DNA of 64,000 bases, from the NCBI RefSeq assembly GCF_014204915.1, contig NZ_JACHMH010000001.1, forward strand, positions 3,679,001 to 3,743,000, given 5' to 3'. The notes below the pieces were generated by a model. It saw only the letters and a program-made list of their open reading frames with translations, did not search any database and was not told the origin of the DNA. This DNA comes from Crossiella cryophila. GTDB taxonomy: Bacteria; Actinomycetota; Actinomycetes; Mycobacteriales; Pseudonocardiaceae. Shown one piece after another: positions 1 through 64,000 of the stretch (positions within the stretch are counted from its first letter, which is position 1; every line of letters begins with the position of its first letter). A program made the position numbers and the translations under genes.

Positions 1-1
1 C

Positions 2-760
2 GGACCATCCCCGCTCGCGCGGGGACGACCTCGTGATCACCGCGCCGCAACCGCGCGGCGTCGGACCATCCCCGCTCGCGCGGGGACGACGAGGCCCACG
101 CGCCTTCACCTCTACTACCAACCGGACCATCCCCGCTCGCGCGGGGACGACTCGGCCTCGGGGCCGTAGGTGCACAGCACCCAGGGACCATCCCCGCTCG
201 CGCGGGGACGACGTCAGCCGCTCAAGCAGAGCGCCTGCGATGGCCGGACCATCCCCGCTCGCGCGGGGACGACGCCTCCAGCGCGACCAGCAGCGCGTGC
301 GCCTGTGGACCATCCCCGCTCGCGCGGGGACGACCACCGTGAAGCCGATTTTGAAGTCGGCCGCGGCGGACCATCCCCGCTCGCGCGGGGACGACGCCCC
401 GCGTGGATCGGCACGCTCCGCGTGCGAGGGACCATCCCCGCTCGCGCGGGGACGACCCCATTGATCCCGCCTGAACACGGCCGCACCGGGGACCATCCCC
501 GCTCGCGCGGGGACGACGCCGCACCACAGGTCCGCGGCCGCAGACCAGCCGGACCATCCCCGCTCGCGCGGGGACGACGACTTCCGCCAGCTCTTTCCGG
601 AGCTGGCGTACGGACCATCCCCGCTCGCGCGGGGACGACCCAGCAGCACCACTACCTGCCGTCCGCGACGTGGACCATCCCCGCTCGCGCGGGGACGACC
701 ATTGGCATGCCTACCTGCGGCGGCCCCGGCAGGGACCATCCCCGCTCGCGCGGGGACGAC
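2..760 (-). CRISPR. CRISPR array 1 (type I-E), 13 repeats, continues beyond window
   Basis: Thirteen 28-base repeats start at 2, 63, 124, 185, 246, 307, 368, 429, 490, 551, 612, 672 and 733. On the plus strand each reads GGACCATCCCC then GCTCGC then GCGGGGACGAC and contains a 6-bp CCCCGC/GCGGGG stem. Spacers are 33 nt, with one of 32. The repeats are essentially identical, so this array looks young or active. Compared with the known E. coli type I-E repeat orientation, transcription runs on the minus strand. The leader lies at the right, between repeat 733-760 and the end of cas2. The array has no visible left end and continues out of the window. Confidence 0.98.
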
Positions 761-826
761 ACTTCCTGACCTGCGAGTTTGCAGGCCGCTGGTCGGGTTT
801 TCCTTCACTTTCATTGGCGGTGTCGG
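761..826 (-). promoter_or_regulatory. Leader of CRISPR array 1
   Basis: This is the 66 bp between the cas2 stop codon and the first repeat. On the minus strand it is relatively A-rich (AAAGTGAAGGAAAAC). Just before the first repeat it reads CAGGTCAGGAAGT, matching the leader-repeat junction of array 2 (CTGGTCAAGAAGT) at 11 of 13 positions. Leader-end sequences guide Cas1-Cas2 integration in type I-E systems. The promoter itself was not identified and may reach into cas2. Confidence 0.7.
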
Positions 827-1186
827 TCACCGTCGTCCGAAGCGTCGGCGTTTGCTGGCATCACTCCACCCCGGCTTGCCCGCCGTCCCCGCAGACTCGA
901 CCGACCGTGTTCCGGGAGCTGGGCGGAGCATGAGGTTGATGCCCTCGAAGTCCACCGGAACCCAGTTGTGGTCGTGCACCTGGAACGCCAGTCCCTGTTC
1001 GTTGTCGGCCTGGTGCACCATGATCGCCCGCCCGGTGCGCACCATCTCCACCACCCGCACCCACAACAACTCCCGCACCCGGCTGGTCGTGCGCCCGACG
1101 AACACCCCCGGCGAGATCTCCAGCAACCACCGGGTCAAATGTCCGCGCAGCCCGACCGGGCAGGCCGCGACCACGATCACCGTCAC
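827..1186 (-). CDS. cas2: CRISPR-associated endonuclease Cas2, type I-E
   Basis: A 119-residue protein forming the Cas1-Cas2 spacer-integration complex. The N-terminus (MTVIVVAACPVGLRGHLTRW) is the typical start of I-E Cas2, a ferredoxin-like fold whose strand leads into the dimerisation helix. A charged tail follows about residue 92. The GTG start overlaps the cas1 stop (GTGA), so the two are translationally coupled. It is the last gene of the cas operon and runs directly into the array 1 leader. Confidence 0.95.
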   Translation of the reverse strand: MTVIVVAACPVGLRGHLTRWLLEISPGVFVGRTTSRVRELLWVRVVEMVRTGRAIMVHQADNEQGLAFQVHDHNWVPVDFEGINLMLRPAPGTRSVESAGTAGKPGWSDASKRRRFGRR

Positions 1187-2154
1187 AGCTCCTCCCCGTA
1201 GGCGACCCCACCAGGAACGGCCCGGCCGTTGTCGTCCCAGAGCATCACCACATCCGCGCCGGCGAACGCCGCGTCCTCGAAGGCTTCCGGCCCGTACTCC
1301 ACCAGCTCCTCCTCCGGGGTCAGCAGCGTCTTGATGTCGCGGACGCAGGTCTCCAGGAACGCTCCGCCGCGCATGCGGTCCCGGATCGCGCGGCGGGTGG
1401 CTGAGCCGATGTCGGCGACCTCGGCGGCGGCGATGTCGAAGGCGACCGGGATGCTGACCTGTGCCTTGTACAGGTCGGCGATGTCATAGACGAAGGACTT
1501 GACGTGCCCGGTGTGGACGAACCCCAGCCCGGGGGAACACCCCAGGGCCACGATCACCGCGTGCACGACCCCGTACAGGCTGGTGTGGGCCGCGGACAGC
1601 GCCTGGTTGACCGGAGTGCCGGCCTCGAAGTTGGCCGGGTCGTAGTCGCGGCGTTGCCAGTCGATGCCGACCCGGGCGGCGTGCTCGCGGTAGCTGCGCC
1701 GTACCCGGGCTCCTTCCCTGCCGCGCAACTGCTGCATGGTCAGCCCGCTGGTGTCCTCGCCGGGGAAACGCATCGCATACATCGCCCGCGCGACCTTCAA
1801 CCGGGAGTTCCGGTTGGACACCAGCGCCGCCTGCGCTTGCAGCAGGGTGGTGGAGCGGGCCAGGGTGCGGCCGTGGGCGTAGTAGCGCACCCCGTGCTCG
1901 CCCACCCACACCGCGGTCGATCCGCATTCCCCGAGCAGCACCATGGCCTGCTGGCTGACGGTGGTTCCCGGGCCCAGCAGCAGCGCGCCGAGGGTGGCCG
2001 CGGGGATGTGCACGGTGCCGCGGGCGTCGGTGGCGGTGATCGCGTTGTCCTCCCGGTGCACGGTGCAGTGCTCCAGGTAGAGGAAGGACAGCCGGTCCTG
2101 GGCTCGGTGCAACTGGGAGAGCGGGACCGGTTTGGCGCCGGGCAGATCAGCCAC
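1183..2154 (-). CDS. cas1: CRISPR-associated endonuclease/integrase Cas1, type I-E
   Basis: A 323-residue integrase subunit that inserts spacers at the leader end of the arrays. The expected metal ligands are visible: Glu147 in RGREGARVR, His214 in GFVHTGH and Asp224 in FVYDIADLYK. Their spacing matches the E. coli triad E141/H208/D218. The start is GTG at 2154, overlapping the end of cas6e by 8 nt. Length and motifs are complete, so spacer acquisition should be functional. Confidence 0.97.
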   Translation of the reverse strand: MADLPGAKPVPLSQLHRAQDRLSFLYLEHCTVHREDNAITATDARGTVHIPAATLGALLLGPGTTVSQQAMVLLGECGSTAVWVGEHGVRYYAHGRTLARSTTLLQAQAALVSNRNSRLKVARAMYAMRFPGEDTSGLTMQQLRGREGARVRRSYREHAARVGIDWQRRDYDPANFEAGTPVNQALSAAHTSLYGVVHAVIVALGCSPGLGFVHTGHVKSFVYDIADLYKAQVSIPVAFDIAAAEVADIGSATRRAIRDRMRGGAFLETCVRDIKTLLTPEEELVEYGPEAFEDAAFAGADVVMLWDDNGRAVPGGVAYGEEL

Positions 2155-2815
2155 GGCGCAGCGGGGCCAGGGTGAGCAGGCCGCAGCCGTAGCCCTTAGC
2201 CGGGCCGATCCCGTTGGTCAGGCTCTCCCTCAGCCGGTCGGGGTCGACGACTTCCAGACGGCCCTCGAACACCACGGTGGACAGCGACACCGTGGCGGAC
2301 TTGCGCTCGAAGCGCACGACCTCCCGCCCGCGCACCGCCACATCCGGCTCCTTGTTCTCCCCCAAAGGGATGGTGAAGCCGAACTTGTCGGTGCGGGTGA
2401 GCAGCCAGTCGGTCTGCTGAGCGACAGTGACATGGTGGAACCGTTGCGAGCGCTGGGCATCCGGCGTTTTGCGGCCGCTGTGCACCGGGTTGGCCTTGAG
2501 CCGGAATCCCCACATCTGCCCCGCGGCCAGGCGGGTGAGGACCGGCTGGTACTCGCGGGTGTCCCAGCCGGTGGTGGTGGGCCAGCCGGCCTGCTCGATC
2601 AGGTGGGTCAGATCGGGGCGGTCCGGGCTGACCAGGTAGAGCTGGACCTGGTGCTCGGTCTGATCCAACCGCCACAACACCCTGCCCTGCCCAGTAGCCG
2701 AGGCGGCGTGGGGTGGGAAGGCGGCTTGGACGGCGCCGTGCAGCTTGTGCGGGGAGGCCAGCAGCGCGCGGGCGCCGCGGCGGGCCGGGTTGAGGGCGCA
2801 ACGGGTGAAATACAT
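2147..2815 (-). CDS. cas6e: CRISPR pre-crRNA endoribonuclease Cas6e (CasE)
   Basis: A 222-residue protein that cleaves the precursor transcript at the base of the repeat hairpin and stays bound in Cascade. His26 in SPHKLHGAV lies where the catalytic histidine of Cas6e is expected. The C-terminal glycine-rich loop typical of RAMP proteins is present (GPAKGYGCG, close to the end). Its ATG overlaps the cas5e stop (ATGA). Confidence 0.95.
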   Translation of the reverse strand: MYFTRCALNPARRGARALLASPHKLHGAVQAAFPPHAASATGQGRVLWRLDQTEHQVQLYLVSPDRPDLTHLIEQAGWPTTTGWDTREYQPVLTRLAAGQMWGFRLKANPVHSGRKTPDAQRSQRFHHVTVAQQTDWLLTRTDKFGFTIPLGENKEPDVAVRGREVVRFERKSATVSLSTVVFEGRLEVVDPDRLRESLTNGIGPAKGYGCGLLTLAPLRRG

Positions 2816-3543
2816 CAGAATGGTTCCTCGAAGAAGGCCATCGGATCATGTCCGCCACCCGCCTGGGCCGCGGTCGGCATGGGGGAGCGGTGCATCGGGT
2901 TGGGGATGGTGACCGGGGTCTTGAGCACGCTGCGCCAGGCGTACTGGCGGTGCCGGGGATCGAAGCTGATCGGCTCGTCGCGCACCAGTTCCGCGCGGGC
3001 CTCGGTGGCGGGGCAGTCCGCGACGGTGTCCAGGGTGACCGTCGGTGCGCGGTGCTGCTTCTGCACCCATTTCGAGGCCAGCCACGGCGCATCGGCCAGC
3101 ACCTGGGCGACGTCCCCGTCGTGCACCCCGTGCAGCAGTACCCCGGCGGGCGGGCAGGATCGGCGCCCCAGGAACAGCGGGAACGCCGGTGCCCGCAACG
3201 CCTGGGTCAGGGTCTCCAGCAGCGGGTCGGGGCCATACACGGCCACGGCGAAGACCGCGTCGGCGAGGTAGAAGCGGTAGGACAGTGGCATGGAGGTCTG
3301 CCCGTCCAGACTGCGGGCGGTCTGGAAGTCCCGTTCCAGCTGGCCGGGTTGTTCGATGCGGACTCCGATGCGCAGTTCCAGCAGCTCTTCGAGGGGGTCG
3401 GTGCGGCGGCGGCCGGTGGCCGCGGCCAGCAGACCGAGTACTCCGCTGCGGCTGGGGGCGCGGTCGGTGTTGCGGCGGGTGAAGCGGCTGCTGGTGCCCC
3501 AGGACTGCAACGGCGCGGCCAGCCGCAGCAGCAGGCAGCTCAC
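2815..3543 (-). CDS. cas5e: Cascade subunit Cas5e (CasD)
   Basis: A 242-residue RAMP protein that caps the 5' handle of the crRNA in Cascade. The N-terminus (CLLLRLAAPLQSWGTSSRFT) is diagnostic of Cas5: a beta strand followed by the conserved LQSWG. The start is a GTG at 3543 that overlaps the cas7e stop (GTGA). Longer in-frame extensions upstream would run into cas7e and are rejected. Confidence 0.96.
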   Translation of the reverse strand: MSCLLLRLAAPLQSWGTSSRFTRRNTDRAPSRSGVLGLLAAATGRRRTDPLEELLELRIGVRIEQPGQLERDFQTARSLDGQTSMPLSYRFYLADAVFAVAVYGPDPLLETLTQALRAPAFPLFLGRRSCPPAGVLLHGVHDGDVAQVLADAPWLASKWVQKQHRAPTVTLDTVADCPATEARAELVRDEPISFDPRHRQYAWRSVLKTPVTIPNPMHRSPMPTAAQAGGGHDPMAFFEEPF

Positions 3544-4679
3544 GAGGTGGCCGCCAGCCGCTGACCGAGGAGTTCGCCGACCGCGCGCACGGCGGGCTCG
3601 AAGGTGGTGTGGGTGGCCAGCTCGGCCAAGGGGGCGATCTTCTTCTCCCCGATCCCGAAGGTCCAGGCCGCCACCGGGGTTTCGTCGAAGGCGGCGTGCA
3701 GGTCGCGGGCGTGCTCGGCCAGCTTGCCGATGGCGGTGTGCACCCGGCCGTGCTCGGCGTCGTCGGCCACCACTTCCTCGAAGGCCCCGACGAGGTTGAT
3801 GGGCTGGCGCTGGCGCACCACGAGCAGCACGGCATCGGGCAGGGTGCGGTTGGCGAAGGTGTTCTGCTTGCCGGTGGGCATGCTGGTGATGAAGGCCCGG
3901 GTGAAGGCCTCCGCCGCGCGCACCGTGGCCGTGGCATCGCCGAGGTTCTCGCACAGGGCGTCGACATCCAGGGCGGCGTAGCGGTAGAGGGTGGAGGAGT
4001 TGAACTCCACCGTGCCGATCATCCCCGCCCCGGCGTCCTCGTCGTCGTTGTTCTCCTTGTTGTCATCCACCGCGGTGAAGTAGTCGTACTCGTTGTCCAC
4101 CGCGTGCACGCTCAGCGCGTGGGCGACCTGGACGGCGGCCTCGACGTTGAGGTCGGTGGCCGAGGCGACCATCCGCCCGAACAACGCGATGTCCACCGAG
4201 TGCTCGCGATCGGCGCGGGTCTTGGCTTCCTGCTTGTTGATGCTCACCTTCCCGCTGCCGGCTTCGGTGGCAGCGGTGACGGCCAGCTCGGCGAGGGACT
4301 CGATCTGGCGGTGGCTGAGGAAGAGCAGGAACTCCGACTCCGGCAGCGCCCCGTCCTTGCGGGCGGCCTTGGTCTTGATGCCGATAGCGGTGAGCACCTC
4401 GGTGGCCAGCTCCGCGGCCCGCCCGTCCAATGCTGGTGCCTGCCGGGTGATCTCGGTGGCCAGTACCTCGACGACCTGACGGGTGCGCTTGCCGAGTTCG
4501 GAGGTGTCCAGGTGTGCGGGGAAAGCCTTGCGGGTGGCGCGTTTCCATGCCTGGCTGGACACCCGCGCGCGGCGGCGGCCGCCGTAGATGGCGGTCTTGG
4601 GGCTGCCGGTGTCGTCGCGGTTGATGTTGCTCGGCGGCACGCTCTGGATGATGTGCACGTCGAGGATGGTGCGTGGCAT
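3540..4679 (-). CDS. cas7e: Cascade backbone subunit Cas7e (CasC/Cse4)
   Basis: A 379-residue crRNA-binding backbone subunit, normally six copies per Cascade. The N-terminus has the family hallmarks: HIIQSVPPSNINRDDTGSPK followed by RARVSSQAWKRATRK. The ATG at 4679 is chosen because it is preceded by GGGGGAG at good spacing and because homology begins there. The 17-nt gap to cse2 is the only real spacer in the cas operon, consistent with an independent strong ribosome site for the most abundant subunit. Confidence 0.97.
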   Translation of the reverse strand: MPRTILDVHIIQSVPPSNINRDDTGSPKTAIYGGRRRARVSSQAWKRATRKAFPAHLDTSELGKRTRQVVEVLATEITRQAPALDGRAAELATEVLTAIGIKTKAARKDGALPESEFLLFLSHRQIESLAELAVTAATEAGSGKVSINKQEAKTRADREHSVDIALFGRMVASATDLNVEAAVQVAHALSVHAVDNEYDYFTAVDDNKENNDDEDAGAGMIGTVEFNSSTLYRYAALDVDALCENLGDATATVRAAEAFTRAFITSMPTGKQNTFANRTLPDAVLLVVRQRQPINLVGAFEEVVADDAEHGRVHTAIGKLAEHARDLHAAFDETPVAAWTFGIGEKKIAPLAELATHTTFEPAVRAVGELLGQRLAATS

Positions 4680-4696
4680 AGGGATGCTCCCCCTGT

Positions 4697-5341
4697 TCAG
4701 GCGGTGGTGTCGTCCCGCTCGGTGTCGATGTCGGTCGTGGTCGTGGTGCTGGTGGTGGTGCGGTAGAAGTCCCGGCCCCACCGCAGTCGCACGCTGGCCG
4801 CGCCGTCGGGGCGTTGCCAGCGCAGGAGTTCCTCGGCCAGCAGCCCGTAGTCCAAGGCGATGTCCTGGCTTCGCAACAGCTGCACCAGGCCGCGCAGGTG
4901 GTGCAGCAGCTCGGTGAAGCTCTCGGACGTGCCCAGGGTCTGGAAGCGCCGCAGCACCGGAGAGGGCGGGTCAGTGGGTTCCTGCGGGTGCAGTTGCCGC
5001 ACGGCCGCACCGAGGCGGCGGCCTCGTTGGTGCATCCGCTTGCCCCGGGACTGCTGGTGGGTGGCGTAGAGGGTCAGCGCGGTGTGCGCGGCGATCTCCC
5101 CGGGAGTGGGGTCGTCTCCGGCGTCGGGGCTGGCGAAGGCGGGGGAGAGGGTGTAGCGCTGGACGTCGGCCACGCTCCCGGCGGGCTTGCCGACTGCCCG
5201 GCGCAACCGGGCCAGCGCGGCGACCTCGGCGGAGCGGTTGGCCAGCACCCCCTGCTGCAGGCTGAGAATGCGGCGATCAACCTCCACGCCGACCGCACCC
5301 AGTTCCGGCGCGGCCGTGGCAGTGGCGGGGCTTGCGGTCAT
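4697..5341 (-). CDS. cse2: Cascade small subunit Cse2 (CasB)
   Basis: A 214-residue helical small subunit that stabilises the displaced strand in Cascade. It contains the Cse2 pattern of a long helical core with RLRRAVGKPAGS and LTLYATHQQS. The threonine-rich tail TTTSTTTTTD is unusual but lies after the conserved core. The ATG at 5341 overlaps the cse1 stop (ATGA). A 56-residue longer reading frame upstream overlaps cse1 and is not used. Confidence 0.93.
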   Translation of the reverse strand: MTASPATATAAPELGAVGVEVDRRILSLQQGVLANRSAEVAALARLRRAVGKPAGSVADVQRYTLSPAFASPDAGDDPTPGEIAAHTALTLYATHQQSRGKRMHQRGRRLGAAVRQLHPQEPTDPPSPVLRRFQTLGTSESFTELLHHLRGLVQLLRSQDIALDYGLLAEELLRWQRPDGAASVRLRWGRDFYRTTTSTTTTTDIDTERDDTTA

Positions 5342-6972
5342 GAGAACACCTCGATGGTCTGGGCCGCCAACGGCAGGGCAGTGCGAAGATCGAGCCGGAA
5401 CCACTTGTCGGCCAACGGCGTGTTCATCAGGCGCTTGTCGACGGTCCGGCCCCGCCAGGCGGTCATCGGCGCCCGCTCCAGCAAGTCCTTGGCCACGGTG
5501 TGCGCGCACCCCCGCGCCTGGCGCTGCCAGAGCTGTTGGGCTGCAAGGGGGTCAGTGTCGGCGCGCAGCTCGCGCAGCCAGGACCGGAACAGCGGGTCCA
5601 GGGCGGCGAAGAGCTGCTCCCGGGCCCGGCTGACCGGTCCGTCGCGTTCGTCTCGTCCGCAGCCGGCCGCGCCAGCGAGGTTGCCCGCCAACCGGCCCAC
5701 CGCCTTCGCGGTCTCCTCCGCGGCCTGCACACAGGCCACCGCGATAGCGGCCAGGCCGGTGGCGTCCCGGTGCAGCAGGATGGCGTGCAGGGGCAGTTGG
5801 TCGTCGAGGATGTCCTCGGTGGTGGAACTCTGGGAGCCGTAGGTCATGCCGATGGTGTGCAGCCGCACCGGCAGATCCGGGTCGATCTCGTTGCCCAGCC
5901 GGGCGATCCACTCCAGGACCTGCGGGGTCAGCGCGCTGGCCGCGCCCTGGCTCTGTGGGCGTTCCGCACCCGGCAGCAGCGACTGCAACCCACGCCAGAC
6001 CGCCCGGTCGGGCAGGTGCTCCCGCGGCATGTACACCAGCGGCAGGCCCAGCTTCTTCTCCTGCGAGGTGCTGCGCCGCCAGGCGGTGTGCGGTTCGTGG
6101 TTGTGCTTGTTCTGCGGGGTCAGGCGCTCACCGTTGCAGATGAGCACCCCGGTGACCTCGGAAGCGGTGTAGGAGAGCAGAATCCGCCTGCTCTGCCAGG
6201 TGTAGAGGTCCACCCGACCGGTCGGCGCGCGGCCGCCGTCCTGCTCCTCACCCACGCCTACCGGGTCCCGCTCCCACGCCGGTAGGTCGGTCTCGGGGGT
6301 GCCGGTCAGGCCGGGGTGGTCGTAGGCGATGAGGTTGAGCAGCAACGTTTCCCGCAACGTGGCGCCCTCGGGGAGCACACCGCCGAGGTGCCCGGACCAG
6401 CCGATGCCGATCGGGTAGCCCTTGCCGCCCTTGACTCGTTTGTCCCCGACGGCGCCGGACTTGATCCCGGAGGGGTCGAAGGCCTGGCAGTGCACCAGCC
6501 ACCGCGCTGCCTCCGGGAAGGACAGCGACGGGATCCCGCCGAGGCGGGTGGTGAAAAAGGGGTGCCCGTTGGGGACATCGGCGATGAGCTTGGCCAGCTC
6601 GGAGACCTCGCCCTTGGCGGTGTGCAGCCCGGCGACCTGGAAGAACGGGGCCTGCGGGGCGAGCAGGTCGAAGCGTTGCCGGTGCTGGTGCAGGTAGCCG
6701 GTGATCTGGTGGGCGGGCAGTTCGGGTTGCTGCCACAGCTTTTCCCAGGCGTCGAGGTCGCGGGGGCCATCGACCGCGCGGTGCAGGATCGCCAGCAGCA
6801 GTCGGGTGAGGGAGAAGACCTGGGTCGGGACGTCACCGAGCAGGGCGGCCAGTTCGTGGGCGCGACCGAACACCTCGGTCAGGGACAGCTCTTCCCGTCT
6901 GCCGGTCGTAGTGCGCACGGGGAGCCAGGGGTGGTCGATCAGGTTGAACGACAACGGGTCAGGCCCGCTCAT
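5338..6972 (-). CDS. cse1: Cascade large subunit Cse1 (CasA/Cas8e)
   Basis: A 544-residue large subunit that reads the PAM and recruits Cas3. It starts with the classic FNLIDHPWLPV segment. The L1-like region with HPFFTTRLGG (about 145-155) and a C-terminal four-helix region follow. Its ATG lies inside the 3' end of cas3 (14-nt overlap), so all effector genes are coupled. Length is normal for actinobacterial Cas8e. Confidence 0.96.
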   Translation of the reverse strand: MSGPDPLSFNLIDHPWLPVRTTTGRREELSLTEVFGRAHELAALLGDVPTQVFSLTRLLLAILHRAVDGPRDLDAWEKLWQQPELPAHQITGYLHQHRQRFDLLAPQAPFFQVAGLHTAKGEVSELAKLIADVPNGHPFFTTRLGGIPSLSFPEAARWLVHCQAFDPSGIKSGAVGDKRVKGGKGYPIGIGWSGHLGGVLPEGATLRETLLLNLIAYDHPGLTGTPETDLPAWERDPVGVGEEQDGGRAPTGRVDLYTWQSRRILLSYTASEVTGVLICNGERLTPQNKHNHEPHTAWRRSTSQEKKLGLPLVYMPREHLPDRAVWRGLQSLLPGAERPQSQGAASALTPQVLEWIARLGNEIDPDLPVRLHTIGMTYGSQSSTTEDILDDQLPLHAILLHRDATGLAAIAVACVQAAEETAKAVGRLAGNLAGAAGCGRDERDGPVSRAREQLFAALDPLFRSWLRELRADTDPLAAQQLWQRQARGCAHTVAKDLLERAPMTAWRGRTVDKRLMNTPLADKWFRLDLRTALPLAAQTIEVFS

Positions 6973-9763
6973 GGATCAGTCCTCGTCGCGGATCGTAGGT
7001 CAGGGTGAAGGCGATCTCGCCGTGCCGGAGCACGGCCTTGCGGTTCTCATCCAGGACCAGCACCAGCTGCCCCTTGAGTAGCGGGGTGAGCTGGAAGCTG
7101 GTGAAGTAGTTGGTCTCCAGCGCCAGGGTCACCGCGGCGATGACGCCGGGATGGCTCAGCGCCAAGGGCAGTCGCAGCGAGCAGGCCGCGATCACCGCAG
7201 CCTGCCGGGCCGGCACCGCCAGGTCGACGGGAACAGGTTCGCCGCCACCGCGGGCGATCCACTCCGGGGTCACCAGGCCACCGGCGGAATCACGTTGCAC
7301 GACAAGGACTTCCAGGGACTCCGCCCCGTCACGCACCTGCGCCAGCCCGGTGTGATCGTCATCAGCATCGCCGACCCCGGCCGCCACCCAGCTGACCAAC
7401 GACCTATCCGTCGGCGGCCCAAGGCGGAAGTCCCCTGCTGCTGCGGTCCGCCGGGATTCGGCCGCTGCTGCCTGGTGCTCAGCGGCCTGCATGTGCTCCT
7501 GCCAGGTGACCGGGCCCAGCGGCTGCTCGCCGTAGGCCTGCTGCACCAACGGGGAAATGTCCCGGGGCAGCACGACCTCGGCCCGCCCGGCCAACAGCGC
7601 GGCCGCGCGCAGCAAGGTGTGGTCCCCGTAGACCCGCCGGGACCCCGCCACCGCCTGCACCGGCGCGGCATCCCAATCCCCGACTCCGACCAGCGCACAC
7701 CGCGCCTGCCGCAACGGGTCCGGCCGGTCGCGGAGGTGGCGGTGCAACCGCCCCAGGCGCTGCAACACCAGATCCATCGGCGCCAGGTCGGTGACCATCA
7801 GGTCGAAGTCCACGTCCAGGGACTGCTCCACCACCTGCGAGGCCACCACGATGTGCAGCCCAGGCCGCTGCCCCCGTGGACCGAACTGCCGGAGCAGGGA
7901 CTGGTCGATGCGGGCACGGTCGCAGGCCAGGAACCGGGAGTGGTTGATCGTGACCTGCCCGGCACCGAACTCCTCTTCCAGGCGCTGCGCGGTCTCCTGC
8001 ACCCGGGTGACGGTGTTGCGCACCACCACCGCACACCCGCCCTGCGCCAAGCGCACGCGCAGGTAGGCCACCAGCGTGTCCAGGTCATCAGCAAGGTGAT
8101 TCAGGACCACCGTGCTGTCCTCCCCGCCGGCGGGGACCGTGACCGGGGCCAGCCCGCCGGAGCTGACCAGCACCGGATAACCCAGCTCTGCAGCCACCGC
8201 GGGGTTGGCCTGACCGTCATAGGAAGCCAGGAGCTGGGCGCGCCGCGCCGCGGGCAACGTCGCCGAGAGCAACACCACCGGAACCCGGTAGGCCCCCAAC
8301 CACTCCAGCACCCGCAGCAGGTACTGCGACATGAACACGTCGTAGGCGTGCACCTCATCGATGATCACGACCTTGCCGGCCAACCCCAGATGCCGCAGCA
8401 TCAAGTGCTTGCTCTTCAACCCGGCGAAGAGGATCTGGTCGATCGTGCCCACCACGAAGGAGGCCAGCACCCCCTTCTTCCGGCCGCGCAGCCACTGGTG
8501 CGCCACGATCGCACCGCTGTCCTGCTCTTCGTCGACGCTGGCGAAGTACCCGGCCCGCACCAGCCCGGCGAACTCCTCGTTCAGGCTGGCCTTGCCGTGC
8601 GCCAACGTCACACTAACCTCACCGCCGGGGCGGGGCAGGTGCTCCAGCCAGGTGTGCACCCGGGAGAACATTGCGTCGGTGGTCGCCTGGGTCGGCAACG
8701 CCACGAAACAGCCCCCGGCACCGGAACGGGCGGCCAGGACTTCCGCGGCCAGCAGCGCTGCCTCGGTCTTGCCGTTGCCCATCGGTGCCTCGATGATCAG
8801 CAACCCGGGCCGCTCCTGCCGCCGGGCAAGCTCAACCGCGGCCACCTGCACCGGACGCGCACGGGCGTTGGGATGGGCGAACCGCTGGCCGAACAACACC
8901 TCCGCGTCCACACCCGGCAGCTCCGCACTCCACGGCCCCGGTAGATCCAGCTGCTGCCAGGCGTGTTCGAGCCGCGCCGCGGTGTCCATCGGGCGGGGAG
9001 GCTCGTGTGCGGCCAGCAACGGGAACAGGTCGGTGTTGGAGGCGATCCAGTCGGCCACGATCACCAGCCCGGTGAGCAACACCTGGCTGGGCAGGCTCAA
9101 CTGCACATCCCGCCACCGCGCCCAGTCGATTGTGGCGTCGGCCCGTTCCAGAAAGTGCTCCCGGGCCCGCTTCCACACCCCGGTACCGGCCAGCTCCGGA
9201 CGTTGCCGCACGAGCTGGAGTTGTCGTTCTTCGGGTGGAACACCGTGATGGCTGCCCACGATCACGGCCAGCTGCGCGGCCAATCCCCGCCGCGGCAGTC
9301 CATGCCGACCCGCCAACCACTCCCGGACCGCCACATGCCCCACCAGGGCGTGGGTGACCGCGCTGCGCTGACGATCGTGGGCCAGCAAAGGAGAAGCGCT
9401 CAGTCCACTGCCGCGCATGCGGTCAGCCAGAGCAGGAACCTGCACCGCGAAGGCGGGACTGGCCTTGCCGACATCGTGCACGCGGGTCAGCCACTCCAGC
9501 AGCACCCGCACCTCGTCGAGATCGCCCCGGACATCCCGCGCCACGGTGTCGAGGACCTGGCGGGGCACCCAGCTCTCCAGCAGACGTCGGGCTACCGCGC
9601 CGGTGTCGTCGAGGTGCTGGTGCAGTGGGAGCCAGTGGGTCAAGGCGCCGTGCTCGTCGCGGACGGATTTTGCCCATACCGCAAGCAATTTGGCATCGGC
9701 GGGTGCGGCGTGGTCGTTGGTGGGCCGGAGGGATTGGGACACGCTTGTGTGTAGACGGAACAC
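6959..9763 (-). CDS. cas3: CRISPR-associated helicase/nuclease Cas3
   Basis: A 934-residue nuclease-helicase that degrades the target after Cascade recruitment. HD-domain residues are intact: His50 region (HQHLDDT), His96-Asp97 (RVHDVGKAS) and His172-His173 (SHHG). The SF2 helicase part has Walker A around 325-333 (APMGNGKTE), DEVH at 469-472, SAT at 500-502 and a motif VI-like QRLGRLHRH. It is the first gene of the cas operon and starts with GTG at 9763 without an obvious Shine-Dalgarno, so the start is less certain than the product. Confidence 0.96.
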   Translation of the reverse strand: MFRLHTSVSQSLRPTNDHAAPADAKLLAVWAKSVRDEHGALTHWLPLHQHLDDTGAVARRLLESWVPRQVLDTVARDVRGDLDEVRVLLEWLTRVHDVGKASPAFAVQVPALADRMRGSGLSASPLLAHDRQRSAVTHALVGHVAVREWLAGRHGLPRRGLAAQLAVIVGSHHGVPPEERQLQLVRQRPELAGTGVWKRAREHFLERADATIDWARWRDVQLSLPSQVLLTGLVIVADWIASNTDLFPLLAAHEPPRPMDTAARLEHAWQQLDLPGPWSAELPGVDAEVLFGQRFAHPNARARPVQVAAVELARRQERPGLLIIEAPMGNGKTEAALLAAEVLAARSGAGGCFVALPTQATTDAMFSRVHTWLEHLPRPGGEVSVTLAHGKASLNEEFAGLVRAGYFASVDEEQDSGAIVAHQWLRGRKKGVLASFVVGTIDQILFAGLKSKHLMLRHLGLAGKVVIIDEVHAYDVFMSQYLLRVLEWLGAYRVPVVLLSATLPAARRAQLLASYDGQANPAVAAELGYPVLVSSGGLAPVTVPAGGEDSTVVLNHLADDLDTLVAYLRVRLAQGGCAVVVRNTVTRVQETAQRLEEEFGAGQVTINHSRFLACDRARIDQSLLRQFGPRGQRPGLHIVVASQVVEQSLDVDFDLMVTDLAPMDLVLQRLGRLHRHLRDRPDPLRQARCALVGVGDWDAAPVQAVAGSRRVYGDHTLLRAAALLAGRAEVVLPRDISPLVQQAYGEQPLGPVTWQEHMQAAEHQAAAAESRRTAAAGDFRLGPPTDRSLVSWVAAGVGDADDDHTGLAQVRDGAESLEVLVVQRDSAGGLVTPEWIARGGGEPVPVDLAVPARQAAVIAACSLRLPLALSHPGVIAAVTLALETNYFTSFQLTPLLKGQLVLVLDENRKAVLRHGEIAFTLTYDPRRGLIHERA

Positions 9764-9943
9764 GCTTTGTCGTTAGCGGCGGCAGCCGCGATTCGCACGA
9801 TCAGCTGCTACCGACGCGTTTCCCTGCGCCGCAGTGCTGACGGTGGTACTGCCCGCGCGGAAGGGCAGAAGGCAGGTCGCCTGGCAATGGGTCATGGGCG
9901 GATCGCCGGACCGGTCATCACATCCAGCAAGCCGCGGCCGTTC
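9764..9943. promoter_or_regulatory. Presumed promoter region of the cas operon
   Basis: This 180-bp stretch lies between the cas3 start and the leader-distal repeat of array 2. It is the only space for a promoter driving the 9-kb cas operon on the minus strand. No convincing -10/-35 pair or operator was recognised by eye. Confidence 0.35.
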
Positions 9944-11603
9944 GGACCAACTCCGCTCGCGCGGGGACGACAAGGGCGTGATCTGGACCCTGGACGAAGA
10001 GGAGGGACCACCCCGCTTGCGCGGGGACGACCCGCTTCACAGAGGACGCGGATCTCCTGGGCCGGGACCAACCCCGCGTGCGCTGGGACGACGGCGCGGA
10101 CGGCGGCGAGCAGGTCACCATGGAACGGGCCAACCCTGCGTGCGCGGGGACGACATGAAGGCCCGCAAGGTCGGCATCACCCTGCTGGGACCACCCCGTT
10201 CGCGCGGGGACGACTGGCCGGAACGCGGGGGTTCACCACCAACCGCCGGACCACCCCCGCTTGCGCGGGGACGACACGATCTCGGGCAGAAGACCTGCTC
10301 CGACCGCCGGACCACCCCCGCTCGCGCGGGGATGACGAGGTCGCCACGACCGTTGCCGATGCCCAGGAGGGACCACCCTCGCTCGCGCGGGGATGACACC
10401 ACGAGCAGGACCCGCAGCGTGCTGTAGCCCGGACCACCTCGCTCGCGCGGGGACGACGCGCAGGAACGGCTGTACCACCAAGACGCACAGGGACCAACCC
10501 CGCGTGCGCGGGGACGACAACCCGTACCTCAACCTCAACCCCGGCACCGGGGGACCAACCCCGCGTGCGCGGGGACGACGCTCGGCGTCGCTGTCCTGCC
10601 CGGGTACGTGCGCGGGAACAACCCCGCGTGCGCGGGGACGACGGCTCAGTGCTGCCGGATCGGACCATCCTCGCTCGTGCGGGGACGACCCAGTGATGGT
10701 GACCGTCTGGACCTCGTTGCTGGGACCACCCCCGCTCACGCGGGGACGACGGCTCGGCCGTCGACAGCCAGGGCGCGGCGGCGGGACCACCCTCGCTCGC
10801 GCGGGGACGACACGCTCGGCGCCCTAGCCCTGTCCCTCATCTCGGGACCACTCCCGCTCGTGCGGGGACGACTCCTCATCATCGTCCGCCTCCCCCGGGG
10901 ACGTTGGACCACCCCCGCTCGTGCGGGGACGACGGCTGAAGCCTGCGAACCCCGACGCGTTCCGGGGGACCACCCCCGCTCGCGCGGGGACGACGACTTC
11001 GGATCGGTCATCGACACAGCGCCGATCGGACCACCCCCGCTCGTGCGGGGACGACGTCGACTCGCTGGAGGACGTCTTCCTCCCAGTCGGACCACCCCCG
11101 CTCGCGCGGGGACGATGGGTTAGCCTTGATCAGCTCATCCTCGTACTTGGGACCACCCCCGCTCGCGCGGGGACGACTCCGAGACAGTGCAAGCCGTGGT
11201 CACCGTGACGGGACCACCCCCGCTCGCGCGGGGACGGCACGGCGACCTGTCTGGCCGCCGGGGAGAGCTGCGGACCACCCCCGCTCGCGCGGGGACGACG
11301 GTTGGCGAACAAGCACCGGCCGACCGGCGACCGGACCACCCCCGCTCGCGCGGGGACGACTCCGGGAACCGGCGGCGCAGGTTCTCCTCCGCCGGACCAC
11401 CCCCGCTCGCGCGGGGACGACCCGCGCACTGCGACCTGCACTACGGCAACCTGGGACCACCCCCGCTCGCGCGGGGACGACTTCCGCGCGTGCGGCCTCA
11501 GCTGCTCGCGACAGGGACCACCCCCGCTCGCGCGGGGACGACCGGTACCGGAAAACTTTGGCGCGTTCCCACTCGGGACCACCCCCGCTCGCGCGGGGAC
11601 GAC
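9944..11603 (-). CRISPR. CRISPR array 2 (type I-E), 28 repeats
   Basis: Twenty-eight repeats begin at 9944, 10005, 10065, 10127, 10188, 10248, 10309, 10370, 10431, 10491, 10552, 10615, 10662, 10723, 10784, 10845, 10906, 10967, 11028, 11089, 11150, 11211, 11272, 11333, 11394, 11454, 11515 and 11576. The dominant repeat reads GGACCACCCCC where array 1 has GGACCATCCCC, a consistent difference. The right-hand repeats are uniform. The left-hand ones are degenerate: three are 27 nt long (10005, 10188, 10431) and several carry a different loop (GCGTGCGC). Spacers are mostly 33 nt, but that at 10643-10661 is only 19 nt and that at 10580-10614 is 35 nt. Decay on the left marks the old end; leader and transcription start are on the right. 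Confidence 0.98.
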
Positions 11604-11782
11604 ACTTCTTGACCAGGGACGATACCGCGCCCGGACCCATTTCAGCATCGGTTTCGTTCCGGGCCGATTCACGCGACGTCGCGGCCGCATCGCGGCTCTG
11701 CTGCTCGGACCAAGCGAACCTTAAGCGCGGTCGACGAGCAGGAGCTTGCAGAGGTGGCCGACGGAAGGCACGGCATGAGGGT
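11604..11782 (-). promoter_or_regulatory. Leader of CRISPR array 2
   Basis: Non-coding DNA flanking the uniform, young end of array 2. On the minus strand the 13 nt before the first repeat (CTGGTCAAGAAGT) resemble those of array 1. The array probably shares the Cas1-Cas2 encoded upstream of array 1. No promoter boxes were recognised. Confidence 0.6.
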
Positions 11783-11816
11783 GGGTGTTGCCGGGCCAAC
11801 TGGCCCGGCAACACCC
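11783..11816. terminator. Perfect 16-bp inverted repeat, probable terminator
   Basis: Arms GGGTGTTGCCGGGCCA and TGGCCCGGCAACACCC are perfectly complementary around a 2-nt loop (AC). It lies 40 bp past the stop of the minus-strand vWA gene and before the array 2 leader. It probably ends the AAA-vWA transcript and insulates the array. There is no U tract, as is common in actinomycetes. Confidence 0.75.
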
Positions 11817-11855
11817 AGGGGTGCACCAGCTCTACGCGCACCTCACCCGCAACCG

Positions 11856-13610
11856 CTAGCCGAGAACCCGGTCCTGGCGGACTACGTCTTCCAGGACCTG
11901 CCGCACCAGGTGCGGCAACAGTTCCGGTTGCTCCGGCGGCACCGCCACGACGGCAGGCACGACCTCGCTGAGCAGTTCGTGGTCGGCCTCGGCGAGACCG
12001 ACGGCCAGCACCAGCACGTCCTCGTCGAGTTTGGCGACCTCGGCCGCGGCGGCCGGTAGGTGCTCATCTAGACGGGCATCGGTGATGATCAGGAGCAGTC
12101 GGCGGGTTCGGCGATCAGCCTGCACGGCGGCGAACTGGTCGCGCGCCCAGGTGATCGCTGGCCGCAGACAGGTGCCGTCGCCGATGGACTGGGCGTGCAC
12201 CAACAACTTCCGGGCGGTGGCAACAGGACTGGCGTCGGCGAGGTTGCGGATGACCATGACCTCGTCGGCGAATCCGGCTATGCCGAAGTCGATCAGCCCG
12301 TCGAGCCTGGCTGCGGTCTCCAGCATTGCCGCCGCGGTGGCGAAGGCCATCGGCGCGGACTCGGGCAGATCCGTCAGCATTGATCCGGAGCAGTCCACCA
12401 GCGTTACGCACTGGATGCGGTAAGGCCGGCGAGCGCTGGGAACGTTCGCCAGCCAGATTGGTGGTGCGTGCTCGACCGCGTGGTGGGCGTTGACGAAGAT
12501 GCGGCCGGCTTGCCGCTCCAGGTCTAGGCTGGATCCCGAGGTGCTGCGGCACCGTTGGTGCGCGGGCGCGGTGAGCAGCGGTCGTAGGATGTCGACGAAG
12601 TGCTGAGCCAACAGCGGAACGAGATGTTCCTGCCGCACAACAATATCCGACCAGTCCGGGGTGCGGAGGATCTTGGCCCACTCCTCTGGCTGGCTGACCA
12701 GTTCGTTGCGTGCTGGAACGTTCGCCAGATCCCGGTGGTACTGCGAAACCGCACGCCTGTACGAGTCGAATCGAAGGGCTTCGCGCCCGATCTGTCTGGG
12801 GACGGCCTCTGGCGGCAGCCTGTGCTGCACGGGTTCTCGGCTCATGCAGCACGGTGTGCGGGGACTGTCGCGCAGGAGATCGAACAGTAGGCGCTCGAAC
12901 TCCTCGCGGGTCAGAGATTCTCCTTCCTCTGTGTGTTGCCGTCGGTCGTGTGCCCACTGCCACAGGATGTCCAGCAGCTCTTCGGCCAGTTGTGCTTCCT
13001 GGCGCCAGGAGGTGTGCCTGGCCTGGACCAGAACCGAGGCCATCCGTGGCCACACCGAGGCGAATACGGCGTCAGCCGGGCTGTCGGTTTCGGTGCCGTC
13101 GGCGCAGCGGAGGCGACCGCAACGCATGATCATCAATCCCCAGGACAGCAGGCGCACGGCGTCTTCGACCACCGAGCTGTCGGCGGCGGCGTCGGCCGGT
13201 TCGCCGCAGGGCTCCAGGAGGATCTGGTAGGCCAGTTCCCGGTTGAGCGGCCAGTTGTTGAGGCTGTCCAGCACCGGCAGGTAGTCGCCGCGGATGTCGG
13301 CCAGGATGTTGCCCACGATGCCGGGCAACGTGGTCGTCGGCAGCGGCTGATGGCCTTGGGTAGTTTCCCAGGCGTGCATGGCCTCGTGGCCGGCCAGGTA
13401 GGCGATCATCTGGTACTGCAACGGTGCAGTGAGTTCCTCCCACACGGGCGTGCAGAAACGGGCTGCCAGGTTCCATGCGACGGGGAAGTCCACCGTGAAG
13501 CCCAGTGGATTGCGCCCGGTCGCTGGTTGTTCTGCGGGCCGGATGAACACCCGGTGGCCGGGCACGAGAATGCTGAAGGCCCGTCGCAGTACGGGTTCGT
13601 ACTCGTTCAT
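11856..13610 (-). CDS. vWA-domain protein with N-terminal HExxH (DUF2201-like), AAA partner
   Basis: A 584-residue protein. The N-terminal half carries HEAMH at 75-79, a zincin-type HExxH motif, as in the putative metallopeptidase domain that precedes vWA-like domains in DUF2201 proteins. The C-terminal third is a von Willebrand A domain with the MIDAS motif DCSGSM at 406-411. Such proteins are usually partners of MoxR-type AAA+ ATPases, and the ATPase gene lies immediately upstream with an ATGA overlap. The ATG at 13610 is set by that overlap. The target of the pair is unknown. Its position beside CRISPR arrays suggests, but does not show, a stress or defence role. Confidence 0.85.
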   Translation of the reverse strand: MNEYEPVLRRAFSILVPGHRVFIRPAEQPATGRNPLGFTVDFPVAWNLAARFCTPVWEELTAPLQYQMIAYLAGHEAMHAWETTQGHQPLPTTTLPGIVGNILADIRGDYLPVLDSLNNWPLNRELAYQILLEPCGEPADAAADSSVVEDAVRLLSWGLMIMRCGRLRCADGTETDSPADAVFASVWPRMASVLVQARHTSWRQEAQLAEELLDILWQWAHDRRQHTEEGESLTREEFERLLFDLLRDSPRTPCCMSREPVQHRLPPEAVPRQIGREALRFDSYRRAVSQYHRDLANVPARNELVSQPEEWAKILRTPDWSDIVVRQEHLVPLLAQHFVDILRPLLTAPAHQRCRSTSGSSLDLERQAGRIFVNAHHAVEHAPPIWLANVPSARRPYRIQCVTLVDCSGSMLTDLPESAPMAFATAAAMLETAARLDGLIDFGIAGFADEVMVIRNLADASPVATARKLLVHAQSIGDGTCLRPAITWARDQFAAVQADRRTRRLLLIITDARLDEHLPAAAAEVAKLDEDVLVLAVGLAEADHELLSEVVPAVVAVPPEQPELLPHLVRQVLEDVVRQDRVLG

Positions 13611-15088
13611 TCGACCTTGCCGCCGATCTCGGGGAAGGCCGCCTGGAGTTGCTGGTCGGACACCAGCGAACCGAAGGGGAACTGCGTCACCTTGGGCTTG
13701 CCCCAGCCGCTGTGCCCGTGCACCAGGGACAGCGCGTGCAGCGCAAGCGCGGGATCGCGCGGCAACTTGCCGGCGAAGATGCCTACGGCGATCTCGTTCG
13801 GTGGGTCGCCGAAGGCTCGTCGCTCGACGGCTTCCCGCACCGTGCGAGTGCCCCAGGTATGCCGGGAGCCAAGTAGCTGGTCGTTGTTGAGCTGGCACAC
13901 CGTTGTCGCCACGAGGTTGGCGAAGGCGGCCAACTCCTTCAGCGCGTTCTCCTTCTTGTCCAACGGGGCCAGGCCGCGGCGCACCAGTTCGTGCAGAACC
14001 CGGCTACCTGCCCGGAATCCGTCCTCGGCCAAGGCGTTCTGGCTGAGTTGCGGCACGGGCAACACCGTCCAGCGTTCCAGCCACTTCGCGCCGAAGTCGA
14101 AACTCGGCCGGTTCGTTGTGACACCGATCAATGCCTGCGGATCCAGGGGAACGTCAATCGCGCCGCCGGTGATCGGGTAGTAGGCCCGCAGGCGGGTGGC
14201 GGTCGGGTTGAGCAACGGCTCGATCGCGTCGAGCACGTCCATTCGATCCGCCCATCGGTGCAAGTCCACCAGTTCGATCACGCACGGCTGCTGGACCGCC
14301 TGCACGAGCAGGCTGTGGTGCAGGACCGTGGCCCCGCTCTCCAGCCCGACGCGGAACAGTTCGACCTGCTCTGGGCTGTTGACGGTCAGGTAGGGAACGC
14401 CGCGGCGGGCGGCGATCCTGGCCAGGGTGGCGGACTTGCCGCTGCCGGAAGGACCGGAGAGCAGAAAGACTCGACGCTCCAGGGCGGTGAGATTCTCCAT
14501 CTGCTGCTCGACCGCCTCGTTGGTGACGGCTCGGGCAAGTGAACCGGTATCCGGGATCCGTTCGCACAGTTCCTTTGACCAACAGGCATTCGGTTGCAGT
14601 GGCGGGACTTGGACCGGCCGGAGTGCGGCGGCTGCCGGGTGCCAGCGCATGAGCACCGGGATGAAGATCAGACGATCTTCATCGGTGAACTCGGCCTCCT
14701 CTGACACGCCGCTGCTGAGGGTGAACCTGTCGATGTTGTTCATCGCCTCGCGCACGGCGGCGCCAGCGGCGCCGTCGAGCTGCATGCCGGCCTCCAACAA
14801 CGCCTCGTGGTGCTTGCACGGTTGGATGACGCAGTCGGCGTCGCAGTAGAGGCTGATCCCGGAGGGCTGCCACATCAGCACCAGTTCGGCAGTTGCGGGC
14901 TCGCCATGGGAGTGGCGAACCACGACCCGGACGATCGTGTCCCGTTTGGATTGGGGATCGGCGAACGTCGCGGTCAGTTCCACCTTGGCGGCCGTGTCGG
15001 TCTCGATCAGCCGGGTTGAGCTATCGCCCAGGTGGAGCCACAGGGCCTTTGCCTTGCGCCGTCGCGCCAGGTACTTGATTCCGTACAT
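13607..15088 (-). CDS. MoxR-like AAA+ ATPase with SWIM-like zinc motif
   Basis: A 493-residue protein. The central AAA domain has Walker A GPSGSGKS at 212-219. The Walker B region (CVIELVDLHRWADR) lacks the usual acidic pair right after the hydrophobic strand, so catalysis may be unusual. The N-terminal region holds C82, C86, C91 and H93 (CDADCVIQPCKH), resembling a SWIM zinc finger. The chosen ATG at 15088 starts the first region that looks like folded protein; a further 44 in-frame residues upstream look non-coding. It is translationally coupled to the vWA gene. A CGCGTTACCT-type motif lies 167 nt upstream. Confidence 0.82.
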   Translation of the reverse strand: MYGIKYLARRRKAKALWLHLGDSSTRLIETDTAAKVELTATFADPQSKRDTIVRVVVRHSHGEPATAELVLMWQPSGISLYCDADCVIQPCKHHEALLEAGMQLDGAAGAAVREAMNNIDRFTLSSGVSEEAEFTDEDRLIFIPVLMRWHPAAAALRPVQVPPLQPNACWSKELCERIPDTGSLARAVTNEAVEQQMENLTALERRVFLLSGPSGSGKSATLARIAARRGVPYLTVNSPEQVELFRVGLESGATVLHHSLLVQAVQQPCVIELVDLHRWADRMDVLDAIEPLLNPTATRLRAYYPITGGAIDVPLDPQALIGVTTNRPSFDFGAKWLERWTVLPVPQLSQNALAEDGFRAGSRVLHELVRRGLAPLDKKENALKELAAFANLVATTVCQLNNDQLLGSRHTWGTRTVREAVERRAFGDPPNEIAVGIFAGKLPRDPALALHALSLVHGHSGWGKPKVTQFPFGSLVSDQQLQAAFPEIGGKVE

Positions 15089-15255
15089 GATGATCCCTGG
15101 CACGCCAGAGCCCCGCGATCGGTCCCGATCCGGGGCAGCCAGGGGTTGCCACCGCCTTCCAGCGGTTGCGGGAACGCCCTGGCGCAGGCGCCGTTCGGGT
15201 ACGCGTTGTTGAGCTGTCAACGTGCGGGTTCACGCGGTGGGCGCGAACACCAACT

Positions 15256-15266
15256 CAGGTAACGCG
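15256..15266 (-). promoter_or_regulatory. CGCGTTACCTG motif upstream of the AAA-vWA pair
   Basis: On the minus strand this reads CGCGTTACCTG, one of twelve similar sites in the window, oriented toward the AAA ATPase gene 167 nt downstream. It is the left-most member of the family. Confidence 0.5.
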
Positions 15267-15325
15267 GGCCCGTCAGCGGTGCCGGCGCTCCGGGGTGGAA
15301 CTTGGTGCCACCCGACCGTCACCGC

Positions 15326-15715
15326 TCACCGTGACTCCGGCAACCCGATCGCGCGGAGAGCGGCGGCGAATCGCCCGGTGGTGAACACCAGCGAGTTCGG
15401 GGAGAGGTTGTAGGCCTGACCGACGACGCCAAGGAGCACGTCGATCCAGCTGCGCAGATCTCCCGCCGCGGTCTTGTCCGCCGTGGGTTGGTTGGCGGCG
15501 ACCAGGTCGTCGAGTTCGGCCTGCATGCGACCGTTCTGGGCCTCCTGCAGCAGCGAGGAGGGCAACGGCGAGCGTTCCTGCCCTTGGAGAGGCTTGATCG
15601 CGCGGTAGAGGAGGTCCTCCAGCGAGTCGATCTTGCTGGGTGCCAGGTTCAACGCGGTGGTGACGCGGTGGGTGAGGGTCGTGGCCAGCGCTTGTGTGAT
15701 GTCGTCGGAGTCCAC
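15326..15715 (-). CDS. Hypothetical protein, 129 aa, with degraded paralogue at 19.1 kb
   Basis: Not recognised. A GTG at 15715 begins VDSDDITQALATTLTHRV; the predicted protein is largely helical with a conserved-looking GVVGQAYNLSPNSLVF near its end. A decayed copy of the same DNA lies at about 19120-19400. In that copy the sequence upstream of the GTG is fused in frame. The overlapping reading frame at 15649-15891 (MSEPTTPEQ...) may therefore be the detached N-terminus of one longer ancestral protein. Confidence 0.5.
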   Translation of the reverse strand: MDSDDITQALATTLTHRVTTALNLAPSKIDSLEDLLYRAIKPLQGQERSPLPSSLLQEAQNGRMQAELDDLVAANQPTADKTAAGDLRSWIDVLLGVVGQAYNLSPNSLVFTTGRFAAALRAIGLPESR

Positions 15716-15891
15716 CAGACACCCCTGGTCTCGGCGTGGTAGGCCTGTCGAGGGTAGCTGGCAAGGGAGTGGGGCGCCGCTCGCCACCGCGACCCCGGCT
15801 GGCGGAAGTTGGCGGCGGACTCGCTTTCGGTGAACATGGGCAGGATCGGGCCATTGGCCGCCGGCTGCTCAGGCGTTGTTGGTTCGGACAT
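15649..15891 (-). CDS. Hypothetical short ORF, possible detached N-terminus
   Basis: An 80-residue frame starting MSEPTTPEQPAANGPILPMF, with normal codon use up to about residue 58. After that it overlaps the 129-residue gene in another frame and looks unlike protein. The related stretch near 19300-19400 continues from the same segment (SLAPRQA...AETG) straight into ITQALT. This suggests that the present gene is split by a frameshift. Function unknown. Confidence 0.3.
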   Translation of the reverse strand: MSEPTTPEQPAANGPILPMFTESESAANFRQPGSRWRAAPHSLASYPRQAYHAETRGVWWTPTTSHKRWPRPSPTASPPR

Positions 15892-15943
15892 GGGGCTGGT
15901 CTCCTGGTCGTTGGTGGACCTGGTGCACCAGGTGCGGGTCTCA

Positions 15944-16560
15944 GGGCCAGGCTGGACTCCGGGTGACGTACGGTCCGGCCAGCAGCACGGCGCCCAACCG
16001 GTCCTCCAGCTGCGCGGTGCGCGCCGCGCCCGTCCCTGTGAGCACGAGTACGCCGGTCAGGGTGAACAGGTCCTCGATCTTGCGTGGCAGGACCAGCACT
16101 TCGGCGGCGCCGTGCATGATCAGGCCGAGTAGCAACTCGGCGATGAACAAGGAGATCGCGCAGCGCCGCGTGAGGAGGGTGGCAATCCGTCCGTAGGCCG
16201 CGGAGTGGCGGTGCAGAGCGGCGTCGTAGTGCCGACGGCGGCATCGGGCAGCCACCGGCCGGCCTCCGACAGGTGCGTCACGACGGCCAGCACGGCAAGT
16301 TCCGTGCCGTGGTCGGCCGCACTGTGCGGATGACATTCGCCAAGAACCACCGCTCGCTGAGCCGGGCATTGGTCGCCGCAGGCTCGGCACGCGCTGGCCA
16401 GGACCGGCGGCGGTGGCTGAGGAGATGTTCGCCGCCAGGAGGAACCGGTGGGGGTCGTCCGGTGCGCAGATCGGGCAGGGCTCGCTGTTCGGGGTGGACG
16501 TCACGATCAACCTGTTCTCCGGATCGGGATCACGTTGACGGCCTTCGGTTCGAGGCCGCG
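15944..16560 (-). pseudogene. Frame-disrupted gene remnant with Cys pairs
   Basis: Plausible coding segments occur in two alternating minus-strand frames. First comes SEPCPICAPDDPHRFLLAA. The next frame gives ACRACGDQCPAQRAVVLGE and THLSEAGRWLPDAA. The first frame then resumes with AAYGRIATLLTRRCAISLFI and a hydrophobic tail. The CxxC and CxxCxxxC motifs suggest a zinc-binding N-terminus. At least two frameshifts would be needed, so I call it a pseudogene. No family recognised. Confidence 0.35.
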
Positions 16561-17538
16561 AAGTGACTGCCTCGCGCGGAACTGGCCGACGTGCGCACAG
16601 CCCTACTGCGGGCACGGGATCAGGCTGTGCACGCTTTGCCCGCTCGCGAGGGGCCCCACACGTTCTTGCCGCCGGTGTTCTGGCACGCCGGGCGAATCCC
16701 TAGGGTGGCAGGCACGGAGGGCACCTCGCCTTCGATACCGGCAGGCCAACGCCACGGCGATCGTGCTGCCGACGGTCGGGCCGAGCGGGGCGAGCACAAC
16801 GAACTGGTTGTCCATGGGCGCCTACTTCGTCCGCGAGGAGGACGTGGTGGGGCCAGGAGGGGCCGCGCCGATCAGGGGCCCACCACGTGCTGGAGCGGGT
16901 GGACGGAGATCTCGGCAAGGGATGCTGAGTTGCCCCGTTCACCCGGTGGCCGTTGGAATCTCACCGCGGCGACTGTGCGCTGGCCCCCTGGTTGGGTGCC
17001 GTCCGAGGTGGTGCGATTCCGGCAACGAGTCCAGGTTCGGCAAGCCGGGCTGCTGGGAAAGGGCAGGTACCGGGGCTGCCCCGGGCAGAACTGAACAACA
17101 ACGTCGCATAGTCGGACAGCCTCGTGACGACCAACGTTCGATCCACCTTCACTAGCCGAGCAGATGCACGCTGCCTGCACCCGCCAAGGCCCGAACCCGA
17201 GGCGCTGTCGCGAGGCCCGAGAACCTGATTCCGGCCCAGACTCCTCCCTGCGAACAAGGCACTGGCAGGAGCCGGCGAGGCGATCAAGCCGCGTCCCGAA
17301 GGTCATCCTTTGGCGGGCACCCGGTTCAACTCTCCAGCCAGGACCTTCCGCCGGATCTCGCTGTCCCCGCATGAATCCGCGATCATGCTGGTGGTCAGTC
17401 TGGCCAGACCAGTGCTGCCGATGTCTTGATGTGAAGAGGCGCGCGCATTCGAGTGGTTATGTCGGATTTGTGTATCACATGTGTCACTTCTGGCGACTAA
17501 CTGTTGCCCGCTATTTGATCTCTTCTGGAGGCTGATTG
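16561..17538. other. No intact gene recognised
   Basis: Several overlapping open frames exist on both strands, but none shows consistent GC3 bias or recognisable motifs. The right third (17380-17538) is visibly more A+T-rich and must contain the promoter of the secreted CHAP protein. Its ribosome site GGAGG is at 17527-17531. Confidence 0.5.
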
Positions 17539-18972
17539 ATGGAGTCGAAATTGAGTAGTAGTCGAAGGCGTGGTCGCAGCCTCTTATCTGGTGCGGTGGT
17601 GATGCTCGGTGGGGTTGTGGCGCAGGTCGGCGGCGTCGGCACTGCGGAGGCTTCGACCGTGATGTGCTCAAGTCCGAACTACGGATACAGCTGTGTGAGT
17701 TCGACCGGCTATCAAGGGCAGCCAACATGGGGCTATCAAGTTGACTCGCGGGGTCACAACTGCACCAACTATGCAGCATTCCGCCTGGCGAGTAACGGTG
17801 CCACAAATCCCGACAACCTGGGCGACGCGCACCAGTGGGATGATCAAGCGCGGTTCAAGGGGTTCACGGTCGACGGAAATCCCGTGGTCGGTGCGATCGC
17901 CCAGTGGGAGAGCAACCACGTCGCCTACGTCGAGTCTGTGACCGCCGATGCGATCGAAACAACCGATGACAGCTGGGATGGAACGACAGCCCGCCGTCGC
18001 TACCAACGGGGACAGTCAGACTGGCCGAGCAACTTCATTCACATCAAGGACGTTCCGCAGGGCGGTGTCGGTACTCGGCTGACTGGCGACGTGAACGGTG
18101 ACGGCAAGGACGACGCCGTCGTGATGTTCAAGGACACGGGCACCGCCATGGTGGCGCTTTCCACAGGTAGCGGGTTCGCCACGGCGTCGAGTTGGTCCTA
18201 CGCACACACGATCGGAGCGGACAAGTACTTCGTTGCTGATGTGGAGGGTGACGGAAGGGCCGATCTGGTGGCCGGATACCTCTCCACTGGAACCTGGTAT
18301 GTCAACCTCTCGTCCGGGTCAGGGTTCTGGCAGGAAACTTCGTGGGCGAGCGGACACGGTATCGGCACGCATCGGCAGTGGGTTGTCGACGTCAGTGGTG
18401 ACCATAGGGCTGACCTGGTGACATTCGACAAAAATAATGGTGATTGGTGGGTCTCGCTGTCCGCCGGCAGTGGATTCTGGCCGCCCAGTCGATGGACAGT
18501 GGGACACGGAGCGGGCAGTGCGAGTCAGCAGATCGCCGATTTCACCGGCGATGGCAAAGCAGATGCTGGCGTGTACTTCGCGGATAACGGCAAGTGGTAT
18601 GTCGCACCGTCATCAGGGTCGAGTTTCGCCGGCTACAGTCTGTGGTCAGTCGGACATGGCATGGGTAGCAACTCTCGTTTCGTCGGCGACATCGACGGTG
18701 ACGGCCGAGCGGATGCGACCTACTTCTTTGCGAGCAATGGTCACTGGGACGCTGGCATGTCTTCCAGTAGCGGGTTCTGGTCACCTACTGCGTGGGCGCA
18801 TGGTCACGGTGTCGGCACGCATGAGCAGTTTCTCGCCGATGTCGAGGGTGACGGTCGAGACGACATCGTTACGTTCGATCGCGTCAACGGTGACTGGTGG
18901 GTTTCGCTCTCGTCCGGCAGCGGGTTCTGGTCGCCGGCTCGGTGGGCCACAGGCCACGGCGCAAACTCGTAG
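17539..18972 (+). CDS. Secreted CHAP-domain protein with FG-GAP/VCBS repeats
   Basis: A 477-residue exported protein. Residues 1-39 form a Sec signal (RRRGR, hydrophobic core, AEA). A CHAP-type cysteine peptidase/amidase domain follows, with Cys75 in HNCTNYAAFRL and His127 in ESNHVAYVES. From about residue 180 there are six FG-GAP-like repeats, each with a calcium-loop motif such as DVNGDGKDD, DVEGDGRAD or DIDGDGRAD, which probably form a beta-propeller-like binding module. It may cleave peptidoglycan or peptides. ATG 17539 is chosen over the adjacent TTG because it lies 7 nt after GGAGG. It sits alone between two degraded copies of one small gene. Confidence 0.85.
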   Translation: MESKLSSSRRRGRSLLSGAVVMLGGVVAQVGGVGTAEASTVMCSSPNYGYSCVSSTGYQGQPTWGYQVDSRGHNCTNYAAFRLASNGATNPDNLGDAHQWDDQARFKGFTVDGNPVVGAIAQWESNHVAYVESVTADAIETTDDSWDGTTARRRYQRGQSDWPSNFIHIKDVPQGGVGTRLTGDVNGDGKDDAVVMFKDTGTAMVALSTGSGFATASSWSYAHTIGADKYFVADVEGDGRADLVAGYLSTGTWYVNLSSGSGFWQETSWASGHGIGTHRQWVVDVSGDHRADLVTFDKNNGDWWVSLSAGSGFWPPSRWTVGHGAGSASQQIADFTGDGKADAGVYFADNGKWYVAPSSGSSFAGYSLWSVGHGMGSNSRFVGDIDGDGRADATYFFASNGHWDAGMSSSSGFWSPTAWAHGHGVGTHEQFLADVEGDGRDDIVTFDRVNGDWWVSLSSGSGFWSPARWATGHGANS

Positions 18973-19086
18973 CCCGTAAGCCCGCTGCTGTTACGAAGTC
19001 GGCACTTCAACTGGACAGACGATTTGGGATCGGTGCCGAATGGGCAAATCTTCATGCCGAAGAACGCTATTTCTCGGATCTCTCTT

Positions 19087-19400
19087 GACGTAGAAGGGAG
19101 ACATGAGCCAATGAGCTGATAGCAGCGGATCCGGGCAGAGGCTGTAGGTCTGGCAGACAACGCGGAGGAGCAGGTCGAGTCGGCTGCGCATCTCCGCCCC
19201 CGGGGTCTCGTCAGCCGTGGGCTGGTTGGCGGCGATCAGGTCGCCGAATTCGGCCTGTACGGCCAGTCCTAGCTTCCTGAAGGAGTGCAGAGGGGAACGG
19301 TCAGCGCTTGCGTGATGTTGTTGGGAACCCCGGTCTCGGCGCGGTTGGCCTGCCGCGGGGCAAGGGAGAGGGGCGCCGCCTGCCCCCCTGCCCGACCGGC
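19087..19400 (-). pseudogene. Degraded copy of the 15.3-15.8 kb gene
   Basis: Stretches of 19140-19265 align base by base with 15404-15530, including the shared CCGTGGG, GGTTGGCGGCGA and GAATTCGGCCTG-like segments. Stretches of 19300-19380 align with 15695-15780 (shared GCGCTTG, GTGTGATG-like, GGTCTCGGCG and GGCAAGGGAG segments). The middle, equivalent to about 15535-15690, is missing. Stops and the deletion leave no usable frame. Confidence 0.7.
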
Positions 19401-19416
19401 AGGGGTGGCAGGCGGC
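19375..19416 (-). terminator. Long hairpin downstream of the DnaB-like helicase gene
   Basis: Left arm GCCGCCTGCCCCCCTGCC pairs with GGCAGGGG-T-GGCAGGCGGC, an 18-bp stem with one bulged base and a 5-nt loop. It lies 44 bp beyond the helicase stop and probably ends that minus-strand transcript. Confidence 0.6.
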
Positions 19417-19459
19417 GTCCCGGGGTGGAGCTGTTCATGGGCGCTGCAGCAGAGCGTGG

Positions 19460-21109
19460 TCAGGGTTTGAGGGGTTCTGGTTGCCAGCCGTCGACCTGCG
19501 GGTCCAGTGGGACCCACATGTCCCGGGCGACCACCAGCGTGCCATCAGCATGCTCGGTGGCCGGTGGGGAGACCACGTAGCTGGGCAGCAACCACAGGCG
19601 GGCCGCGTGCTCGTCTGCCTGGTCCACCGGCGCCTCCTCGACCTGGTCGACCGCGACCTGTTCGCGGGTGGGTGCCGGGTCGCCGGGGAACTCGAACTTG
19701 CCGCCGACGAAGCGCAGTGGTAGCTGGCGGGTGGCCACCGAGCGGCCGGAGATCCGCAGTACCGCCTGCTCCGGCGGGTGAACCCGGCCTTCGTGATCGC
19801 GGGCGAGCATGCAGAACACACTGGCGGTCTCGAAGGTCGAGCGCGCTCCGTTGACCTCGGTCGGCGCCGGCGGTTCCAGCGGTGGCCGGTGGGTCTGTCC
19901 GGTGCGGAGGTCGGTGGTGATCTTGGGGATGGGTTCGCGGCGGGCGTTGACCTGCTCGCACACCATGACGTTGCTGGGCAGTCCGGCCAGGTCGGCGAAC
20001 TGACGGCCGCCCAGGCCGAACCAGCCGGGGTCGAAGACCCGGAGGCTGGTGTCGGCGCCGCGGATGAACTCCTCGCACACGGTGAAGTCGTTGCCCGCGG
20101 CCAGCATCGAGGTCAGATAGTCCACGAACACCCCTGCCAGCCAGCAGTCCGCCACCGGCAGGCCGTGTTGTTCGGACCAGCGAAGGTTGGCCACGGCGAA
20201 GCGGCGGATCTCGGCCTTGAACGCGGCCAGTCGCTTGTCCGGGTCGCTGCCGGTGCGGGCGAAGAACTCCTTGCCGAACAGCAGGAACCTCGGCCGTCCG
20301 AGCGGGGTGGGGCTGAATATCTGCTCGGGGTCGGGCAGGTACTGCTGGATCCGGGCCAGGAGTTCGGCGCGGGTCATCTCGGTGCAGAAGAACACCACCT
20401 GGGACTCCGGGGCGACCGTGCCGGCCGAGCCGGCCAGGCGGCTGGCCCACCAGCAGGCCAGGGCGGTCTTGCCGACCTTGGTTCTGGCCCCTAGCAGCAC
20501 CAGTTCGCCTTGCCAGTCGGCGCGTTGGTGGAGCAGGGCGTCCAGCTCCGGGTGGACGGGGAAGCCGCGACCGGTGCCGTGGACCTCCATCTCCCGCCGG
20601 AGCACCTCGGCGCCGTGTTCGGCGTAGGGGTCGGCGGCGACCCACTGGTCGTCGTCGGTGCGCACCAGGTCGAGCAGCTCGTGCACGGACTCGGCGGCGC
20701 GGTCGTTGTCGCCGGAGCGGTAGTGGTGGGCGATGGCGCGGATCAGGGTGTCGAAGCGGCGATGCCGGGCACCGCGGCTGACCAGAGCGGCCAGCACCTC
20801 CACCTCGTCCGGGCAGGCCGGCAGTTGTGGATGTCGTTGTTCGGCCTCGCTGTCCCAGGCGGCCAGGGCCCGGTCCAGGTGTGGGTGCAGGCCCTGGTCG
20901 AGGTTGTAGCGGATGCCGACCGTGGCCAGCTGGGGGTGGGTCGCCCGGATCTCGCGGAGGCGGTCGAAGGCCCGGCCCAGGCTGGGGTCGACGAACTCCT
21001 CCACGCCGCGGACCACCAGCCCGGTGCGGCCCTCGGCGAGAGAGGGTTCGCGGACGAGGCAGGCGGCCAGCAGCAGCTCCTCGCGGTCCCCGGATGAATC
21101 GGCGTGCAT
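19460..21109 (-). CDS. DnaB-like replicative helicase
   Basis: A 549-residue protein with DnaB architecture. A helical N-terminal half (about 1-165) is followed by a RecA-fold motor with Walker A GARTKVGKT at 207-215. The downstream VVFFCTEMTRAELLARI corresponds to the FSLEMS region of DnaB. The ATG at 21109 has GGAGACAG upstream. It is divergent from the unknown operon at 21373 across a shared palindrome. With the polymerase and primase to its right it forms a replication module typical of phages, plasmids or conjugative elements. It could instead be a RepA-type helicase. Confidence 0.8.
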   Translation of the reverse strand: MHADSSGDREELLLAACLVREPSLAEGRTGLVVRGVEEFVDPSLGRAFDRLREIRATHPQLATVGIRYNLDQGLHPHLDRALAAWDSEAEQRHPQLPACPDEVEVLAALVSRGARHRRFDTLIRAIAHHYRSGDNDRAAESVHELLDLVRTDDDQWVAADPYAEHGAEVLRREMEVHGTGRGFPVHPELDALLHQRADWQGELVLLGARTKVGKTALACWWASRLAGSAGTVAPESQVVFFCTEMTRAELLARIQQYLPDPEQIFSPTPLGRPRFLLFGKEFFARTGSDPDKRLAAFKAEIRRFAVANLRWSEQHGLPVADCWLAGVFVDYLTSMLAAGNDFTVCEEFIRGADTSLRVFDPGWFGLGGRQFADLAGLPSNVMVCEQVNARREPIPKITTDLRTGQTHRPPLEPPAPTEVNGARSTFETASVFCMLARDHEGRVHPPEQAVLRISGRSVATRQLPLRFVGGKFEFPGDPAPTREQVAVDQVEEAPVDQADEHAARLWLLPSYVVSPPATEHADGTLVVARDMWVPLDPQVDGWQPEPLKP

Positions 21110-21223
21110 TCGCTGTCTCCGTCTCTTGTGGACGGCCGGGACCGCGGCGCGGCCGGACGGCCACGTCTCTGCTGTGGAGTTGCCAAAGGACAGTCCTAGA
21201 CCCGCGTGGGCCCTTGCCCGGGT

Positions 21224-21246
21224 AGGTAACGCGCGCCGCGTTACCT
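21224..21246. promoter_or_regulatory. Palindromic double CGCGTTACCT site between divergent genes
   Basis: AGGTAACGCG and CGCGTTACCT are perfect inverted copies separated by 3 nt. One copy points to the helicase on the left (start 21109), the other to the unknown operon on the right (start 21373). This is a divergent version of the motif found singly at eleven other sites. It could be two facing -10-like elements or an operator for a dimeric regulator. Confidence 0.7.
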
Positions 21247-21372
21247 GGAGCCACGTCCGACCGGTGGGACGGCCCGGCGCCGCAGCGCGTAGCCGCCCCG
21301 GCCGGGTGGACTGCCGTGCGCCGCCTCGGGCGCCACCGACACGTGATTCGCAGGAAGGAAGGGAGGAGCGCC

Positions 21373-22002
21373 ATGAGCCACAAGAACGTGCCCTCGTGGG
21401 CGCATCCCGGGGTGGTCATCGGCATCGGCAGCAAGCCGGACCGCGGCCACGGCAACCACTGGCTCAACCAGATCGGTCCCCGGCACTGGCAGTGGATCGG
21501 GGTCAACCCGCGGCACGGCACGTACCATCACAAGGCGACGTGGGCGGTCCCGGTCAAGGGCGGCAACCTGCCGCCGCAGGCCGAACTCGACAGCAAACGG
21601 CACGCGCTGTTCCTGCTGTGGGGACGGCCCGACCTTCGTGCGGGCGAGCCGGTGGCCACCGCCGACATCGACGAGGTCGAGGCCGTACTTGCCAAACTCG
21701 CCCGGTGTGCGGCGGCGGTCCTGGACCCGGCGCGGCCGGAGATGGTTCCGGTGCTCGACGTGCTCTTCCGCGCCCAGTACGGCGGCGTGCACTCCTGGGT
21801 CTCGGCCCGGCACGGCGACCTCCTCGCCCTGCACCAGGTCGACGATCCCGGCCTGGTACGGATCCGCACCAGGCTCGCCGAACCGCACCTGCTGTGTGGG
21901 TGGGCGAGCGAGGACGGACTCAGATGGGCCCAGCCCGCCACCCGTATCGACGAGACCACCGCGGGCCCGGAGACCGCGGACGTCGACGGGAAACAGCCAT
22001 GA
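21373..22002 (+). CDS. Hypothetical protein, 209 aa
   Basis: Not recognised. ATG 21373 follows AAGGAAGGGAGGAG. The N-terminus has a His/Trp-rich segment (GNHWLNQIGPRHWQWIG), and the C-terminal part contains mixed helix and strand (HSWVSARHGDLLALHQV). There is no signal or membrane segment. It overlaps the next gene by ATGA and is presumably expressed from the divergent motif at 21224-21246, opposite the helicase. Confidence 0.75.
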   Translation: MSHKNVPSWAHPGVVIGIGSKPDRGHGNHWLNQIGPRHWQWIGVNPRHGTYHHKATWAVPVKGGNLPPQAELDSKRHALFLLWGRPDLRAGEPVATADIDEVEAVLAKLARCAAAVLDPARPEMVPVLDVLFRAQYGGVHSWVSARHGDLLALHQVDDPGLVRIRTRLAEPHLLCGWASEDGLRWAQPATRIDETTAGPETADVDGKQP

Positions 22003-23750
22003 GCGCGCCGACCGTCGGGGCCATTGTGGACCGGGCAGGGCTGGTGCGATGTGTGGAGCGGGATCTGCGCGAGCTGGCCGAGCTGGACACCGTGGTGCAC
22101 TCCGTCGGCAACCTGGTCCGTCAGTCACGGGAGGAACCACCGCGGGCGCGCAGCGCGATCAGGACGCTGTGGGAGACCGCGACCGCGGCACGGAAACGGG
22201 CGGCCCCCAACCGCCTGCTGCTCGCTCGGGTGCGCTCGGTGTTGCAGGACAGCCATTGCACGGTCTCAGCGGCCACCACCGCCGCTGTCGTCCACGGCAT
22301 CCTGCACGGCTCCATCCGCCCGACCGCGCTCACCCCGGACAGCATCACCCAGCCACCGTTGCGGATTCCGCCCTCGGTCGGCGTGCGCCACGGTGCGCTG
22401 GCCGACCTGCTGTGCACCACGGACAACCTCGCGGACTCGGTGTGGAACCACGCCCACCGCAGCCGGATCGACTTCGACGAGGACCTGCGCCGACTGCGGA
22501 CCTGGCTGGCGAAGGTGCCCGAACTCCGGGCGCCGGACCGCCTGGTGCCCTTGCTGGGCGAATCGTCGGGGGAGTTCCAGGTGCACCGCCACCCACGACC
22601 AGTCCACCCGCGTACCGCGGAGCTGGAAACCCCGTCGATCAGCTACGAGGTGCTCACCGCAGCCCAGCTCGATCTGCTGCACACCGCGATCCGGCAAGGT
22701 CTCCCGGTCAAGGTAGCCAGCATGATGGCCGGCACCACCACAGAACCGTTGTCGGCCGGTGCGGCCGTGGCGGCGGTGATGCGCTGCGGGGCCTGGCTGC
22801 GCAGGACCATCGACGAGAACGGCCTGCCGGTCGCGAGTTCCTCCTACACCTCGCGCAGGATGTCGCCCAGCTGGCTGATCGCCGCACCGGTCAAGCGGCA
22901 CCGGTCTGTTCGGGCGTTCGCGTTGCACTACACGCCTGAACTCGGCCGGTGGTATCAGATCCTGCGCGGGGACATCCCCGATCTGCGGGGACTCATGCCG
23001 ATGCGCCGGGCGCATTACCTGGCGCTGGCCGCGCATGTGGCCGGCGGTGGGCGGCTCTCCGACTTCGCCGAGCACCAGGCCCGGCGGTACCGGGATGTCG
23101 TGCAGGCGTGGGACCGGATGACCACCTTCACCGCCGAACTCAGGCTCGTTCGCCAGGCGGTCCTGGACGCCGTCGCAGATTGGCCGGCCGAGTACACCGA
23201 GGAGGTGAAGCAGCCGCTGGCCGAGCTGGTGCAGACGGTGCGCACCGGGCTCGCCGAACTCGGTCGCCCGGCCGACCAGGAGATCGGCGCGGCCTACGGG
23301 CGGCTGATCAACTCTGACGACGTGAAAGAGGCGGGTGAGGCGTTCGGCGCGCTGACCGCGGTGCTGACCGGATACCGGAACGCCCTGCGGCGGTTCACCG
23401 TGGCCGACCCGACCGACTGGGGCAGTGCGGAGTTCGCGTTGTTCCACAAGCGGTATCCCGACACCGCCCCGTCGGACTTCGGCACATCGAGCCCACGCGC
23501 ACACGCGGTCGAGGTAATCCGCGCCGAGGTGCGCCGGTTGCTCGCCGCGCGGCTTCCCGCGGTCCCGGCGACCGAGGTGGCCTTGCTCGCCGAGCTGCAC
23601 CGGGAGCTGAGCAACGCCGTCCGCGAACAGCGCAGCCCCGGGCTGGCGTCGTACTGGCGGTTGTGGCTCACCCCCGGTGCGCCCGACGAGCACGTCTGGC
23701 GCGCGTTCCTGGAATGGCCGGACCTGGTCACCCTGGCCGCCACCAAGTAG
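21999..23750 (+). CDS. Hypothetical protein, 583 aa
   Basis: Not recognised. Soluble, alpha-helical and rich in Arg and Leu, with no obvious catalytic motif. A run of AYGRLINSDDVKEAGEAFGA lies at about 435-455. It starts at ATG 21999, overlapping the previous stop (ATGA), so the two products probably work together. A longer in-frame extension upstream is antisense to the helicase and is rejected. The operon ends at the hairpin at 23756-23784. Confidence 0.75.
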   Translation: MSAPTVGAIVDRAGLVRCVERDLRELAELDTVVHSVGNLVRQSREEPPRARSAIRTLWETATAARKRAAPNRLLLARVRSVLQDSHCTVSAATTAAVVHGILHGSIRPTALTPDSITQPPLRIPPSVGVRHGALADLLCTTDNLADSVWNHAHRSRIDFDEDLRRLRTWLAKVPELRAPDRLVPLLGESSGEFQVHRHPRPVHPRTAELETPSISYEVLTAAQLDLLHTAIRQGLPVKVASMMAGTTTEPLSAGAAVAAVMRCGAWLRRTIDENGLPVASSSYTSRRMSPSWLIAAPVKRHRSVRAFALHYTPELGRWYQILRGDIPDLRGLMPMRRAHYLALAAHVAGGGRLSDFAEHQARRYRDVVQAWDRMTTFTAELRLVRQAVLDAVADWPAEYTEEVKQPLAELVQTVRTGLAELGRPADQEIGAAYGRLINSDDVKEAGEAFGALTAVLTGYRNALRRFTVADPTDWGSAEFALFHKRYPDTAPSDFGTSSPRAHAVEVIRAEVRRLLAARLPAVPATEVALLAELHRELSNAVREQRSPGLASYWRLWLTPGAPDEHVWRAFLEWPDLVTLAATK

Positions 23751-23755
23751 GCCCG

Positions 23756-23784
23756 GAGGGCGCCGGAACACCTCCGGCGCCCTC
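23756..23784 (+). terminator. 11-bp hairpin ending the 21.4-23.75 kb operon
   Basis: Arms GAGGGCGCCGG and CCGGCGCCCTC around a 7-nt loop begin 5 bp after the stop codon. The next CGCGTTACCT motif starts 23 bp further on, so this separates two transcription units. Confidence 0.75.
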
Positions 23785-23806
23785 TCCCCAACCAGCCACA
23801 ACGCGG

Positions 23807-23817
23807 CGCGTTACCTG
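23807..23817 (+). promoter_or_regulatory. GCGCGTTACCT motif
   Basis: The motif lies between the preceding terminator and ATG 23860, with 43 nt between its TTACCT and the start codon. It points toward the 23860-24908 gene pair. Confidence 0.55.
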
Positions 23818-23859
23818 TCAGTGAGTCCGAGCAGTCGCCCCGTACGAGAGGACCTCGCG

Positions 23860-24189
23860 ATGCTCACCTCTTCGCCAATGCCGGGTGACTTGGACCCCGA
23901 CGCCCCGTTTCCCCTGCACATCCGCTTCCGGGTGCCGCTGTGGCGGCTGGAGTGCGGGACCCGGCGGATCGAGGCCGCCCTGACCCAGCTCGGCCTGATC
24001 GGCCTGCCGGTCGCGGTCGTCCTCGCTGACGAGTTTCTCATCACCGTCTCCCTGTCCGCGGGCACCATCGGGCAGGCACTCCAAGGCGAGGAGGCCATCC
24101 TGGCCGGGGTTCGGTCCGCTCGCAGGCTCGCCGAGTTGTTGTGGGATCTCGACCCCAGGCTGACCGCGACACCAGGAGAAGTCTCATGA
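23860..24189 (+). CDS. Hypothetical protein, 109 aa
   Basis: Not recognised. A compact alpha/beta protein with DPDAPFPLHIRFRVPLWRLE followed by a hydrophobic strand (GLPVAVVLADEFLITVSL) and a C-terminal helix. ATG 23860 follows GAGAGGACC. Its stop overlaps the start of the sigma-like gene (ATGA). As a small coupled partner it could be a regulator of that protein, but nothing in the sequence proves this. Confidence 0.7.
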   Translation: MLTSSPMPGDLDPDAPFPLHIRFRVPLWRLECGTRRIEAALTQLGLIGLPVAVVLADEFLITVSLSAGTIGQALQGEEAILAGVRSARRLAELLWDLDPRLTATPGEVS

Positions 24190-24908
24190 ACGCCTGCACC
24201 GTCGACGCCTGGTGGACCGAGGTGCCCCTCGGTAACTCCGGCCACCGCGACCTGACCCGGATACCGCCCGAACGGCTGGCCTTGTTGCTGGAGCAGGCGA
24301 TGGGGCTGGCCCGCCACGCCATCCGGGCCCAGCGCGGCCCGTTGCGAGATCTGCTCGGCGGAGCGGAGGATCTCGCCCAGCAACTGCGGTTGTGGATCCT
24401 GGCCGCCGCGCGGACCTACGATCCGGAACGCGGTACGTGGACCGGTCACCTGACCCAGCGCGTCCGGCAACAGGCCGCGGACCACTGGCGGGCCACCGTC
24501 GGCCACACCGCGCTGAACAAGGTCCGCGCCTTCCGCGCCGCAGACGGCGAGCCCCTCAACGGTCAGGACCAGCTCCAGGTCGCCCGCATCCTCTCGCTGC
24601 TCCCCGGCAAGCAGTCCACTTTGGACGTTGCCAACGATGTGGTTGACGGAGCAGGCAACGCCGAACACGCCGTCGACTCCCACTCGGAGGCGACCGTGGC
24701 CACGTTGGCGCTGTTGTACGCCCCGGAGACCGCTGATCCGTTTGTGGCGCGGCGCCTGTGCCGTGGGGTGGCCGTGCACGTGCTCCGCCGGGTGTGCGGA
24801 CAAGCTCAGCGGCGCATCGCGGCCTGCGGCATCCACCATCGGACGGCGGCTGCGGTGGAGAACGAGCTGTATGCGCGGGTACGCGAACTCCTCGACCCGC
24901 CCGGCTGA
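24186..24908 (+). CDS. Sigma-70 region 2-like protein
   Basis: A 240-residue protein. The segment around 60-100 (LAQQLRLWILAAARTYDPER followed by GTWTGHLTQRVRQQAADHW) has the pattern of sigma-70 region 2: an acidic/Gln helix, then ARTYDPERGTFxxYLxQRVRxxxxDxxR. A helical C-terminal part (about 175-238) could be a diverged region 4, but no clear helix-turn-helix was seen. It may be an element-encoded transcription factor for the CGCGTTACCT promoters; this is inference. Confidence 0.5.
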   Translation: MNACTVDAWWTEVPLGNSGHRDLTRIPPERLALLLEQAMGLARHAIRAQRGPLRDLLGGAEDLAQQLRLWILAAARTYDPERGTWTGHLTQRVRQQAADHWRATVGHTALNKVRAFRAADGEPLNGQDQLQVARILSLLPGKQSTLDVANDVVDGAGNAEHAVDSHSEATVATLALLYAPETADPFVARRLCRGVAVHVLRRVCGQAQRRIAACGIHHRTAAAVENELYARVRELLDPPG

Positions 24909-24922
24909 TCCGTGGGTACGGG

Positions 24923-24956
24923 AGTGGGCAGGGCGTTCGTTCACGCCCTGCCCACT
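24923..24956. terminator. Perfect 14-bp bidirectional terminator hairpin
   Basis: AGTGGGCAGGGCGT and ACGCCCTGCCCACT form a perfect stem with a 6-nt loop. It sits between the convergent sigma-like gene (ends 24908) and DNA polymerase gene (ends 24973) and can serve both. Confidence 0.85.
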
Positions 24957-24972
24957 GAATCTCGTTGTTGGG

Positions 24973-26601
24973 TCAGGGTTCCCTGACGCCCCAGTCCGAA
25001 CCGGTGCGAATACTCAACGGCAGGCTGAGGGCCTCCAGGCCCAGCACCCAGGCGGCGCCGAGGTGCACGGCCTGCCGGAGCAGGAGGGTGACCTCCTCGA
25101 CGGAGTCCTCGGCGACGTCGAGCACGAACTCGTCGTGCAGGAACGCGGCCAGCCGGGCGTCCCGGTCCCGCAACTGGGTGCGCAGGATCGCCAGCGTGGC
25201 ACAGCAGACCTCCGCCGCGGTGCCCTGCACCGGGAAGCTGCGCCCTCGGCGACCGGCTCGGGCCACCAGGGACCGCTGCTCGGCGGTACGCCTGACTGAG
25301 GCGGTCTCGATGGCTGCCACAGTGGGCACGTCCGGCAGCGGCATGGTGCGCCCCAGTTCGGTGCGCACCGTCGCCCCATGCCGGGCCCGCTGCTCGTACT
25401 CGGCGAGCAGATCCATCGTGTCGGAACACGCCGAGGTGAACGGCCGCAACGCTTCCCTGGCCTTGACGGATCGCCGACCGTTCAGCGCGGCCAGCAGAAT
25501 CGTTTTGGCCATGGCCCGGTCCACGCCGAGTCGGTTACCCAGTTCGGCGTACAGGTCACCGCGTTCGGCCAGCCCGAGCAAGGTCCGGTCGCCGGCCAGG
25601 TAGGCCAGGATCCGGGGCTCCAGCTGTGAGATGTCCGCGATGACCAACCGTCGACCAGCCTGGACACGCACACACCGACGCAACGAGTGCGGCAAGGTAA
25701 GACCGCCACCTTCGGCGGTCCAGCGCCCGGTTGACGTTGCGGCCGGGTGGAACACCGGCCACCAGCGTCCGTCATGGGTCCAGCGAGCGGCCCACTCGTA
25801 GCCGAACCGGTTGGCCAGGATGTCCAGGTGCCGCCAGCTGGTCAGCGGTGGCACCGCCGGGTGGGCCAGATGCTCGAAGTCCGAGACCCTGGACCCCCGC
25901 ACCTGCAGGCCCTCGCCGTCGAAGGCTTCCGGCACTTCGGTGCGCCACCGGAATCGAGCGCCACCGAAGGCAGCCGTGATCTGTTCGTCCAGTTCGGACA
26001 GCCGCGGATAGCACCCGGACTCGGTTGGCTCACCGAGCAGGGCCGCCAGGACTTCGTGGTGGCGGGCGGCGTCCCACGGGATGCCGTCGGCGTTCAGATC
26101 GGCAGCGGCCAAGGCGTTCGCCGAGTCGATGTCGACCAACCGGTCCAGCGAACTGGCGTGCGTGGTGGCGCGGAGGGACAGCTGAGCCTGGCGGTAGTCC
26201 TCGCTCACGTCACCACCGTTGAGCTGACCGGAGTCGGCGCGGTGGTAGCCGTCGACGAGTCGCCGAGCCGAGGTGACGCAGTAGCCCCGCCGAAGCCGAA
26301 CTCCTGCTCTGGCAAGCGTCGTCGCGGTCGCCAAGAGGTCCGCGGCCACCCACCTGATCCGGCGCGAGCTGTCCAACGCGCCCAGCTCGCGCGGGTCGGC
26401 GTCAGTGATATCGGCGACCAGCACGGGCATGGCGCGATCCATTGGCACCACACGAATCTGACCGTCCTCGGCCAGGCCGGAGACGTCGAGCCCGAGGGCC
26501 TGTGGCGCCCCGGCGGTCGGAGTGTTGGCGCGGAGGTGGTCGAGCAGCTCAGGCCAGCTGAGTGTCCGGACGGGGCGAGCTGGTGCGTCGAGGTCAACCA
26601 T
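24973..26601 (-). CDS. Phage-type family A DNA polymerase
   Basis: A 542-residue polymerase of the DNA polymerase I family. Motif A is visible at about 320-336 (VIADISQLEPRILAYL, equivalent to DYSQIELR). Motif B is at 362-374 (RAMAKTILLAALNG). Motif C is HDE at 489-491. The product-binding STGRW is at 290-294. Motif B lacks the usual aromatic residue of FxxxYG. The N-terminal 250 residues are shorter than in cellular Pol I and show no convincing DEDD exonuclease motifs. It probably replicates the element together with the helicase and primase. Confidence 0.85.
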   Translation of the reverse strand: MVDLDAPARPVRTLSWPELLDHLRANTPTAGAPQALGLDVSGLAEDGQIRVVPMDRAMPVLVADITDADPRELGALDSSRRIRWVAADLLATATTLARAGVRLRRGYCVTSARRLVDGYHRADSGQLNGGDVSEDYRQAQLSLRATTHASSLDRLVDIDSANALAAADLNADGIPWDAARHHEVLAALLGEPTESGCYPRLSELDEQITAAFGGARFRWRTEVPEAFDGEGLQVRGSRVSDFEHLAHPAVPPLTSWRHLDILANRFGYEWAARWTHDGRWWPVFHPAATSTGRWTAEGGGLTLPHSLRRCVRVQAGRRLVIADISQLEPRILAYLAGDRTLLGLAERGDLYAELGNRLGVDRAMAKTILLAALNGRRSVKAREALRPFTSACSDTMDLLAEYEQRARHGATVRTELGRTMPLPDVPTVAAIETASVRRTAEQRSLVARAGRRGRSFPVQGTAAEVCCATLAILRTQLRDRDARLAAFLHDEFVLDVAEDSVEEVTLLLRQAVHLGAAWVLGLEALSLPLSIRTGSDWGVREP

Positions 26602-26678
26602 GACGAACCGAACCTCCTTGAGGGCTAAGGCAAATCTGCCTGCTGACGGTGAGGAGCGAATGAGGCGCCCATGAGGTC

Positions 26679-26689
26679 AGGTAACGCGG
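26679..26689 (-). promoter_or_regulatory. CGCGTTACCTG motif upstream of the DNA polymerase
   Basis: On the minus strand this reads CGCGTTACCTG, oriented toward the polymerase start at 26601, about 78 nt downstream of TTACCT. Confidence 0.55.
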
Positions 26690-26725
26690 CCCGGAGAAGG
26701 TGGTTGGCACACAACGGGAAGAAGG

Positions 26726-26759
26726 GGTGGAGCGCGCTGGGGGGTGAGCGCGCTCCACC
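26726..26759 (-). terminator. Perfect 13-bp hairpin downstream of the primase
   Basis: Arms GGTGGAGCGCGCT and AGCGCGCTCCACC enclose an 8-nt loop. It lies 28 bp beyond the primase stop and just upstream of the polymerase promoter motif, so it separates the two minus-strand units. Confidence 0.8.
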
Positions 26760-26786
26760 GTAGGGTGACCGGAGCGTCGAGGTGAC

Positions 26787-28103
26787 CTACTCGACGGGCT
26801 CCGGCAGGGCAACCGGCGCAGGCAGTTCGCCGGGCCGACCTTGCGACTGGAGGAGGACAAGGCAGTCGCACAGATCGGTTCCCGGGGGCAGCGGCAGTCG
26901 CTGGACCGTTGCGCGGAACGGTCGCAGGCGCTCGCGCCACAGCTGCGCGCCCAGTTCGCCGGCATCGTCTGCGTCGTGACAGAGCACGACGCGCCGTCCG
27001 GCGAGCAGGCGAAGCCACCAGGTGGCGATCGCCTGTGCCCAGGGCACCCCGATCACGGTCCGCCCGGTGCTGGCCATGGCCAGCCAGTCGGTCGGACCTT
27101 CAGCTACGTGGACCGGTTCCTCGGCAGTGGCGTCCAGGAGCTGGGGCAGTCCCAGCGGACACGGGGTGATGCCGGTCAGCGACCGCCACCGCCACCGCTT
27201 GGCCACACCCTCCCGGGTGGACCGGCCCTGGAGCCACACGATCTTCCCGTCCTGGTGGGCAGGGAAGATCAACCGGTGTTGCCGGAGCACGAACAATCCG
27301 TCGCCCTCGACCAGACCGGCCGCGGCGACGAACTCGGCCGGGTACTGGCCGAGCAGTCGCTGGATCCGGCCGAGCCCCGGGTTGGACACCCAGCGAACCC
27401 CGAACTCCCCGGCCAGCACCGGGTTGATCGCCCGGCCTGCCAGGTATCCGGCCACGGGCGTGTCCGGGAGCGGCTCGCAGCAGTCCAGCACGGCCCCGTA
27501 CAGCTCGGCGTACGCCGAGCCGTCCTGAGTCCCGCCACCGCGCACCAGCCCGGGGTTCACGGTGACCGGGCCGTCCAGCTCCTGCGCGAGCGCGAGCAGC
27601 TCCAGCCAGGAGATCCGGAACTCGACGGACCGCATCCGTGCCCACACACCGAAGATGTCGGTGTGGAACCCACAGGCGAAGCAGTGCACCGCGTCCGGGT
27701 ACACCGCGCACGACGGGGTCACGTCGCCCCGTCGATGCATCGAGCCGTCCGGACAGCGGATTCGACCGTGCCGCAACGGGATCCCGAGCCGTCCCAGCAG
27801 GTACGGCATCGGCAGTGCTCTGCGCAGGGCCTCCTTCTCCCAGCTCGACCAGGATGTCGCGTTGTCCAGCAACAGGTTTCGAGCAGCGGGAAAGGACAGT
27901 CCGGTCGAGGTGAGGTAGTCGACCTGGTCGCCGCCACACGCGCAGGACGTGCAGTTCCACCGGCCGGACCAACCAGCCGGAAGACGGTCTCCGCAGCGCG
28001 GGCAACCAACGCGCATCGGCTGCTCGAAGCGGCCGATGTGCCGCGCGGCGGCGATGATGCCCAGGCGGCTCAGGGCCTGTCGCAGGGGCGGGTCGGTTGA
28101 CAC
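26787..28103 (-). CDS. DnaG-like DNA primase with two zinc fingers and TOPRIM domain
   Basis: A 438-residue protein. An unusual N-terminal zinc ribbon (C34, C37, C51, C54) precedes a CHC2-type primase zinc finger (C117, H123, C141, C144). The C-terminal half has the TOPRIM signatures EGPTDW and the acidic LCHDADDAGE. GTG 28103 follows AAGGAGGTGA. The double zinc finger differs from cellular DnaG, which has one. It probably primes synthesis for the family A polymerase and DnaB-like helicase next door. Confidence 0.85.
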   Translation of the reverse strand: MSTDPPLRQALSRLGIIAAARHIGRFEQPMRVGCPRCGDRLPAGWSGRWNCTSCACGGDQVDYLTSTGLSFPAARNLLLDNATSWSSWEKEALRRALPMPYLLGRLGIPLRHGRIRCPDGSMHRRGDVTPSCAVYPDAVHCFACGFHTDIFGVWARMRSVEFRISWLELLALAQELDGPVTVNPGLVRGGGTQDGSAYAELYGAVLDCCEPLPDTPVAGYLAGRAINPVLAGEFGVRWVSNPGLGRIQRLLGQYPAEFVAAAGLVEGDGLFVLRQHRLIFPAHQDGKIVWLQGRSTREGVAKRWRWRSLTGITPCPLGLPQLLDATAEEPVHVAEGPTDWLAMASTGRTVIGVPWAQAIATWWLRLLAGRRVVLCHDADDAGELGAQLWRERLRPFRATVQRLPLPPGTDLCDCLVLLQSQGRPGELPAPVALPEPVE

Positions 28104-28139
28104 GGTGGTTCACCTCCTTGGCTTTGCCGGTCACTGATT

Positions 28140-28149
28140 CAGGTAACGC
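28140..28149 (-). promoter_or_regulatory. GCGTTACCTG motif upstream of the primase
   Basis: On the minus strand GCGTTACCTG points to the primase GTG start, 37 nt downstream of TTACCT. Confidence 0.55.
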
Positions 28150-28170
28150 AGTCGCTCTGCCGGTGCCGGG

Positions 28171-28527
28171 CTAGAGCGGCAGGCACTTGGCCGAGGTCTT
28201 CGCCAGGCTGGCGGCCATGACCCATCCGCCGCCGGACCCGGCGAGTTCACGGACGGTGAAGTGCTCCCGCGGGTGTCGGCGGTTGACGAAGTTGCGCGGG
28301 TCGGCCCAGACCAACGCGTCGCTGCGGAGGTACTCGATGGACTCGTCGACGTCGAACTGCGATGTGGCGAACTTGTGGGTGCCGGGCCACCGCACCACGT
28401 ACTCGCAGGCGATCACCTGCTCGAAGGTGCGATTCGGCGCATGGGTTGACGCGGCGGCACCCGGGATCCCGGTGGCCACGATCGTGGTGGACGCGATGAC
28501 CAGCGGGATGAGTCTCGACCTACGCAT
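28171..28527 (-). CDS. Small secreted hypothetical protein, 118 aa
   Basis: Starts MRRSRLIPLVIASTTIV with a clear Sec signal ending near AAAST (about residue 28). The mature part of about 90 residues has two cysteines (VIACEYVV and AKCLPL), possibly disulphide-bonded. ATG 28527 follows GGAAGGACT. Function unknown. Confidence 0.7.
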   Translation of the reverse strand: MRRSRLIPLVIASTTIVATGIPGAAASTHAPNRTFEQVIACEYVVRWPGTHKFATSQFDVDESIEYLRSDALVWADPRNFVNRRHPREHFTVRELAGSGGGWVMAASLAKTSAKCLPL

Positions 28528-28572
28528 GTTCCAGTCCTTCCGAAATGGACAGTGGTTACTCGGACCTGAGTC

Positions 28573-28582
28573 CTGGTAACGC
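28573..28582 (-). promoter_or_regulatory. GCGTTACCAG motif
   Basis: The minus strand reads GCGTTACCAG, one base off the consensus, 46 nt before the secreted-protein start at 28527. Confidence 0.45.
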
Positions 28583-28605
28583 ACTGCGGAAGGGCTGGTG
28601 GCTGG

Positions 28606-28863
28606 TCAGTAACCGCCGGGGTCGAAGCCACCGGAGAGGTCGGTGAGATCCTGCTGCGCGTACTCGGTGAACTGCCGGTCGCCGGCCTCGGCGATGCTGC
28701 CGGTGATCTCCTCGTCCCGCTGGCGCGTGTCCGACCAATCCCGCTCGCGGTCGAGCCGGAGGAACTCCTCGCCCGCGCGGAGGTGCCCGCGGTCGATGCC
28801 GAAGTAGGCATCGTCGAAGGGCTGGAACTCGTGCGGGACGTGCGGGCGGTCCACGGTGCTCAT
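28606..28863 (-). CDS. Small acidic hypothetical protein, 85 aa
   Basis: ATG 28863 follows GAAGGAGATG. The protein is hydrophilic and rich in Asp, Glu and Arg (LRLDRERDWSDTRQRDEEI), probably helical, and ends FDPGGY. There is no signal or membrane segment and no family is recognised. A weak member of the motif family is at 28896-28905. Confidence 0.65.
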   Translation of the reverse strand: MSTVDRPHVPHEFQPFDDAYFGIDRGHLRAGEEFLRLDRERDWSDTRQRDEEITGSIAEAGDRQFTEYAQQDLTDLSGGFDPGGY

Positions 28864-28895
28864 CTCCTTCGGAACGCTGTCCGAGGTGAACCTCC

Positions 28896-28905
28896 ACGGT
28901 AACAC
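28896..28905 (-). promoter_or_regulatory. Weak GTGTTACCGT motif
   Basis: The minus strand reads GTGTTACCGT, sharing only GTTACC with the stronger sites but in the same position and orientation relative to the gene starting at 28863. Confidence 0.3.
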
Positions 28906-28950
28906 CGGGCCGGTGCCGCGCGGCCAGGTGAAGTCGCGACCTCTCCAGGC

Positions 28951-29247
28951 ATGAACATCCGCGCCACCACTACGCCGGAGCACGCGCTCAGCTACTGGCT
29001 CTCCGCCGACCTGGTCCGCCTCGCGCACGAGGTGTGCCGCGGCCTCCCACCCACGCCGACCACCGCTCATCCGGCCTGGAACGGACTACTCGCCGCACTG
29101 GGGCTCGCCCGCGTGCGTTCCCGGCCTTACCCGCTGCTCCACCTCGATCTGATCGAGGTTCGCCTGACCGTCGCCGAACAACAGCTGCTGGCCAGCCTCG
29201 CCGGGTTGGTCCCCGAGCTGGCCTCGGCATTGAAGGAGGAACTATGA
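28951..29247 (+). CDS. Hypothetical protein, 98 aa
   Basis: Predicted helical, no membrane segment, not recognised. The ATG at 28951 has little upstream Shine-Dalgarno, so translation may be leaderless. Its stop overlaps the next gene (ATGA). Confidence 0.6.
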   Translation: MNIRATTTPEHALSYWLSADLVRLAHEVCRGLPPTPTTAHPAWNGLLAALGLARVRSRPYPLLHLDLIEVRLTVAEQQLLASLAGLVPELASALKEEL

Positions 29248-29927
29248 GTACGCACCAGTTTGTACGGGCCTTGCGCACCCGATGGATCCCCGCCATGCGG
29301 GACCGAGGTTGGCACGCCGAACTCGTCGACCCGGACGGTGCCGACCCGATCCTGCTGATCGACCACGACGAGCGGTTCGTGCGGGTCCCGCTGAACGCGA
29401 TCTCCGGCACCGCTGTCGCGGCCACCGTGGTGGAGGCGACGCTGGAGATGTGGGTGGACTACGTCCCGGTGTCCGACCCGGAGGCGGCCGAGTACGCGCT
29501 GCCGGTCCTGACCTGGGGCGAGGCCGGTGAGCCGCGCTGGCAGCTCACGGTTCGCCGCGGGCGGCACTGGGTTGGCTGGAACCCGGGCCCGTTGACCACG
29601 GCCGCGGTTGAACACCGGTTGGGGCACCGCGCTCTCGGGCGCGCCGCCCTCCAGGAGGTCCGGCTCGACGGGCAGGAGCACTTCGCCCGGTTGCGGTGCA
29701 GCCCGGGACCAGCCGCGGCCGCGTTCGCCTGGCCGACTAGGTCGGCCCGCCCGGCCAGGCAGGGCCAGGCGGCGCTGGTGTGTGGGCCGGACCTCGTCTA
29801 CGTCGGCGCGGCGGCGGTGCTTCGTCGCCTCCGCGACACCGAGCTGCCGTACGGGATGTTGCTGGGTGCCGCCCAGCTTCAGGTGCTGTCCCGGCGCCTT
29901 CGGTCGCTGGCACACGGCGGGCGCTGA
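29244..29927 (+). CDS. Hypothetical protein, 227 aa
   Basis: A soluble alpha/beta protein coupled to the preceding 98-residue gene (ATGA; GAAGGAGG upstream). The N-terminal half has repeated strands around DPILLIDHDERFVRVPLN; the C-terminal part is Arg-rich. No family or active site recognised. Confidence 0.65.
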   Translation: MSTHQFVRALRTRWIPAMRDRGWHAELVDPDGADPILLIDHDERFVRVPLNAISGTAVAATVVEATLEMWVDYVPVSDPEAAEYALPVLTWGEAGEPRWQLTVRRGRHWVGWNPGPLTTAAVEHRLGHRALGRAALQEVRLDGQEHFARLRCSPGPAAAAFAWPTRSARPARQGQAALVCGPDLVYVGAAAVLRRLRDTELPYGMLLGAAQLQVLSRRLRSLAHGGR

Positions 29928-29940
29928 GCCTCCGGGTTCC

Positions 29941-30567
29941 TCACCCGCCCAGCCGGGTGGTTGCCACGTCCGTCCACTCGTAGGCCTGCCGGTCGCGATT
30001 GAGGTCGATCAGCGACACCGAGGAGATGGTCACGGCCGCGGTGTGCGCGCCGTGCTCGTCGAGCGCCCGCGCCACCGGTTCGGCAGGCCCCGCCGCGTTG
30101 GAGTAGCCCAGCGAGACGTGCGCGCGGAACCCTTCCTGGGGCTCGGGAACGTTGTCCTGACCCCAGACGTCGCCGATCGCCGCGCGGATCGCCAGCCGCA
30201 GCTCGGCGAGCGAGGCCAACGGCCGCACCGGCATCTGGACGCCTTCGGGATCTGTCAGAGCCGGGCCGATGGTCGCGGCGATCGGCGCCAGGCCGGCGCA
30301 CCGTTGCTGTGCCGCGGCGACGATCCGGTCGACGTCGCCGCGGGCCACCTCGTCGGTGAACCCGATGCCCTGCAACGTCAGGTGCAACCAGCGCACCGGG
30401 ATCGGGTCGAGCGTCGGCAGCGCGGAGAGCACCGGCTCGTAGTCACCGACCAGACGCTGCGCTTCGGGCTGGTCGGCGAAGGTCACGTGCCAGGTGTAGA
30501 AGGAACGGCCGACCCGCCAGCCAGGTCGCCACCACCAGTGGTTCCGCATCGGCTCCAGTTCGGGCAC
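29941..30567 (-). CDS. 2H phosphoesterase / 2'-5' RNA ligase-like protein
   Basis: A 208-residue protein with the two HxTx/HxSx motifs of the 2H superfamily, HLTL at 62-65 and HVSL at 150-153, at the usual separation. These enzymes cleave or form 2'-5' or cyclic phosphodiester bonds in RNA or nucleotides. The actual substrate cannot be read from sequence. It lies downstream of and close to the TPR regulator, probably in one minus-strand unit. Confidence 0.8.
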   Translation of the reverse strand: MPELEPMRNHWWWRPGWRVGRSFYTWHVTFADQPEAQRLVGDYEPVLSALPTLDPIPVRWLHLTLQGIGFTDEVARGDVDRIVAAAQQRCAGLAPIAATIGPALTDPEGVQMPVRPLASLAELRLAIRAAIGDVWGQDNVPEPQEGFRAHVSLGYSNAAGPAEPVARALDEHGAHTAAVTISSVSLIDLNRDRQAYEWTDVATTRLGG

Positions 30568-30583
30568 CTGCTCGCCTCCCGGG

Positions 30584-31918
30584 CTATGCCGTCAGTTCCT
30601 TGAGCACCGTCTCACGGCCGAAGGCGGTGATGGAATCCCGCACCCGGCCGGCCACCGCCCCGCCGACCCCGGTCACCATCTCGTCCACCTCTCGGACGCG
30701 ATTGAGCAGCGGGTGGATGCGGTGCTCCGGCGCCGTCTCCAGCACCGGGGCGAGCGCGTTCTCCGCGCTGCCCAGGTCACCGAGCACCAGGTGGGCCTTG
30801 ACCTGCTGGAGCCGGACCATGCGTTCGGAGCCGCGGTTGCGCTGCCCGTCCGGCGTGGCTTCGAAGACGGCGACCGCCCGGTCGGCGTTCGCCAGCGCCG
30901 TGCTCGCCTGGCCCAGTGCCAGTTCGGTGTCTGACCACAGCGAACCGGCCCGGTCCACCGAGCAGGTGAACGGGCCGGCCAACTCGTTCTCGGCGCGCGT
31001 GGCCACCTCGGCGGCCTGCTCGGCGCGCCGGAGCGCGGCAACGGCACCGTCGCGGTCACCGGCGCGGGCCAGGTCCATCGCCAGCGCGCTGTACAGGTAG
31101 AGGCGGGCGGTCCCGATCTCGGTGTACTGCAGGCCTTCGGCGGCATAGCCCGCGGCGCCGAGGTAGTCCTGCTGCCAGAACGCGGCGGTGTGTTTGGTGG
31201 CCAGCACCCACGCCCGCAGCGGGTTGTAGTCGGCGCGCTCGGCGCACACCCACGCCACCCGGGCGTGTGTCTCGGCGGCGTCGACCTCGCCCAGGTCCAC
31301 CGACATCCACGCCAGCATGGTCAGCGACCATCCCGCGGCGGCGTACAGCTCCTGGCTCTGCTGCGGCGTCTGGTGGCCGGTCAGCAAGGTGAATGCCCGG
31401 TCCCGCAACGCCTTCGTGCGGGCGAACAGCGGCAGCGTGGGTTCCTTCAGGTACGCGCGGGCCACCTTGCGGACGTCGGAGTGCAGATCCTGGATGGTGA
31501 ACTGGCCGACGTTGGTCGACTCCGCCCAGGACAGGAACCGCGCGGACTCGTCAGCTGCACTCATCAGCACCTCCTCGACCTGGGGCACGGCCGCGCGTGT
31601 GGTCATCGACACCGTGCCAGGCCGGGCGCCCGAAGCCCGCGGCCGAGGACGCTGGAATCCCAGTTCGGCGTCCGTGGCCACGCCAAGCACGTGCCGGAAG
31701 CCGAGGCGGTAGGCGTCACAGGGCCAGCGCACGGCTCCGCGTTCGAGGCGGGCCACCGCGTGGGTATCGAGCCCGAAGACTTTGCCCGTGACCTTCCGCA
31801 GGTGGCGGTTCACCTCATCCGCCAGCTCTCGCCGGGACATTGGCTCGTCCGGGTTCATCGTCGACGGGGTGCGCTCGCGGGCAGCGCAGAGCAGCAGGTT
31901 CGGCTGCCTCTCGGTCAT
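30584..31918 (-). CDS. XRE-type transcriptional regulator with TPR-like repeats
   Basis: A 444-residue protein. The N-terminus (about 20-85) is a helix-turn-helix domain (MSRRELADEVNRHL, then LDTHAVARLERGAVRWP). The remainder is a string of helical TPR-like hairpins. This is the architecture of the many actinomycete regulators that sense small molecules or peptides. ATG 31918 is preferred over an upstream in-frame GTG because conservation starts at MTERQPNLLL. Its ligand is unknown. Confidence 0.8.
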   Translation of the reverse strand: MTERQPNLLLCAARERTPSTMNPDEPMSRRELADEVNRHLRKVTGKVFGLDTHAVARLERGAVRWPCDAYRLGFRHVLGVATDAELGFQRPRPRASGARPGTVSMTTRAAVPQVEEVLMSAADESARFLSWAESTNVGQFTIQDLHSDVRKVARAYLKEPTLPLFARTKALRDRAFTLLTGHQTPQQSQELYAAAGWSLTMLAWMSVDLGEVDAAETHARVAWVCAERADYNPLRAWVLATKHTAAFWQQDYLGAAGYAAEGLQYTEIGTARLYLYSALAMDLARAGDRDGAVAALRRAEQAAEVATRAENELAGPFTCSVDRAGSLWSDTELALGQASTALANADRAVAVFEATPDGQRNRGSERMVRLQQVKAHLVLGDLGSAENALAPVLETAPEHRIHPLLNRVREVDEMVTGVGGAVAGRVRDSITAFGRETVLKELTA

Positions 31919-32175
31919 GAGCACCACCTTGGCCGGGTCACTTCGCAGTGTAGCCGCGACGTCACCGACCGCTGATCAATCTGCCCGAGGCAGCCCCGCC
32001 ACCTGCCCTATTGCCGATCGCACCGGATGTCGACCCTGAACCCATGGCGGCGAACACCGCCCCTGGCGCTCCAGGGGTTCGCCGACCTGACCGGGCTCAA
32101 CCGCATCAACCGGACGGCGCTTCGCAGGAAGCGTCGGCGGACAAGTTGCCGCGGTGCTGGTTGTGCCTGGCCAGG

Positions 32176-32216
32176 GTGGACGGGGCGGGAATCCGGCTTC
32201 ACACAGCCCCGTCCAC
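32176..32216 (+). repeat. 10-bp inverted repeat (first of a tandem pair)
   Basis: Arms GTGGACGGGG and CCCCGTCCAC enclose a 21-nt loop. It lies upstream of the plus-strand gene at 32292 and could fold in its leader RNA. Confidence 0.65.
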
Positions 32217-32228
32217 TCGCCTGAACCT

Positions 32229-32268
32229 GCGGCGGGGCACGAGAGGCGCGAACCACGTGCCCCGCCGC
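32229..32268 (+). repeat. 13-bp inverted repeat (second of a tandem pair)
   Basis: Arms GCGGCGGGGCACG and CGTGCCCCGCCGC are perfect, with a 14-nt loop. It lies 23 bp before the ATG at 32292. With the preceding repeat it could act as an attenuator or as a terminator for an unrecognised transcript. Confidence 0.7.
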
Positions 32269-32291
32269 ACCCAGCAACGGACGGGACGGAC

Positions 32292-32498
32292 ATGGACGGG
32301 TGGCACGTCGTGCAGCGGACGATCGCGCTGACCACCGGCACGATGTCGCTGGCGGTCGCCGCGGTGCACCTGCTGTGCCCAGGCACGCCGGCCGCCGAGC
32401 CACCGCGCTCGACTCTCCGCGGCGACGAGCGAGGTCGAGAGGCACCGACCCTGCCGGTTGCTGGCCAATTCGTCGGCGGCGGGAGCTGGAATGACTAG
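32292..32498 (+). CDS. Small hypothetical exported or membrane protein, 68 aa
   Basis: MDGWHVVQRTIALTTGTMSL begins a weak hydrophobic segment up to about residue 28, then a hydrophilic tail. It overlaps the start of the sigma-like gene at 32491. Coding status is uncertain but position and overlap fit a real leader gene of this operon. Confidence 0.4.
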   Translation: MDGWHVVQRTIALTTGTMSLAVAAVHLLCPGTPAAEPPRSTLRGDERGREAPTLPVAGQFVGGGSWND

Positions 32499-32850
32499 TG
32501 TGCCACCAGGGATCGACCTGTTCATGCTGGTGCGATTGGGCTGGCAGGCGGCCGAAGTGACCCTGATGAACAGGTATCGCCGCGTTGCCAGGGGGTTCGC
32601 GCGCCACTTCAGCCAATGCTCCGGCGAACAGGACCAGATCGTGGCGGAGACGTTCCTGCGGCTGTTCCGCGATGTCAAGAACGGTTCAGGGCCACAGAAC
32701 AGCACGGCGTTCGCCTTCTACCTGAAGCCGATGGTTCGCCGGGTCGCGACCGACCGGGCCTGGCGCCGAGCCGAGCAGCGGCGGGCAGACCAAGCCGCGG
32801 CCCGGCGGCACCATGCTGCCGCCGAGGCGAGCCTTGGCGGCATGTCGTGA
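32491..32850 (+). CDS. ECF-like sigma factor region 2 protein lacking region 4
   Basis: A 119-residue protein. Residues about 25-100 resemble ECF sigma region 2: a YRRVARGFARHF helix, then QDQIVAETFLRLFRDVKNG, then FYLKPMVRRVATDRAWRR. The chain ends after a charged tail without any region 4. The next gene, coupled by GTGA, encodes a helix-turn-helix protein that could supply the missing DNA-binding half. ATG 32491 follows GGGAGCTGGA. Confidence 0.6.
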   Translation: MTSVPPGIDLFMLVRLGWQAAEVTLMNRYRRVARGFARHFSQCSGEQDQIVAETFLRLFRDVKNGSGPQNSTAFAFYLKPMVRRVATDRAWRRAEQRRADQAAARRHHAAAEASLGGMS

Positions 32851-33335
32851 TCGGCGTGGCGAACCGCGCGGCATTCGACGAGCGGCTGCCGGAGGACAAA
32901 CTCAGGCAGCTGTATGTCGAGGAGCGCGTGGGCGCGCAGGCCATCGCCCAGCAGGTCGGCTGTTCAGTCAGGATGGTGTATCTGCGGCTGGCAGAGCTGA
33001 AAGTTCCGCTGCACCACCCCCGATCGCCGCGCTTTAAGGGAGTCCAGCGCATCGCTGCGGTGGCCCATTGCCACCGGCTACGCCATGACCAAGGCTATTC
33101 CGTGGCCGAGGTGGCTCAGCTTGTCAGACGGCAGGACCGGACCGTGCGGTCGTTCCTGGCAGTTGATCTCAGCTCGTGGAGCGAGGACGAGATCGCCGAG
33201 GCGCTACGCCAGTATCCCGATCCGTTCTTCACCGCCGGGCCTGGGCCTGAAGAACAGCAAGCCTGGCTGAGGGTTGCCGAGCTGGAGCACGGACCCGTGA
33301 ACCAGTTCCCCTTGCCAGCCAAGGAAACGCCATGA
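32847..33335 (+). CDS. Helix-turn-helix protein, 162 aa
   Basis: Two helix-turn-helix-like segments are visible. One is at about 17-50 (QAIAQQVGCSVRMVYLRLAE), the other at about 85-108 (SVAEVAQLVRRQDRTVRSFL). The GTG start overlaps the stop of the region 2-like gene, suggesting that the two proteins act together. The C-terminal segment EIAEALRQYPDPFFTAG recurs in the mini-gene at 33615. Confidence 0.65.
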   Translation: MIGVANRAAFDERLPEDKLRQLYVEERVGAQAIAQQVGCSVRMVYLRLAELKVPLHHPRSPRFKGVQRIAAVAHCHRLRHDQGYSVAEVAQLVRRQDRTVRSFLAVDLSSWSEDEIAEALRQYPDPFFTAGPGPEEQQAWLRVAELEHGPVNQFPLPAKETP

Positions 33336-33622
33336 CCGGGAACAGTCGGGACGGGCGGGGCTTGCATGTGGTCGACGGCGCCAAGACTGGCCGAGCTGGC
33401 TCATCGACAAGCCGGACGAAGTCGATGTCGGCTGTGCTGCTGTCCACGGAAGACGCGGTAGAACTCATCCGCGATCTCGCGGTTCCTGGCATGGCCGAGA
33501 TCAAGCAGCGCGAACTGGCCCGATTGCTCGACGCGATGGACACCGCGCTCACCGCGGCGGAGGAGTCCGTTGCCCAGGAGGTGCGCCGCTTCCTCGCAGA
33601 ACGGACGGGCGGCAATGACTGA
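33332..33622 (+). CDS. Hypothetical protein, 96 aa
   Basis: Coupled to the preceding gene by ATGA. A disordered N-terminus (about 1-32) is followed by a helical domain (EDAVELIRDLAVPGMAEIKQ onward) resembling a short regulatory or coiled-coil protein. No family recognised. Confidence 0.6.
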   Translation: MTGNSRDGRGLHVVDGAKTGRAGSSTSRTKSMSAVLLSTEDAVELIRDLAVPGMAEIKQRELARLLDAMDTALTAAEESVAQEVRRFLAERTGGND

Positions 33623-33755
33623 ACGGCAAGCCGTTCCTGATGTTCTCGCACAGCACCATGACCCGATGCCGTGGACGGCAGACGCGATCGCCAAAGCCCT
33701 GCGCCGATATCCCAACCCTTTCACTGCCGCGGTCCCTGACCGCGAGGAGCAGTAG
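33615..33755 (+). CDS. 46-residue protein, repeat of an upstream C-terminus
   Basis: The sequence WTADAIAKALRRYPNPFTAA followed by DREEQ closely repeats the tail of the 162-residue HTH protein (WSEDEIAEALRQYPDPFFTA then PEEQQ). ATG 33615 overlaps the preceding stop. It may be a free-standing copy of an interaction motif or a relic of a duplicated gene. Confidence 0.45.
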   Translation: MTERQAVPDVLAQHHDPMPWTADAIAKALRRYPNPFTAAVPDREEQ

Positions 33756-33855
33756 GCATGACCGACGACTGCAGGAGTCGAAGGTTCGGCGATGCCCCAG
33801 TTTCTCTTGTCCGGCAACGAGAAACAATGGTCGGAAATCCAGTGAGGTGAGGACG

Positions 33856-34083
33856 ATGGCTGACCCGCGTCGCTGTTTCACCTGCAACAACAAGGGTTTC
33901 GTCATGGCCAACTGCAACTTCCCGCCGTACACGAGGCCATGCCCGGACTCGCAATGTCCGTCTAAGGGTTCTGGTCAGCCGACACCCCGCCCCACCAGCC
34001 CGCTACGACACCTGGCTGTCGCACCTCCCGGCTCCGCCGACGAGGAGAGAGCCGGTGGAACTGAAGAGCACAAGGCAGGTTAG
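33856..34083 (+). CDS. Small Cys-rich protein, 75 aa
   Basis: Four paired cysteines in about 35 residues (CFTC, then C at NCNF and CPDSQC) suggest a zinc-knuckle fold, followed by a Pro/Gly-rich tail. ATG 33856 follows GTGAGGACG. Function unknown. Confidence 0.55.
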   Translation: MADPRRCFTCNNKGFVMANCNFPPYTRPCPDSQCPSKGSGQPTPRPTSPLRHLAVAPPGSADEERAGGTEEHKAG

Positions 34084-34085
34084 CC

Positions 34086-34553
34086 ATGCGAAACAACAAG
34101 ATCCGGGCAGCACTGCGAACACTCGGCCAGCGGCGCCCTTTCGGCGGCCCCTTCCTGTGCGGCCCCTGCCGGGCTGACTCGCACCACTGGCAGGTGGCCG
34201 AACATCGCTTGCCCACCAACGGGTTCATCTCGATCAGCTGCCAGTGCCTACGCTGCGACTGTGGCGCAGGGCGAGTTCTTCGCCTGCACCTCGACGCCCA
34301 GCCGACCGGCCGGCAGCCGGATGACTCCGGCTCGACGAAGTTCGCGCGCCTGCTCGGACTGCACTCGATGCTCACCCCGCGGGCCCGGTGGCTGCTGGCT
34401 CGGGAACTACTGCGTACCAGCCAGATGCGCAGGCGAATGCGCCGGGAGACACAGTGGACCGTCGGGGTACTTCTCGTGCTCGTCGTGTTGGTCACCGTGG
34501 CATTGTTCGGTCGTCGAGCCGCGATCTTGTCCACATGCGACAGGAGGAGCTGA
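34086..34553 (+). CDS. Cys-rich protein with C-terminal membrane anchor, 155 aa
   Basis: The N-terminal domain has CGPC and CQCLRCDCGAG, a probable zinc-binding site. A single transmembrane helix near residues 125-142 (WTVGVLLVLVVLVTVALF) ends the protein. It starts 2 nt after the preceding stop, so it belongs to the same operon of small proteins. Confidence 0.6.
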   Translation: MRNNKIRAALRTLGQRRPFGGPFLCGPCRADSHHWQVAEHRLPTNGFISISCQCLRCDCGAGRVLRLHLDAQPTGRQPDDSGSTKFARLLGLHSMLTPRARWLLARELLRTSQMRRRMRRETQWTVGVLLVLVVLVTVALFGRRAAILSTCDRRS

Positions 34554-34557
34554 TCCA

Positions 34558-34866
34558 ATGCTGTTTGTCCACCATGCCATGGTGTTCGTCGCAGGCATGA
34601 TCGTCGGCATTGTCGTCTGCGGCCTGTGGCGGGACCGGGCTGCCTCAGTCACCGGCGAGGCCAGTGAGGCTCGCACAGTTGCGGTCCACCTGGCGACCAC
34701 CGACCAGCCGGATCCTCAAGCTGCTGCGAATCAATCCAGCCAGCGGCACGCGTGTCGGTGTTCGCCACCCGAGGTGCGGAACTGTCCACATCGGACCGTA
34801 ATCGAGCTTCGTCGCTCGACGAGGGAACCAGGCGGGGGCTCCGCCGCACTTGCGGGAGTTGCGTGA
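34558..34866 (+). CDS. Small membrane-anchored protein, 102 aa
   Basis: An N-terminal membrane segment (MLFVHHAMVFVAGMIVGIVV) is followed by a hydrophilic tail with CRCSPPEVRNC. ATG 34558 follows AGGAGGAGC. It overlaps the tiny frame at 34863. Not recognised. Confidence 0.55.
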   Translation: MLFVHHAMVFVAGMIVGIVVCGLWRDRAASVTGEASEARTVAVHLATTDQPDPQAAANQSSQRHACRCSPPEVRNCPHRTVIELRRSTREPGGGSAALAGVA

Positions 34867-34958
34867 ACCGGTTGCCTAAGCGGCTCTTCCGCCGCGATGG
34901 CAATGAATTCGCCCGGTATCCAGTACCCGACGAGAACAAGGACTGGTTTCACGGATGA
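34863..34958 (+). CDS. 31-residue ORF bridging two genes
   Basis: The GTG overlaps the preceding stop and the stop overlaps the next ATG (both 4-nt overlaps). The peptide VNRLPKRLFRRDGNEFARYP is basic. The double overlap argues that it is translated, but its length leaves this uncertain. Confidence 0.4.
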   Translation: MNRLPKRLFRRDGNEFARYPVPDENKDWFHG

Positions 34959-35248
34959 CCAACACTCCAGGCTCTGAGAACACCCGTTCCGTCCCGCTCA
35001 CCCCCGAAGTCACGATCACCGTGCAGGTGGCCAACGGCGTGCCCACTCTGATGATCACCACCGCCGGGTTGGAACTGACCTTCCACCCGGTTGACGCGAC
35101 CACCGTCACTCGCGTCGATCTGGACAAGGCAGCGATCTTGCACGAAGCGGCCCAGGTCTATTTCGACGCGTGTGCGCGCCACCTGGCGGTTCGGGAGTCG
35201 TTCGGCAACTGGCCAGGACAGGACACCCCGATACCCCCAATCGGGTGA
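34955..35248 (+). CDS. Hypothetical protein, 97 aa
   Basis: Beta-strand-rich N-terminal half (EVTITVQVANGVPTLMITT) and a helical C-terminal half. No signal or membrane segment. It is the last gene of the overlapping series that begins at 32292. Not recognised. Confidence 0.6.
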   Translation: MTNTPGSENTRSVPLTPEVTITVQVANGVPTLMITTAGLELTFHPVDATTVTRVDLDKAAILHEAAQVYFDACARHLAVRESFGNWPGQDTPIPPIG

Positions 35249-35348
35249 CCTAATTGGCTGTCCTCCATTTGGACGGAACATTTCATCGGCTCGGACGGTC
35301 CCATGTACGGTGACTCGCTGTACGGGGACGCGTACGAGGGGATGGGTC

Positions 35349-35732
35349 GTGCACGAGGGGAACGGGACCGGGGGCACCAGTCTGCCTTCGGCAGCCGGAG
35401 GCAGTGCCGGATTCAAGGTCAACGAGGACAACGTCCTGCAGATCGCCAGGGCCGTCCAGGACCAGGCGAAATGGTTGTATGCCGAGATCGATGCGTGTTC
35501 GCGGGACATGCAAACCGAACCGGCCCGGCAGGACCCGGTCAGCAAGGACGTGGCCAAGGCGCTGAACCGGAAGCTGGTTGATGACCCGGACTCCTACATC
35601 AACCGGGCGATCGCCTATGCCGAAGAGCTGTCTCAGGCGGTAGAGCAGATGAAGGCCGCGGCCAAGACCTACGGATTCACTGACCAGGACATCACCACGG
35701 CGCTGAACGGCCCGGTGAGTCCCCGTGTCTGA
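35349..35732 (+). CDS. ESX-associated helical protein, 127 aa
   Basis: A GTG start gives VHEGNGTGG, then two long helices (NVLQIARAVQDQAKWLYAEI and INRAIAYAEELSQAVEQMKA) typical of small ESX/type VII-associated proteins encoded next to DUF3558 lipoproteins. It overlaps the lipoprotein start by 8 nt. It probably forms a helical hairpin that pairs with a PPE-like or WXG-like partner. Confidence 0.6.
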   Translation: MHEGNGTGGTSLPSAAGGSAGFKVNEDNVLQIARAVQDQAKWLYAEIDACSRDMQTEPARQDPVSKDVAKALNRKLVDDPDSYINRAIAYAEELSQAVEQMKAAAKTYGFTDQDITTALNGPVSPRV

Positions 35733-36318
35733 ACGCCGACTTCTACCTCTGGCGCTTGTCATCGGGACAGTGGTGCTGACTGGCTGCGGCGTGGGTGGTA
35801 CGGCAACTCCGTCGAGTTCGCCGGCTACGAGCCCCGCTTCAACCGCGGCGCTTCCCGCGCGACCGAAAGCGATCTCCATCGACACGCTCGATCCCTGCAC
35901 CGTGCTGACCACAGGTCAACAACAGCAGCTCCAACTTGACCAGCAACCGGAGCGCAACGGGCCCGGCCAGGCCGACAAGAACGGGAACCGGGGCTGCACC
36001 TTCTTCAAGGTCGGCTCCAGTCCTCGCTTCACCTACCTGGTCACCCCGGTACCGCAGGAAGGTGCCGAGGTCTGGCTCAAAGGGGAGCGCAACGTCCTGG
36101 TCAAGCAGGTCGCCGCGGCTGGTTTCGGCGCGGTCGAGACGCGGATCGGCGACACCGCCACCAGTTCGTGCAACGTCGTCATCGACGTCGCCCCGGGGCA
36201 GAGCCTGGACGTGCAGTTCGGGCTGAAGACAGTGGGCGCGATGACCACGGACCAGGTCTGCGGCAAGGCGCGGGAGGGCGCCGAGCTGATCATGCAGACG
36301 TTGTCCGCGCGGAGCTGA
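35725..36318 (+). CDS. DUF3558-type lipoprotein
   Basis: A 197-residue protein with a lipobox ending VLTGC (Cys21), a Ser/Thr/Ala-rich linker, then a DUF3558-like domain. It has the characteristic DPCTVLT at about 56-62 and three further Cys (GCTFF, SSCNV, QVCGK). Anchored on the outer face of the membrane. Known family context is ESX clusters of Pseudonocardiales. GTG start overlaps the preceding gene. Confidence 0.8.
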   Translation: MSERRLLPLALVIGTVVLTGCGVGGTATPSSSPATSPASTAALPARPKAISIDTLDPCTVLTTGQQQQLQLDQQPERNGPGQADKNGNRGCTFFKVGSSPRFTYLVTPVPQEGAEVWLKGERNVLVKQVAAAGFGAVETRIGDTATSSCNVVIDVAPGQSLDVQFGLKTVGAMTTDQVCGKAREGAELIMQTLSARS

Positions 36319-36347
36319 GCTGCACAAGGTCAACAGGGGGTTCGGGG

Positions 36348-37547
36348 ATGAGCAGTGGAACGGTTGGCAGCTACCGGTTCGAGGGGTACGAGCTGCCTGA
36401 GAAGCACGGCTGGATGCAGCAGGGCAAAGGCCCCGCCGAGTTCGTGGCGGCGCAGGCCGCGGTGACCCGGCTCGGCAAGGCCCTCGCCGAGACCGACGCC
36501 AAGCTGCGCAAGGTGGTCGGCGATCTTGGCGGGGAATGGAACTCCGTCGCCGGGGCACAGGCCGGCGCGCAGATGCAGCAGGCCGCGGGATGGGCCGGGG
36601 AGTCCGGGTCGGCGGCCACGACCACCCAGGGCCGAGTGGTGGCCCAGGCGGATGCGGTGTCCGTCGTAAGTTCGGCGGTTCCTGCGCAGCCGCCGGTCAC
36701 CTACAGCTTCGGCGACGGTTTGGCGGATGCGTTCAGCACCCCGTTGCGGGTGTTCGGGATGAGCAGCAACCTCGACCGCGAGGTGGAGAAGCAGCGCGCG
36801 GCCGACGACGCGGCCAACCGGGCGCTGTATGCCTACCAGTCCAGCTCGCAGTCCCACGTCGCACTGGTCCAGCTGCTGCCCGAGCCGCCCAAGCTCACCG
36901 GGTCGGCCGCGCCGACCGAACCGGGCACACCGCCGGGACCGCCGATCGTTCCGCCGCCGGGAACCCGGCCGCCGGGACCGCGCGGCCGGGACGGCTCTCG
37001 CTCCCAGCCTCCGCGGACTTCCAACCAGGGCAACGAACCCGGTGTGCCCCAGTCGAACGACCCGGTGCGTCCCGGGCCGGTGACGCCGCCGGGCGGTCAG
37101 CGAGAGCCAATCGACCAGGTCATCAGCAGCTTCGACAATCCGAACCCGCCGCCCAACCTCGGTCAGCAGCCCGGACAGCTTCCGCCGCCCGGCGGCGCCA
37201 CTGCGGTGCCTCCCGGTGGTGGGGCTGGTGTCGCAGGCGGTCCGCTTGGCGGCTTCAGCGCCAGCGGTGGACCTGGTGGCGGGACCGGTGGTGTGGGAGG
37301 CCGCGGTGGTGGCGCAGCCGGGGTGGGTAACCAGCAGCCTGGCGGTGTTCGGCCTGTCGCTGGGGCGGCCGGTGTTTCCAGTCGGGCCGGTGCCGCGGGG
37401 CAGGGCTTCATGCAGTCCGCGGCGCCTGGTGCTGGGCGCGGTGAGGAGGACACCGAGCACTCCAACACGTTGTGGGTCAAGGACGACAGCCTGTTCGCCG
37501 ACGACCGCAAGGTGATGCCGCCGGTTATCGGTGAGGGGCCGGAGTGA
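36348..37547 (+). CDS. PPE-like ESX substrate with Pro/Gly-rich tail, 399 aa
   Basis: The N-terminal part to about residue 160 is helical (AVTRLGKALAETDAKLRKVV, then GEWNSVAGAQAGAQMQQAAG) and matches the PPE-like fold; the SVAGAQA turn replaces WxG. Residues about 180-385 are low-complexity Pro/Gly. The EspG gene follows with a GTGA overlap, the usual chaperone-substrate order. It is likely exported by a type VII system encoded elsewhere. Confidence 0.7.
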   Translation: MSSGTVGSYRFEGYELPEKHGWMQQGKGPAEFVAAQAAVTRLGKALAETDAKLRKVVGDLGGEWNSVAGAQAGAQMQQAAGWAGESGSAATTTQGRVVAQADAVSVVSSAVPAQPPVTYSFGDGLADAFSTPLRVFGMSSNLDREVEKQRAADDAANRALYAYQSSSQSHVALVQLLPEPPKLTGSAAPTEPGTPPGPPIVPPPGTRPPGPRGRDGSRSQPPRTSNQGNEPGVPQSNDPVRPGPVTPPGGQREPIDQVISSFDNPNPPPNLGQQPGQLPPPGGATAVPPGGGAGVAGGPLGGFSASGGPGGGTGGVGGRGGGAAGVGNQQPGGVRPVAGAAGVSSRAGAAGQGFMQSAAPGAGRGEEDTEHSNTLWVKDDSLFADDRKVMPPVIGEGPE

Positions 37548-38305
37548 GCCGGATCGGCTCCGTTCTGCGGCTGTCCGGTGTGGAGTTCGAGGCGTGCTGG
37601 GAGCACCTGCAGCTCGGTGAGCTGCCGTACGTGCTCGACCTGCCCAGCCCCGGGCGGACCTGGGAGGAACGCCGTCAGCTGCTCCGCCGGGTGATCGAGG
37701 ACCTCACCGGACGTGGGTTGGCCGACCGGGGCGGGCTGGAGCCCGAGCTGGTGGAAGCAATCTCCATGCTCAGCCGGTTCCGGTGGGCGATCGACGGCCG
37801 CGTGTTCGGTGAGCGGCCCCTCCGCGTCCGGGGTGCGGTGGCCGGGGAACGCGCCGTGCTGGCCCTGCTCGACCAGGACAACCAGGTCGAGCTGTGGCAG
37901 TTGCCTGACCACGCGTTGGTGGGTCAGCTGGTCGCGCTCACCGGCGATGCACCCACTCCGCGGGTCGCTTCGGCCAATGTGCGCGCCGGGGTGCTGGATG
38001 CCGCGCTCCGGTCTGCCGGCGACGACCTGCGGCAGATGACTCAGCAGTTGGTTGACCTCGGCGAACCGGCTGATCAGGCCCGAGCCCTGGCCCATGCCTG
38101 TACCGGGATCGTGGCGATGGGGCAGTTCAGCGTGGTCACCGTCGACCAGGATGGCGCCCGTCGCGGCAGCGAGAACGCGCTCGGCTGGCATCTCGCCGAG
38201 GCGGGGCAGTTTCTCCAGCTCCGCAACGACGGCTGGGTGACCATCACGCCGGGCGGGTCGGCCCAGCTGGCCGGGCAGCTTCGCCGGTTGCTGGCACACC
38301 GATGA
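37544..38305 (+). CDS. EspG-family ESX secretion chaperone
   Basis: A 253-residue protein with the EspG pattern: FEACWEHLQLGELPYVLDLP near the start and the long mixed sheet of the family. EspG proteins bind PPE tips in the cytosol and deliver them to the ESX export ATPase. The GTG start overlaps the PPE-like gene, fitting a dedicated chaperone. Confidence 0.8.
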   Translation: MSRIGSVLRLSGVEFEACWEHLQLGELPYVLDLPSPGRTWEERRQLLRRVIEDLTGRGLADRGGLEPELVEAISMLSRFRWAIDGRVFGERPLRVRGAVAGERAVLALLDQDNQVELWQLPDHALVGQLVALTGDAPTPRVASANVRAGVLDAALRSAGDDLRQMTQQLVDLGEPADQARALAHACTGIVAMGQFSVVTVDQDGARRGSENALGWHLAEAGQFLQLRNDGWVTITPGGSAQLAGQLRRLLAHR

Positions 38306-38328
38306 ACCACGAGCACCGGGGAGGGTGA

Positions 38329-38625
38329 GTGGGATACGGATACAGCCCAGAGGCGCTGAAGGCCGCGGGCAAGGCTGCGGGAAAGGTCGGGGAGAACGCC
38401 TCGGCGATCGACCTCGCCGGAGTCACGGAAATGATCGGCAAAGCGCTGCCGGGGGCAATCTCAGCCGGAGCCGCCACCGAACTGGGAACCGCGTGGCGAA
38501 CGAGCCAACGGACCTGGGCCGGCGACGCCGCCGAGCACGGCCGGAAACTGGCCGACAGCCACGGCGCCTACAACGCGGCCGAGGACAGCGCGGAGGGCTC
38601 GTTGAACCGGAACAGGCCGCGGTGA
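38329..38625 (+). CDS. WXG100-like helical protein, 98 aa
   Basis: GTG 38329 follows GGGGAGGG. Two Ala-rich helices flank a tryptophan turn (ELGTAWRTSQRTWAGDAAEH). Length of 98 residues fits ESAT-6/WXG100 proteins. Its stop overlaps the next gene's start. Probably a partner or targeting module for the DUF1023 hydrolase. Confidence 0.6.
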   Translation: MGYGYSPEALKAAGKAAGKVGENASAIDLAGVTEMIGKALPGAISAGAATELGTAWRTSQRTWAGDAAEHGRKLADSHGAYNAAEDSAEGSLNRNRPR

Positions 38626-40232
38626 TGGTCGCGCTCGCCAATATCCGGCGCTGGCGCCCCAGTGAACTGGACGCCGCCTTCGACGCCCTGGGTAAACGCC
38701 GGGACAGCCTGCTCGGGCTCAACGACGGCCTGGAGGCGGCCAAGTCCCCGCCGGACTGGACCGGTGAGGCCGCCGAGCGCGCGACCGTCGCGCACCGGCA
38801 GCTGGCCGATCGGATGGAACACATCGTGGCCGGGGTCAGCGCCGTGCGCCGGGCGGTCGGTGAGACCTCCGACGCCATCCTGGCGCTGCACCGCGCGCTT
38901 GGCGAAGCCGAGACGCTGGCGGGCACCTACCTGTTCCGCATCAACGACGACGGCAGCCTCACCGACAACCGCGTCGTCTGCACTCCGAAGGACCCGGACC
39001 CCCGCGACCGGGAACGCGCCCGGCTGGAGATCATCGACCGCGTCGAGCAAGTCCTGCGGCGCGCCGAGGACATCGACAACGACCTGGCCGCGGTGCTGCG
39101 CAAGGCGGCTCGCGGCGAGATCGGCGACGGAAACGCCACCAGCCTGGCGGCCGCCGCTACCGCGGGTGAGACCGCCGGTGGGTTGAGCACCCTGGAGCCA
39201 CCCAAGGGCGGTACCCCGGGAGACAACGCCGGGTGGTGGGCCTCGCTGTCCGAAGCCGAGCGCACCGGGCTGTTGAAGAACCGCCCAGACCTGCTGGGCA
39301 ATCTCGACGGACTGCCCGCCACGGTGCGGGACCAGGCCAACCGGGCGCGGATCCCGCTGGAGCGGGCCGCGTTGGAGGCCAAGATCAAGGATCTGTCCAT
39401 GGCCCCGGGTGCCGACGTCGCAACCGCGGGCTACCGGGCCAAGCTGGAGGAGCTGGACGAGGTCGAGAAGACCCTGGCCAAGGGGGACCGGCAGCTACTG
39501 GTGCTGGACACGGGCGGCAACCGACTTAAGGCCGCCATCGCCACCGGCAATGTCGACACCGCCAACCATGTCGCGGTGTTCACACCGGGGATGACCAGTA
39601 ACGTCAAGGACAGCATCAGCGGCTACGACGACCAGATGGAAGAACTGCGCAGGGTTACCCGAGACGAGTCCAAGCGGTACGGGGACGGCGGTTCGGTGGC
39701 GATGGTGACCTGGATCGGGTACGAGGCTCCCCAGACCAGCGAGATCCTCAGCGGCAACTCGGTCGCGCTGGAGGGCTCGGCGACCCGGGGCGCGGAGAAG
39801 CTGTCCTCGTTCCTCAACGGCATCGACGCCTCCCGCAAGGACGATCCCCATCTGACCGCGCTCGGGCACTCCTACGGCTCGCTGACCACCGGACTGGCGC
39901 TGCAGAAGGACACCGGGGTCGACGACGTGGTCTTCTACGGCTCGCCCGGTCTGGGCACTGACAACATCAACGACATGAAGGTGCCCGGCGGACACGCGTA
40001 CATGGTCGAGGCCGACCGGGACATCGTCGCCGACTTCGGCCGCTTCGGCGGGGATCCCTCTGACATGGCGGGGCTGAACCGGATGTCCAGCGACGAGGCG
40101 ACATTGTCGGACGGACGGCGGTTGGAACGGGTGACTGGGCACAGTGACTACATGAAGCCGAACTCGACCAGCCAGTACAACATGGCCGTGGTCATCGCCG
40201 GGTTGGCGGATCGGCGGGTGCCACATGGCTGA
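38625..40232 (+). CDS. DUF1023 alpha/beta-hydrolase, ESX-associated
   Basis: A 535-residue protein. The N-terminal 170 residues form a WXG-like helical module (WRPSELDAAFDALGKRRDSL). The C-terminal domain is an alpha/beta hydrolase of the DUF1023 type with nucleophile motif GHSYGS and downstream acid and His segments (VEADRDIV and VTGHSDYM). ATG 38625 is chosen; a GTG one codon earlier also overlaps the preceding stop. It is probably a secreted esterase or lipase-like effector. Confidence 0.75.
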   Translation: MVALANIRRWRPSELDAAFDALGKRRDSLLGLNDGLEAAKSPPDWTGEAAERATVAHRQLADRMEHIVAGVSAVRRAVGETSDAILALHRALGEAETLAGTYLFRINDDGSLTDNRVVCTPKDPDPRDRERARLEIIDRVEQVLRRAEDIDNDLAAVLRKAARGEIGDGNATSLAAAATAGETAGGLSTLEPPKGGTPGDNAGWWASLSEAERTGLLKNRPDLLGNLDGLPATVRDQANRARIPLERAALEAKIKDLSMAPGADVATAGYRAKLEELDEVEKTLAKGDRQLLVLDTGGNRLKAAIATGNVDTANHVAVFTPGMTSNVKDSISGYDDQMEELRRVTRDESKRYGDGGSVAMVTWIGYEAPQTSEILSGNSVALEGSATRGAEKLSSFLNGIDASRKDDPHLTALGHSYGSLTTGLALQKDTGVDDVVFYGSPGLGTDNINDMKVPGGHAYMVEADRDIVADFGRFGGDPSDMAGLNRMSSDEATLSDGRRLERVTGHSDYMKPNSTSQYNMAVVIAGLADRRVPHG

Positions 40233-40797
40233 AGCCAGGAAACCAAGGCTGCTCGTGGCGATCGTCGCCTGCTACCTGTTCGTCGTCGGTTGTTCGGCAG
40301 GGCCAGGGAGGAACAACGTGAACGAGGTGTACCAGCAGCTCCGCCAGCGCCCGGACATCGGGCAGGCCGTCGCACGTTACGAGGAGATGCTGTCCAAGCT
40401 GTACGAGCGGCTCGCCGCGGATTTCCCTGCCATGGGCTGGCAACGGTCCAAAGACCGGGCCGGCGCTTCGGCGTGCGGCTTCGACTTTCCAGGTCTGAAC
40501 ACCGCCGACGGTGAAAAGCGGGGCCTTGAGGCATGGGAGGCCAAGGGCAACCTGCCCGACCCGGAGTGGAAAAGGGCACTGGTGCCGGTGGGCGAGATCG
40601 CCAAGGGCTACGGCTTTGAGGGCCCAGCAACGATCGTGGACCGCCCCGGGGATCATAAGGTGATCTTCAAGGATGGCTACGCGGCTGAGCTGTCCTTCGG
40701 CACCGCGGTCAACACGTTGCTCACCCTGGATACCGGATGCCACCTCACTGCCGAAGCCCATCGTCGTGGCACTCCAGCCGCCACTAGCACCCCATAG
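40225..40797 (+). CDS. LppA-like lipoprotein, 190 aa
   Basis: Lipobox VVGC at about residues 20-23, then a domain with SACGFDFPGLN and IVDRPGDHKVIFKDGY. It resembles the LppA family found beside ESX-linked hydrolases. It overlaps the hydrolase gene by 8 nt. A truncated paralogue follows directly. Confidence 0.7.
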   Translation: MAEARKPRLLVAIVACYLFVVGCSAGPGRNNVNEVYQQLRQRPDIGQAVARYEEMLSKLYERLAADFPAMGWQRSKDRAGASACGFDFPGLNTADGEKRGLEAWEAKGNLPDPEWKRALVPVGEIAKGYGFEGPATIVDRPGDHKVIFKDGYAAELSFGTAVNTLLTLDTGCHLTAEAHRRGTPAATSTP

Positions 40798-40808
40798 GCG
40801 AGAGTTCT

Positions 40809-41211
40809 GCTGAGTGCCGCGTCAGCTGGCGTGCCGGATTGGCGGGGACGGGTGAGCGCCTCGCCGACGAGATCCCCACCTTGGTGTGGAAGGAATACGA
40901 CGGCAGCAAGGGAGCCTCGGCCTGCGGGTTCGACTTTCCCGGCCTGGGTGTCACAGACGGGGAGAACCGGGGCTTGCCAGGCTCGATGGCCAAGGGATAC
41001 CTCGCGGACACCGACTGGGGCCGAGCGCTCAAGGCCGTGGGTGAAGTGGCCACGGGGTACGGGTTTGAGGGCCGCGTGTCCATTGTGGACCGCCCAGGGG
41101 ATCACAAGGCGATCTTCAAGGATGGCTACGACGCCAAGTTTTCCTTCGGCACCGCGGCCAACACCCTGCTGACCCTACGGACCGGGTGCCACCTCACCGC
41201 CAAGGCACTCC
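40809..41211 (+). pseudogene. Truncated duplicate of the LppA-like lipoprotein
   Basis: The reading frame contains ASACGFDFPGLGVTDGENRG and SIVDRPGDHKAIFKDGYDAK, nearly matching the preceding lipoprotein to TGCHLTAKAL. It lacks the signal peptide, lipobox and first helix. The start region is absent, so it is probably a decaying tandem duplicate. Confidence 0.75.
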
Positions 41212-41470
41212 CGCCACGACCACCTCCTGAACGGCAGCGCCTTGCCGCTGAGGGTCGAGGTCATCGGCGAGGTCGCCTTGTTCGATAGCGGGAACCGGAT
41301 GCCCAACGCTGACGGCTGACTCGGAACGCGGTCTACCTGGCTTCGGCGCCACTGGACGGTGCTCTCCAGCAGGGCTCGCTGACCTCAATGGCCAGCGAGC
41401 CGTGGCAGGCAGGGAAATGTCGAACTCGACAGGAGACCAGGCTCACCGGTAACTGACTGTGATCGGCGGC

Positions 41471-41497
41471 GGGGGCGCGGCAAAATGCCGCGCCCCC
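41471..41497. terminator. 12-bp hairpin with AAA loop
   Basis: GGGGGCGCGGCA, AAA, TGCCGCGCCCCC: a very stable stem between convergent genes, the first of three AAA-looped hairpins in 83 bp. Confidence 0.8.
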
Positions 41498-41508
41498 GAA
41501 CAGCACGA

Positions 41509-41521
41509 CGGCCAAAGGCCG
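41509..41521. repeat. 5-bp hairpin with AAA loop
   Basis: CGGCC, AAA, GGCCG. Short on its own but lies midway between two longer hairpins with the same AAA loop. Confidence 0.5.
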
Positions 41522-41532
41522 CCGAAGAGAAG

Positions 41533-41553
41533 ATATGGGCCAAAGGCCCATAT
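41533..41553. terminator. 9-bp hairpin with AAA loop
   Basis: ATATGGGCC, AAA, GGCCCATAT. Third of the series and likely part of a bidirectional terminator. Confidence 0.7.
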
Positions 41554-41640
41554 CAGGATGAAAGCGCCAGCTGCGAATTCGTGCTTGTGTGCAGGTCCGA
41601 ACGTTGTATCCGGCTTCCATGCCAGGACAGTTCTGCACTC

Positions 41641-42726
41641 TCACCACGGGGGCGGAATCGGCTCGGCGTGGCCGTCGATTCCCCACGTGACCAGCTGACG
41701 CACGAGCGTCGACGGCGTCGTCATCGCAGCGCGGAACACCGCTGGGCTGCCCGATTCCGCCAGCGCGTCCGTCAGGGCATTCAGCCGTCCTGGGCTGCGG
41801 CGTGTGCACAGCACGGCGACATGGACGGTGTCAGCGGGCAGTAGTTCAGCCAGCTGTCGGTACCGCCGGAGGTGGCGGGCAAGGGCCTCGTACCGCCCGC
41901 GACGCTCGGCCTCGATCGCCAGCAGAAACCGGCGGTCCGCGGCCTGGAAGCCGACCAGGGCGTCAGGGAGGATCCACCTCGGGCCGCCCAGGTCACCGAG
42001 TCGGCAGCGGCGAGCGACCCGGAGGGGCCCGACCAACCCCGGCCGCGCCACCAGCAGCCGCCGGATGCCTTCGATCAGTAGTCGATCATGTTCCAGGTCC
42101 TGCTGCCGAGGCCGACGTGGGTGGGCCGTTGCGGTGGCGATCCCGATCGCACGGCCGCATCGGTGACCAAGTTCGGTCAGCACCCACCGCCCGGGTAACT
42201 CGGCGACGTCGGCGATCCAACCGGTACGGCGCCAGTCCCGCAGCACCATCCGCACGTCCCCATCCCGGACCAGACGGCTCCAGACTGCGGCAACCTCGGA
42301 GACCGACCTGCACACCGACGAAACCTCGTGCTGCCCACGGATCGGCAGTGCCCTGGCCACAGCACGGCGAGCAACCTCCCTGCTCGACGCCGTCCACAAC
42401 GGGGCCTCGCCCGAGATCCCACTGATCGCCGCGGCGCCCCTCGGCGTGATCCGGAACAGCCGCGCCGGCCGACCCGGCGCACGGTCGCGGACCAGCCAGT
42501 CGATCTCCCTCAATCTCCGCACCAGCCGACGACACGGCACCGGCGAGAAGGCGTCCGGCAGTCGATCCAAGCAGCCCAACAGCGTCTCGTCGAGCCAGCC
42601 GAACTCGCGCAACGCCCACCACACCGGCCGCCAGGTGCGACTGATCGCCGGTTGCGGCCCCGCCTCCACCAGCCCGATCCGGACGGCGGTGTGCAGCGCC
42701 TTGCCTGGCCGGAGCGCATCGTTCAC
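41641..42726 (-). CDS. Replication-relaxation-like protein, 361 aa
   Basis: A winged-helix-like N-terminal half (ALREFGWLDETLLGCL) is followed by the arrangement of the replication-relaxation family: a LEHDRLLIEG segment, then PDALVGFQAADRRFLLAIEAE and a helix RHLRRYRQLAELL. This resembles a PD-(D/E)xK nuclease core. Such genes are common on actinobacterial plasmids and conjugative elements. The only in-frame upstream start is GTG 42726, which abuts the GAGGAG ribosome site. A well-spaced ATG lies in a different frame, so the true start is uncertain. Confidence 0.65.
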   Translation of the reverse strand: MNDALRPGKALHTAVRIGLVEAGPQPAISRTWRPVWWALREFGWLDETLLGCLDRLPDAFSPVPCRRLVRRLREIDWLVRDRAPGRPARLFRITPRGAAAISGISGEAPLWTASSREVARRAVARALPIRGQHEVSSVCRSVSEVAAVWSRLVRDGDVRMVLRDWRRTGWIADVAELPGRWVLTELGHRCGRAIGIATATAHPRRPRQQDLEHDRLLIEGIRRLLVARPGLVGPLRVARRCRLGDLGGPRWILPDALVGFQAADRRFLLAIEAERRGRYEALARHLRRYRQLAELLPADTVHVAVLCTRRSPGRLNALTDALAESGSPAVFRAAMTTPSTLVRQLVTWGIDGHAEPIPPPW

Positions 42727-42812
42727 CTCCTCTGTAGTCGGGACTGCCGCGGACGCCGCGGCAGTCCCGACCTTTCCCGGCGTACCCGCTCGACCAACGC
42801 CGAGGAGCCACA

Positions 42813-43553
42813 GTGGACACCCCGAAGATCATCCTGGTGACGAAGCCGAAGGGTGGCGTCGGCGCCACTCACGTGTGCGCGCTGTTGGCACACGGCCTGG
42901 CCGCCACCGAGCCCACCCTGTTCGCCGACCTGGAGCCCCAGGGCGACGGTGCGCAGATCCTGGCCGTTCCCATGCGCGCCACCGGCACCGTCAAGGACTT
43001 CCTGTTCGACACCCGCCCGCACGCCGAAGTGCTGCGCGAGATCCCCACCGCCGCCCGCGGCTACTACCTCGCACCCGACCCGGAACTCAACCGCCCGACC
43101 GGAGCGCCGCTCTACGACCCGGGTCGGCTCCGCCGAGCCGCCGCCGAGGCGGGAATTACCTGGGTGGTCGTGGACACCGTCAAGCTGCCCGATACGCGGA
43201 CCCTGGCCGTGCTGGCCGAGGCCGACCTGGTGCTGTGTGTCGTCGCCAACGCCTTCGGCATCCGCACCCTCGCGCACACCCAGGCACAGCTGGCCCGGCG
43301 CGCGCGACCTGATGCCCTGCACACCCTGGTCAACCGGATCCGCAAGGACCGCAGCGAGATGATGTTGCTCGACAGCCTGATCGAGCACGACGACGCGGAG
43401 CGGTTCCGGATCTGTCCCGTCCACATCGGACACGACGGCTGGGTCGCGCACGCGGTGCGCCACAGCCGCAGTCCCTTCGCCGTCGGCAACGCGCAGGCCA
43501 CCCACCGGGCCTCCGCCGCACTCGCCGACTGGGTGCAGGGCAGACTGGCATGA
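42813..43553 (+). CDS. ParA/MinD-like ATPase with altered P-loop
   Basis: A 246-residue deviant Walker ATPase beginning KIILVTKPKGGVGATHV. The signature KGG lysine is present (Lys13) but the P-loop lysine of GKT is Ala18, as often seen in TadZ/CpaE-type proteins. Switch and Walker B strands follow (TLFADLEPQG, WVVVDTVKLP). Immediately followed by a ParB-like gene (ATGA overlap), indicating partition or positioning. The altered P-loop suggests weak or no ATP hydrolysis. Confidence 0.75.
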   Translation: MDTPKIILVTKPKGGVGATHVCALLAHGLAATEPTLFADLEPQGDGAQILAVPMRATGTVKDFLFDTRPHAEVLREIPTAARGYYLAPDPELNRPTGAPLYDPGRLRRAAAEAGITWVVVDTVKLPDTRTLAVLAEADLVLCVVANAFGIRTLAHTQAQLARRARPDALHTLVNRIRKDRSEMMLLDSLIEHDDAERFRICPVHIGHDGWVAHAVRHSRSPFAVGNAQATHRASAALADWVQGRLA

Positions 43554-44551
43554 ACCCGATGCCGATCAACTTGGACGCCACAGACACCAGTACCGCACTC
43601 GGCGACTTCGCCGACGCCGCCGACGATGACCGGGTCGCCGTCCCGATCCCTCTGGCAGCCATCACTCGCTGCATCCAGGTGTGCGGGGTCGACGCCAAGC
43701 CCGAGGACATCGCCGAGCTGGCGGCCAACATCGACGACGTCGGGCTGCTGCACCCGATCGAGGTCAACCCGAACGGCGACGGCACCTACACCCTGATCAA
43801 AGGCAACAGCCGCCGCCTGGCCTTCCTCCAGCTCAAGCGGGAGACCATCCCGGCGTTCGTCGACCCGCGGCCCTCCAGCGAGGAGCTGCTGGCCGAGTTC
43901 ATCCGCGCCCAGGCGTCGGAGAACGCCCACCGCAAACACCTGACGATCCTGGAAACGCTGAACACCATCAACCGGCTCACCGAGCCGCCGTGCTCCTGCG
44001 GGCGCAACCAGGTCGGCCGGATCATGCGCCTGCCCGAGACCACGCTGAAGCGCTACTGGAAGGTCCACCGCACCCTCCGGGACCGGGGCCTGCCCTGGCT
44101 GCCGCAGGTCCGGTCGTGGCTCAACACGCCGAACGCCACCTGGGCGGTGGCCGCCGCCTTCGCCGCCGACCGGGGCCTGGAACGCGTGTTCGCCGCCACC
44201 GGCGAACTGCCCGACCTGGCACCGGCTGATCCCACAACCGAGGCGCGGCCCTCCGCGGAACCGGTCTCGGCCACGACGCCTGGGTCACCCGAACGGGGGA
44301 CCCAAATGGCCCCCCATAACGCACCCGCCCCACAGCCGCCGCCAGCGACCACGCGGGGAGTTACTCCCGCGCCCACACCGCCGACCGAACGCGCCGAGAG
44401 TTCCGCCGCGCGTGGCCGGCGACTGCTGCAACGGCTCCGGCGCCTGCTTGCCGAGCTGCACAACGTTGCGGCCGACCTGCCGCCTGAGCTGAGGGAGGAG
44501 ATCAGAGCCGCACTCGCGGACGCCGCTTCGAGGTTGATGGCACCGGAGTGA
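43550..44551 (+). CDS. ParB-like partition protein
   Basis: A 333-residue protein. The ParB N-terminal domain is visible at about 30-125, with DIAELAANIDDVGLLHPIEV, then YTLIKGNSRRLAF (the GERR-like box) and RAQASENAHRKHLT. A helix-turn-helix region follows (about 145-170). The C-terminal third has a Pro/Thr-rich linker (about 225-285) and a final coiled helix. It probably binds a centromere-like site, but no parS-like palindrome was found in the window by eye. Confidence 0.75.
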   Translation: MNPMPINLDATDTSTALGDFADAADDDRVAVPIPLAAITRCIQVCGVDAKPEDIAELAANIDDVGLLHPIEVNPNGDGTYTLIKGNSRRLAFLQLKRETIPAFVDPRPSSEELLAEFIRAQASENAHRKHLTILETLNTINRLTEPPCSCGRNQVGRIMRLPETTLKRYWKVHRTLRDRGLPWLPQVRSWLNTPNATWAVAAAFAADRGLERVFAATGELPDLAPADPTTEARPSAEPVSATTPGSPERGTQMAPHNAPAPQPPPATTRGVTPAPTPPTERAESSAARGRRLLQRLRRLLAELHNVAADLPPELREEIRAALADAASRLMAPE

Positions 44552-44587
44552 CGACCAACCTAACCCGTTGCGTGTAAGGAGAATTCC

Positions 44588-44812
44588 GTGTTTGGTGTCC
44601 TCATTGGACTGATCATTCCGGGTGGTGCCCAGTGGCACGCCCACCGGTTCTGGGCCGGACTCATCTTCCTCGGCTGTGCGGTGACCGTCGGGCTGTTCAC
44701 CTATCCACGGTTCGGGTGGCCAACCCTGCTGCTGGTGCCCGTGCTCGCCTTGATCGAGCAATGGGTGTGGCACCTCGACCGGCAGCCTGCGCGCGGCAGA
44801 AGCGTTACCTGA
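44588..44812 (+). CDS. Small membrane protein, 74 aa
   Basis: GTG 44588 follows TAAGGAGAATTCC. Two hydrophobic segments (FGVLIGLIIPGG and FWAGLIFLGCAVTVGLF), then LLLVPVLALIEQWVW. Probably two or three membrane helices. Not recognised. Its 3' end contains the CGCGTTACCT-type motif at 44801. Confidence 0.6.
   Translation: MFGVLIGLIIPGGAQWHAHRFWAGLIFLGCAVTVGLFTYPRFGWPTLLLVPVLALIEQWVWHLDRQPARGRSVT
44801..44811 (+). promoter_or_regulatory. AGCGTTACCTG motif
   Basis: Overlaps the end of the small membrane gene and points toward the Crp/Fnr gene at 45014, 203 nt downstream of TTACCT. The long leader (44813-45013) holds no other gene. Confidence 0.4.
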
Positions 44813-45013
44813 GCGGCTGTTCCCGGCACCCCGAGAACACGTACCTCGACACGTCCACAGCGTGCTCGGCGGTCCTGGCAGGACCGCACCTCCAGCCAGC
44901 TCCGGGCCAGGGAGCGTCCACGATCTTGTCACGAAGGTGGTGGAAACCCCTGGCGGCTCTACCGCTCCGGCCTTGAAGCCGGTGCAGTGGAGCCCTGGCT
45001 CGCCAGGGAAACC

Positions 45014-45724
45014 ATGCAGGACAACAACAACACGTCAACCGTCAACCAGATCCATCCGGCCCTGGTGTCCTCTTCCCTTCTCCGCGGACTCACGGAGGGC
45101 CAGGCGCAGGCACTGGCAGCAGAGCTGACGATGGTCGAGTTCCTCCCCGGGATGAGAATCTTCGGCGAAGGCACCCTCGGCGGCCACCTGTACGTGATCT
45201 GCACTGGCAAGGTCAAGATCAGTCAGTCGGTGGGTACCGATGCCCAGCGGCTGAAGCACCTCCTGGGGCCAGGCGACCTGTTCGGTGCCGCGTTCGAGCT
45301 TGAAAGCGGCCTGCACACCGCCACGGCAACCGCGACGACGGGTATCACCGCCGCACATATCCGATATTCGCGATTGAACGAGTGGCTCGTCGTGGCGCCG
45401 AACATAGAGCGGGAGATCCTGATCGAGTTGTCCGGACGTGCGATCGAGTTTCATGCTCGGCGCGACGAGCGGCACATGCTCAGCGTCAGGTCCAGGCTGG
45501 TGAAGCTGTTTCTCCTTCTGGGACAACGATTCGGCCGGGAGGTCGGCGGCGCGATCAGCCTCAAACACCACCTGGACCACTCCGAACTCGGTGACCTGAT
45601 CGGTGCCGACCGCCAGGCGGTGCACGGAGCCATTGCCGAGCTGATCCGCTTCGGGGTGATCTCGCGGAAACGCCGCGGAGTCAACCTGCTCGACCCACAG
45701 GTGCTTGCCCACCTGGCTGACTGA
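45014..45724 (+). CDS. Crp/Fnr-family regulator A
   Basis: A 236-residue protein. A cyclic-nucleotide-binding beta barrel spans about 20-135 (FGEGTLGGHLYVICTGKVKI, then LLGPGDLFG), with the long dimer helix and a C-terminal Crp-type helix-turn-helix (SELGDLIGADRQAVHGAIAE). The phosphate-binding cassette lacks the GExxLxxxxRSA consensus, so cAMP is an unlikely ligand. ATG 45014 is preferred over a GTG 9 codons upstream because CAGGGAA precedes it. A second family member follows directly. Confidence 0.8.
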   Translation: MQDNNNTSTVNQIHPALVSSSLLRGLTEGQAQALAAELTMVEFLPGMRIFGEGTLGGHLYVICTGKVKISQSVGTDAQRLKHLLGPGDLFGAAFELESGLHTATATATTGITAAHIRYSRLNEWLVVAPNIEREILIELSGRAIEFHARRDERHMLSVRSRLVKLFLLLGQRFGREVGGAISLKHHLDHSELGDLIGADRQAVHGAIAELIRFGVISRKRRGVNLLDPQVLAHLAD

Positions 45725-45737
45725 AGGCGATCACGCC

Positions 45738-46451
45738 ATGCAGATCATCGACAACGGCGGAGTGGTCGCGGCCCCGCTGCACCACAGGTTGGCCTCCTCC
45801 TGGCTGTTTCGCAGCCTCAGTCCCGCTCAGGCCGTCAAGCTCCAGCGGGAGCTGCGGTTGGCGACCTACCAGCCGGACGAACTGATGTTTCTCGAAGGCG
45901 AACACGGCGACCGGGCGCACTTCATCTGCAGCGGCACGGTGAAGACCAGCCGGGCGATCATCGACCGGCCGCGTTACCTGCGTGCTCTCCTGGGGCCCGG
46001 CGACCTCGTCGGCGTGGCGTCCTTCCTGGATTCAGGGCCGCGGGACTTGACCGCGGTGGCCGTCACGAAGGTCACCACGGCAAGCATCACCTGGGAGCAG
46101 CTGCGGACCTGGTGTGACCAAGTCCCGGCGATCGGTCTCGACCTCGCCCGCGAACGACACGCCCGCGCCCGGGAGTTCGAGACGCGAGCGTTGCACCTGG
46201 CGTTGCTGGACGCGTCGGCCAGGTTGGCCGGCCTGCTACTGGCTTTGGCGAAGCGCTTCGGCGTCACCGAGAAGGGAGTGGTCCGGGTCGAGCACCATCT
46301 CACCCAGGATGAGCTGGCCCACCTGATCGGCAGCAGTCGGGAAACCGTCTGCAAATCGATCCAGCAGTTCACCACCCGGGGCTGGATCCAGCCGACCGAA
46401 GGCGGGGTGTGGTTGTTGAAGCCGGACCTGCTCCTGCGAAGGGCACGCTGA
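45738..46451 (+). CDS. Crp/Fnr-family regulator B
   Basis: A 237-residue protein with the same layout: an effector barrel (MFLEGEHGDRAHFICSGTVK, then ALLGPGDLVG) and helix-turn-helix DELAHLIGSSRETVCKSIQQ. It starts 13 nt after regulator A, so they are co-transcribed. The two are clearly diverged rather than a recent duplication, and could form heterodimers or regulate different targets. It ends at the hairpin at 46473. Confidence 0.8.
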   Translation: MQIIDNGGVVAAPLHHRLASSWLFRSLSPAQAVKLQRELRLATYQPDELMFLEGEHGDRAHFICSGTVKTSRAIIDRPRYLRALLGPGDLVGVASFLDSGPRDLTAVAVTKVTTASITWEQLRTWCDQVPAIGLDLARERHARAREFETRALHLALLDASARLAGLLLALAKRFGVTEKGVVRVEHHLTQDELAHLIGSSRETVCKSIQQFTTRGWIQPTEGGVWLLKPDLLLRRAR

Positions 46452-46472
46452 CCGATCGGTACGAGTGTTTCC

Positions 46473-46512
46473 AGGGACATCGGAGTTCGCGACCTGCGGC
46501 TCCGGTGTCCCT
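46473..46512 (+). terminator. 13-bp hairpin after the Crp/Fnr pair
   Basis: AGGGACATCGGAG pairs with CTCCGGTGTCCCT (one U-G wobble in RNA) around a 14-nt loop, starting 21 bp after the stop codon. Confidence 0.65.
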
Positions 46513-46577
46513 CCCCATGAGCGCGTTAGCTGGCAGGTCGTGGTGATCAGCAACCCAACCGCGCGGAGGTGATCCGG

Positions 46578-47147
46578 GTGCCAACCCGCCAACGACGGCG
46601 CTGGCTCGCCGTCCGTGCCGCCGCCTTCGTCATGGCCATCGCCGCCGCCACCGGCGCGGTGGTCACCCGCGATCTCAACGGCCAGGCGCTCGTGCTCACC
46701 TCGCCGCAGTCCGGCAGTGCCGACTACGTCAAGCGAATCGACGCGGTCGCCGAGGAGCTGCTGGGCAACGACACCGCCATGCGCGCCGTGCTCAGCCAGA
46801 ACACCCGCAACCTGGCCGTGGACCCGGTTCGACGGTCGCTTGCGACGATGCGGCAACTGCTCGGCGCGACCAGCTCCGAACTCGCCCGGATGCGCGAGGA
46901 CAAGCGGGTTCCTGAACCGTTCGGCTCCAGCCACGGCAAGCTGGTCACCGTCGTGGCCACGCTCAACCAGCACTACGAGGCGATGCAGCGCGCCATCGCC
47001 GCCACCAACGCCACCGACCAGCAGCAGGCTTTGCTGGCCGCCCGCACCCTGGACACCCGGTACGCCGAGCTGCTCATGGACTACCTCCGCGACTACCAGC
47101 AACGCCTCCTCTCCGCGGGCTTCCGCCTGGACAAGACACCCCGGTGA
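46578..47147 (+). CDS. Membrane-anchored hypothetical protein, 189 aa
   Basis: An N-terminal anchor or signal (RRRWLAVRAAAFVMAIAAAT) is followed by a helical extracytoplasmic domain with three predicted helices. GTG 46578 is 8 nt after GGAGG; an upstream in-frame GTG (46569) overlaps that ribosome site. Overlaps the next gene (GTGA). Not recognised. Confidence 0.6.
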   Translation: MPTRQRRRWLAVRAAAFVMAIAAATGAVVTRDLNGQALVLTSPQSGSADYVKRIDAVAEELLGNDTAMRAVLSQNTRNLAVDPVRRSLATMRQLLGATSSELARMREDKRVPEPFGSSHGKLVTVVATLNQHYEAMQRAIAATNATDQQQALLAARTLDTRYAELLMDYLRDYQQRLLSAGFRLDKTPR

Positions 47148-48484
47148 ACACAGTCCCCGACCCCCCGGCCACCTTCCGGCACAATCCCGAATGCGTCGGG
47201 TGTCGTGACTACGCCCTGCTGCTCAATCGCGAGGTCCTCGCCCGCCGTGCCTTCTACGAGGCCGGCGTCTCCCACGCCGACGCGCTGGCCGCCTTCCGCC
47301 ACGGCGTCATCGGCTACCTCAAGAGCCGCCACCCACTGCGTACCGAACGGCTCAAGAAGGACGGAGTTCCGTTGGGCCCCAACACCCCGGAGCAAACCCT
47401 GCTGGCCGCCATGGCTCAGTGGGATCAGATGCGCGATGGCGAAACCAGGCAGCGCGCCGAGCGCGTCGTCCAGGACGAGTTGCACGCGTTGCGAGCCCGC
47501 AACGCCGAACTGGAAACCCACCTGGCCAAGCACACCGAACAGCGCAACGCCGACCAGGCCGTCTACCTCGACCGGCTGCACCACTATGAGGAGCAGGTGC
47601 AGAAACTGACTGACCAGTTCAGCGAGTGTGCCAACGATCGCCGCGAACTCTCGTGCGGTGTAGTCCGGCTCACCAGCCACATCACCGCGGGTGGCGGCAA
47701 CTTGCCCACCCTGCTTCGGCGTCCGGACTGGTACCGCCGCTGGGCCGAGACCGGCCCAACCAAGCCGCCGAAGAAGCCGGTAGCCGTTCCGCCGGACAAG
47801 CCGAAACCCACACCCACATCCGCGCCGAAGCCCGAACGCTGGCCGGACCTGAGCCACAGCTACCAGGACCGTTGGGGTGAAACAGTTCTTCAGGACCTGT
47901 GGCACGGCAAACTTTGGGCGCTGGCCCACCTCGGTCGAAGCTCAACAGCAGCCGAGCGCAGAACATTGCTGGACAAGCTCATCGAACACCGGCTTCTTGC
48001 CGTCCACGACCCTGGACACGCCGATGTGCTGACCGTTCACGACGAGCTGGGCGACTTCGCCGTCGCCGTCGGAGCCAGGCTCGGGGCCCGGCGGCAGTCG
48101 GTGGCCAAACGAGTCCTCGACACGATGAACACGGCCGAGCCGGGCATCCGAACCGCCGTGCTCCGTGCCCTCTCCAGGGCAGGACGAGACAACCACTTCC
48201 ACGTCCACCCCGGAAAACCACGCGAACTGCCGCTGATCAGCGTCCGGCCGCTCACCGGCCCCAGACTGCCGGCACGGTGGCTGCTTCCCTGGCTGGCGGA
48301 CCAACCCGAACTGGTGACCAACCTGCTCAATCGCGGACAGAGCAAGGACAACAGCGTCGGCCTGATAGTCGCGGTACAGCAGCACGAGGACGGCGGCGAT
48401 GACGCGCAATGGGGGCCGCTCGTCCGAGCCGCCGGGTACGACCCCGCAGAGGTCAAACGGCTCTGGCTGTCACCGAACGGCTGA
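47144..48484 (+). CDS. Coiled-coil hypothetical protein, 446 aa
   Basis: The N-terminus has a CxxC pair (PECVGCRDYALLLN). Residues about 90-170 form a coiled coil (ERVVQDELHALRARNAELET). A Pro/Lys linker (about 205-230) precedes a globular C-terminal domain. It sits immediately before the HerA/VirB4-like ATPase operon and may be an accessory of it. No family recognised. Confidence 0.65.
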   Translation: MNTVPDPPATFRHNPECVGCRDYALLLNREVLARRAFYEAGVSHADALAAFRHGVIGYLKSRHPLRTERLKKDGVPLGPNTPEQTLLAAMAQWDQMRDGETRQRAERVVQDELHALRARNAELETHLAKHTEQRNADQAVYLDRLHHYEEQVQKLTDQFSECANDRRELSCGVVRLTSHITAGGGNLPTLLRRPDWYRRWAETGPTKPPKKPVAVPPDKPKPTPTSAPKPERWPDLSHSYQDRWGETVLQDLWHGKLWALAHLGRSSTAAERRTLLDKLIEHRLLAVHDPGHADVLTVHDELGDFAVAVGARLGARRQSVAKRVLDTMNTAEPGIRTAVLRALSRAGRDNHFHVHPGKPRELPLISVRPLTGPRLPARWLLPWLADQPELVTNLLNRGQSKDNSVGLIVAVQQHEDGGDDAQWGPLVRAAGYDPAEVKRLWLSPNG

Positions 48485-48489
48485 CCGCC

Positions 48490-48499
48490 GCGTTACCTG
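48490..48499 (+). promoter_or_regulatory. GCGTTACCTG motif upstream of the ATPase operon
   Basis: Lies 6 bp after the stop at 48484, with 38 nt between TTACCT and the ATG at 48536. This gives a normal leader containing GGGAGGCAG. Confidence 0.55.
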
Positions 48500-48535
48500 G
48501 CCTGCCGACTACACGGCTCAGACCGGGAGGCAGCT

Positions 48536-48712
48536 ATGCAGGCCGTACACACCCTCGGTGTGCTGATCATCAACGGGCTGCTCGCCGCCCTGCTCCTGGC
48601 CCTCAGCCACATCACGGTCGTCGTGCTGGCCGGGTGCTGCGTCGGCCTGGCGCTGCTGGAACTCCGAGCCGCTCGCCGCGCGGCCACCAAGATCACGGCG
48701 GGACGGAGATGA
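48536..48712 (+). CDS. Small membrane protein, 58 aa
   Basis: Two hydrophobic helices (LGVLIINGLLAALLLAL and ITVVVLAGCCVGLALL) and a basic C-terminus. ATG 48536 follows GGGAGG. It overlaps the next gene by ATGA. Size and position resemble small membrane subunits that accompany conjugation or secretion ATPases (compare VirB3-like proteins); the identity is only a guess. Confidence 0.65.
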   Translation: MQAVHTLGVLIINGLLAALLLALSHITVVVLAGCCVGLALLELRAARRAATKITAGRR

Positions 48713-49269
48713 ACAGCCCGCGCCGCCGCGCCGAGCTACCCCTTCGCCTGCTCGGCCGCGCATTGCGTCGCATCGAGCATCCGAGCACCCCGGCCAAACC
48801 TGCGATCAACGCTCCATCGACATGGTGCAAGCACATCGTGCTGGGCACGGTGGTGTGGGCGGTCTCCGCGTTCACCAGCTCGCCGGCCGTGCTACACGTC
48901 GCGTTGTACCTGCTGATCACCGGCATCGCCGCGTCCTGCCTGCTGGTCAACGCCGCGGCGGAAATCCGGCACGAAACCCGCTGCTGGGTCGCCGTGCTCT
49001 GCGCCGGAACCACCGCGGTCAAGCTCACCCTGGCCGTGATCGCCGGATCCGGCCCGCGCGGCGTCAGCGAAGCCTTCGGCGCGGAGTTCTCCACCACCGC
49101 GGGGAACCTGCTCGGCGGCCACCTGCCCTCGCTGTTCGTCTACGCGGTCATCGCCGTGCCCTTCGGCTGGAGCCTCTGGCTGGTGCAGAAGTGGCGCCTC
49201 TACGGCCGAACCCACCGCTACGAATCCCTTGTCCGGCACGCCCGACGACAAGACCACTTCCAACCCTGA
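48709..49269 (+). CDS. Membrane protein, 186 aa, with 3-4 helices
   Basis: Hydrophobic segments at about 45-62 (HIVLGTVVWAVSAFTS), 64-85 (LHVALYLLITGIAASCLLV), 95-112 and 135-155. Both ends are basic. Coupled upstream by ATGA; the ATPase gene starts 11 nt after its stop. It is a probable membrane partner for the HerA/VirB4-like ATPase. Family not recognised. Confidence 0.65.
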   Translation: MNSPRRRAELPLRLLGRALRRIEHPSTPAKPAINAPSTWCKHIVLGTVVWAVSAFTSSPAVLHVALYLLITGIAASCLLVNAAAEIRHETRCWVAVLCAGTTAVKLTLAVIAGSGPRGVSEAFGAEFSTTAGNLLGGHLPSLFVYAVIAVPFGWSLWLVQKWRLYGRTHRYESLVRHARRQDHFQP

Positions 49270-49280
49270 AGGAGAAGCCC

Positions 49281-52200
49281 GTGACACACGCAGTCCGTTC
49301 CGGCGACGCGCTCGCCGAGTTCCCCGACATGCAACTGCACTCCGCCGATGCCGTCCCCGACCGCGGCGACCCGAACGCGATCCACTACCTCGACTACCGG
49401 CTCAGCGTCTGCGATCACGGCGACCCCGACTGGCAACCGCTGATCAAGTCGGTGCGGTTCCTGCGCATCGTGCGCATGCCGGTCCTCAACCCGATGCTAC
49501 GCAAACGCGCCAACGAGTACGACGACCAACGCGATCTCGTCCGCGCCCTGTGGTCCCAACAGATCCACTACGTCTGCGTGCTCGGCGACACCGGCACCGA
49601 AGGCCACGGCGTGCTCAACCTCATGGGTGTGCAAGGCGTCGGCGCGACTCACGCCGAAGCCCGCGCGCAAGCCGACCAGCACTTCGCCGCCCTGTCCGCG
49701 CAACTGGTCGGCGCCTATCCGCAGATCCGATTCCGTGCACTCACTCCGCCGGAAGCGGAATGGTTGCTGCACAAGCAACAGCAGTGGTCACACGTGCTGC
49801 CCATCCGCGGCATCCCCATGCCGCGCCGCGATGTGGGCGAGGACCTGCGGATGCCACTGGCCGGCACCCACGAGTCCGGTGGCGAGTTCGAGGAGGGCAT
49901 CGAGGAACTGATCCGCGGCCTGCTCGGCGGCCCCGGCTACCTCCTGGTCCTCATGGCCAGCCCCGTTTCCCTCGACCAGATCACCTCCCGACTCTCCTCC
50001 GCCGCCGAGCAACTGTCCACGGTGGCTTCCCAGGTGCACGGGCAGCGCAGCATCTCCGCCGGGGTCGGGCTGCCGATGATGTTCTCCACCGCCACCGGGG
50101 ACGCCTACGGCAACGCGCACAGCTTCGGCGTCAACTCCGGCAGCACCGACAGCCTCTCCGCAACCCAGGGCACCACCGCCTCCACCACCGCCGGGGTCTC
50201 CGAGGCGGTGACCAACACCCGCGGCACCACCCATACCGAGGGCACCGGACTCACCGACACCCGCGGCACCAGCGAGGGCACCACGCTCAGCAAGGGGCTT
50301 TCCGGCGGTCAGTCCGACACCCAGGGCGTGTCCACCCAGCAGTCCCAGGGCACCACCCGCGGCGTCTCCACCGGCACCAGCGACCAGCTCTCCCACAGCC
50401 AGAGCAACACCATCGGCCAGTCCCAGCAACACAGCGTCGGCAGCACCGGAAGCCTCACCGGCACCCGCAGCGACTCCACCTCCGTAGGTACTAACGACTC
50501 CTACGGCGAGTCCACCGGCCACACCATTGGCACTGCCGAATCCCGCTCCCGCAACTGGGCCGAGGGCACCAGCCAGCAGACCGGTTCCAGCACCACGGCC
50601 GCGCACGGCGAGAACTCCTCACGCTCCCTGGGAGGATCCCTAATTGCCAGCGTGGGCACCAACTCCGGCACGAGTGACACCATCAGCCACGCCGCGAACC
50701 AGAGCCACGGCACGTCCACCGCCCTCGGCGGCAGCCAGGGAGTCACCGCGTCGGAATCGCAGAACCGCGGTACCAGCACATCCCACGGCACCAACACCTC
50801 CTACACCGGCGGGAATTCCCTGGCCGCCAGTCAGGGCTGGAACACTGGCGTCTCCGAGGGCACCAGCCAGCAGATCGGCAACACCGTCGGCCGCACCCAA
50901 GGCACCACCACCGGCCAGAGCCTGTCCACTTCGGACACCACCTCGGCCGGGCAGAGCGCCACCACCGGCACGAACCGCGGCTGGTCCGAAGGTGTTGGCC
51001 AGAACACCGGCACCCAGCAGTCCACCGCCGCCTCCCGAACCCACAGCGTGGCCAACCAGGAATCAACCTCCCACCAGGCCGGCCGCAACCACAGCATCGC
51101 CAACGGCACCAGCGACAGCCAGGGCCGCAGCCTCGGCGACACCTACGGCCGCTCCGACGCCCTCTCCGCCTCCGCCGCCCGCAACTCCCAAGTCGCCGGA
51201 AGCCTTTCGTTCGTCCCTACCCTCGGCATGGGCGCCTCCCGCCAAACCCTGGACGCCATGGCCGACCAGGTCAGCAAGATCTACACCGCCCAACTCCACC
51301 GCCTCGCCCTCGGCCTGGAAGAAGGAATGTGGCTATCCCAGGGCTACATGCTCGTCCCCGACGCCGCCACCGCCGCAGCCGCAGCGGGCCTGCTCACCTC
51401 CAGCTTCTGGGGCACCGGCAAGAAAACCCCAGTGCCACAACCCTTCTGCGTCTCCACCACCCTCACCACCACCCAGACCGACCACCTCATCGAACACGCC
51501 CGCGCCTTCAGTCCCTGCGCCCACGCCGACCGCCGGCCACAGGTCATCGAACCCCACTACTACGGCACGGCCTTGCTCTCCAACGAGGTCGCCGTACTCA
51601 GCACCCCGCCCCGCATCGACGTGCCCGGCATCGTGGCCGCCTCCGCCACCCGCCTGCCCACCCTGGTCTTCCCCCAAGCCCGCAACGGCCCCATCCACCT
51701 CGGCCACGTCGTGGACACCCAACGCGCCGTGGTCTCCCGCGAAAAGTTCTCCCTCCTCGTCGACGACGTGCACAACGACCTGTTGCACCCGCTGATCACC
51801 GGCTCCACCGGCCGCGGCAAAACCGAAACCGGCCTACGCCTGGCCCACGAGTGGCTGCAGACCACCCAAAGCATCCGCGACATCGAGGCCACCACCGGCC
51901 TGCCCACCCACCGCCAAGTCCCGCGTGGTGTCCTCGCCCTGGACCGCAAAAGCGACTGGCGCCGCCTGGCCCACAGCCTCCCACCCGAGCAAACCGGCCG
52001 GTTCCGCTTCTACGACCTCAGCAGCGAACCACCTCCTGGCCACCGCCCGCCCATCACCGGCACCGGTCCGTACCTGCGCTACAACCTGCTGCGCATCCCA
52101 CCCGGCGTGCGCCCCAACGTCTACCGCGACGCCATCTGCGACACCATGGCCAAAGTCGGCTCCCTCGGGCCCCGCGGCCGCGGCATCCTCTGGCAAGCCC

Positions 52201-53051
52201 TGCACACCCTCTGGTCCACTGCTCGCCCCGACCCAGAGCGCGGTGACACCGCCACCGTCTACGAACGCCCCGCACTGTCCCGCTTCGTCGGCATGGTCGA
52301 CCTTGCCGAGTGGGTCGACGCCCACCTGGAGGCTATCTCCCGCCGGGCTACCACCAGCAAAGAGCTGGTCACCGGCTACAACGTTATCCAGAACAGGTTG
52401 CAATTTTTTCACCGCGACGTCTACGGCTCCGGCATCTACCTACCCGACCCACCCGGCTCCGCCACCAGCGCCACCATCGAGGTCAGCGACCTGATGGGCC
52501 GCGGCGACTGCGTCGTGCTGGAAGCCGCCCACCTCGACGCCCAATCCGGCGCGCTGGTGCTGGCTGCGGTGTTCACCGCCGCCTTCGCCTACGCCCGCGA
52601 CAACATCGGCAAACTCTCCGAAACCCTGGTGGTGCTGGAGGAGGCCAACGACTACCTGCCGGATGCCCGCGACCAACAGGACGTTTCTGGGGTCACCCAG
52701 ACCGTCTTCGACCAGACCCTGTCCATGGGGCGCTCGTTGCGGCTGGCGCTGATGCTGGTGGTGCAGAGCCCGGAAAAACTGTCCCAGCAGGCCATCAACT
52801 GCGCCGGCCTGGTCGCCGTGCACTCCGCCGACAGCTACGAATCCAAACAACGCATGATGGCCAAGCTCGGCAAAGACGGCCGCTACGACCACCGCGACCT
52901 CTCCCAGTTCCTCTCCGAAATCCCCACCGGCTGGGCAGTCATCAAACCTCGCCCTACCCGTGACTGGATCGACGGCGCACCCGTGCTCATCGCGATCGAC
53001 CCAGTGGACTTCTCGCAGCCAAGCGACGCCGAGCTTGGACTGACCTACTAA
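49281..53051 (+). CDS. HerA/VirB4-like ATPase with large Ser/Thr/Gly repeat insert
   Basis: A 1256-residue protein; GTG 49281 follows GGAG. Residues 1-270 form a mixed domain with LRIVRMPVLNPML and MGVQGVGATHAEA, reminiscent of VirB4/TraC N-termini. About 275-635 is a single low-complexity insert of short GTSxGTS/SxSxGxS units (for example GTTHTEGTGLTDTRGTSEGT). Then comes a P-loop ATPase of the HerA/FtsK superfamily: Walker A GSTGRGKTET near 841 and Walker B LVVLEEAND near 1116-1124. The motor domain ends with MMVVQ-like LMLVVQSPEKLS (sensor region). It probably pumps DNA or protein at the membrane as part of a conjugation-like system. Confidence 0.75.
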   Translation: MTHAVRSGDALAEFPDMQLHSADAVPDRGDPNAIHYLDYRLSVCDHGDPDWQPLIKSVRFLRIVRMPVLNPMLRKRANEYDDQRDLVRALWSQQIHYVCVLGDTGTEGHGVLNLMGVQGVGATHAEARAQADQHFAALSAQLVGAYPQIRFRALTPPEAEWLLHKQQQWSHVLPIRGIPMPRRDVGEDLRMPLAGTHESGGEFEEGIEELIRGLLGGPGYLLVLMASPVSLDQITSRLSSAAEQLSTVASQVHGQRSISAGVGLPMMFSTATGDAYGNAHSFGVNSGSTDSLSATQGTTASTTAGVSEAVTNTRGTTHTEGTGLTDTRGTSEGTTLSKGLSGGQSDTQGVSTQQSQGTTRGVSTGTSDQLSHSQSNTIGQSQQHSVGSTGSLTGTRSDSTSVGTNDSYGESTGHTIGTAESRSRNWAEGTSQQTGSSTTAAHGENSSRSLGGSLIASVGTNSGTSDTISHAANQSHGTSTALGGSQGVTASESQNRGTSTSHGTNTSYTGGNSLAASQGWNTGVSEGTSQQIGNTVGRTQGTTTGQSLSTSDTTSAGQSATTGTNRGWSEGVGQNTGTQQSTAASRTHSVANQESTSHQAGRNHSIANGTSDSQGRSLGDTYGRSDALSASAARNSQVAGSLSFVPTLGMGASRQTLDAMADQVSKIYTAQLHRLALGLEEGMWLSQGYMLVPDAATAAAAAGLLTSSFWGTGKKTPVPQPFCVSTTLTTTQTDHLIEHARAFSPCAHADRRPQVIEPHYYGTALLSNEVAVLSTPPRIDVPGIVAASATRLPTLVFPQARNGPIHLGHVVDTQRAVVSREKFSLLVDDVHNDLLHPLITGSTGRGKTETGLRLAHEWLQTTQSIRDIEATTGLPTHRQVPRGVLALDRKSDWRRLAHSLPPEQTGRFRFYDLSSEPPPGHRPPITGTGPYLRYNLLRIPPGVRPNVYRDAICDTMAKVGSLGPRGRGILWQALHTLWSTARPDPERGDTATVYERPALSRFVGMVDLAEWVDAHLEAISRRATTSKELVTGYNVIQNRLQFFHRDVYGSGIYLPDPPGSATSATIEVSDLMGRGDCVVLEAAHLDAQSGALVLAAVFTAAFAYARDNIGKLSETLVVLEEANDYLPDARDQQDVSGVTQTVFDQTLSMGRSLRLALMLVVQSPEKLSQQAINCAGLVAVHSADSYESKQRMMAKLGKDGRYDHRDLSQFLSEIPTGWAVIKPRPTRDWIDGAPVLIAIDPVDFSQPSDAELGLTY

Positions 53052-53341
53052 ACTTGTTGAGGTTCCCCTGACAACGCGGAGGGTTTGGTCCGAGCTACAG
53101 GGGAATCTCATGTTGTCACGAAACTTGCTGTCGGTCGCGAGCGGGGAGTGCAAGCGGTTGCGACTAGGCGGACTATCTGATTTACCTGGAGAATTCGAGT
53201 AGGCCGCTTCTAGGCAGGGGATCTGCATCCCTCCCGACGATCCTCGCCGATTTCGGGCACCTCATCGTCTGACAGTAACGGATACAACGTGGTTCGCGAT
53301 ACTGGGTGGTAATCGGGTACCGCCGTAAGGAGACATAGTTG
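53052..53341. other. Lower-GC upstream region of the NACHT gene
   Basis: Contains an 8-bp inverted repeat, TTCCCCTG at 53063-53070 and CAGGGGAA at 53098-53105, which may end the ATPase transcript. The ribosome site AAGGAG is at 53327-53332. No gene seen; base composition is noticeably less GC-rich than to the left. Confidence 0.5.
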
Positions 53342-56300
53342 ATGTTCTCCAGTCTGCCTAGAGCTGTCCTGTCGGTGCTTGCGGCCGTGGGCATCCCAGT
53401 CGGCTGCGTCGCCTCCATCCCTGCGTTGCGTGACAACCCGTTGATCACCGTGGCGCTCATCTTTGCTTATGAATTCGGTGTGCTGCTCGCAGGGGTCGGA
53501 TCCGCCGTGCTGGCTCAGCTCCACAGCAGATGGAGCGTTCGCATTGCCGATGCCTTCGATGGGGCCGTGCAACGGCAGTTTTCCGGCTACACGCGTTTCT
53601 ATCTGCGCTACGTGGCAGCGGATACCCGCTACATTGATCTTAAGGGGGTCGCATCCAGGGCAGAGTTTACGCTGGAGATGAAGGATATCTACGTCCGCCT
53701 TGCATTGGACGCCGACCCGGCCTGGAAATCCAGCGCCAATCCGGTCGACTACGCTCCGTGGCGAACTGGGAACGGTGCGGAAGTTTGGGAATGGCTACGC
53801 GACGGACAGGGGACCGGCTCCGTCATTGTGATCCTCGGCCCGCCGGGGCGGGGAAAGACTACGTTGCTTAGACATATAGCGTTCGTCATCGCGAGCGGTG
53901 GGCGTACCGCATCCAGGCTCAAGGCGCCGCAGAAGATTCCTGTGATCGTGTACCTGCGTGATCACAAGGACTGGACCTTCTCGACGCCTGCAGACCTCGT
54001 CGACCTGATAATGCGGGCCCTGCCATCCATCGGCGGCAGGCCCCGGCCACCGCAATGGATCGAGAAGAACCTACGCCGGGGTCGTTTTCTGCTCTTGATC
54101 GACGGTCTGGACGAGATTCCGGACGCTGCTACTAGGAGAGCGATGACCTCGTGGATCGAGACGCAGGCCAGCGCGCAGGCGGGCAACCTGTTGCTGATCA
54201 CCAGCCGGCCATTCGGCTACCGTGACAACGAGATCATTGGTGCCACGGTGGTCAATGTTCAGGCGTTCACCGCTGGACAGATCGATGCCTTCATCACCCA
54301 GTGGTACCGTGCTACCTCCATCCGGTCCTATGGCGGCGACAACGAGTCGGCTCGCATCGCCGCGGCTCGCGGCGCTGCAGAGTTGTCCACGCGCCTTGGT
54401 CAAACCCGCGCGCTGCATGACCTGGCCTCCAATCCTCTACTGCTAACCATGATCGCTACGGTCCACCACTACCGGGACGCACTGCCAGGAAGTCGGGCCG
54501 AGTTGTACCGAGAGATCTGCGATGTGTTCCTCGGCAAGCGCCATGAGGCGCGCGGGGTCGTGCTCGATATGCCCGCAGCGCGCAAGAAGATGGTTCTGCA
54601 GGAATTGGCGTTCGCCATGATGCTGCGCGGAGTGCGAGACCTCTCTGTAGCCGATGCGGCCGAACTGGTTGAACCAGCGTTGACCAGGGTAGCAACCAGG
54701 ATCAGTCCGGCCGACTTCCTACGACGGGTTGAGGAGTCCAGCGGCCTGTTGCTAGAACGCGAACGTGGCCTGCTGATGTTCGCGCACTTGACATTGCAGG
54801 AATTCCTGGCTGCTGAGCACATCAGGGAGAACAAGCTGGGGCGCGAGCTGATCGGTTTCGTGGAGCACGACTGGTGGCGCGAGACGACGTTATTGTACGC
54901 GGCGAACGCGGATGCCACCGAAATTATATCAGCATGCTTGCGCGCTGAAGGTGAGCGTGAAGCAGAGCTGCTGGCGCTGGCCGTGCAGTGTGTTGAGGAG
55001 GCTCGGGAGCTTTCGCCGGAGACCCGGAGCTTGGTTGAACAACGACTTAACCCGCCCGGCCTCCGAGCCAACCCGGCGAGCAGACGAAACGCTGCCCGGG
55101 CGCGCCTATTATTGCGGGCCACCCGCGAACAACGAGTATCGCGCGATTCTTACATCGGGCCCCCCGTCACCTGGCTGGAGTACCAACACTTCCTCGATTC
55201 CATCGATGACTGCCGGGTTCCTGACCACTGGGCCGCCCCAGTATTCCCAGAAGGGGCCCAGAACGAGGCGGCGACTGGCATGCGTCACGACGATGCCCTG
55301 GCATTCTGCACGTGGTTGACCACGGAACTGGGGGCCGAGCACAAGTACCGGCTGCCGTCGACCCGTGAGCTGGACGTCATTCTCGGCAACAACGAGAGTA
55401 GCACCATCTACTGGAGCGCAAACGCGTTCGGTGCACACAGCGACCGTCGAGTCTCGCGCCTCTTTCGCGCCTACAATGAACAACGTGAACGCGTGCCGTA
55501 TCCGAGCGCAGACTACGAGCGCTGGCGTGGTGAATTTTTGCGAATCGCGAATGAGGACTTGGTGCGGGTGGACGAACTTGCCGACGGTCTGACGCTGTCG
55601 ATCGATGTGCCCGGAAGTGGAAGTTTCGCTGTTACGCTCATTGGTGATGAACTGCTTCCTAGCGAGATAGATTCGACTACTCCGTTGCCGACCAACTGCG
55701 ACCTGCGGCAGGTCACAAGAAAAGTGGCCGAGGTGGCCAGAATTGCGGATGCGTACGCCGACCTTGTGTACCCCGGTGACCTGAATGCGGACATCAGCGG
55801 GGAGCTCGCCCGCATGGGTGCCGGGCTAGTTGAAGTGGCCGGGCAAGCTTTCGATCGCGAGTCACGCCGGGCTCGACAAGACTTCAATGCACGGCAGGCG
55901 CGGCAAGCCGCGCGAATTATGGTAGTGGCGATGGCGAACGTGGCGGCCGCGCTACGAAATCGTTGGGTTGGTAACAAATTCACCGACCCGACTCGCGTCC
56001 TACGCCGTTTGGAGCCGAACCGCGAGGAAGATCGGCAGCTGATTGGCATAATGGCGATTTCGCTGTTGCATGATTACCTGCGAGCCTTATATCTTCAGTT
56101 GCTCCTGCATGAAGCTAGGGTCACAGGCGCGATCCCACCGCTCGAATCATTCCGCTATGTCCGTGTCGGTCAGCATGAGGGCGGGGTCACCTCCGTTCGT
56201 CACTACCTGGCTGAGATTGGGCACACTCTGAAGCGCACCCCTTGGCACTATCTGAAGCCGTTTGTTGATCGGATTATGGCCCTCGCATTGCTGCTGCTAA

Positions 56301-56839
56301 TTACCCCATTGTTTTTCATGATCACCGTTTTTGTCGTACTTGACTCCAGTGGGCCCGCTTTCTGTGTCCAGCGTTGCTATGGTCGAAAAGGTAAGACCTT
56401 TAGTGTAATTAAGTTTCGAACGATGTACGTCAATTCGGACGCGATCCGGATGCAACAGGAGGGCGTAAACGACAGGGCTACCCCTCTGTTCAAAATGCGC
56501 ACGGACCCGCGGGTCACCCGCGTCGGTAGGGTCCTTCGCAGGTACAGCCTGGATGGGCTGCCGCAACTGTTCAATGTGCTCGTAGGTCACATGTCCATCG
56601 TCGGACCGCGTGCCATGTTGCCGCAGGAGGTCGAACAGTACGGCCAAGACGCCGCGCGCACGCTCCTCGTCAAACCGGGAGTCACCGGGTTGTGGCAAGT
56701 GAGTGGTCGAAGCGACCTGTCCTGGGAAGAGTCGATTAGGCTGGAGCTTAGGTACGTTGAGGACGTATCCTTCGGTTTAGATCTGGCGATCGCCTGGATG
56801 ACTGTTAGGGCGATCGTCGTCGGCAGGGGTGCATATTGA
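53342..56839 (+). CDS. Membrane NACHT NTPase - SUMF1-like - bacterial sugar transferase fusion
   Basis: A 1165-residue protein. Two N-terminal membrane helices lie at about 5-30 and 33-60. A NACHT STAND NTPase follows: Walker A GPPGRGKTTLL at 166-176, Walker B LLLIDGLDE at 250-258, sensor LLLITSRP at 283-290, and the hallmark FAHLTLQEFLAAEHI at 480-494. A formylglycine-generating-enzyme/sulfatase-modifying-factor-like segment is at about 608-690 (WLEYQHFLDS, ALAFCTWL, YRLPSTRE). The C-terminus (about 965-1165) is a complete polyprenyl-phosphate sugar-1-phosphate transferase with membrane helix 978-1002, KFRTM at 1024-1028, RVGRVLRRYSLDGLPQLFNV, MSIVGPR and KPGVTGLWQVSGRSDLSWEE. ATG 53342 follows AAGGAG by 9 nt; a TTG one codon upstream is possible. 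Lower GC than its neighbours suggests transfer. Likely a ligand-switched envelope enzyme or a defence NLR-like protein; the function is inferred. Confidence 0.88.
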   Translation: MFSSLPRAVLSVLAAVGIPVGCVASIPALRDNPLITVALIFAYEFGVLLAGVGSAVLAQLHSRWSVRIADAFDGAVQRQFSGYTRFYLRYVAADTRYIDLKGVASRAEFTLEMKDIYVRLALDADPAWKSSANPVDYAPWRTGNGAEVWEWLRDGQGTGSVIVILGPPGRGKTTLLRHIAFVIASGGRTASRLKAPQKIPVIVYLRDHKDWTFSTPADLVDLIMRALPSIGGRPRPPQWIEKNLRRGRFLLLIDGLDEIPDAATRRAMTSWIETQASAQAGNLLLITSRPFGYRDNEIIGATVVNVQAFTAGQIDAFITQWYRATSIRSYGGDNESARIAAARGAAELSTRLGQTRALHDLASNPLLLTMIATVHHYRDALPGSRAELYREICDVFLGKRHEARGVVLDMPAARKKMVLQELAFAMMLRGVRDLSVADAAELVEPALTRVATRISPADFLRRVEESSGLLLERERGLLMFAHLTLQEFLAAEHIRENKLGRELIGFVEHDWWRETTLLYAANADATEIISACLRAEGEREAELLALAVQCVEEARELSPETRSLVEQRLNPPGLRANPASRRNAARARLLLRATREQRVSRDSYIGPPVTWLEYQHFLDSIDDCRVPDHWAAPVFPEGAQNEAATGMRHDDALAFCTWLTTELGAEHKYRLPSTRELDVILGNNESSTIYWSANAFGAHSDRRVSRLFRAYNEQRERVPYPSADYERWRGEFLRIANEDLVRVDELADGLTLSIDVPGSGSFAVTLIGDELLPSEIDSTTPLPTNCDLRQVTRKVAEVARIADAYADLVYPGDLNADISGELARMGAGLVEVAGQAFDRESRRARQDFNARQARQAARIMVVAMANVAAALRNRWVGNKFTDPTRVLRRLEPNREEDRQLIGIMAISLLHDYLRALYLQLLLHEARVTGAIPPLESFRYVRVGQHEGGVTSVRHYLAEIGHTLKRTPWHYLKPFVDRIMALALLLLITPLFFMITVFVVLDSSGPAFCVQRCYGRKGKTFSVIKFRTMYVNSDAIRMQQEGVNDRATPLFKMRTDPRVTRVGRVLRRYSLDGLPQLFNVLVGHMSIVGPRAMLPQEVEQYGQDAARTLLVKPGVTGLWQVSGRSDLSWEESIRLELRYVEDVSFGLDLAIAWMTVRAIVVGRGAY

Positions 56840-57036
56840 TCGGCCAGAGTCACGGCTAACGTAGCTGACATGGTCTCGACGCTGGTCGTCAGTGCATATA
56901 GTGCTGATAGTCAATAGGTTATTCCTAGAGATTGCTGCCTTCATCTTTGATCAACGCATCCAGTGGAGGTAATTTGTATTAGATGTAATTACGCATGGTA
57001 AGCGTACTGTGTACGGGGTCTCTCGGGGACAAGAAC
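56840..57036. other. A+T-rich intergenic region, right edge of the NACHT insertion
   Basis: Markedly A/T-rich for this genome (for example around 56890-57000). No hairpin, gene or repeat pair was found. The composition change ends near the CGCGTTACCT motif at 57037. Confidence 0.5.
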
Positions 57037-57047
57037 CGCGTTACCTG
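57037..57047 (+). promoter_or_regulatory. CGCGTTACCTG motif
   Basis: Full-consensus site, with 57 nt between TTACCT and ATG 57104. It lies at the point where normal high GC resumes after the NACHT gene. Confidence 0.55.
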
Positions 57048-57103
57048 CTCCGCCACGGCGTTCCACACCGGAGAGCCACACGCCTTACGCGGAGGAGAAG
57101 GTC

Positions 57104-57562
57104 ATGGACAACCCGCTGTACCCGCCCATGTCGCCAGGATCGATCGCGGCCGTGCTGATCGGCACCATGATCGGCTTGGTCCTGCTCGCTGCCGCGGCGG
57201 TGCTGCTCTGGCGGGCCGTGCATTCGGATCGAGCTGCTCGCCGAACCCGGGAGCAGATCGACATGCAGGTGGCCCGGGACGCCTACGAGCGGGGACTGGC
57301 AACCGGTCGGATGGAGCGCGAACGCCCACACGATGACCACCAGTTCCCCGTCGGCAGGGTCGTGGACGCGATCAACCAGCTGGGACGGCACCTCAGCGAC
57401 CAGCAACATCGGCTGGCACGTCAGCTCGACGAGATGCAGACCCAGCTGAGCCGGGCGTTGGTTCTGGCCGCAGGCGCCACGGTCCGCACTCCGACGCCGC
57501 CGAGGCCCGCCCCGGCACCGCCGCCGCAGGGCCCGGTTGGTCCGTCGACCGCGAAATCCTGA
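57104..57562 (+). CDS. Single-pass membrane protein with coiled coil, 152 aa
   Basis: One membrane helix at about 13-38 (SIAAVLIGTMIGLVLLAAAA), then a cytoplasmic or external coiled coil (VVDAINQLGRHLSDQQHRLA) and a Pro/Ala-rich tail. ATG 57104 follows GGAGGAGAAG. Not recognised. Confidence 0.65.
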   Translation: MDNPLYPPMSPGSIAAVLIGTMIGLVLLAAAAVLLWRAVHSDRAARRTREQIDMQVARDAYERGLATGRMERERPHDDHQFPVGRVVDAINQLGRHLSDQQHRLARQLDEMQTQLSRALVLAAGATVRTPTPPRPAPAPPPQGPVGPSTAKS

Positions 57563-57624
57563 TGCACCATCGGGTGCGTGCTGCAGGCATCTGCGGCACG
57601 CACCCACCCCCAGCGGCCACGGCG

Positions 57625-57634
57625 CGCGTTATCT
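57625..57634 (+). promoter_or_regulatory. CGCGTTATCT element of a probable leaderless promoter
   Basis: Ends exactly 8 nt before ATG 57643, the spacing expected between a -10 hexamer and a start codon that is also the transcription start. There is no ribosome site between them. Confidence 0.6.
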
Positions 57635-57642
57635 GGCTCGGC

Positions 57643-58530
57643 ATGGACAAGACCAATTTCGCGCTGCCCCACACCCGATCGCGCCCACGCCACCGAGTCG
57701 TGATCCTGGCCGCAGGCGTTCTACTCGCGGCGGGCTGCGGTATCCCGGACGACACGTCGCCTGGCGAGCTGACGGTGACCGCGAAGCCCGCGACACCAAC
57801 AACATCTCCGCCGGCCCGCGATCCCGAGCAACTCGAACCGGAGATCATCCGGGAGTACCCGCACGACCGGGACGCCTTCACGCAGGGGCTGGAGTTCGTC
57901 AACGGCAACCTGGTGGAGAGCACCGGACTGGTCGGCAAGTCGCGGGTCCGCGTCGTCGAGCTGAGCACCGGCAAGGTCATCCGCCAGGTCGAGCTGGCGC
58001 CGCCGCTGTACGGCATGGGGATCACCGCGGTGCCGGGCTTCGGGATCTGGCAGCTCACCTGGAAGGACGGCGTCGCCATCCTCCGCGACCCCGGCCACCT
58101 CGGTGAGATCCGGCGCGTCCGCTATCCGGGGCAGGGCTGGGGCATCTGCCACGACGGCGATCGGCTTGTCACCTCCGACGGCACCGACCGGCTGATCCTC
58201 CGCGACCCTCGCACCTTCGAGAGCACCGGCGAACTCGTGGCCCGCATGCCCGGTGGCGGGCGCGTGGACAACCTCAACGAGTTGGAATGCCTCAACGGGT
58301 CGATCTGGGCCAACGTGTGGCAGTCCAAGCAGATTCTCCGGATCGACCTGCGGGACGGCGTGGTCACCGCGGTCGCCGACCTCCGGCGGCTGGCCACCAT
58401 CGAGCGCCCGGTCAGCGCGGACGACGTCCTCAACGGTATCGCCGCCATCCCGGGCACGAACGAGTTCCTGCTGAGCGGCAAGCACTTCGGCACGACGTTC
58501 CGCATCCGCTGGCGAGCACGACCAAGCTGA
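57643..58530 (+). CDS. Glutaminyl-peptide cyclotransferase lipoprotein
   Basis: A 295-residue protein. The signal peptide ends in lipobox LAAGC at about residues 28-32, then a Thr/Pro linker. The remainder matches the plant-type glutaminyl cyclase beta-propeller (PF05096): EIIREYPHDRDAFTQGLEF, ESTGLVGKSRVRVVEL, and NELECLNGSIWANVW. The enzyme converts N-terminal Gln to pyroglutamate. ATG 57643 is preferred over an upstream in-frame ATG (57562) because of the motif at 57625-57634 and because the signal peptide starts there. Confidence 0.85.
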   Translation: MDKTNFALPHTRSRPRHRVVILAAGVLLAAGCGIPDDTSPGELTVTAKPATPTTSPPARDPEQLEPEIIREYPHDRDAFTQGLEFVNGNLVESTGLVGKSRVRVVELSTGKVIRQVELAPPLYGMGITAVPGFGIWQLTWKDGVAILRDPGHLGEIRRVRYPGQGWGICHDGDRLVTSDGTDRLILRDPRTFESTGELVARMPGGGRVDNLNELECLNGSIWANVWQSKQILRIDLRDGVVTAVADLRRLATIERPVSADDVLNGIAAIPGTNEFLLSGKHFGTTFRIRWRARPS

Positions 58531-58550
58531 CACAACCAATCGTCGCGCGC

Positions 58551-58560
58551 CGCGTTATCT
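58551..58560 (+). promoter_or_regulatory. CGCGTTATCT element of a probable leaderless promoter
   Basis: Same sequence and same 8-nt distance to the start codon (ATG 58569) as at 57625-57634. This argues for a shared promoter class rather than chance. Confidence 0.6.
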
Positions 58561-58568
58561 CCCCGGGT

Positions 58569-59003
58569 ATGCGCCACTTTGCCTGCGCCGCACTCGGCGC
58601 CGTACTGCTTGTTCCGCTCGGGTGCGCGCCCCCGCCGTCCCCGCACGCCGTCACGCGCATCGTCTCCGACGGTGTGCACCAGCTCGGTGCCGTGGAAGCA
58701 CGCCTGTCGGCGGCGGCCAGTACTGAACCACGCCGGACGAGTGATCCCGGCGCCGGCGGCTACTTCAGCGCCGTCCTGCCCATCGCACAGGAAGGCTGGC
58801 GACTTGCGACCCAGCTACAGGAAACCTCGACCGTGCACTCCCTGGCGACCGCGAGCGGCCTCGACCAGCTTGCGGGCGCCTACGCCTCCCTTGAGGGGGC
58901 GGTCCGGGCCAGGGACCTCCTGGCCTCCCGCCGAGCCCGTCAAGACGTCGCGACAGCGATGGTCGCCGTCCACGCCACCACACCTCGACTTTCCGGAGCG
59001 TGA
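58569..59003 (+). CDS. Small lipoprotein, 144 aa
   Basis: Starts MRHFACAALGAVLLVPLGC with a lipobox at Cys19. The mature part is helical and Ala-rich (EARLSAAAS, DLLASRRARQDVATAMVAV). The next gene begins 4 nt after its stop. Function unknown. Confidence 0.65.
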   Translation: MRHFACAALGAVLLVPLGCAPPPSPHAVTRIVSDGVHQLGAVEARLSAAASTEPRRTSDPGAGGYFSAVLPIAQEGWRLATQLQETSTVHSLATASGLDQLAGAYASLEGAVRARDLLASRRARQDVATAMVAVHATTPRLSGA

Positions 59004-59006
59004 CCC

Positions 59007-59975
59007 ATGTCCAGCCTCGTTCGATTCCGTTGTCCCAGAAGGGCTGTGCTTGTCACAGCCTTGCTTTTCCTGGTGGTTCCCAACGCCGCGGCCACACCGA
59101 CCAGCACCGCAACCCGACCAGCGGAGCCCACGCCGGCCATCCAACCCTCCGCACTGGATCTGCCGGGGGTTCCCTTGCCCCGGTTCGGGTCTGGTGCCAC
59201 GTTTGGGCAGTTCGCCGCGCAGCAGGATGCCTACCTCCAACTCATGGCCGCCCGCTCCAGTGCGGCCCGCTTGACCCCGTTGCTCGCCGATTCCCTCCGC
59301 GGCCAGGAAGCACGTCGAGCACAGCTCGCCGGCACCCTGGCCGGATTCCAGGCCGAAACCGACCTCCTGCAACGAGCCGGTGTCCTCGGTCCTGCTGATT
59401 CCCTTGCTTCCCAACAAGTCCGCAGACAACATGCTGCTCCAACAGATCAGATCGGCCGACTGCCTTCCCTGCCCGACTTGCCCATGCCGAAACTGCCGAC
59501 CGGGCGTGGTTCACGGCTGGCCACCAACCTGCTTGCCATGCCCAACCTCGCGGAACTCTCCGGTGGTCGGGCGATCAACCCGGTCGGGTTCGTCACCGGC
59601 CGCGCCGCCGCGGTGGACGAATGCCGCAACGCCATCACCGAGCGAGTGCAGGACGCCGTGCACTCACGGGGAAAGCCCGGTGCGGGAGGACAGTGCCTGG
59701 GCAGCCCGGTCGGTGCCGCCTACCGCGAGTCGACCCCGCTCGATCCCGCCGGCTATCGAAGCAGGCTCGACCAGTTGGCCGCTGGGCCTCCGCAGGCGTT
59801 GCTCGACCGCCACCGGGACGGCCAGGAGAAGGCGAAGCAGCCACCCCAGCCGCCGAGCCTGCCGAAGGAGCTGACCGAGTCGAACTCCTCGTGTCGCAGC
59901 CTCGACAACGCCATGGACTACGTGCCCTTGGTGGGCAACCTGGTCGAGCATCTCTGCCTGCTGGCGCTTGAGTGA
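59007..59975 (+). CDS. Secreted hypothetical protein, 322 aa
   Basis: Signal peptide (RRAVLVTALLFLVVPNAAAT) cleaved near residue 30, then a Pro-rich stretch, a helical region (TLAGFQAETDLLQRAGV) and a Pro-rich central part. Near the C-terminus are three cysteines (GQCLG, SSCRS, EHLCLL). Probably a cell-surface protein made with the preceding lipoprotein. Not recognised. Confidence 0.65.
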   Translation: MSSLVRFRCPRRAVLVTALLFLVVPNAAATPTSTATRPAEPTPAIQPSALDLPGVPLPRFGSGATFGQFAAQQDAYLQLMAARSSAARLTPLLADSLRGQEARRAQLAGTLAGFQAETDLLQRAGVLGPADSLASQQVRRQHAAPTDQIGRLPSLPDLPMPKLPTGRGSRLATNLLAMPNLAELSGGRAINPVGFVTGRAAAVDECRNAITERVQDAVHSRGKPGAGGQCLGSPVGAAYRESTPLDPAGYRSRLDQLAAGPPQALLDRHRDGQEKAKQPPQPPSLPKELTESNSSCRSLDNAMDYVPLVGNLVEHLCLLALE

Positions 59976-60082
59976 GCATCGGAATCCTCGATGAACATCA
60001 CCCGATCGGTTGCTCCAGGCGAGTCAACTAGGTAACCGCCATGCAACCGCCCTACCGTCGTCAGCGGGGAGGGGAGTCCCAC

Positions 60083-62344
60083 GTGGACAAACAACGTGCG
60101 GTGAAGGCCGCAACCAGCACCTTCGGTGTAGAACTTCGGGCACAACGGGTCCTCAAAGGACTCTCGTTGAGCAGGCTGTCCACCTTGGTGCACTACGACA
60201 AAGGGCATCTGAGCCGCGTCGAACGCGGGTTGACGATGCCAACCGCTGAACTCGCCCGTGCCTGCGACGAGGCGTTGCAGGCCGATGGACAGCTGCTCGC
60301 GCTGCACGACATCGAGGCCGTGCGCCCGACTGCGGGACCGCGGCCAGCGCAACTGCCTGGCGCACCGACAATCTTCGTCGGGCGCTCGTACCACCTGCGC
60401 CGGATCACCGAACTCGTCGGTGACGACCAGCGGCCCGGAGCGGTGGCCATCGTGGCCATCGACGGCCCGCCGGGTGTCGGCAAGACCTCGCTCGCGCTGT
60501 CCTGGGCCCATCAGGCCCAGGACAGTTTTCCCGACGGAGTGCTCTTCGCCGACCTGGCCGGCTACGGCCCGAACCCGAATCCCGCCACACCGAGCGAGAT
60601 CCTCGAAGGTTTCCTCCGCGCCCTGGGCGTTGAGGCGGATCGGATCCCGGTCGAGGAGAGCCAACGCACCGCGCTGTACCGCTCGCTGCTCCACCAGCAG
60701 CGAGTACTTGTCGTGCTGGACAACGCGGTCGACTCCGGGCAGGTGCGTCCACTGCTGCCAGGTTCGGAAACCTGCGTCGTGGTGGCCACCAGCCGAACCC
60801 GGCTCTCCGGCCTGGTCATCACTGACGCCGCCGTGGGTATCACGCTCAACCCGCTCAGCCCGAACGAGTCCATTGGCCTCATCCGCACGATCATCGGAGA
60901 CCCTCGCGCCGATGCCGATCCCCAGGCAGTCGCGAGCATCGCCCACCGGTGTGCCTACCTTCCGCTGGCCCTCCGGATCGCCGCGGAACGCCTCGTCGCC
61001 CACCCCCGCCGCGCCGTCACCGAGCTGGCCACCGACCTGATCGCCGAGGGCGACCGGCTCGACGTACTCACCGCCGGGGACGACGACACCCTCGCGCTGC
61101 GCGCGGTGTTCTCCTGGTCCTACCGCACCCTCGGCGACAAGGAAGCGCTGCTGTTCCGGCAGATGGGCTTGCACCGGGGCCCGTACCTGAGCGCTGAGGC
61201 CGCGGCGGCACTGGCCGGTCTCCCGGTGGCGCGGACCCGGCTGTTGCTGACCCGGCTGGTCGAGGCCCACCTGGTCGAGCAGCTCGACTCCGGCACCTAC
61301 CGGCTCCTGGGCCTGCTTCGGCCCTATGCCTTCCAGCTGGCCGAGGAGACCGACCTCCTCGACGACAGCGCATTGGCCGTCGCCCGCCTGGTCCGCTGGT
61401 ACCAGTATTCGGCCCACGCGGCCTACCGGATGTTGACCCCGAACTGCCCCGACCTGCACCTGGCTCCGCCCGGCCACGGAATCCACCCATTGCGGTTCGC
61501 CTCCTATGAAGAGGCGGTGGCATGGTGTGAGGCTGAACAGGCCAACTTCGCCCCGGTCCTGGCCGCAGGACGCCAGGGCGGACTGAACATCGCCTGCTGG
61601 CAGCTTGCCGCCGTGCTGATCGGCTACTTCCTGCTCCGCAAACCTTGGGGAACCTGGGTGGCCACCCAACAGATCGGTGCGGAGGCGGCACAAGCTGCCG
61701 GCGACCCACTCGCCGAAGCCTGGGTCCGGGCCAATCTCGGCGAGGCACACCGTCAGCAGCGCCAACTTGACGACGCGCAACGCCACTTCGAGTTCGCGCT
61801 CTACCTCAGTTGCCACGAACCCGCGGCGCTGGGGCACTGCTGGGCGTTGGCGGGTATGGGCTTCCTCGCCATGGACCGCAAGCAGTACGGGGAAGCCGTC
61901 AACGCTCTCGACAAGGTAGTCGGCTACTTCGGCACCAGCGGCTACCTCTACGGCGAAGCAACCGTGTTCGCCGCCCTGGGCGACGCCTACCGCGGGCTGG
62001 GCGATCTGGACCGCGCCCTGTACTACGGCGGTCAGGCGCTGGAGCTGTTCCAGGTGATCCACGACCGCAAGTCACAGGGGGACACCCTCATTCGCCTGGC
62101 TCGCACCGCCGGCGCACGCCGGGAGTTCGACCTGGCGTACGCCTACTGCGCGGAAGCTCTCGCCGCCCACCGTGAATGCGGCGACCGCTGGAGCGAGGCG
62201 GCGGATCTGCAGGAGAAAGGCAACCTGCTGATACTGAGTGGCAGCGATGTGTCTGGCGCCCACAAATACTGGCGTTCCGCGCTGGAGATATTTGAGGATA
62301 TCGATCGACTCAAGGCTGCCGAGATTTTGGCGATTCTCCCGTAG
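60083..62344 (+). CDS. XRE - NB-ARC - TPR regulator (STAND family)
   Basis: A 753-residue protein. A helix-turn-helix domain (about 12-72: LSLSRLSTLVHYDKGHLSRV) is followed by an NB-ARC/AP-ATPase with P-loop GPPGVGKTS near 128-136, RVLVVLDNAVDS-like Walker B and VVATSRTRL sensor. TPR repeats occupy the C-terminal 250 residues. This is the design of AfsR/SARP-related STAND regulators. GTG 60083 is preferred because GGGGAGGGGAG lies 8 nt upstream; ATG 60041 would add 14 residues without conservation. Confidence 0.8.
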   Translation: MDKQRAVKAATSTFGVELRAQRVLKGLSLSRLSTLVHYDKGHLSRVERGLTMPTAELARACDEALQADGQLLALHDIEAVRPTAGPRPAQLPGAPTIFVGRSYHLRRITELVGDDQRPGAVAIVAIDGPPGVGKTSLALSWAHQAQDSFPDGVLFADLAGYGPNPNPATPSEILEGFLRALGVEADRIPVEESQRTALYRSLLHQQRVLVVLDNAVDSGQVRPLLPGSETCVVVATSRTRLSGLVITDAAVGITLNPLSPNESIGLIRTIIGDPRADADPQAVASIAHRCAYLPLALRIAAERLVAHPRRAVTELATDLIAEGDRLDVLTAGDDDTLALRAVFSWSYRTLGDKEALLFRQMGLHRGPYLSAEAAAALAGLPVARTRLLLTRLVEAHLVEQLDSGTYRLLGLLRPYAFQLAEETDLLDDSALAVARLVRWYQYSAHAAYRMLTPNCPDLHLAPPGHGIHPLRFASYEEAVAWCEAEQANFAPVLAAGRQGGLNIACWQLAAVLIGYFLLRKPWGTWVATQQIGAEAAQAAGDPLAEAWVRANLGEAHRQQRQLDDAQRHFEFALYLSCHEPAALGHCWALAGMGFLAMDRKQYGEAVNALDKVVGYFGTSGYLYGEATVFAALGDAYRGLGDLDRALYYGGQALELFQVIHDRKSQGDTLIRLARTAGARREFDLAYAYCAEALAAHRECGDRWSEAADLQEKGNLLILSGSDVSGAHKYWRSALEIFEDIDRLKAAEILAILP

Positions 62345-62620
62345 TCGAAGACTGTCCTGGGTGCCGATCTTGCCGCGCCGGCAGGCGGCCACGTCCTGCC
62401 TGTCCGGCCACCCACTGCGACCAGTCAGGACTCCTTGACCAGTGCATCGTGCACGCGGATCGCCGACCTGACTGCCAGCTTACGGTAGCTCCAATGGGGG
62501 TTGTATTCGTTGTACAACCTTACAACCCCTGTCGCAACGCCAGAAAATTCGACATAGTTTCTGTATGTGTTACGCAAGTCAGCACCTCTATTTGCAATTT
62601 TGTCCTGGCGGGGGTGCGTC
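62345..62620. other. Intergenic region before the Tad-like locus
   Basis: 276 bp, relatively A/T-rich from 62490 to 62610. It presumably contains the promoter of the following TadZ-like gene. No clear hairpin or CGCGTTACCT motif was seen. Confidence 0.45.
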
Positions 62621-63949
62621 ATGAGCAACGCCCGCCTCGTTGTCTGCGGACTGCCGAGTGAAATGGTTGTGGTCGGATTACAGCAATCACCGCTGAGCTG
62701 CTATCTCGAACCGGTAGCCGAGAACATCGACCAGCTTCGGCTCATGACCGACGGCGCCGACCCGCTCATTCGCGGCGGCAGGCCACTCGTCTTCGTCATC
62801 ACCGACACCGCCGGGCCACTGGCTGACGTGGCCACCTGGATCGAGCTGATGTCGGCTCAGCCAGCCGAGGAAGTCGCGGTGGTCCTGGTGGACACCGGTT
62901 CCGCGGACAAGCGCGCCTCGCCTGCGCACCAGGAGCGTGTGCTTGTCCACACCTGGGGCCAGCCGGACACCGAACCCGCCGGCCTCTTCGAGAGCGTGGG
63001 CACCGCGCTCGCACACCTGCAACCAGACAGTCACCCGGCTCCGAAACGCGTCACCGAGCCACATGTCCTCGTCGTGGCCACCACCCGGGGCGGCGCAGGC
63101 GGTTCCACCGTCGCGCTCTCCCTGGCCGCCTACCTCGGCGCCCAGACCACCAGGAGCAAGCGGGTCTGCCTGCTCGACCTGGACCTGAGCACCCCTGCGT
63201 TGGCCAGCATGACCGGCGCCACGCCGAACACCACCCAGCCGCTGCTGCTCGAACGCCACATCACCCTGGGCGTGATCAACCGCCACGTCACTCCGCTGCC
63301 CGCATGGCGAATCGACCTCCTGCCCGGCTGCACCACGCCGCTGGAGTCCCGATTCGTCCCGCCGGCCGCGGTAGCGGCGACCGTCGACCTCCTCGCCGGG
63401 CACTACGACCTCGTCGTCATCGACGCCGGCCGCCTCCGCTGGGACCTCGACGGTCCGGAGCACACCATGATCGAGTCCGCCAGCCAGGTCCTGATCGTCG
63501 CCGACCCCGCCCGCAACACCGTCAACGGCCTTGAACACCTCTCCACCACACTGTGCGGACCCACCGGCCATGACTTCCCAGCTCGCCACACCGGCCTGGT
63601 CTGGAACCGGGTCCGCGCCAGTCCCACCCCGGTCGAGTTCATCGACCAGCACGGCAGCGACCTCGTCGAGCTTGCCCATCTGCCCGACATCAGCGACAAC
63701 TCGGCACATGCCGCCACAACTGGCCAGGGCGGGCAACGTCCGCTCGACAACCCCGCCTGGGCCGCCAGGATCCACCTCCTTCTGGAAGCGGTCGCCGGAC
63801 CGGGTTGCGTCACTCCGGCCACCCCGGACGTCGCCGACCTGCTGCCCACCCTGCATCGTGACGGCACACCCCGCACCGAGATCCGGGTCCGCCGCAAGTT
63901 CTTGTCCCGCTTCGTCCTCACCGCGCAGACAGCCGGACGGAAGACGTGA
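62621..63949 (+). CDS. TadZ/CpaE-like pilus-assembly ATPase
   Basis: A 442-residue protein. An N-terminal receiver-like region (about 1-140) is followed by a MinD/ParA fold with the altered P-loop TTRGGAGGSTVALSLAAYLG, where the usual GKT lysine is absent, and LLDLDLSTPALASM. This combination is typical of TadZ/CpaE proteins that localise Tad pilus machinery, and in actinomycetes of the SsgA-like CpaE proteins. ATG 62621 is chosen over an upstream in-frame start lacking a ribosome site. A further gene overlaps its stop. Confidence 0.75.
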   Translation: MSNARLVVCGLPSEMVVVGLQQSPLSCYLEPVAENIDQLRLMTDGADPLIRGGRPLVFVITDTAGPLADVATWIELMSAQPAEEVAVVLVDTGSADKRASPAHQERVLVHTWGQPDTEPAGLFESVGTALAHLQPDSHPAPKRVTEPHVLVVATTRGGAGGSTVALSLAAYLGAQTTRSKRVCLLDLDLSTPALASMTGATPNTTQPLLLERHITLGVINRHVTPLPAWRIDLLPGCTTPLESRFVPPAAVAATVDLLAGHYDLVVIDAGRLRWDLDGPEHTMIESASQVLIVADPARNTVNGLEHLSTTLCGPTGHDFPARHTGLVWNRVRASPTPVEFIDQHGSDLVELAHLPDISDNSAHAATTGQGGQRPLDNPAWAARIHLLLEAVAGPGCVTPATPDVADLLPTLHRDGTPRTEIRVRRKFLSRFVLTAQTAGRKT

Positions 63950-64000
63950 CCGCCATGGTCAGCCGGCCGAGCCTTAACCACATCAGGCAGCTCTGCGCCG
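63946..64000 (+). CDS. Partial gene at window end, probably next tad gene
   Basis: The GTG at 63946 overlaps the TadZ-like stop (GTGA); an in-frame ATG follows at 63955. Only VTAMVSRPSLNHIRQLCA is visible. By locus order a TadA/CpaF ATPase would be expected, but the sequence is too short to tell. Confidence 0.4.
   Translation, partial: MTAMVSRPSLNHIRQLCA

Follow-up and report, generated by a model that had tools for sequence, protein, structure and literature searches.

Within a 64,000-nucleotide window of the Crossiella cryophila genome, which is a single 10.06 Mb contig, we characterized a fusion gene on the forward strand (53342..56839, +). The gene has 1165 codons from an ATG at 53342, plus a stop, and an AAGGAG ribosome-binding-like site lies at 53327-53332, 9 bases 5' of the ATG. 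All features described below are on the same (+) strand. The 1165-aa protein consists, in order, of a membrane hairpin, a NACHT module, an FGE/C-lectin-like segment, a helical linker and a phosphoglycosyl transferase (PGT) core. A sequence-only reading had described a fusion in a single open frame with two N-terminal membrane helices and an intact NACHT module, and our analysis confirmed all three features. An AlphaFold2 model of the whole protein and two Saccharothrix pieces had a mean pLDDT of 36.1 and was discarded.

The N-terminal membrane hairpin (53363..53497) was defined by hydropathy peaks at residues 8-26 and 34-52. NLR-like proteins usually carry their effector at this position. A hydrophobic segment precedes NACHT in 31 of the 32 family members examined, indicating that the usual effector position is already taken. 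The NACHT NTPase follows at residues 161-323 (53822..54310; Pfam E = 8.8e-16, 58.6 bits against a cut-off of 26.7), with both a Walker A motif (GPPGRGKT, residues 166-173, 53837-53860) and a Walker B motif (LLLIDGLDE, residues 250-258, 54089-54115). The post-NACHT helical region (54311..55099) contains FAHLTLQEF at residues 480-488 (54779-54805). Similarity to EruA (NCBIfam) was found in two stretches, the best at residues 354-494 (E = 2.3e-10; score 39 bits, cut-off 1000). For the fusion protein, PADLOC returned only a partial mad8 match over the P-loop (E = 5.4e-5), and no nuclease domain was found in the fusion protein.

The segment earlier described as SUMF1-like is recognizable over about 80 residues, and its assignment is weaker than the sequence-only reading had it. 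Residues about 606-691 (55157..55414), a putative sensor, match the FGE-like chain 7spq_A with E = 0.0042 as a single sequence and E = 1.4e-7 with a profile of 25 family members. However, no Pfam FGE model matched the fusion protein at E ≤ 1, and the same 25-member profile reached true FGE chains at only E = 0.46. Two relatives, L015 and L046, have Pfam FGE matches below the cut-off. The fast-changing helical linker (residues 692-965, 55415..56236) is homologous to the linker of a related fusion in genome G163 (phmmer 1.1e-7, one target). Transferase-free family members end in a tail to which the linker also bears weak similarity (tail profile E = 3.8e-4 overall, best domain 5.1 bits, two targets); this tail profile included relatives with an apparently out-of-frame tail (L040) or an unusually long one (L047).

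The transferase core and its active site

Residues 972-1159 (56255..56818) form a monotopic PGT core (Bac_transf, PF02397; Pfam E = 2.7e-56). The match covers model positions 1-178 of 179 and scores 190.4 bits against a cut-off of 27. Chains of WbaP (E = 3.1e-40) and PglC aligned to this core. The D-x12-P motif of monotopic PGTs (PMC12802240) is kept as D976-x12-P989, marking the re-entrant helix, and hydropathy peaks in the transferase part fall at residues 981-1009 and, more weakly, at 1142-1160. Unlike large PGTs of the WbaP type, the protein has no PF13727 match at E ≤ 1 and no third or fourth hydropathy-defined helix before the core; the NACHT protein takes the place of their four-helix bundle and PF13727 domain.

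An Asp-Glu catalytic dyad has been reported for all members of the superfamily (PMC10519829), and all 24 stand-alone relatives carry it. At this site (56552..56557) the fusion protein has Asp1071-Gly1072. The PRP substrate motif of PGTs (PMC6441080) reads Pro-Arg-Ala (PRA) at residues 1089-1091 (56606..56614). Like WbaP and PglC, the Crossiella core keeps the D-x12-P motif, Lys1051, Arg1066, Arg1090 and the first Asp of the dyad (Asp1071). Unlike them, it lacks the dyad Glu, and the final residue of its PRP motif is no longer Pro. The transferase had been called complete and intact, which holds for the length of the domain but not for its dyad or its PRP motif.

We also counted changes at 73 positions invariant in 23 stand-alone relatives, a count made without L057, a distant stand-alone core. 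Eleven of the 73 are altered in the Crossiella core and 4 in the G163 core. The same count in the stand-alone relatives gave 0 altered positions in 19 of 23, 1 in 3 of 23 and 5 in 1 of 23. Since a key catalytic residue is missing, the Crossiella core may be a sensor or bait instead of a working enzyme.

Related fusions and their origin

The fusion extends beyond one assembly. G163, a genome from another family of the order, encodes an intact fusion of 1188 codons that is 41% identical over residues 13-1165, which rules out misassembly as the source of the fusion. A second relative, in Saccharothrix deserti, is broken: both its ends are cut, its frame changes, and it is flanked on one side by an integrase frame of the rve type and on the other by a transposase frame of the IS4 type. 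The dyad is kept in both, and G163 also keeps PRP. Therefore, a pseudo-enzyme is not a common trait of the fusions.

The NACHT-PGT fusion is rare: sampling 390 genomes of the family, 397 of the order, 394 of the class, 386 of the phylum and 112 of G163's own family turned up no more of them. Two stand-alone matches, L077 and L078 (frames of 1690 and 1028 aa), were inspected by eye; they resemble ordinary transferases preceded by an open frame and were not counted. Two peptide patterns run against viral_contigs matched 31 times, but none of the matches was a relative. Phage and plasmid records held no single place covering 80% of the protein, and plasmids gave no DNA match to window positions 53800-56200. 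Across a further 45 genomes of the family, 52 places match only up to query residue 564-758, indicating that the family manages without the transferase.

When comparing Crossiella to G163, identity was 51% in the transferase, 49% in the post-NACHT region, 47% in NACHT, 45% in the FGE-like segment and 25% in the linker. The transferase is thus as conserved as NACHT in this comparison, which covers a longer span than that with S. deserti, and this suggests a constrained, perhaps working, transferase domain. Identity to S. deserti was 80% over residues 240-400, 60% in the FGE-like segment, 52% in the transferase and 36% in the linker, with a dN of 0.15 for NACHT and 0.40 for the transferase. The faster change of the transferase against S. 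deserti, whose copy is broken, may reflect relaxed constraint. A pS of 0.74 in the transferase versus 0.53-0.63 elsewhere hinted at module exchange; fourfold sites were alike (20 versus 102 sites, P = 0.61), and we do not claim an exchange.

The nearest stand-alone cores, out of 24 compared, came from each fused core's own family. In the transferase tree, the G163 core falls in a set with enzymes of its own family (98/97), the Crossiella and S. deserti cores fall elsewhere (80/90), and the three fused cores have terminal branches that rank among the longer ones. This topology would fit separate capture of the cores, but a single clade was not rejected (AU P = 0.116). The NACHT parts of the fusions group together in a NACHT tree built without identical rows, rows shorter than 380 residues and L051.

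Both intact fusions have low GC3 (0.69 and 0.63), and in congeners the gene slot holds other genes. These signs of lateral cargo, the domain content and published STAND-FGS conflict proteins support the earlier view of an NLR-like sensor. Our tentative best reading is an NLR-like conflict protein that has spread laterally.

Candidate roles of the core

Our leading reading, which we hold tentatively, is that of a membrane-anchored NACHT conflict protein, probably antiphage, whose sensor arm carries a captured PGT core that in Crossiella would be a pseudo-enzyme sensor or bait. The arm at the C-terminus would comprise the FGE/C-lectin-like segment, the variable helical linker and the core, whose re-entrant helix would keep it in the inner leaflet. 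Candidate ligands of the Crossiella core are undecaprenyl phosphate, a UDP-sugar and a phage protein directed against the host's own initiating transferase. Altered binding at the core would release NACHT, which with ATP would oligomerize. The oligomer would act through the N-terminal hairpins to disturb the membrane, stopping the infected cell. The C-terminal end is reported to carry the sensors of bNACHT and STAND proteins (PMC12169576, PMC10907252). Position is no proof of a sensor, since Kaur et al. assign an effector role to GT4 domains that lie C-terminal to NACHT (PMC8195603). Further points in favour of this reading are the lost Glu and altered PRP beside the retained Lys, Arg and Asp residues, the greater divergence of transferase and linker than of NACHT from S. 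deserti, the comparable gradient in pairs of transferase-free relatives, the nearest stand-alone cores coming from each fused core's own family, and the low GC3 and variable gene slot. Points against it are the dyads kept in the other two fusions, the conservation of the transferase relative to G163, and a PADLOC scan of ten neighbours in the window that gave only weak partial matches.

The sequence-only reading had instead proposed the transferase as an effector that switches the undecaprenyl-phosphate pool. Once activated, it would transfer sugar-1-phosphate to undecaprenyl phosphate and thereby either deprive peptidoglycan synthesis of its carrier or change the envelope. WbaP is active without its N-terminal membrane helices (PMC6133551), a partner protein can switch a PGT on (PMC12802240), and C-terminal GT4 effectors on NACHT have been proposed. 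The dyads kept in G163 and S. deserti, the PRP of G163 and a transferase conserved as much as NACHT also fit this role. However, the Crossiella copy combines the lost Glu with 11 altered invariant positions, the domain sits at the usual sensor end, a membrane segment already holds the effector position, and family members do without a transferase. For the Crossiella protein the effector role is thus unsupported. The G163 protein has kept the dyad and may act in this way. Overall, we consider this role less likely than that of a sensor.

The core might also be a passenger, joined to a NACHT protein by recombination, adding nothing essential and decaying, with the S. deserti copy already broken. 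The mobile-element frames, cut ends and frame changes at that copy, the long end branches of the three fused cores and the losses at invariant sites in Crossiella are consistent with decay. Against it, frames of 1165 and 1188 codons have stayed open in two families at 41% identity, the transferase part is 51% identical and G163 has only four invariant changes, and we find a passenger unlikely. That NACHT is a switch tuning the start of the host's own exopolysaccharide synthesis is improbable: the core is the initiating enzyme of surface polysaccharide pathways and an ordinary homologue 58% identical over residues 968-1165 lies elsewhere in the host genome, but no polysaccharide-gene domain appeared among the Pfam matches of the scanned frames (ten in the window and five beside the G163 copy), a result that covers only frames with a match, and the sporadic occurrence, low GC3 and lost Glu do not fit.

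Known systems and transferase-free relatives

Bacterial NACHT proteins described so far pair various sensors with effectors that are nucleases, recruit proteases or are undefined. Joining NACHT to the enzyme core with which lipid-linked glycan synthesis begins would connect immunity with the undecaprenyl-phosphate pathway, used either as a weapon or as a target under surveillance. The bNACHT antiphage proteins (PMC12169576; NCBIfam EruA) share the NACHT module. Unlike them, the fusion has a membrane hairpin and a transferase, and its defence role is putative.

STAND NTPase-FGS conflict proteins (PMC8195603), including DGR targets of Thiohalocapsa (PMC10907252), have an FGE/C-lectin-fold segment, proposed to sense invaders, after their central STAND/NACHT NTPase, an order that the Crossiella fusion would share. 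The Crossiella fusion differs in its short FGE-like segment, N-terminal membrane hairpin and extra C-terminal PGT core. The earlier remark that no described NACHT protein was known to have a sugar-phosphate transferase as its effector needs care. NACHT/STAND-GT4 fusions, predicted conflict proteins with a sugar-transferring domain often C-terminal to the STAND NTPase, have been published (PMC8195603), but no NACHT-PGT fusion was found in the literature searched. GT4 has two Rossmann subdomains, whereas the Crossiella core is a membrane-embedded monotopic PGT that has lost its catalytic dyad.

By analogy, the arrangement favoured here, with the core as sensor or bait, resembles the integrated decoys of plant NLRs (PMC4246468), in which an NLR carries an added domain resembling a pathogen target. 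The likeness is a parallel only: the fusion is bacterial and membrane-bound, and no invader protein is known to act on the domain. Should the core prove to be bait, bacteria too would have evolved the decoy principle of plant NLRs, and some phage product is predicted to act on the host's initiating transferase. More speculatively, and with rather low confidence, no bacterial NLR with an integrated decoy may have been seen before this one. Here the sensor end of a membrane-bound NACHT protein would bear a copy of the host's initiating PGT, disarmed at the dyad in the Crossiella lineage, that senses phage interference with sugar loading onto undecaprenyl phosphate and triggers collapse of the membrane. 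The proteins of G163 and S. deserti would represent the same strategy at stages with less disarming, their cores possibly captured separately in each lineage.

In all six chosen pairs of transferase-free relatives, identity peaks in the NACHT or post-NACHT part and is lowest in the tail. Past the FGE-like part, 16 such relatives gave no above-cut-off Pfam match to a C-terminal addition. One transferase-free relative, L045, has a DNA_photolyase match below the cut-off at 738-798.

The fused reading frame and its other carriers

The frame at 53342-56839 (+) is open over 1165 codons, with AAGGAG 9 bases upstream of its ATG, and the window genome assembly is a single contig of 10.06 Mb. NACHT is matched at residues 161-323 (Pfam, E 8.8e-16) and Bac_transf, the Pfam core of phosphoglycosyl transferases (PGTs), at residues 972-1159 (Pfam, E 2.7e-56), bearing out the claim of the sequence-only reading that one uninterrupted frame holds both. 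Walker A, Walker B and a FAHLTLQEF motif are all found, and hydropathy gives two N-terminal helices, one helix where the transferase begins and a weaker peak at 1142-1160.

A segment described earlier as SUMF1-like receives slight support in the single protein (Lcl_C in Pfam, E 0.12; 7spq_A, E 0.0042). A 25-member profile of it reaches 7spq_A, an FGE-like chain, at 1.4e-7 and four lipoprotein/PorK-type chains at 0.008-0.01, but FGE itself at E 0.46. We name this putative domain FGE/C-lectin-like, and enzyme activity is no part of the assignment.

A second intact fusion is encoded by G163, a genome in another family of the order. Among the places listed for 200 relatives, its 1188-aa protein is the sole other one to span both halves, with 41% identity over residues 13-1165. 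Saccharothrix deserti has a third copy (70% identity in the best segment), a broken gene on L019 (1-15039 of NZ_VKAB01000085.1) that is cut at both ends. The reading frame shifts between its two halves; an rve-type integrase frame precedes it and an IS4-type transposase frame follows. That contig also carries a group II intron maturase and a CHAT-domain protein, and G237:C74 gives the same match as the contig. No additional fusion was found in the family (390 genomes), order (397), class (394), phylum (386) or G163's family (112), where 2-6 candidates per genome were scored at strict cut-offs; the samples overlap, and counted with the other searches they amount to 1,886 genome searches. A single scan of genome contigs used exact peptide patterns from one protein and is insensitive. 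With copies in G163 and S. deserti and none further in these samples, the fusion is therefore rare, yet not private to the window genome, as it would be if it existed in this one assembly only.

A transferase-free parent family and the origin of the core

When the family of the window genome (f1) was searched at E<=1e-80, with the window and genome G237 left out, 52 places in 45 genomes matched, and every match stopped short of the transferase, at query residue 564-758. Pfam found NACHT in 17/17 other family proteins (nine, the G163 fusion among them, plus eight) and Bac_transf in one, the G163 fusion. A hydrophobic segment precedes NACHT in 31 of 32 members examined, both intact fusions counted in; the exception, L037, is a frame with a late start. 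Identity declines from NACHT through the FGE-like part to the tail in all six close transferase-free pairs that we chose (e.g. 0.87, 0.57, 0.46). This is the pattern of NLRs, in which the NTPase stays stable while the C-terminal part varies. Two adjacent, related but more distant NACHT paralogues (L003 and L006) lie in the window genome at contig 1, 4217802-4222348, and one has TAA within its matched stretch.

The linker (691-965) is homologous between the window and G163 proteins (phmmer 1.1e-7, one target). A profile built from the C-terminal tails of members that lack the transferase aligns weakly with the window linker, as far as about residue 936 (two targets; overall E 3.8e-4, best domain 5.1 bits); its match to the G163 linker was not significant (0.052). 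The simplest reading, though not proven, is that a whole parent protein gained a transferase core at its C-terminus.

In the NACHT tree, the three fusions group together with support 76 and the 30 near relatives with support 96. In the core tree, the G163 core belongs to a seven-member set with its own family's enzymes (98/97), and the window and S. deserti cores pair (80/90) beside f1 enzymes. A single clade for the three fused cores was not rejected (AU p 0.116). Among the cores compared, the nearest to the window core is L061 from f1 (62%), and the nearest to the G163 core is L050 from G163 itself (65%). A single fusion followed by rapid change may be entertained, as may separate capture events.

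State and role of the transferase

Monotopic PGTs carry an Asp-Glu dyad (D93-E94 in PglC), termed catalytic, with Lys59, Arg88, Arg111 and a PRP motif, according to PMC12802240, PMC6441080 and PMC10519829. Stand-alone, unfused cores have the dyad Asp in 24/24 and Glu in 24/24, and aligned WbaP chains have Glu at the second position, whereas the window core reads Asp1071-Gly1072; Pro is likewise present in 24/24 at the site of window Ala1091. The transferase had been called complete and intact: its domain match stands, but the dyad Glu and the PRP Pro are replaced. Lys1051, Arg1066 and Arg1090 are retained and, judging from spacing, would correspond to Lys59, Arg88 and Arg111. Because the G163 and S. 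deserti copies retain Asp-Glu, the Glu loss is peculiar to the window copy. Of 73 positions that never vary among 23 stand-alone cores, mostly best matches of homology searches and so biased towards similar sequences, the window departs at 11, G163 at 4 and S. deserti at 2 of 36; leaving out each of the 23 in turn gave 0 departures in 19, 1 in 3 and 5 in 1.

The fusion is real; it is rare, recurs in other genomes and probably represents a conflict protein. PMC8195603 reports STAND-FGS proteins, PMC10907252 proposes C-lectin domains of STAND/NACHT proteins as antigen sensors, and PMC12169576 gives bNACHT proteins an N-terminal effector and a C-terminal sensor. Our best explanation, taken as a whole, favours a sensor or bait role, and we hold it tentatively, at somewhat below an even chance. 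Ranked second, and unlikely, is an enzyme effector, in which the transferase acts as the output. In PMC8195603, GT4 domains joined to NACHT, often C-terminally, are predicted effectors; they too are sugar-transferring, with GT4 where we find a PGT core. The enzyme-effector role, suggested by the sequence-only reading, is weakened and not favoured for the window copy because the dyad is lost and because of the domain order, with the transferase C-terminal. We found no literature joining PGT or Bac_transf with NACHT or STAND, and papers retrieved for NACHT with sugar transferase dealt, by title, with Bacillus antagonism and cotton; the search covered few subscription journals, so that absence there is no proof.

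Between window and S. deserti, identity is 80% (residues 240-400), 74% (401-580), 60% (FGE-like segment), 36% (linker) and 52% (transferase), with dN of 0.15, 0.20, 0.34, 0.70 and 0.40, respectively. Fourfold sites did not differ between NACHT-to-FGE and the transferase in this pair (102 vs 20 sites, p 0.61). For this pair, then, change is faster in the C-terminal half, through selection for change or relaxed constraint. Between window and G163, identity is 47% in NACHT, 49% after it, 45% in the FGE-like segment, 25% in the linker and 51% in the transferase. Conservation of the transferase equal to that of NACHT speaks for constraint on it, a suggestion qualified by the 68-88% pairwise identity of six stand-alone cores. 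That the transferase is a decaying passenger ranks third among the readings and seems improbable. Envelope regulation ranks fourth, and we give it little credence.

Genomic setting

GC3 of the fusion gene is 0.69, against 0.72-0.88 for eleven other window frames, and that of the G163 fusion is 0.63, against 0.91-0.96 for nearby KdpC, E1-E2 ATPase, MMPL and histidine-kinase genes. The G163 gene lies between KdpC and an RNB exonuclease gene. In the window, the flanks are a 1409-aa frame with weak HerA-type matches near its C-terminus (48822-53051, +) and a glutamine cyclotransferase, and the slot between them (53055-57825) holds the fusion gene. Homologues of the 1409-aa frame (66-91% identity) occur in 4/4 congeners searched, with two copies in two of them; the protein has a long Ser/Thr/Gly/Gln-rich stretch in its middle. 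Among six congeneric regions, three (L088, L090 and L092) have both flanks with other sequence between and three have the left flank only, and the fusion gene is unmatched in all six. The slot contains HTH and beta-helix proteins in L088 and a formyl-transferase-domain protein in L090. The slot looks like an insertion hotspot, and the fusion gene behaves like lateral cargo.

Run against PADLOC, ten neighbours of the fusion gene in the window gave weak partial matches at most, a few of them to models of TIR effectors or TPR proteins; a defence island was not established. The window also encodes a ParB_N protein and a Crp-like regulator (43550-46451) and, on the forward strand, an HTH-NB-ARC-TPR regulator (60041-62344) followed by a ParA-like protein (62567-63949).
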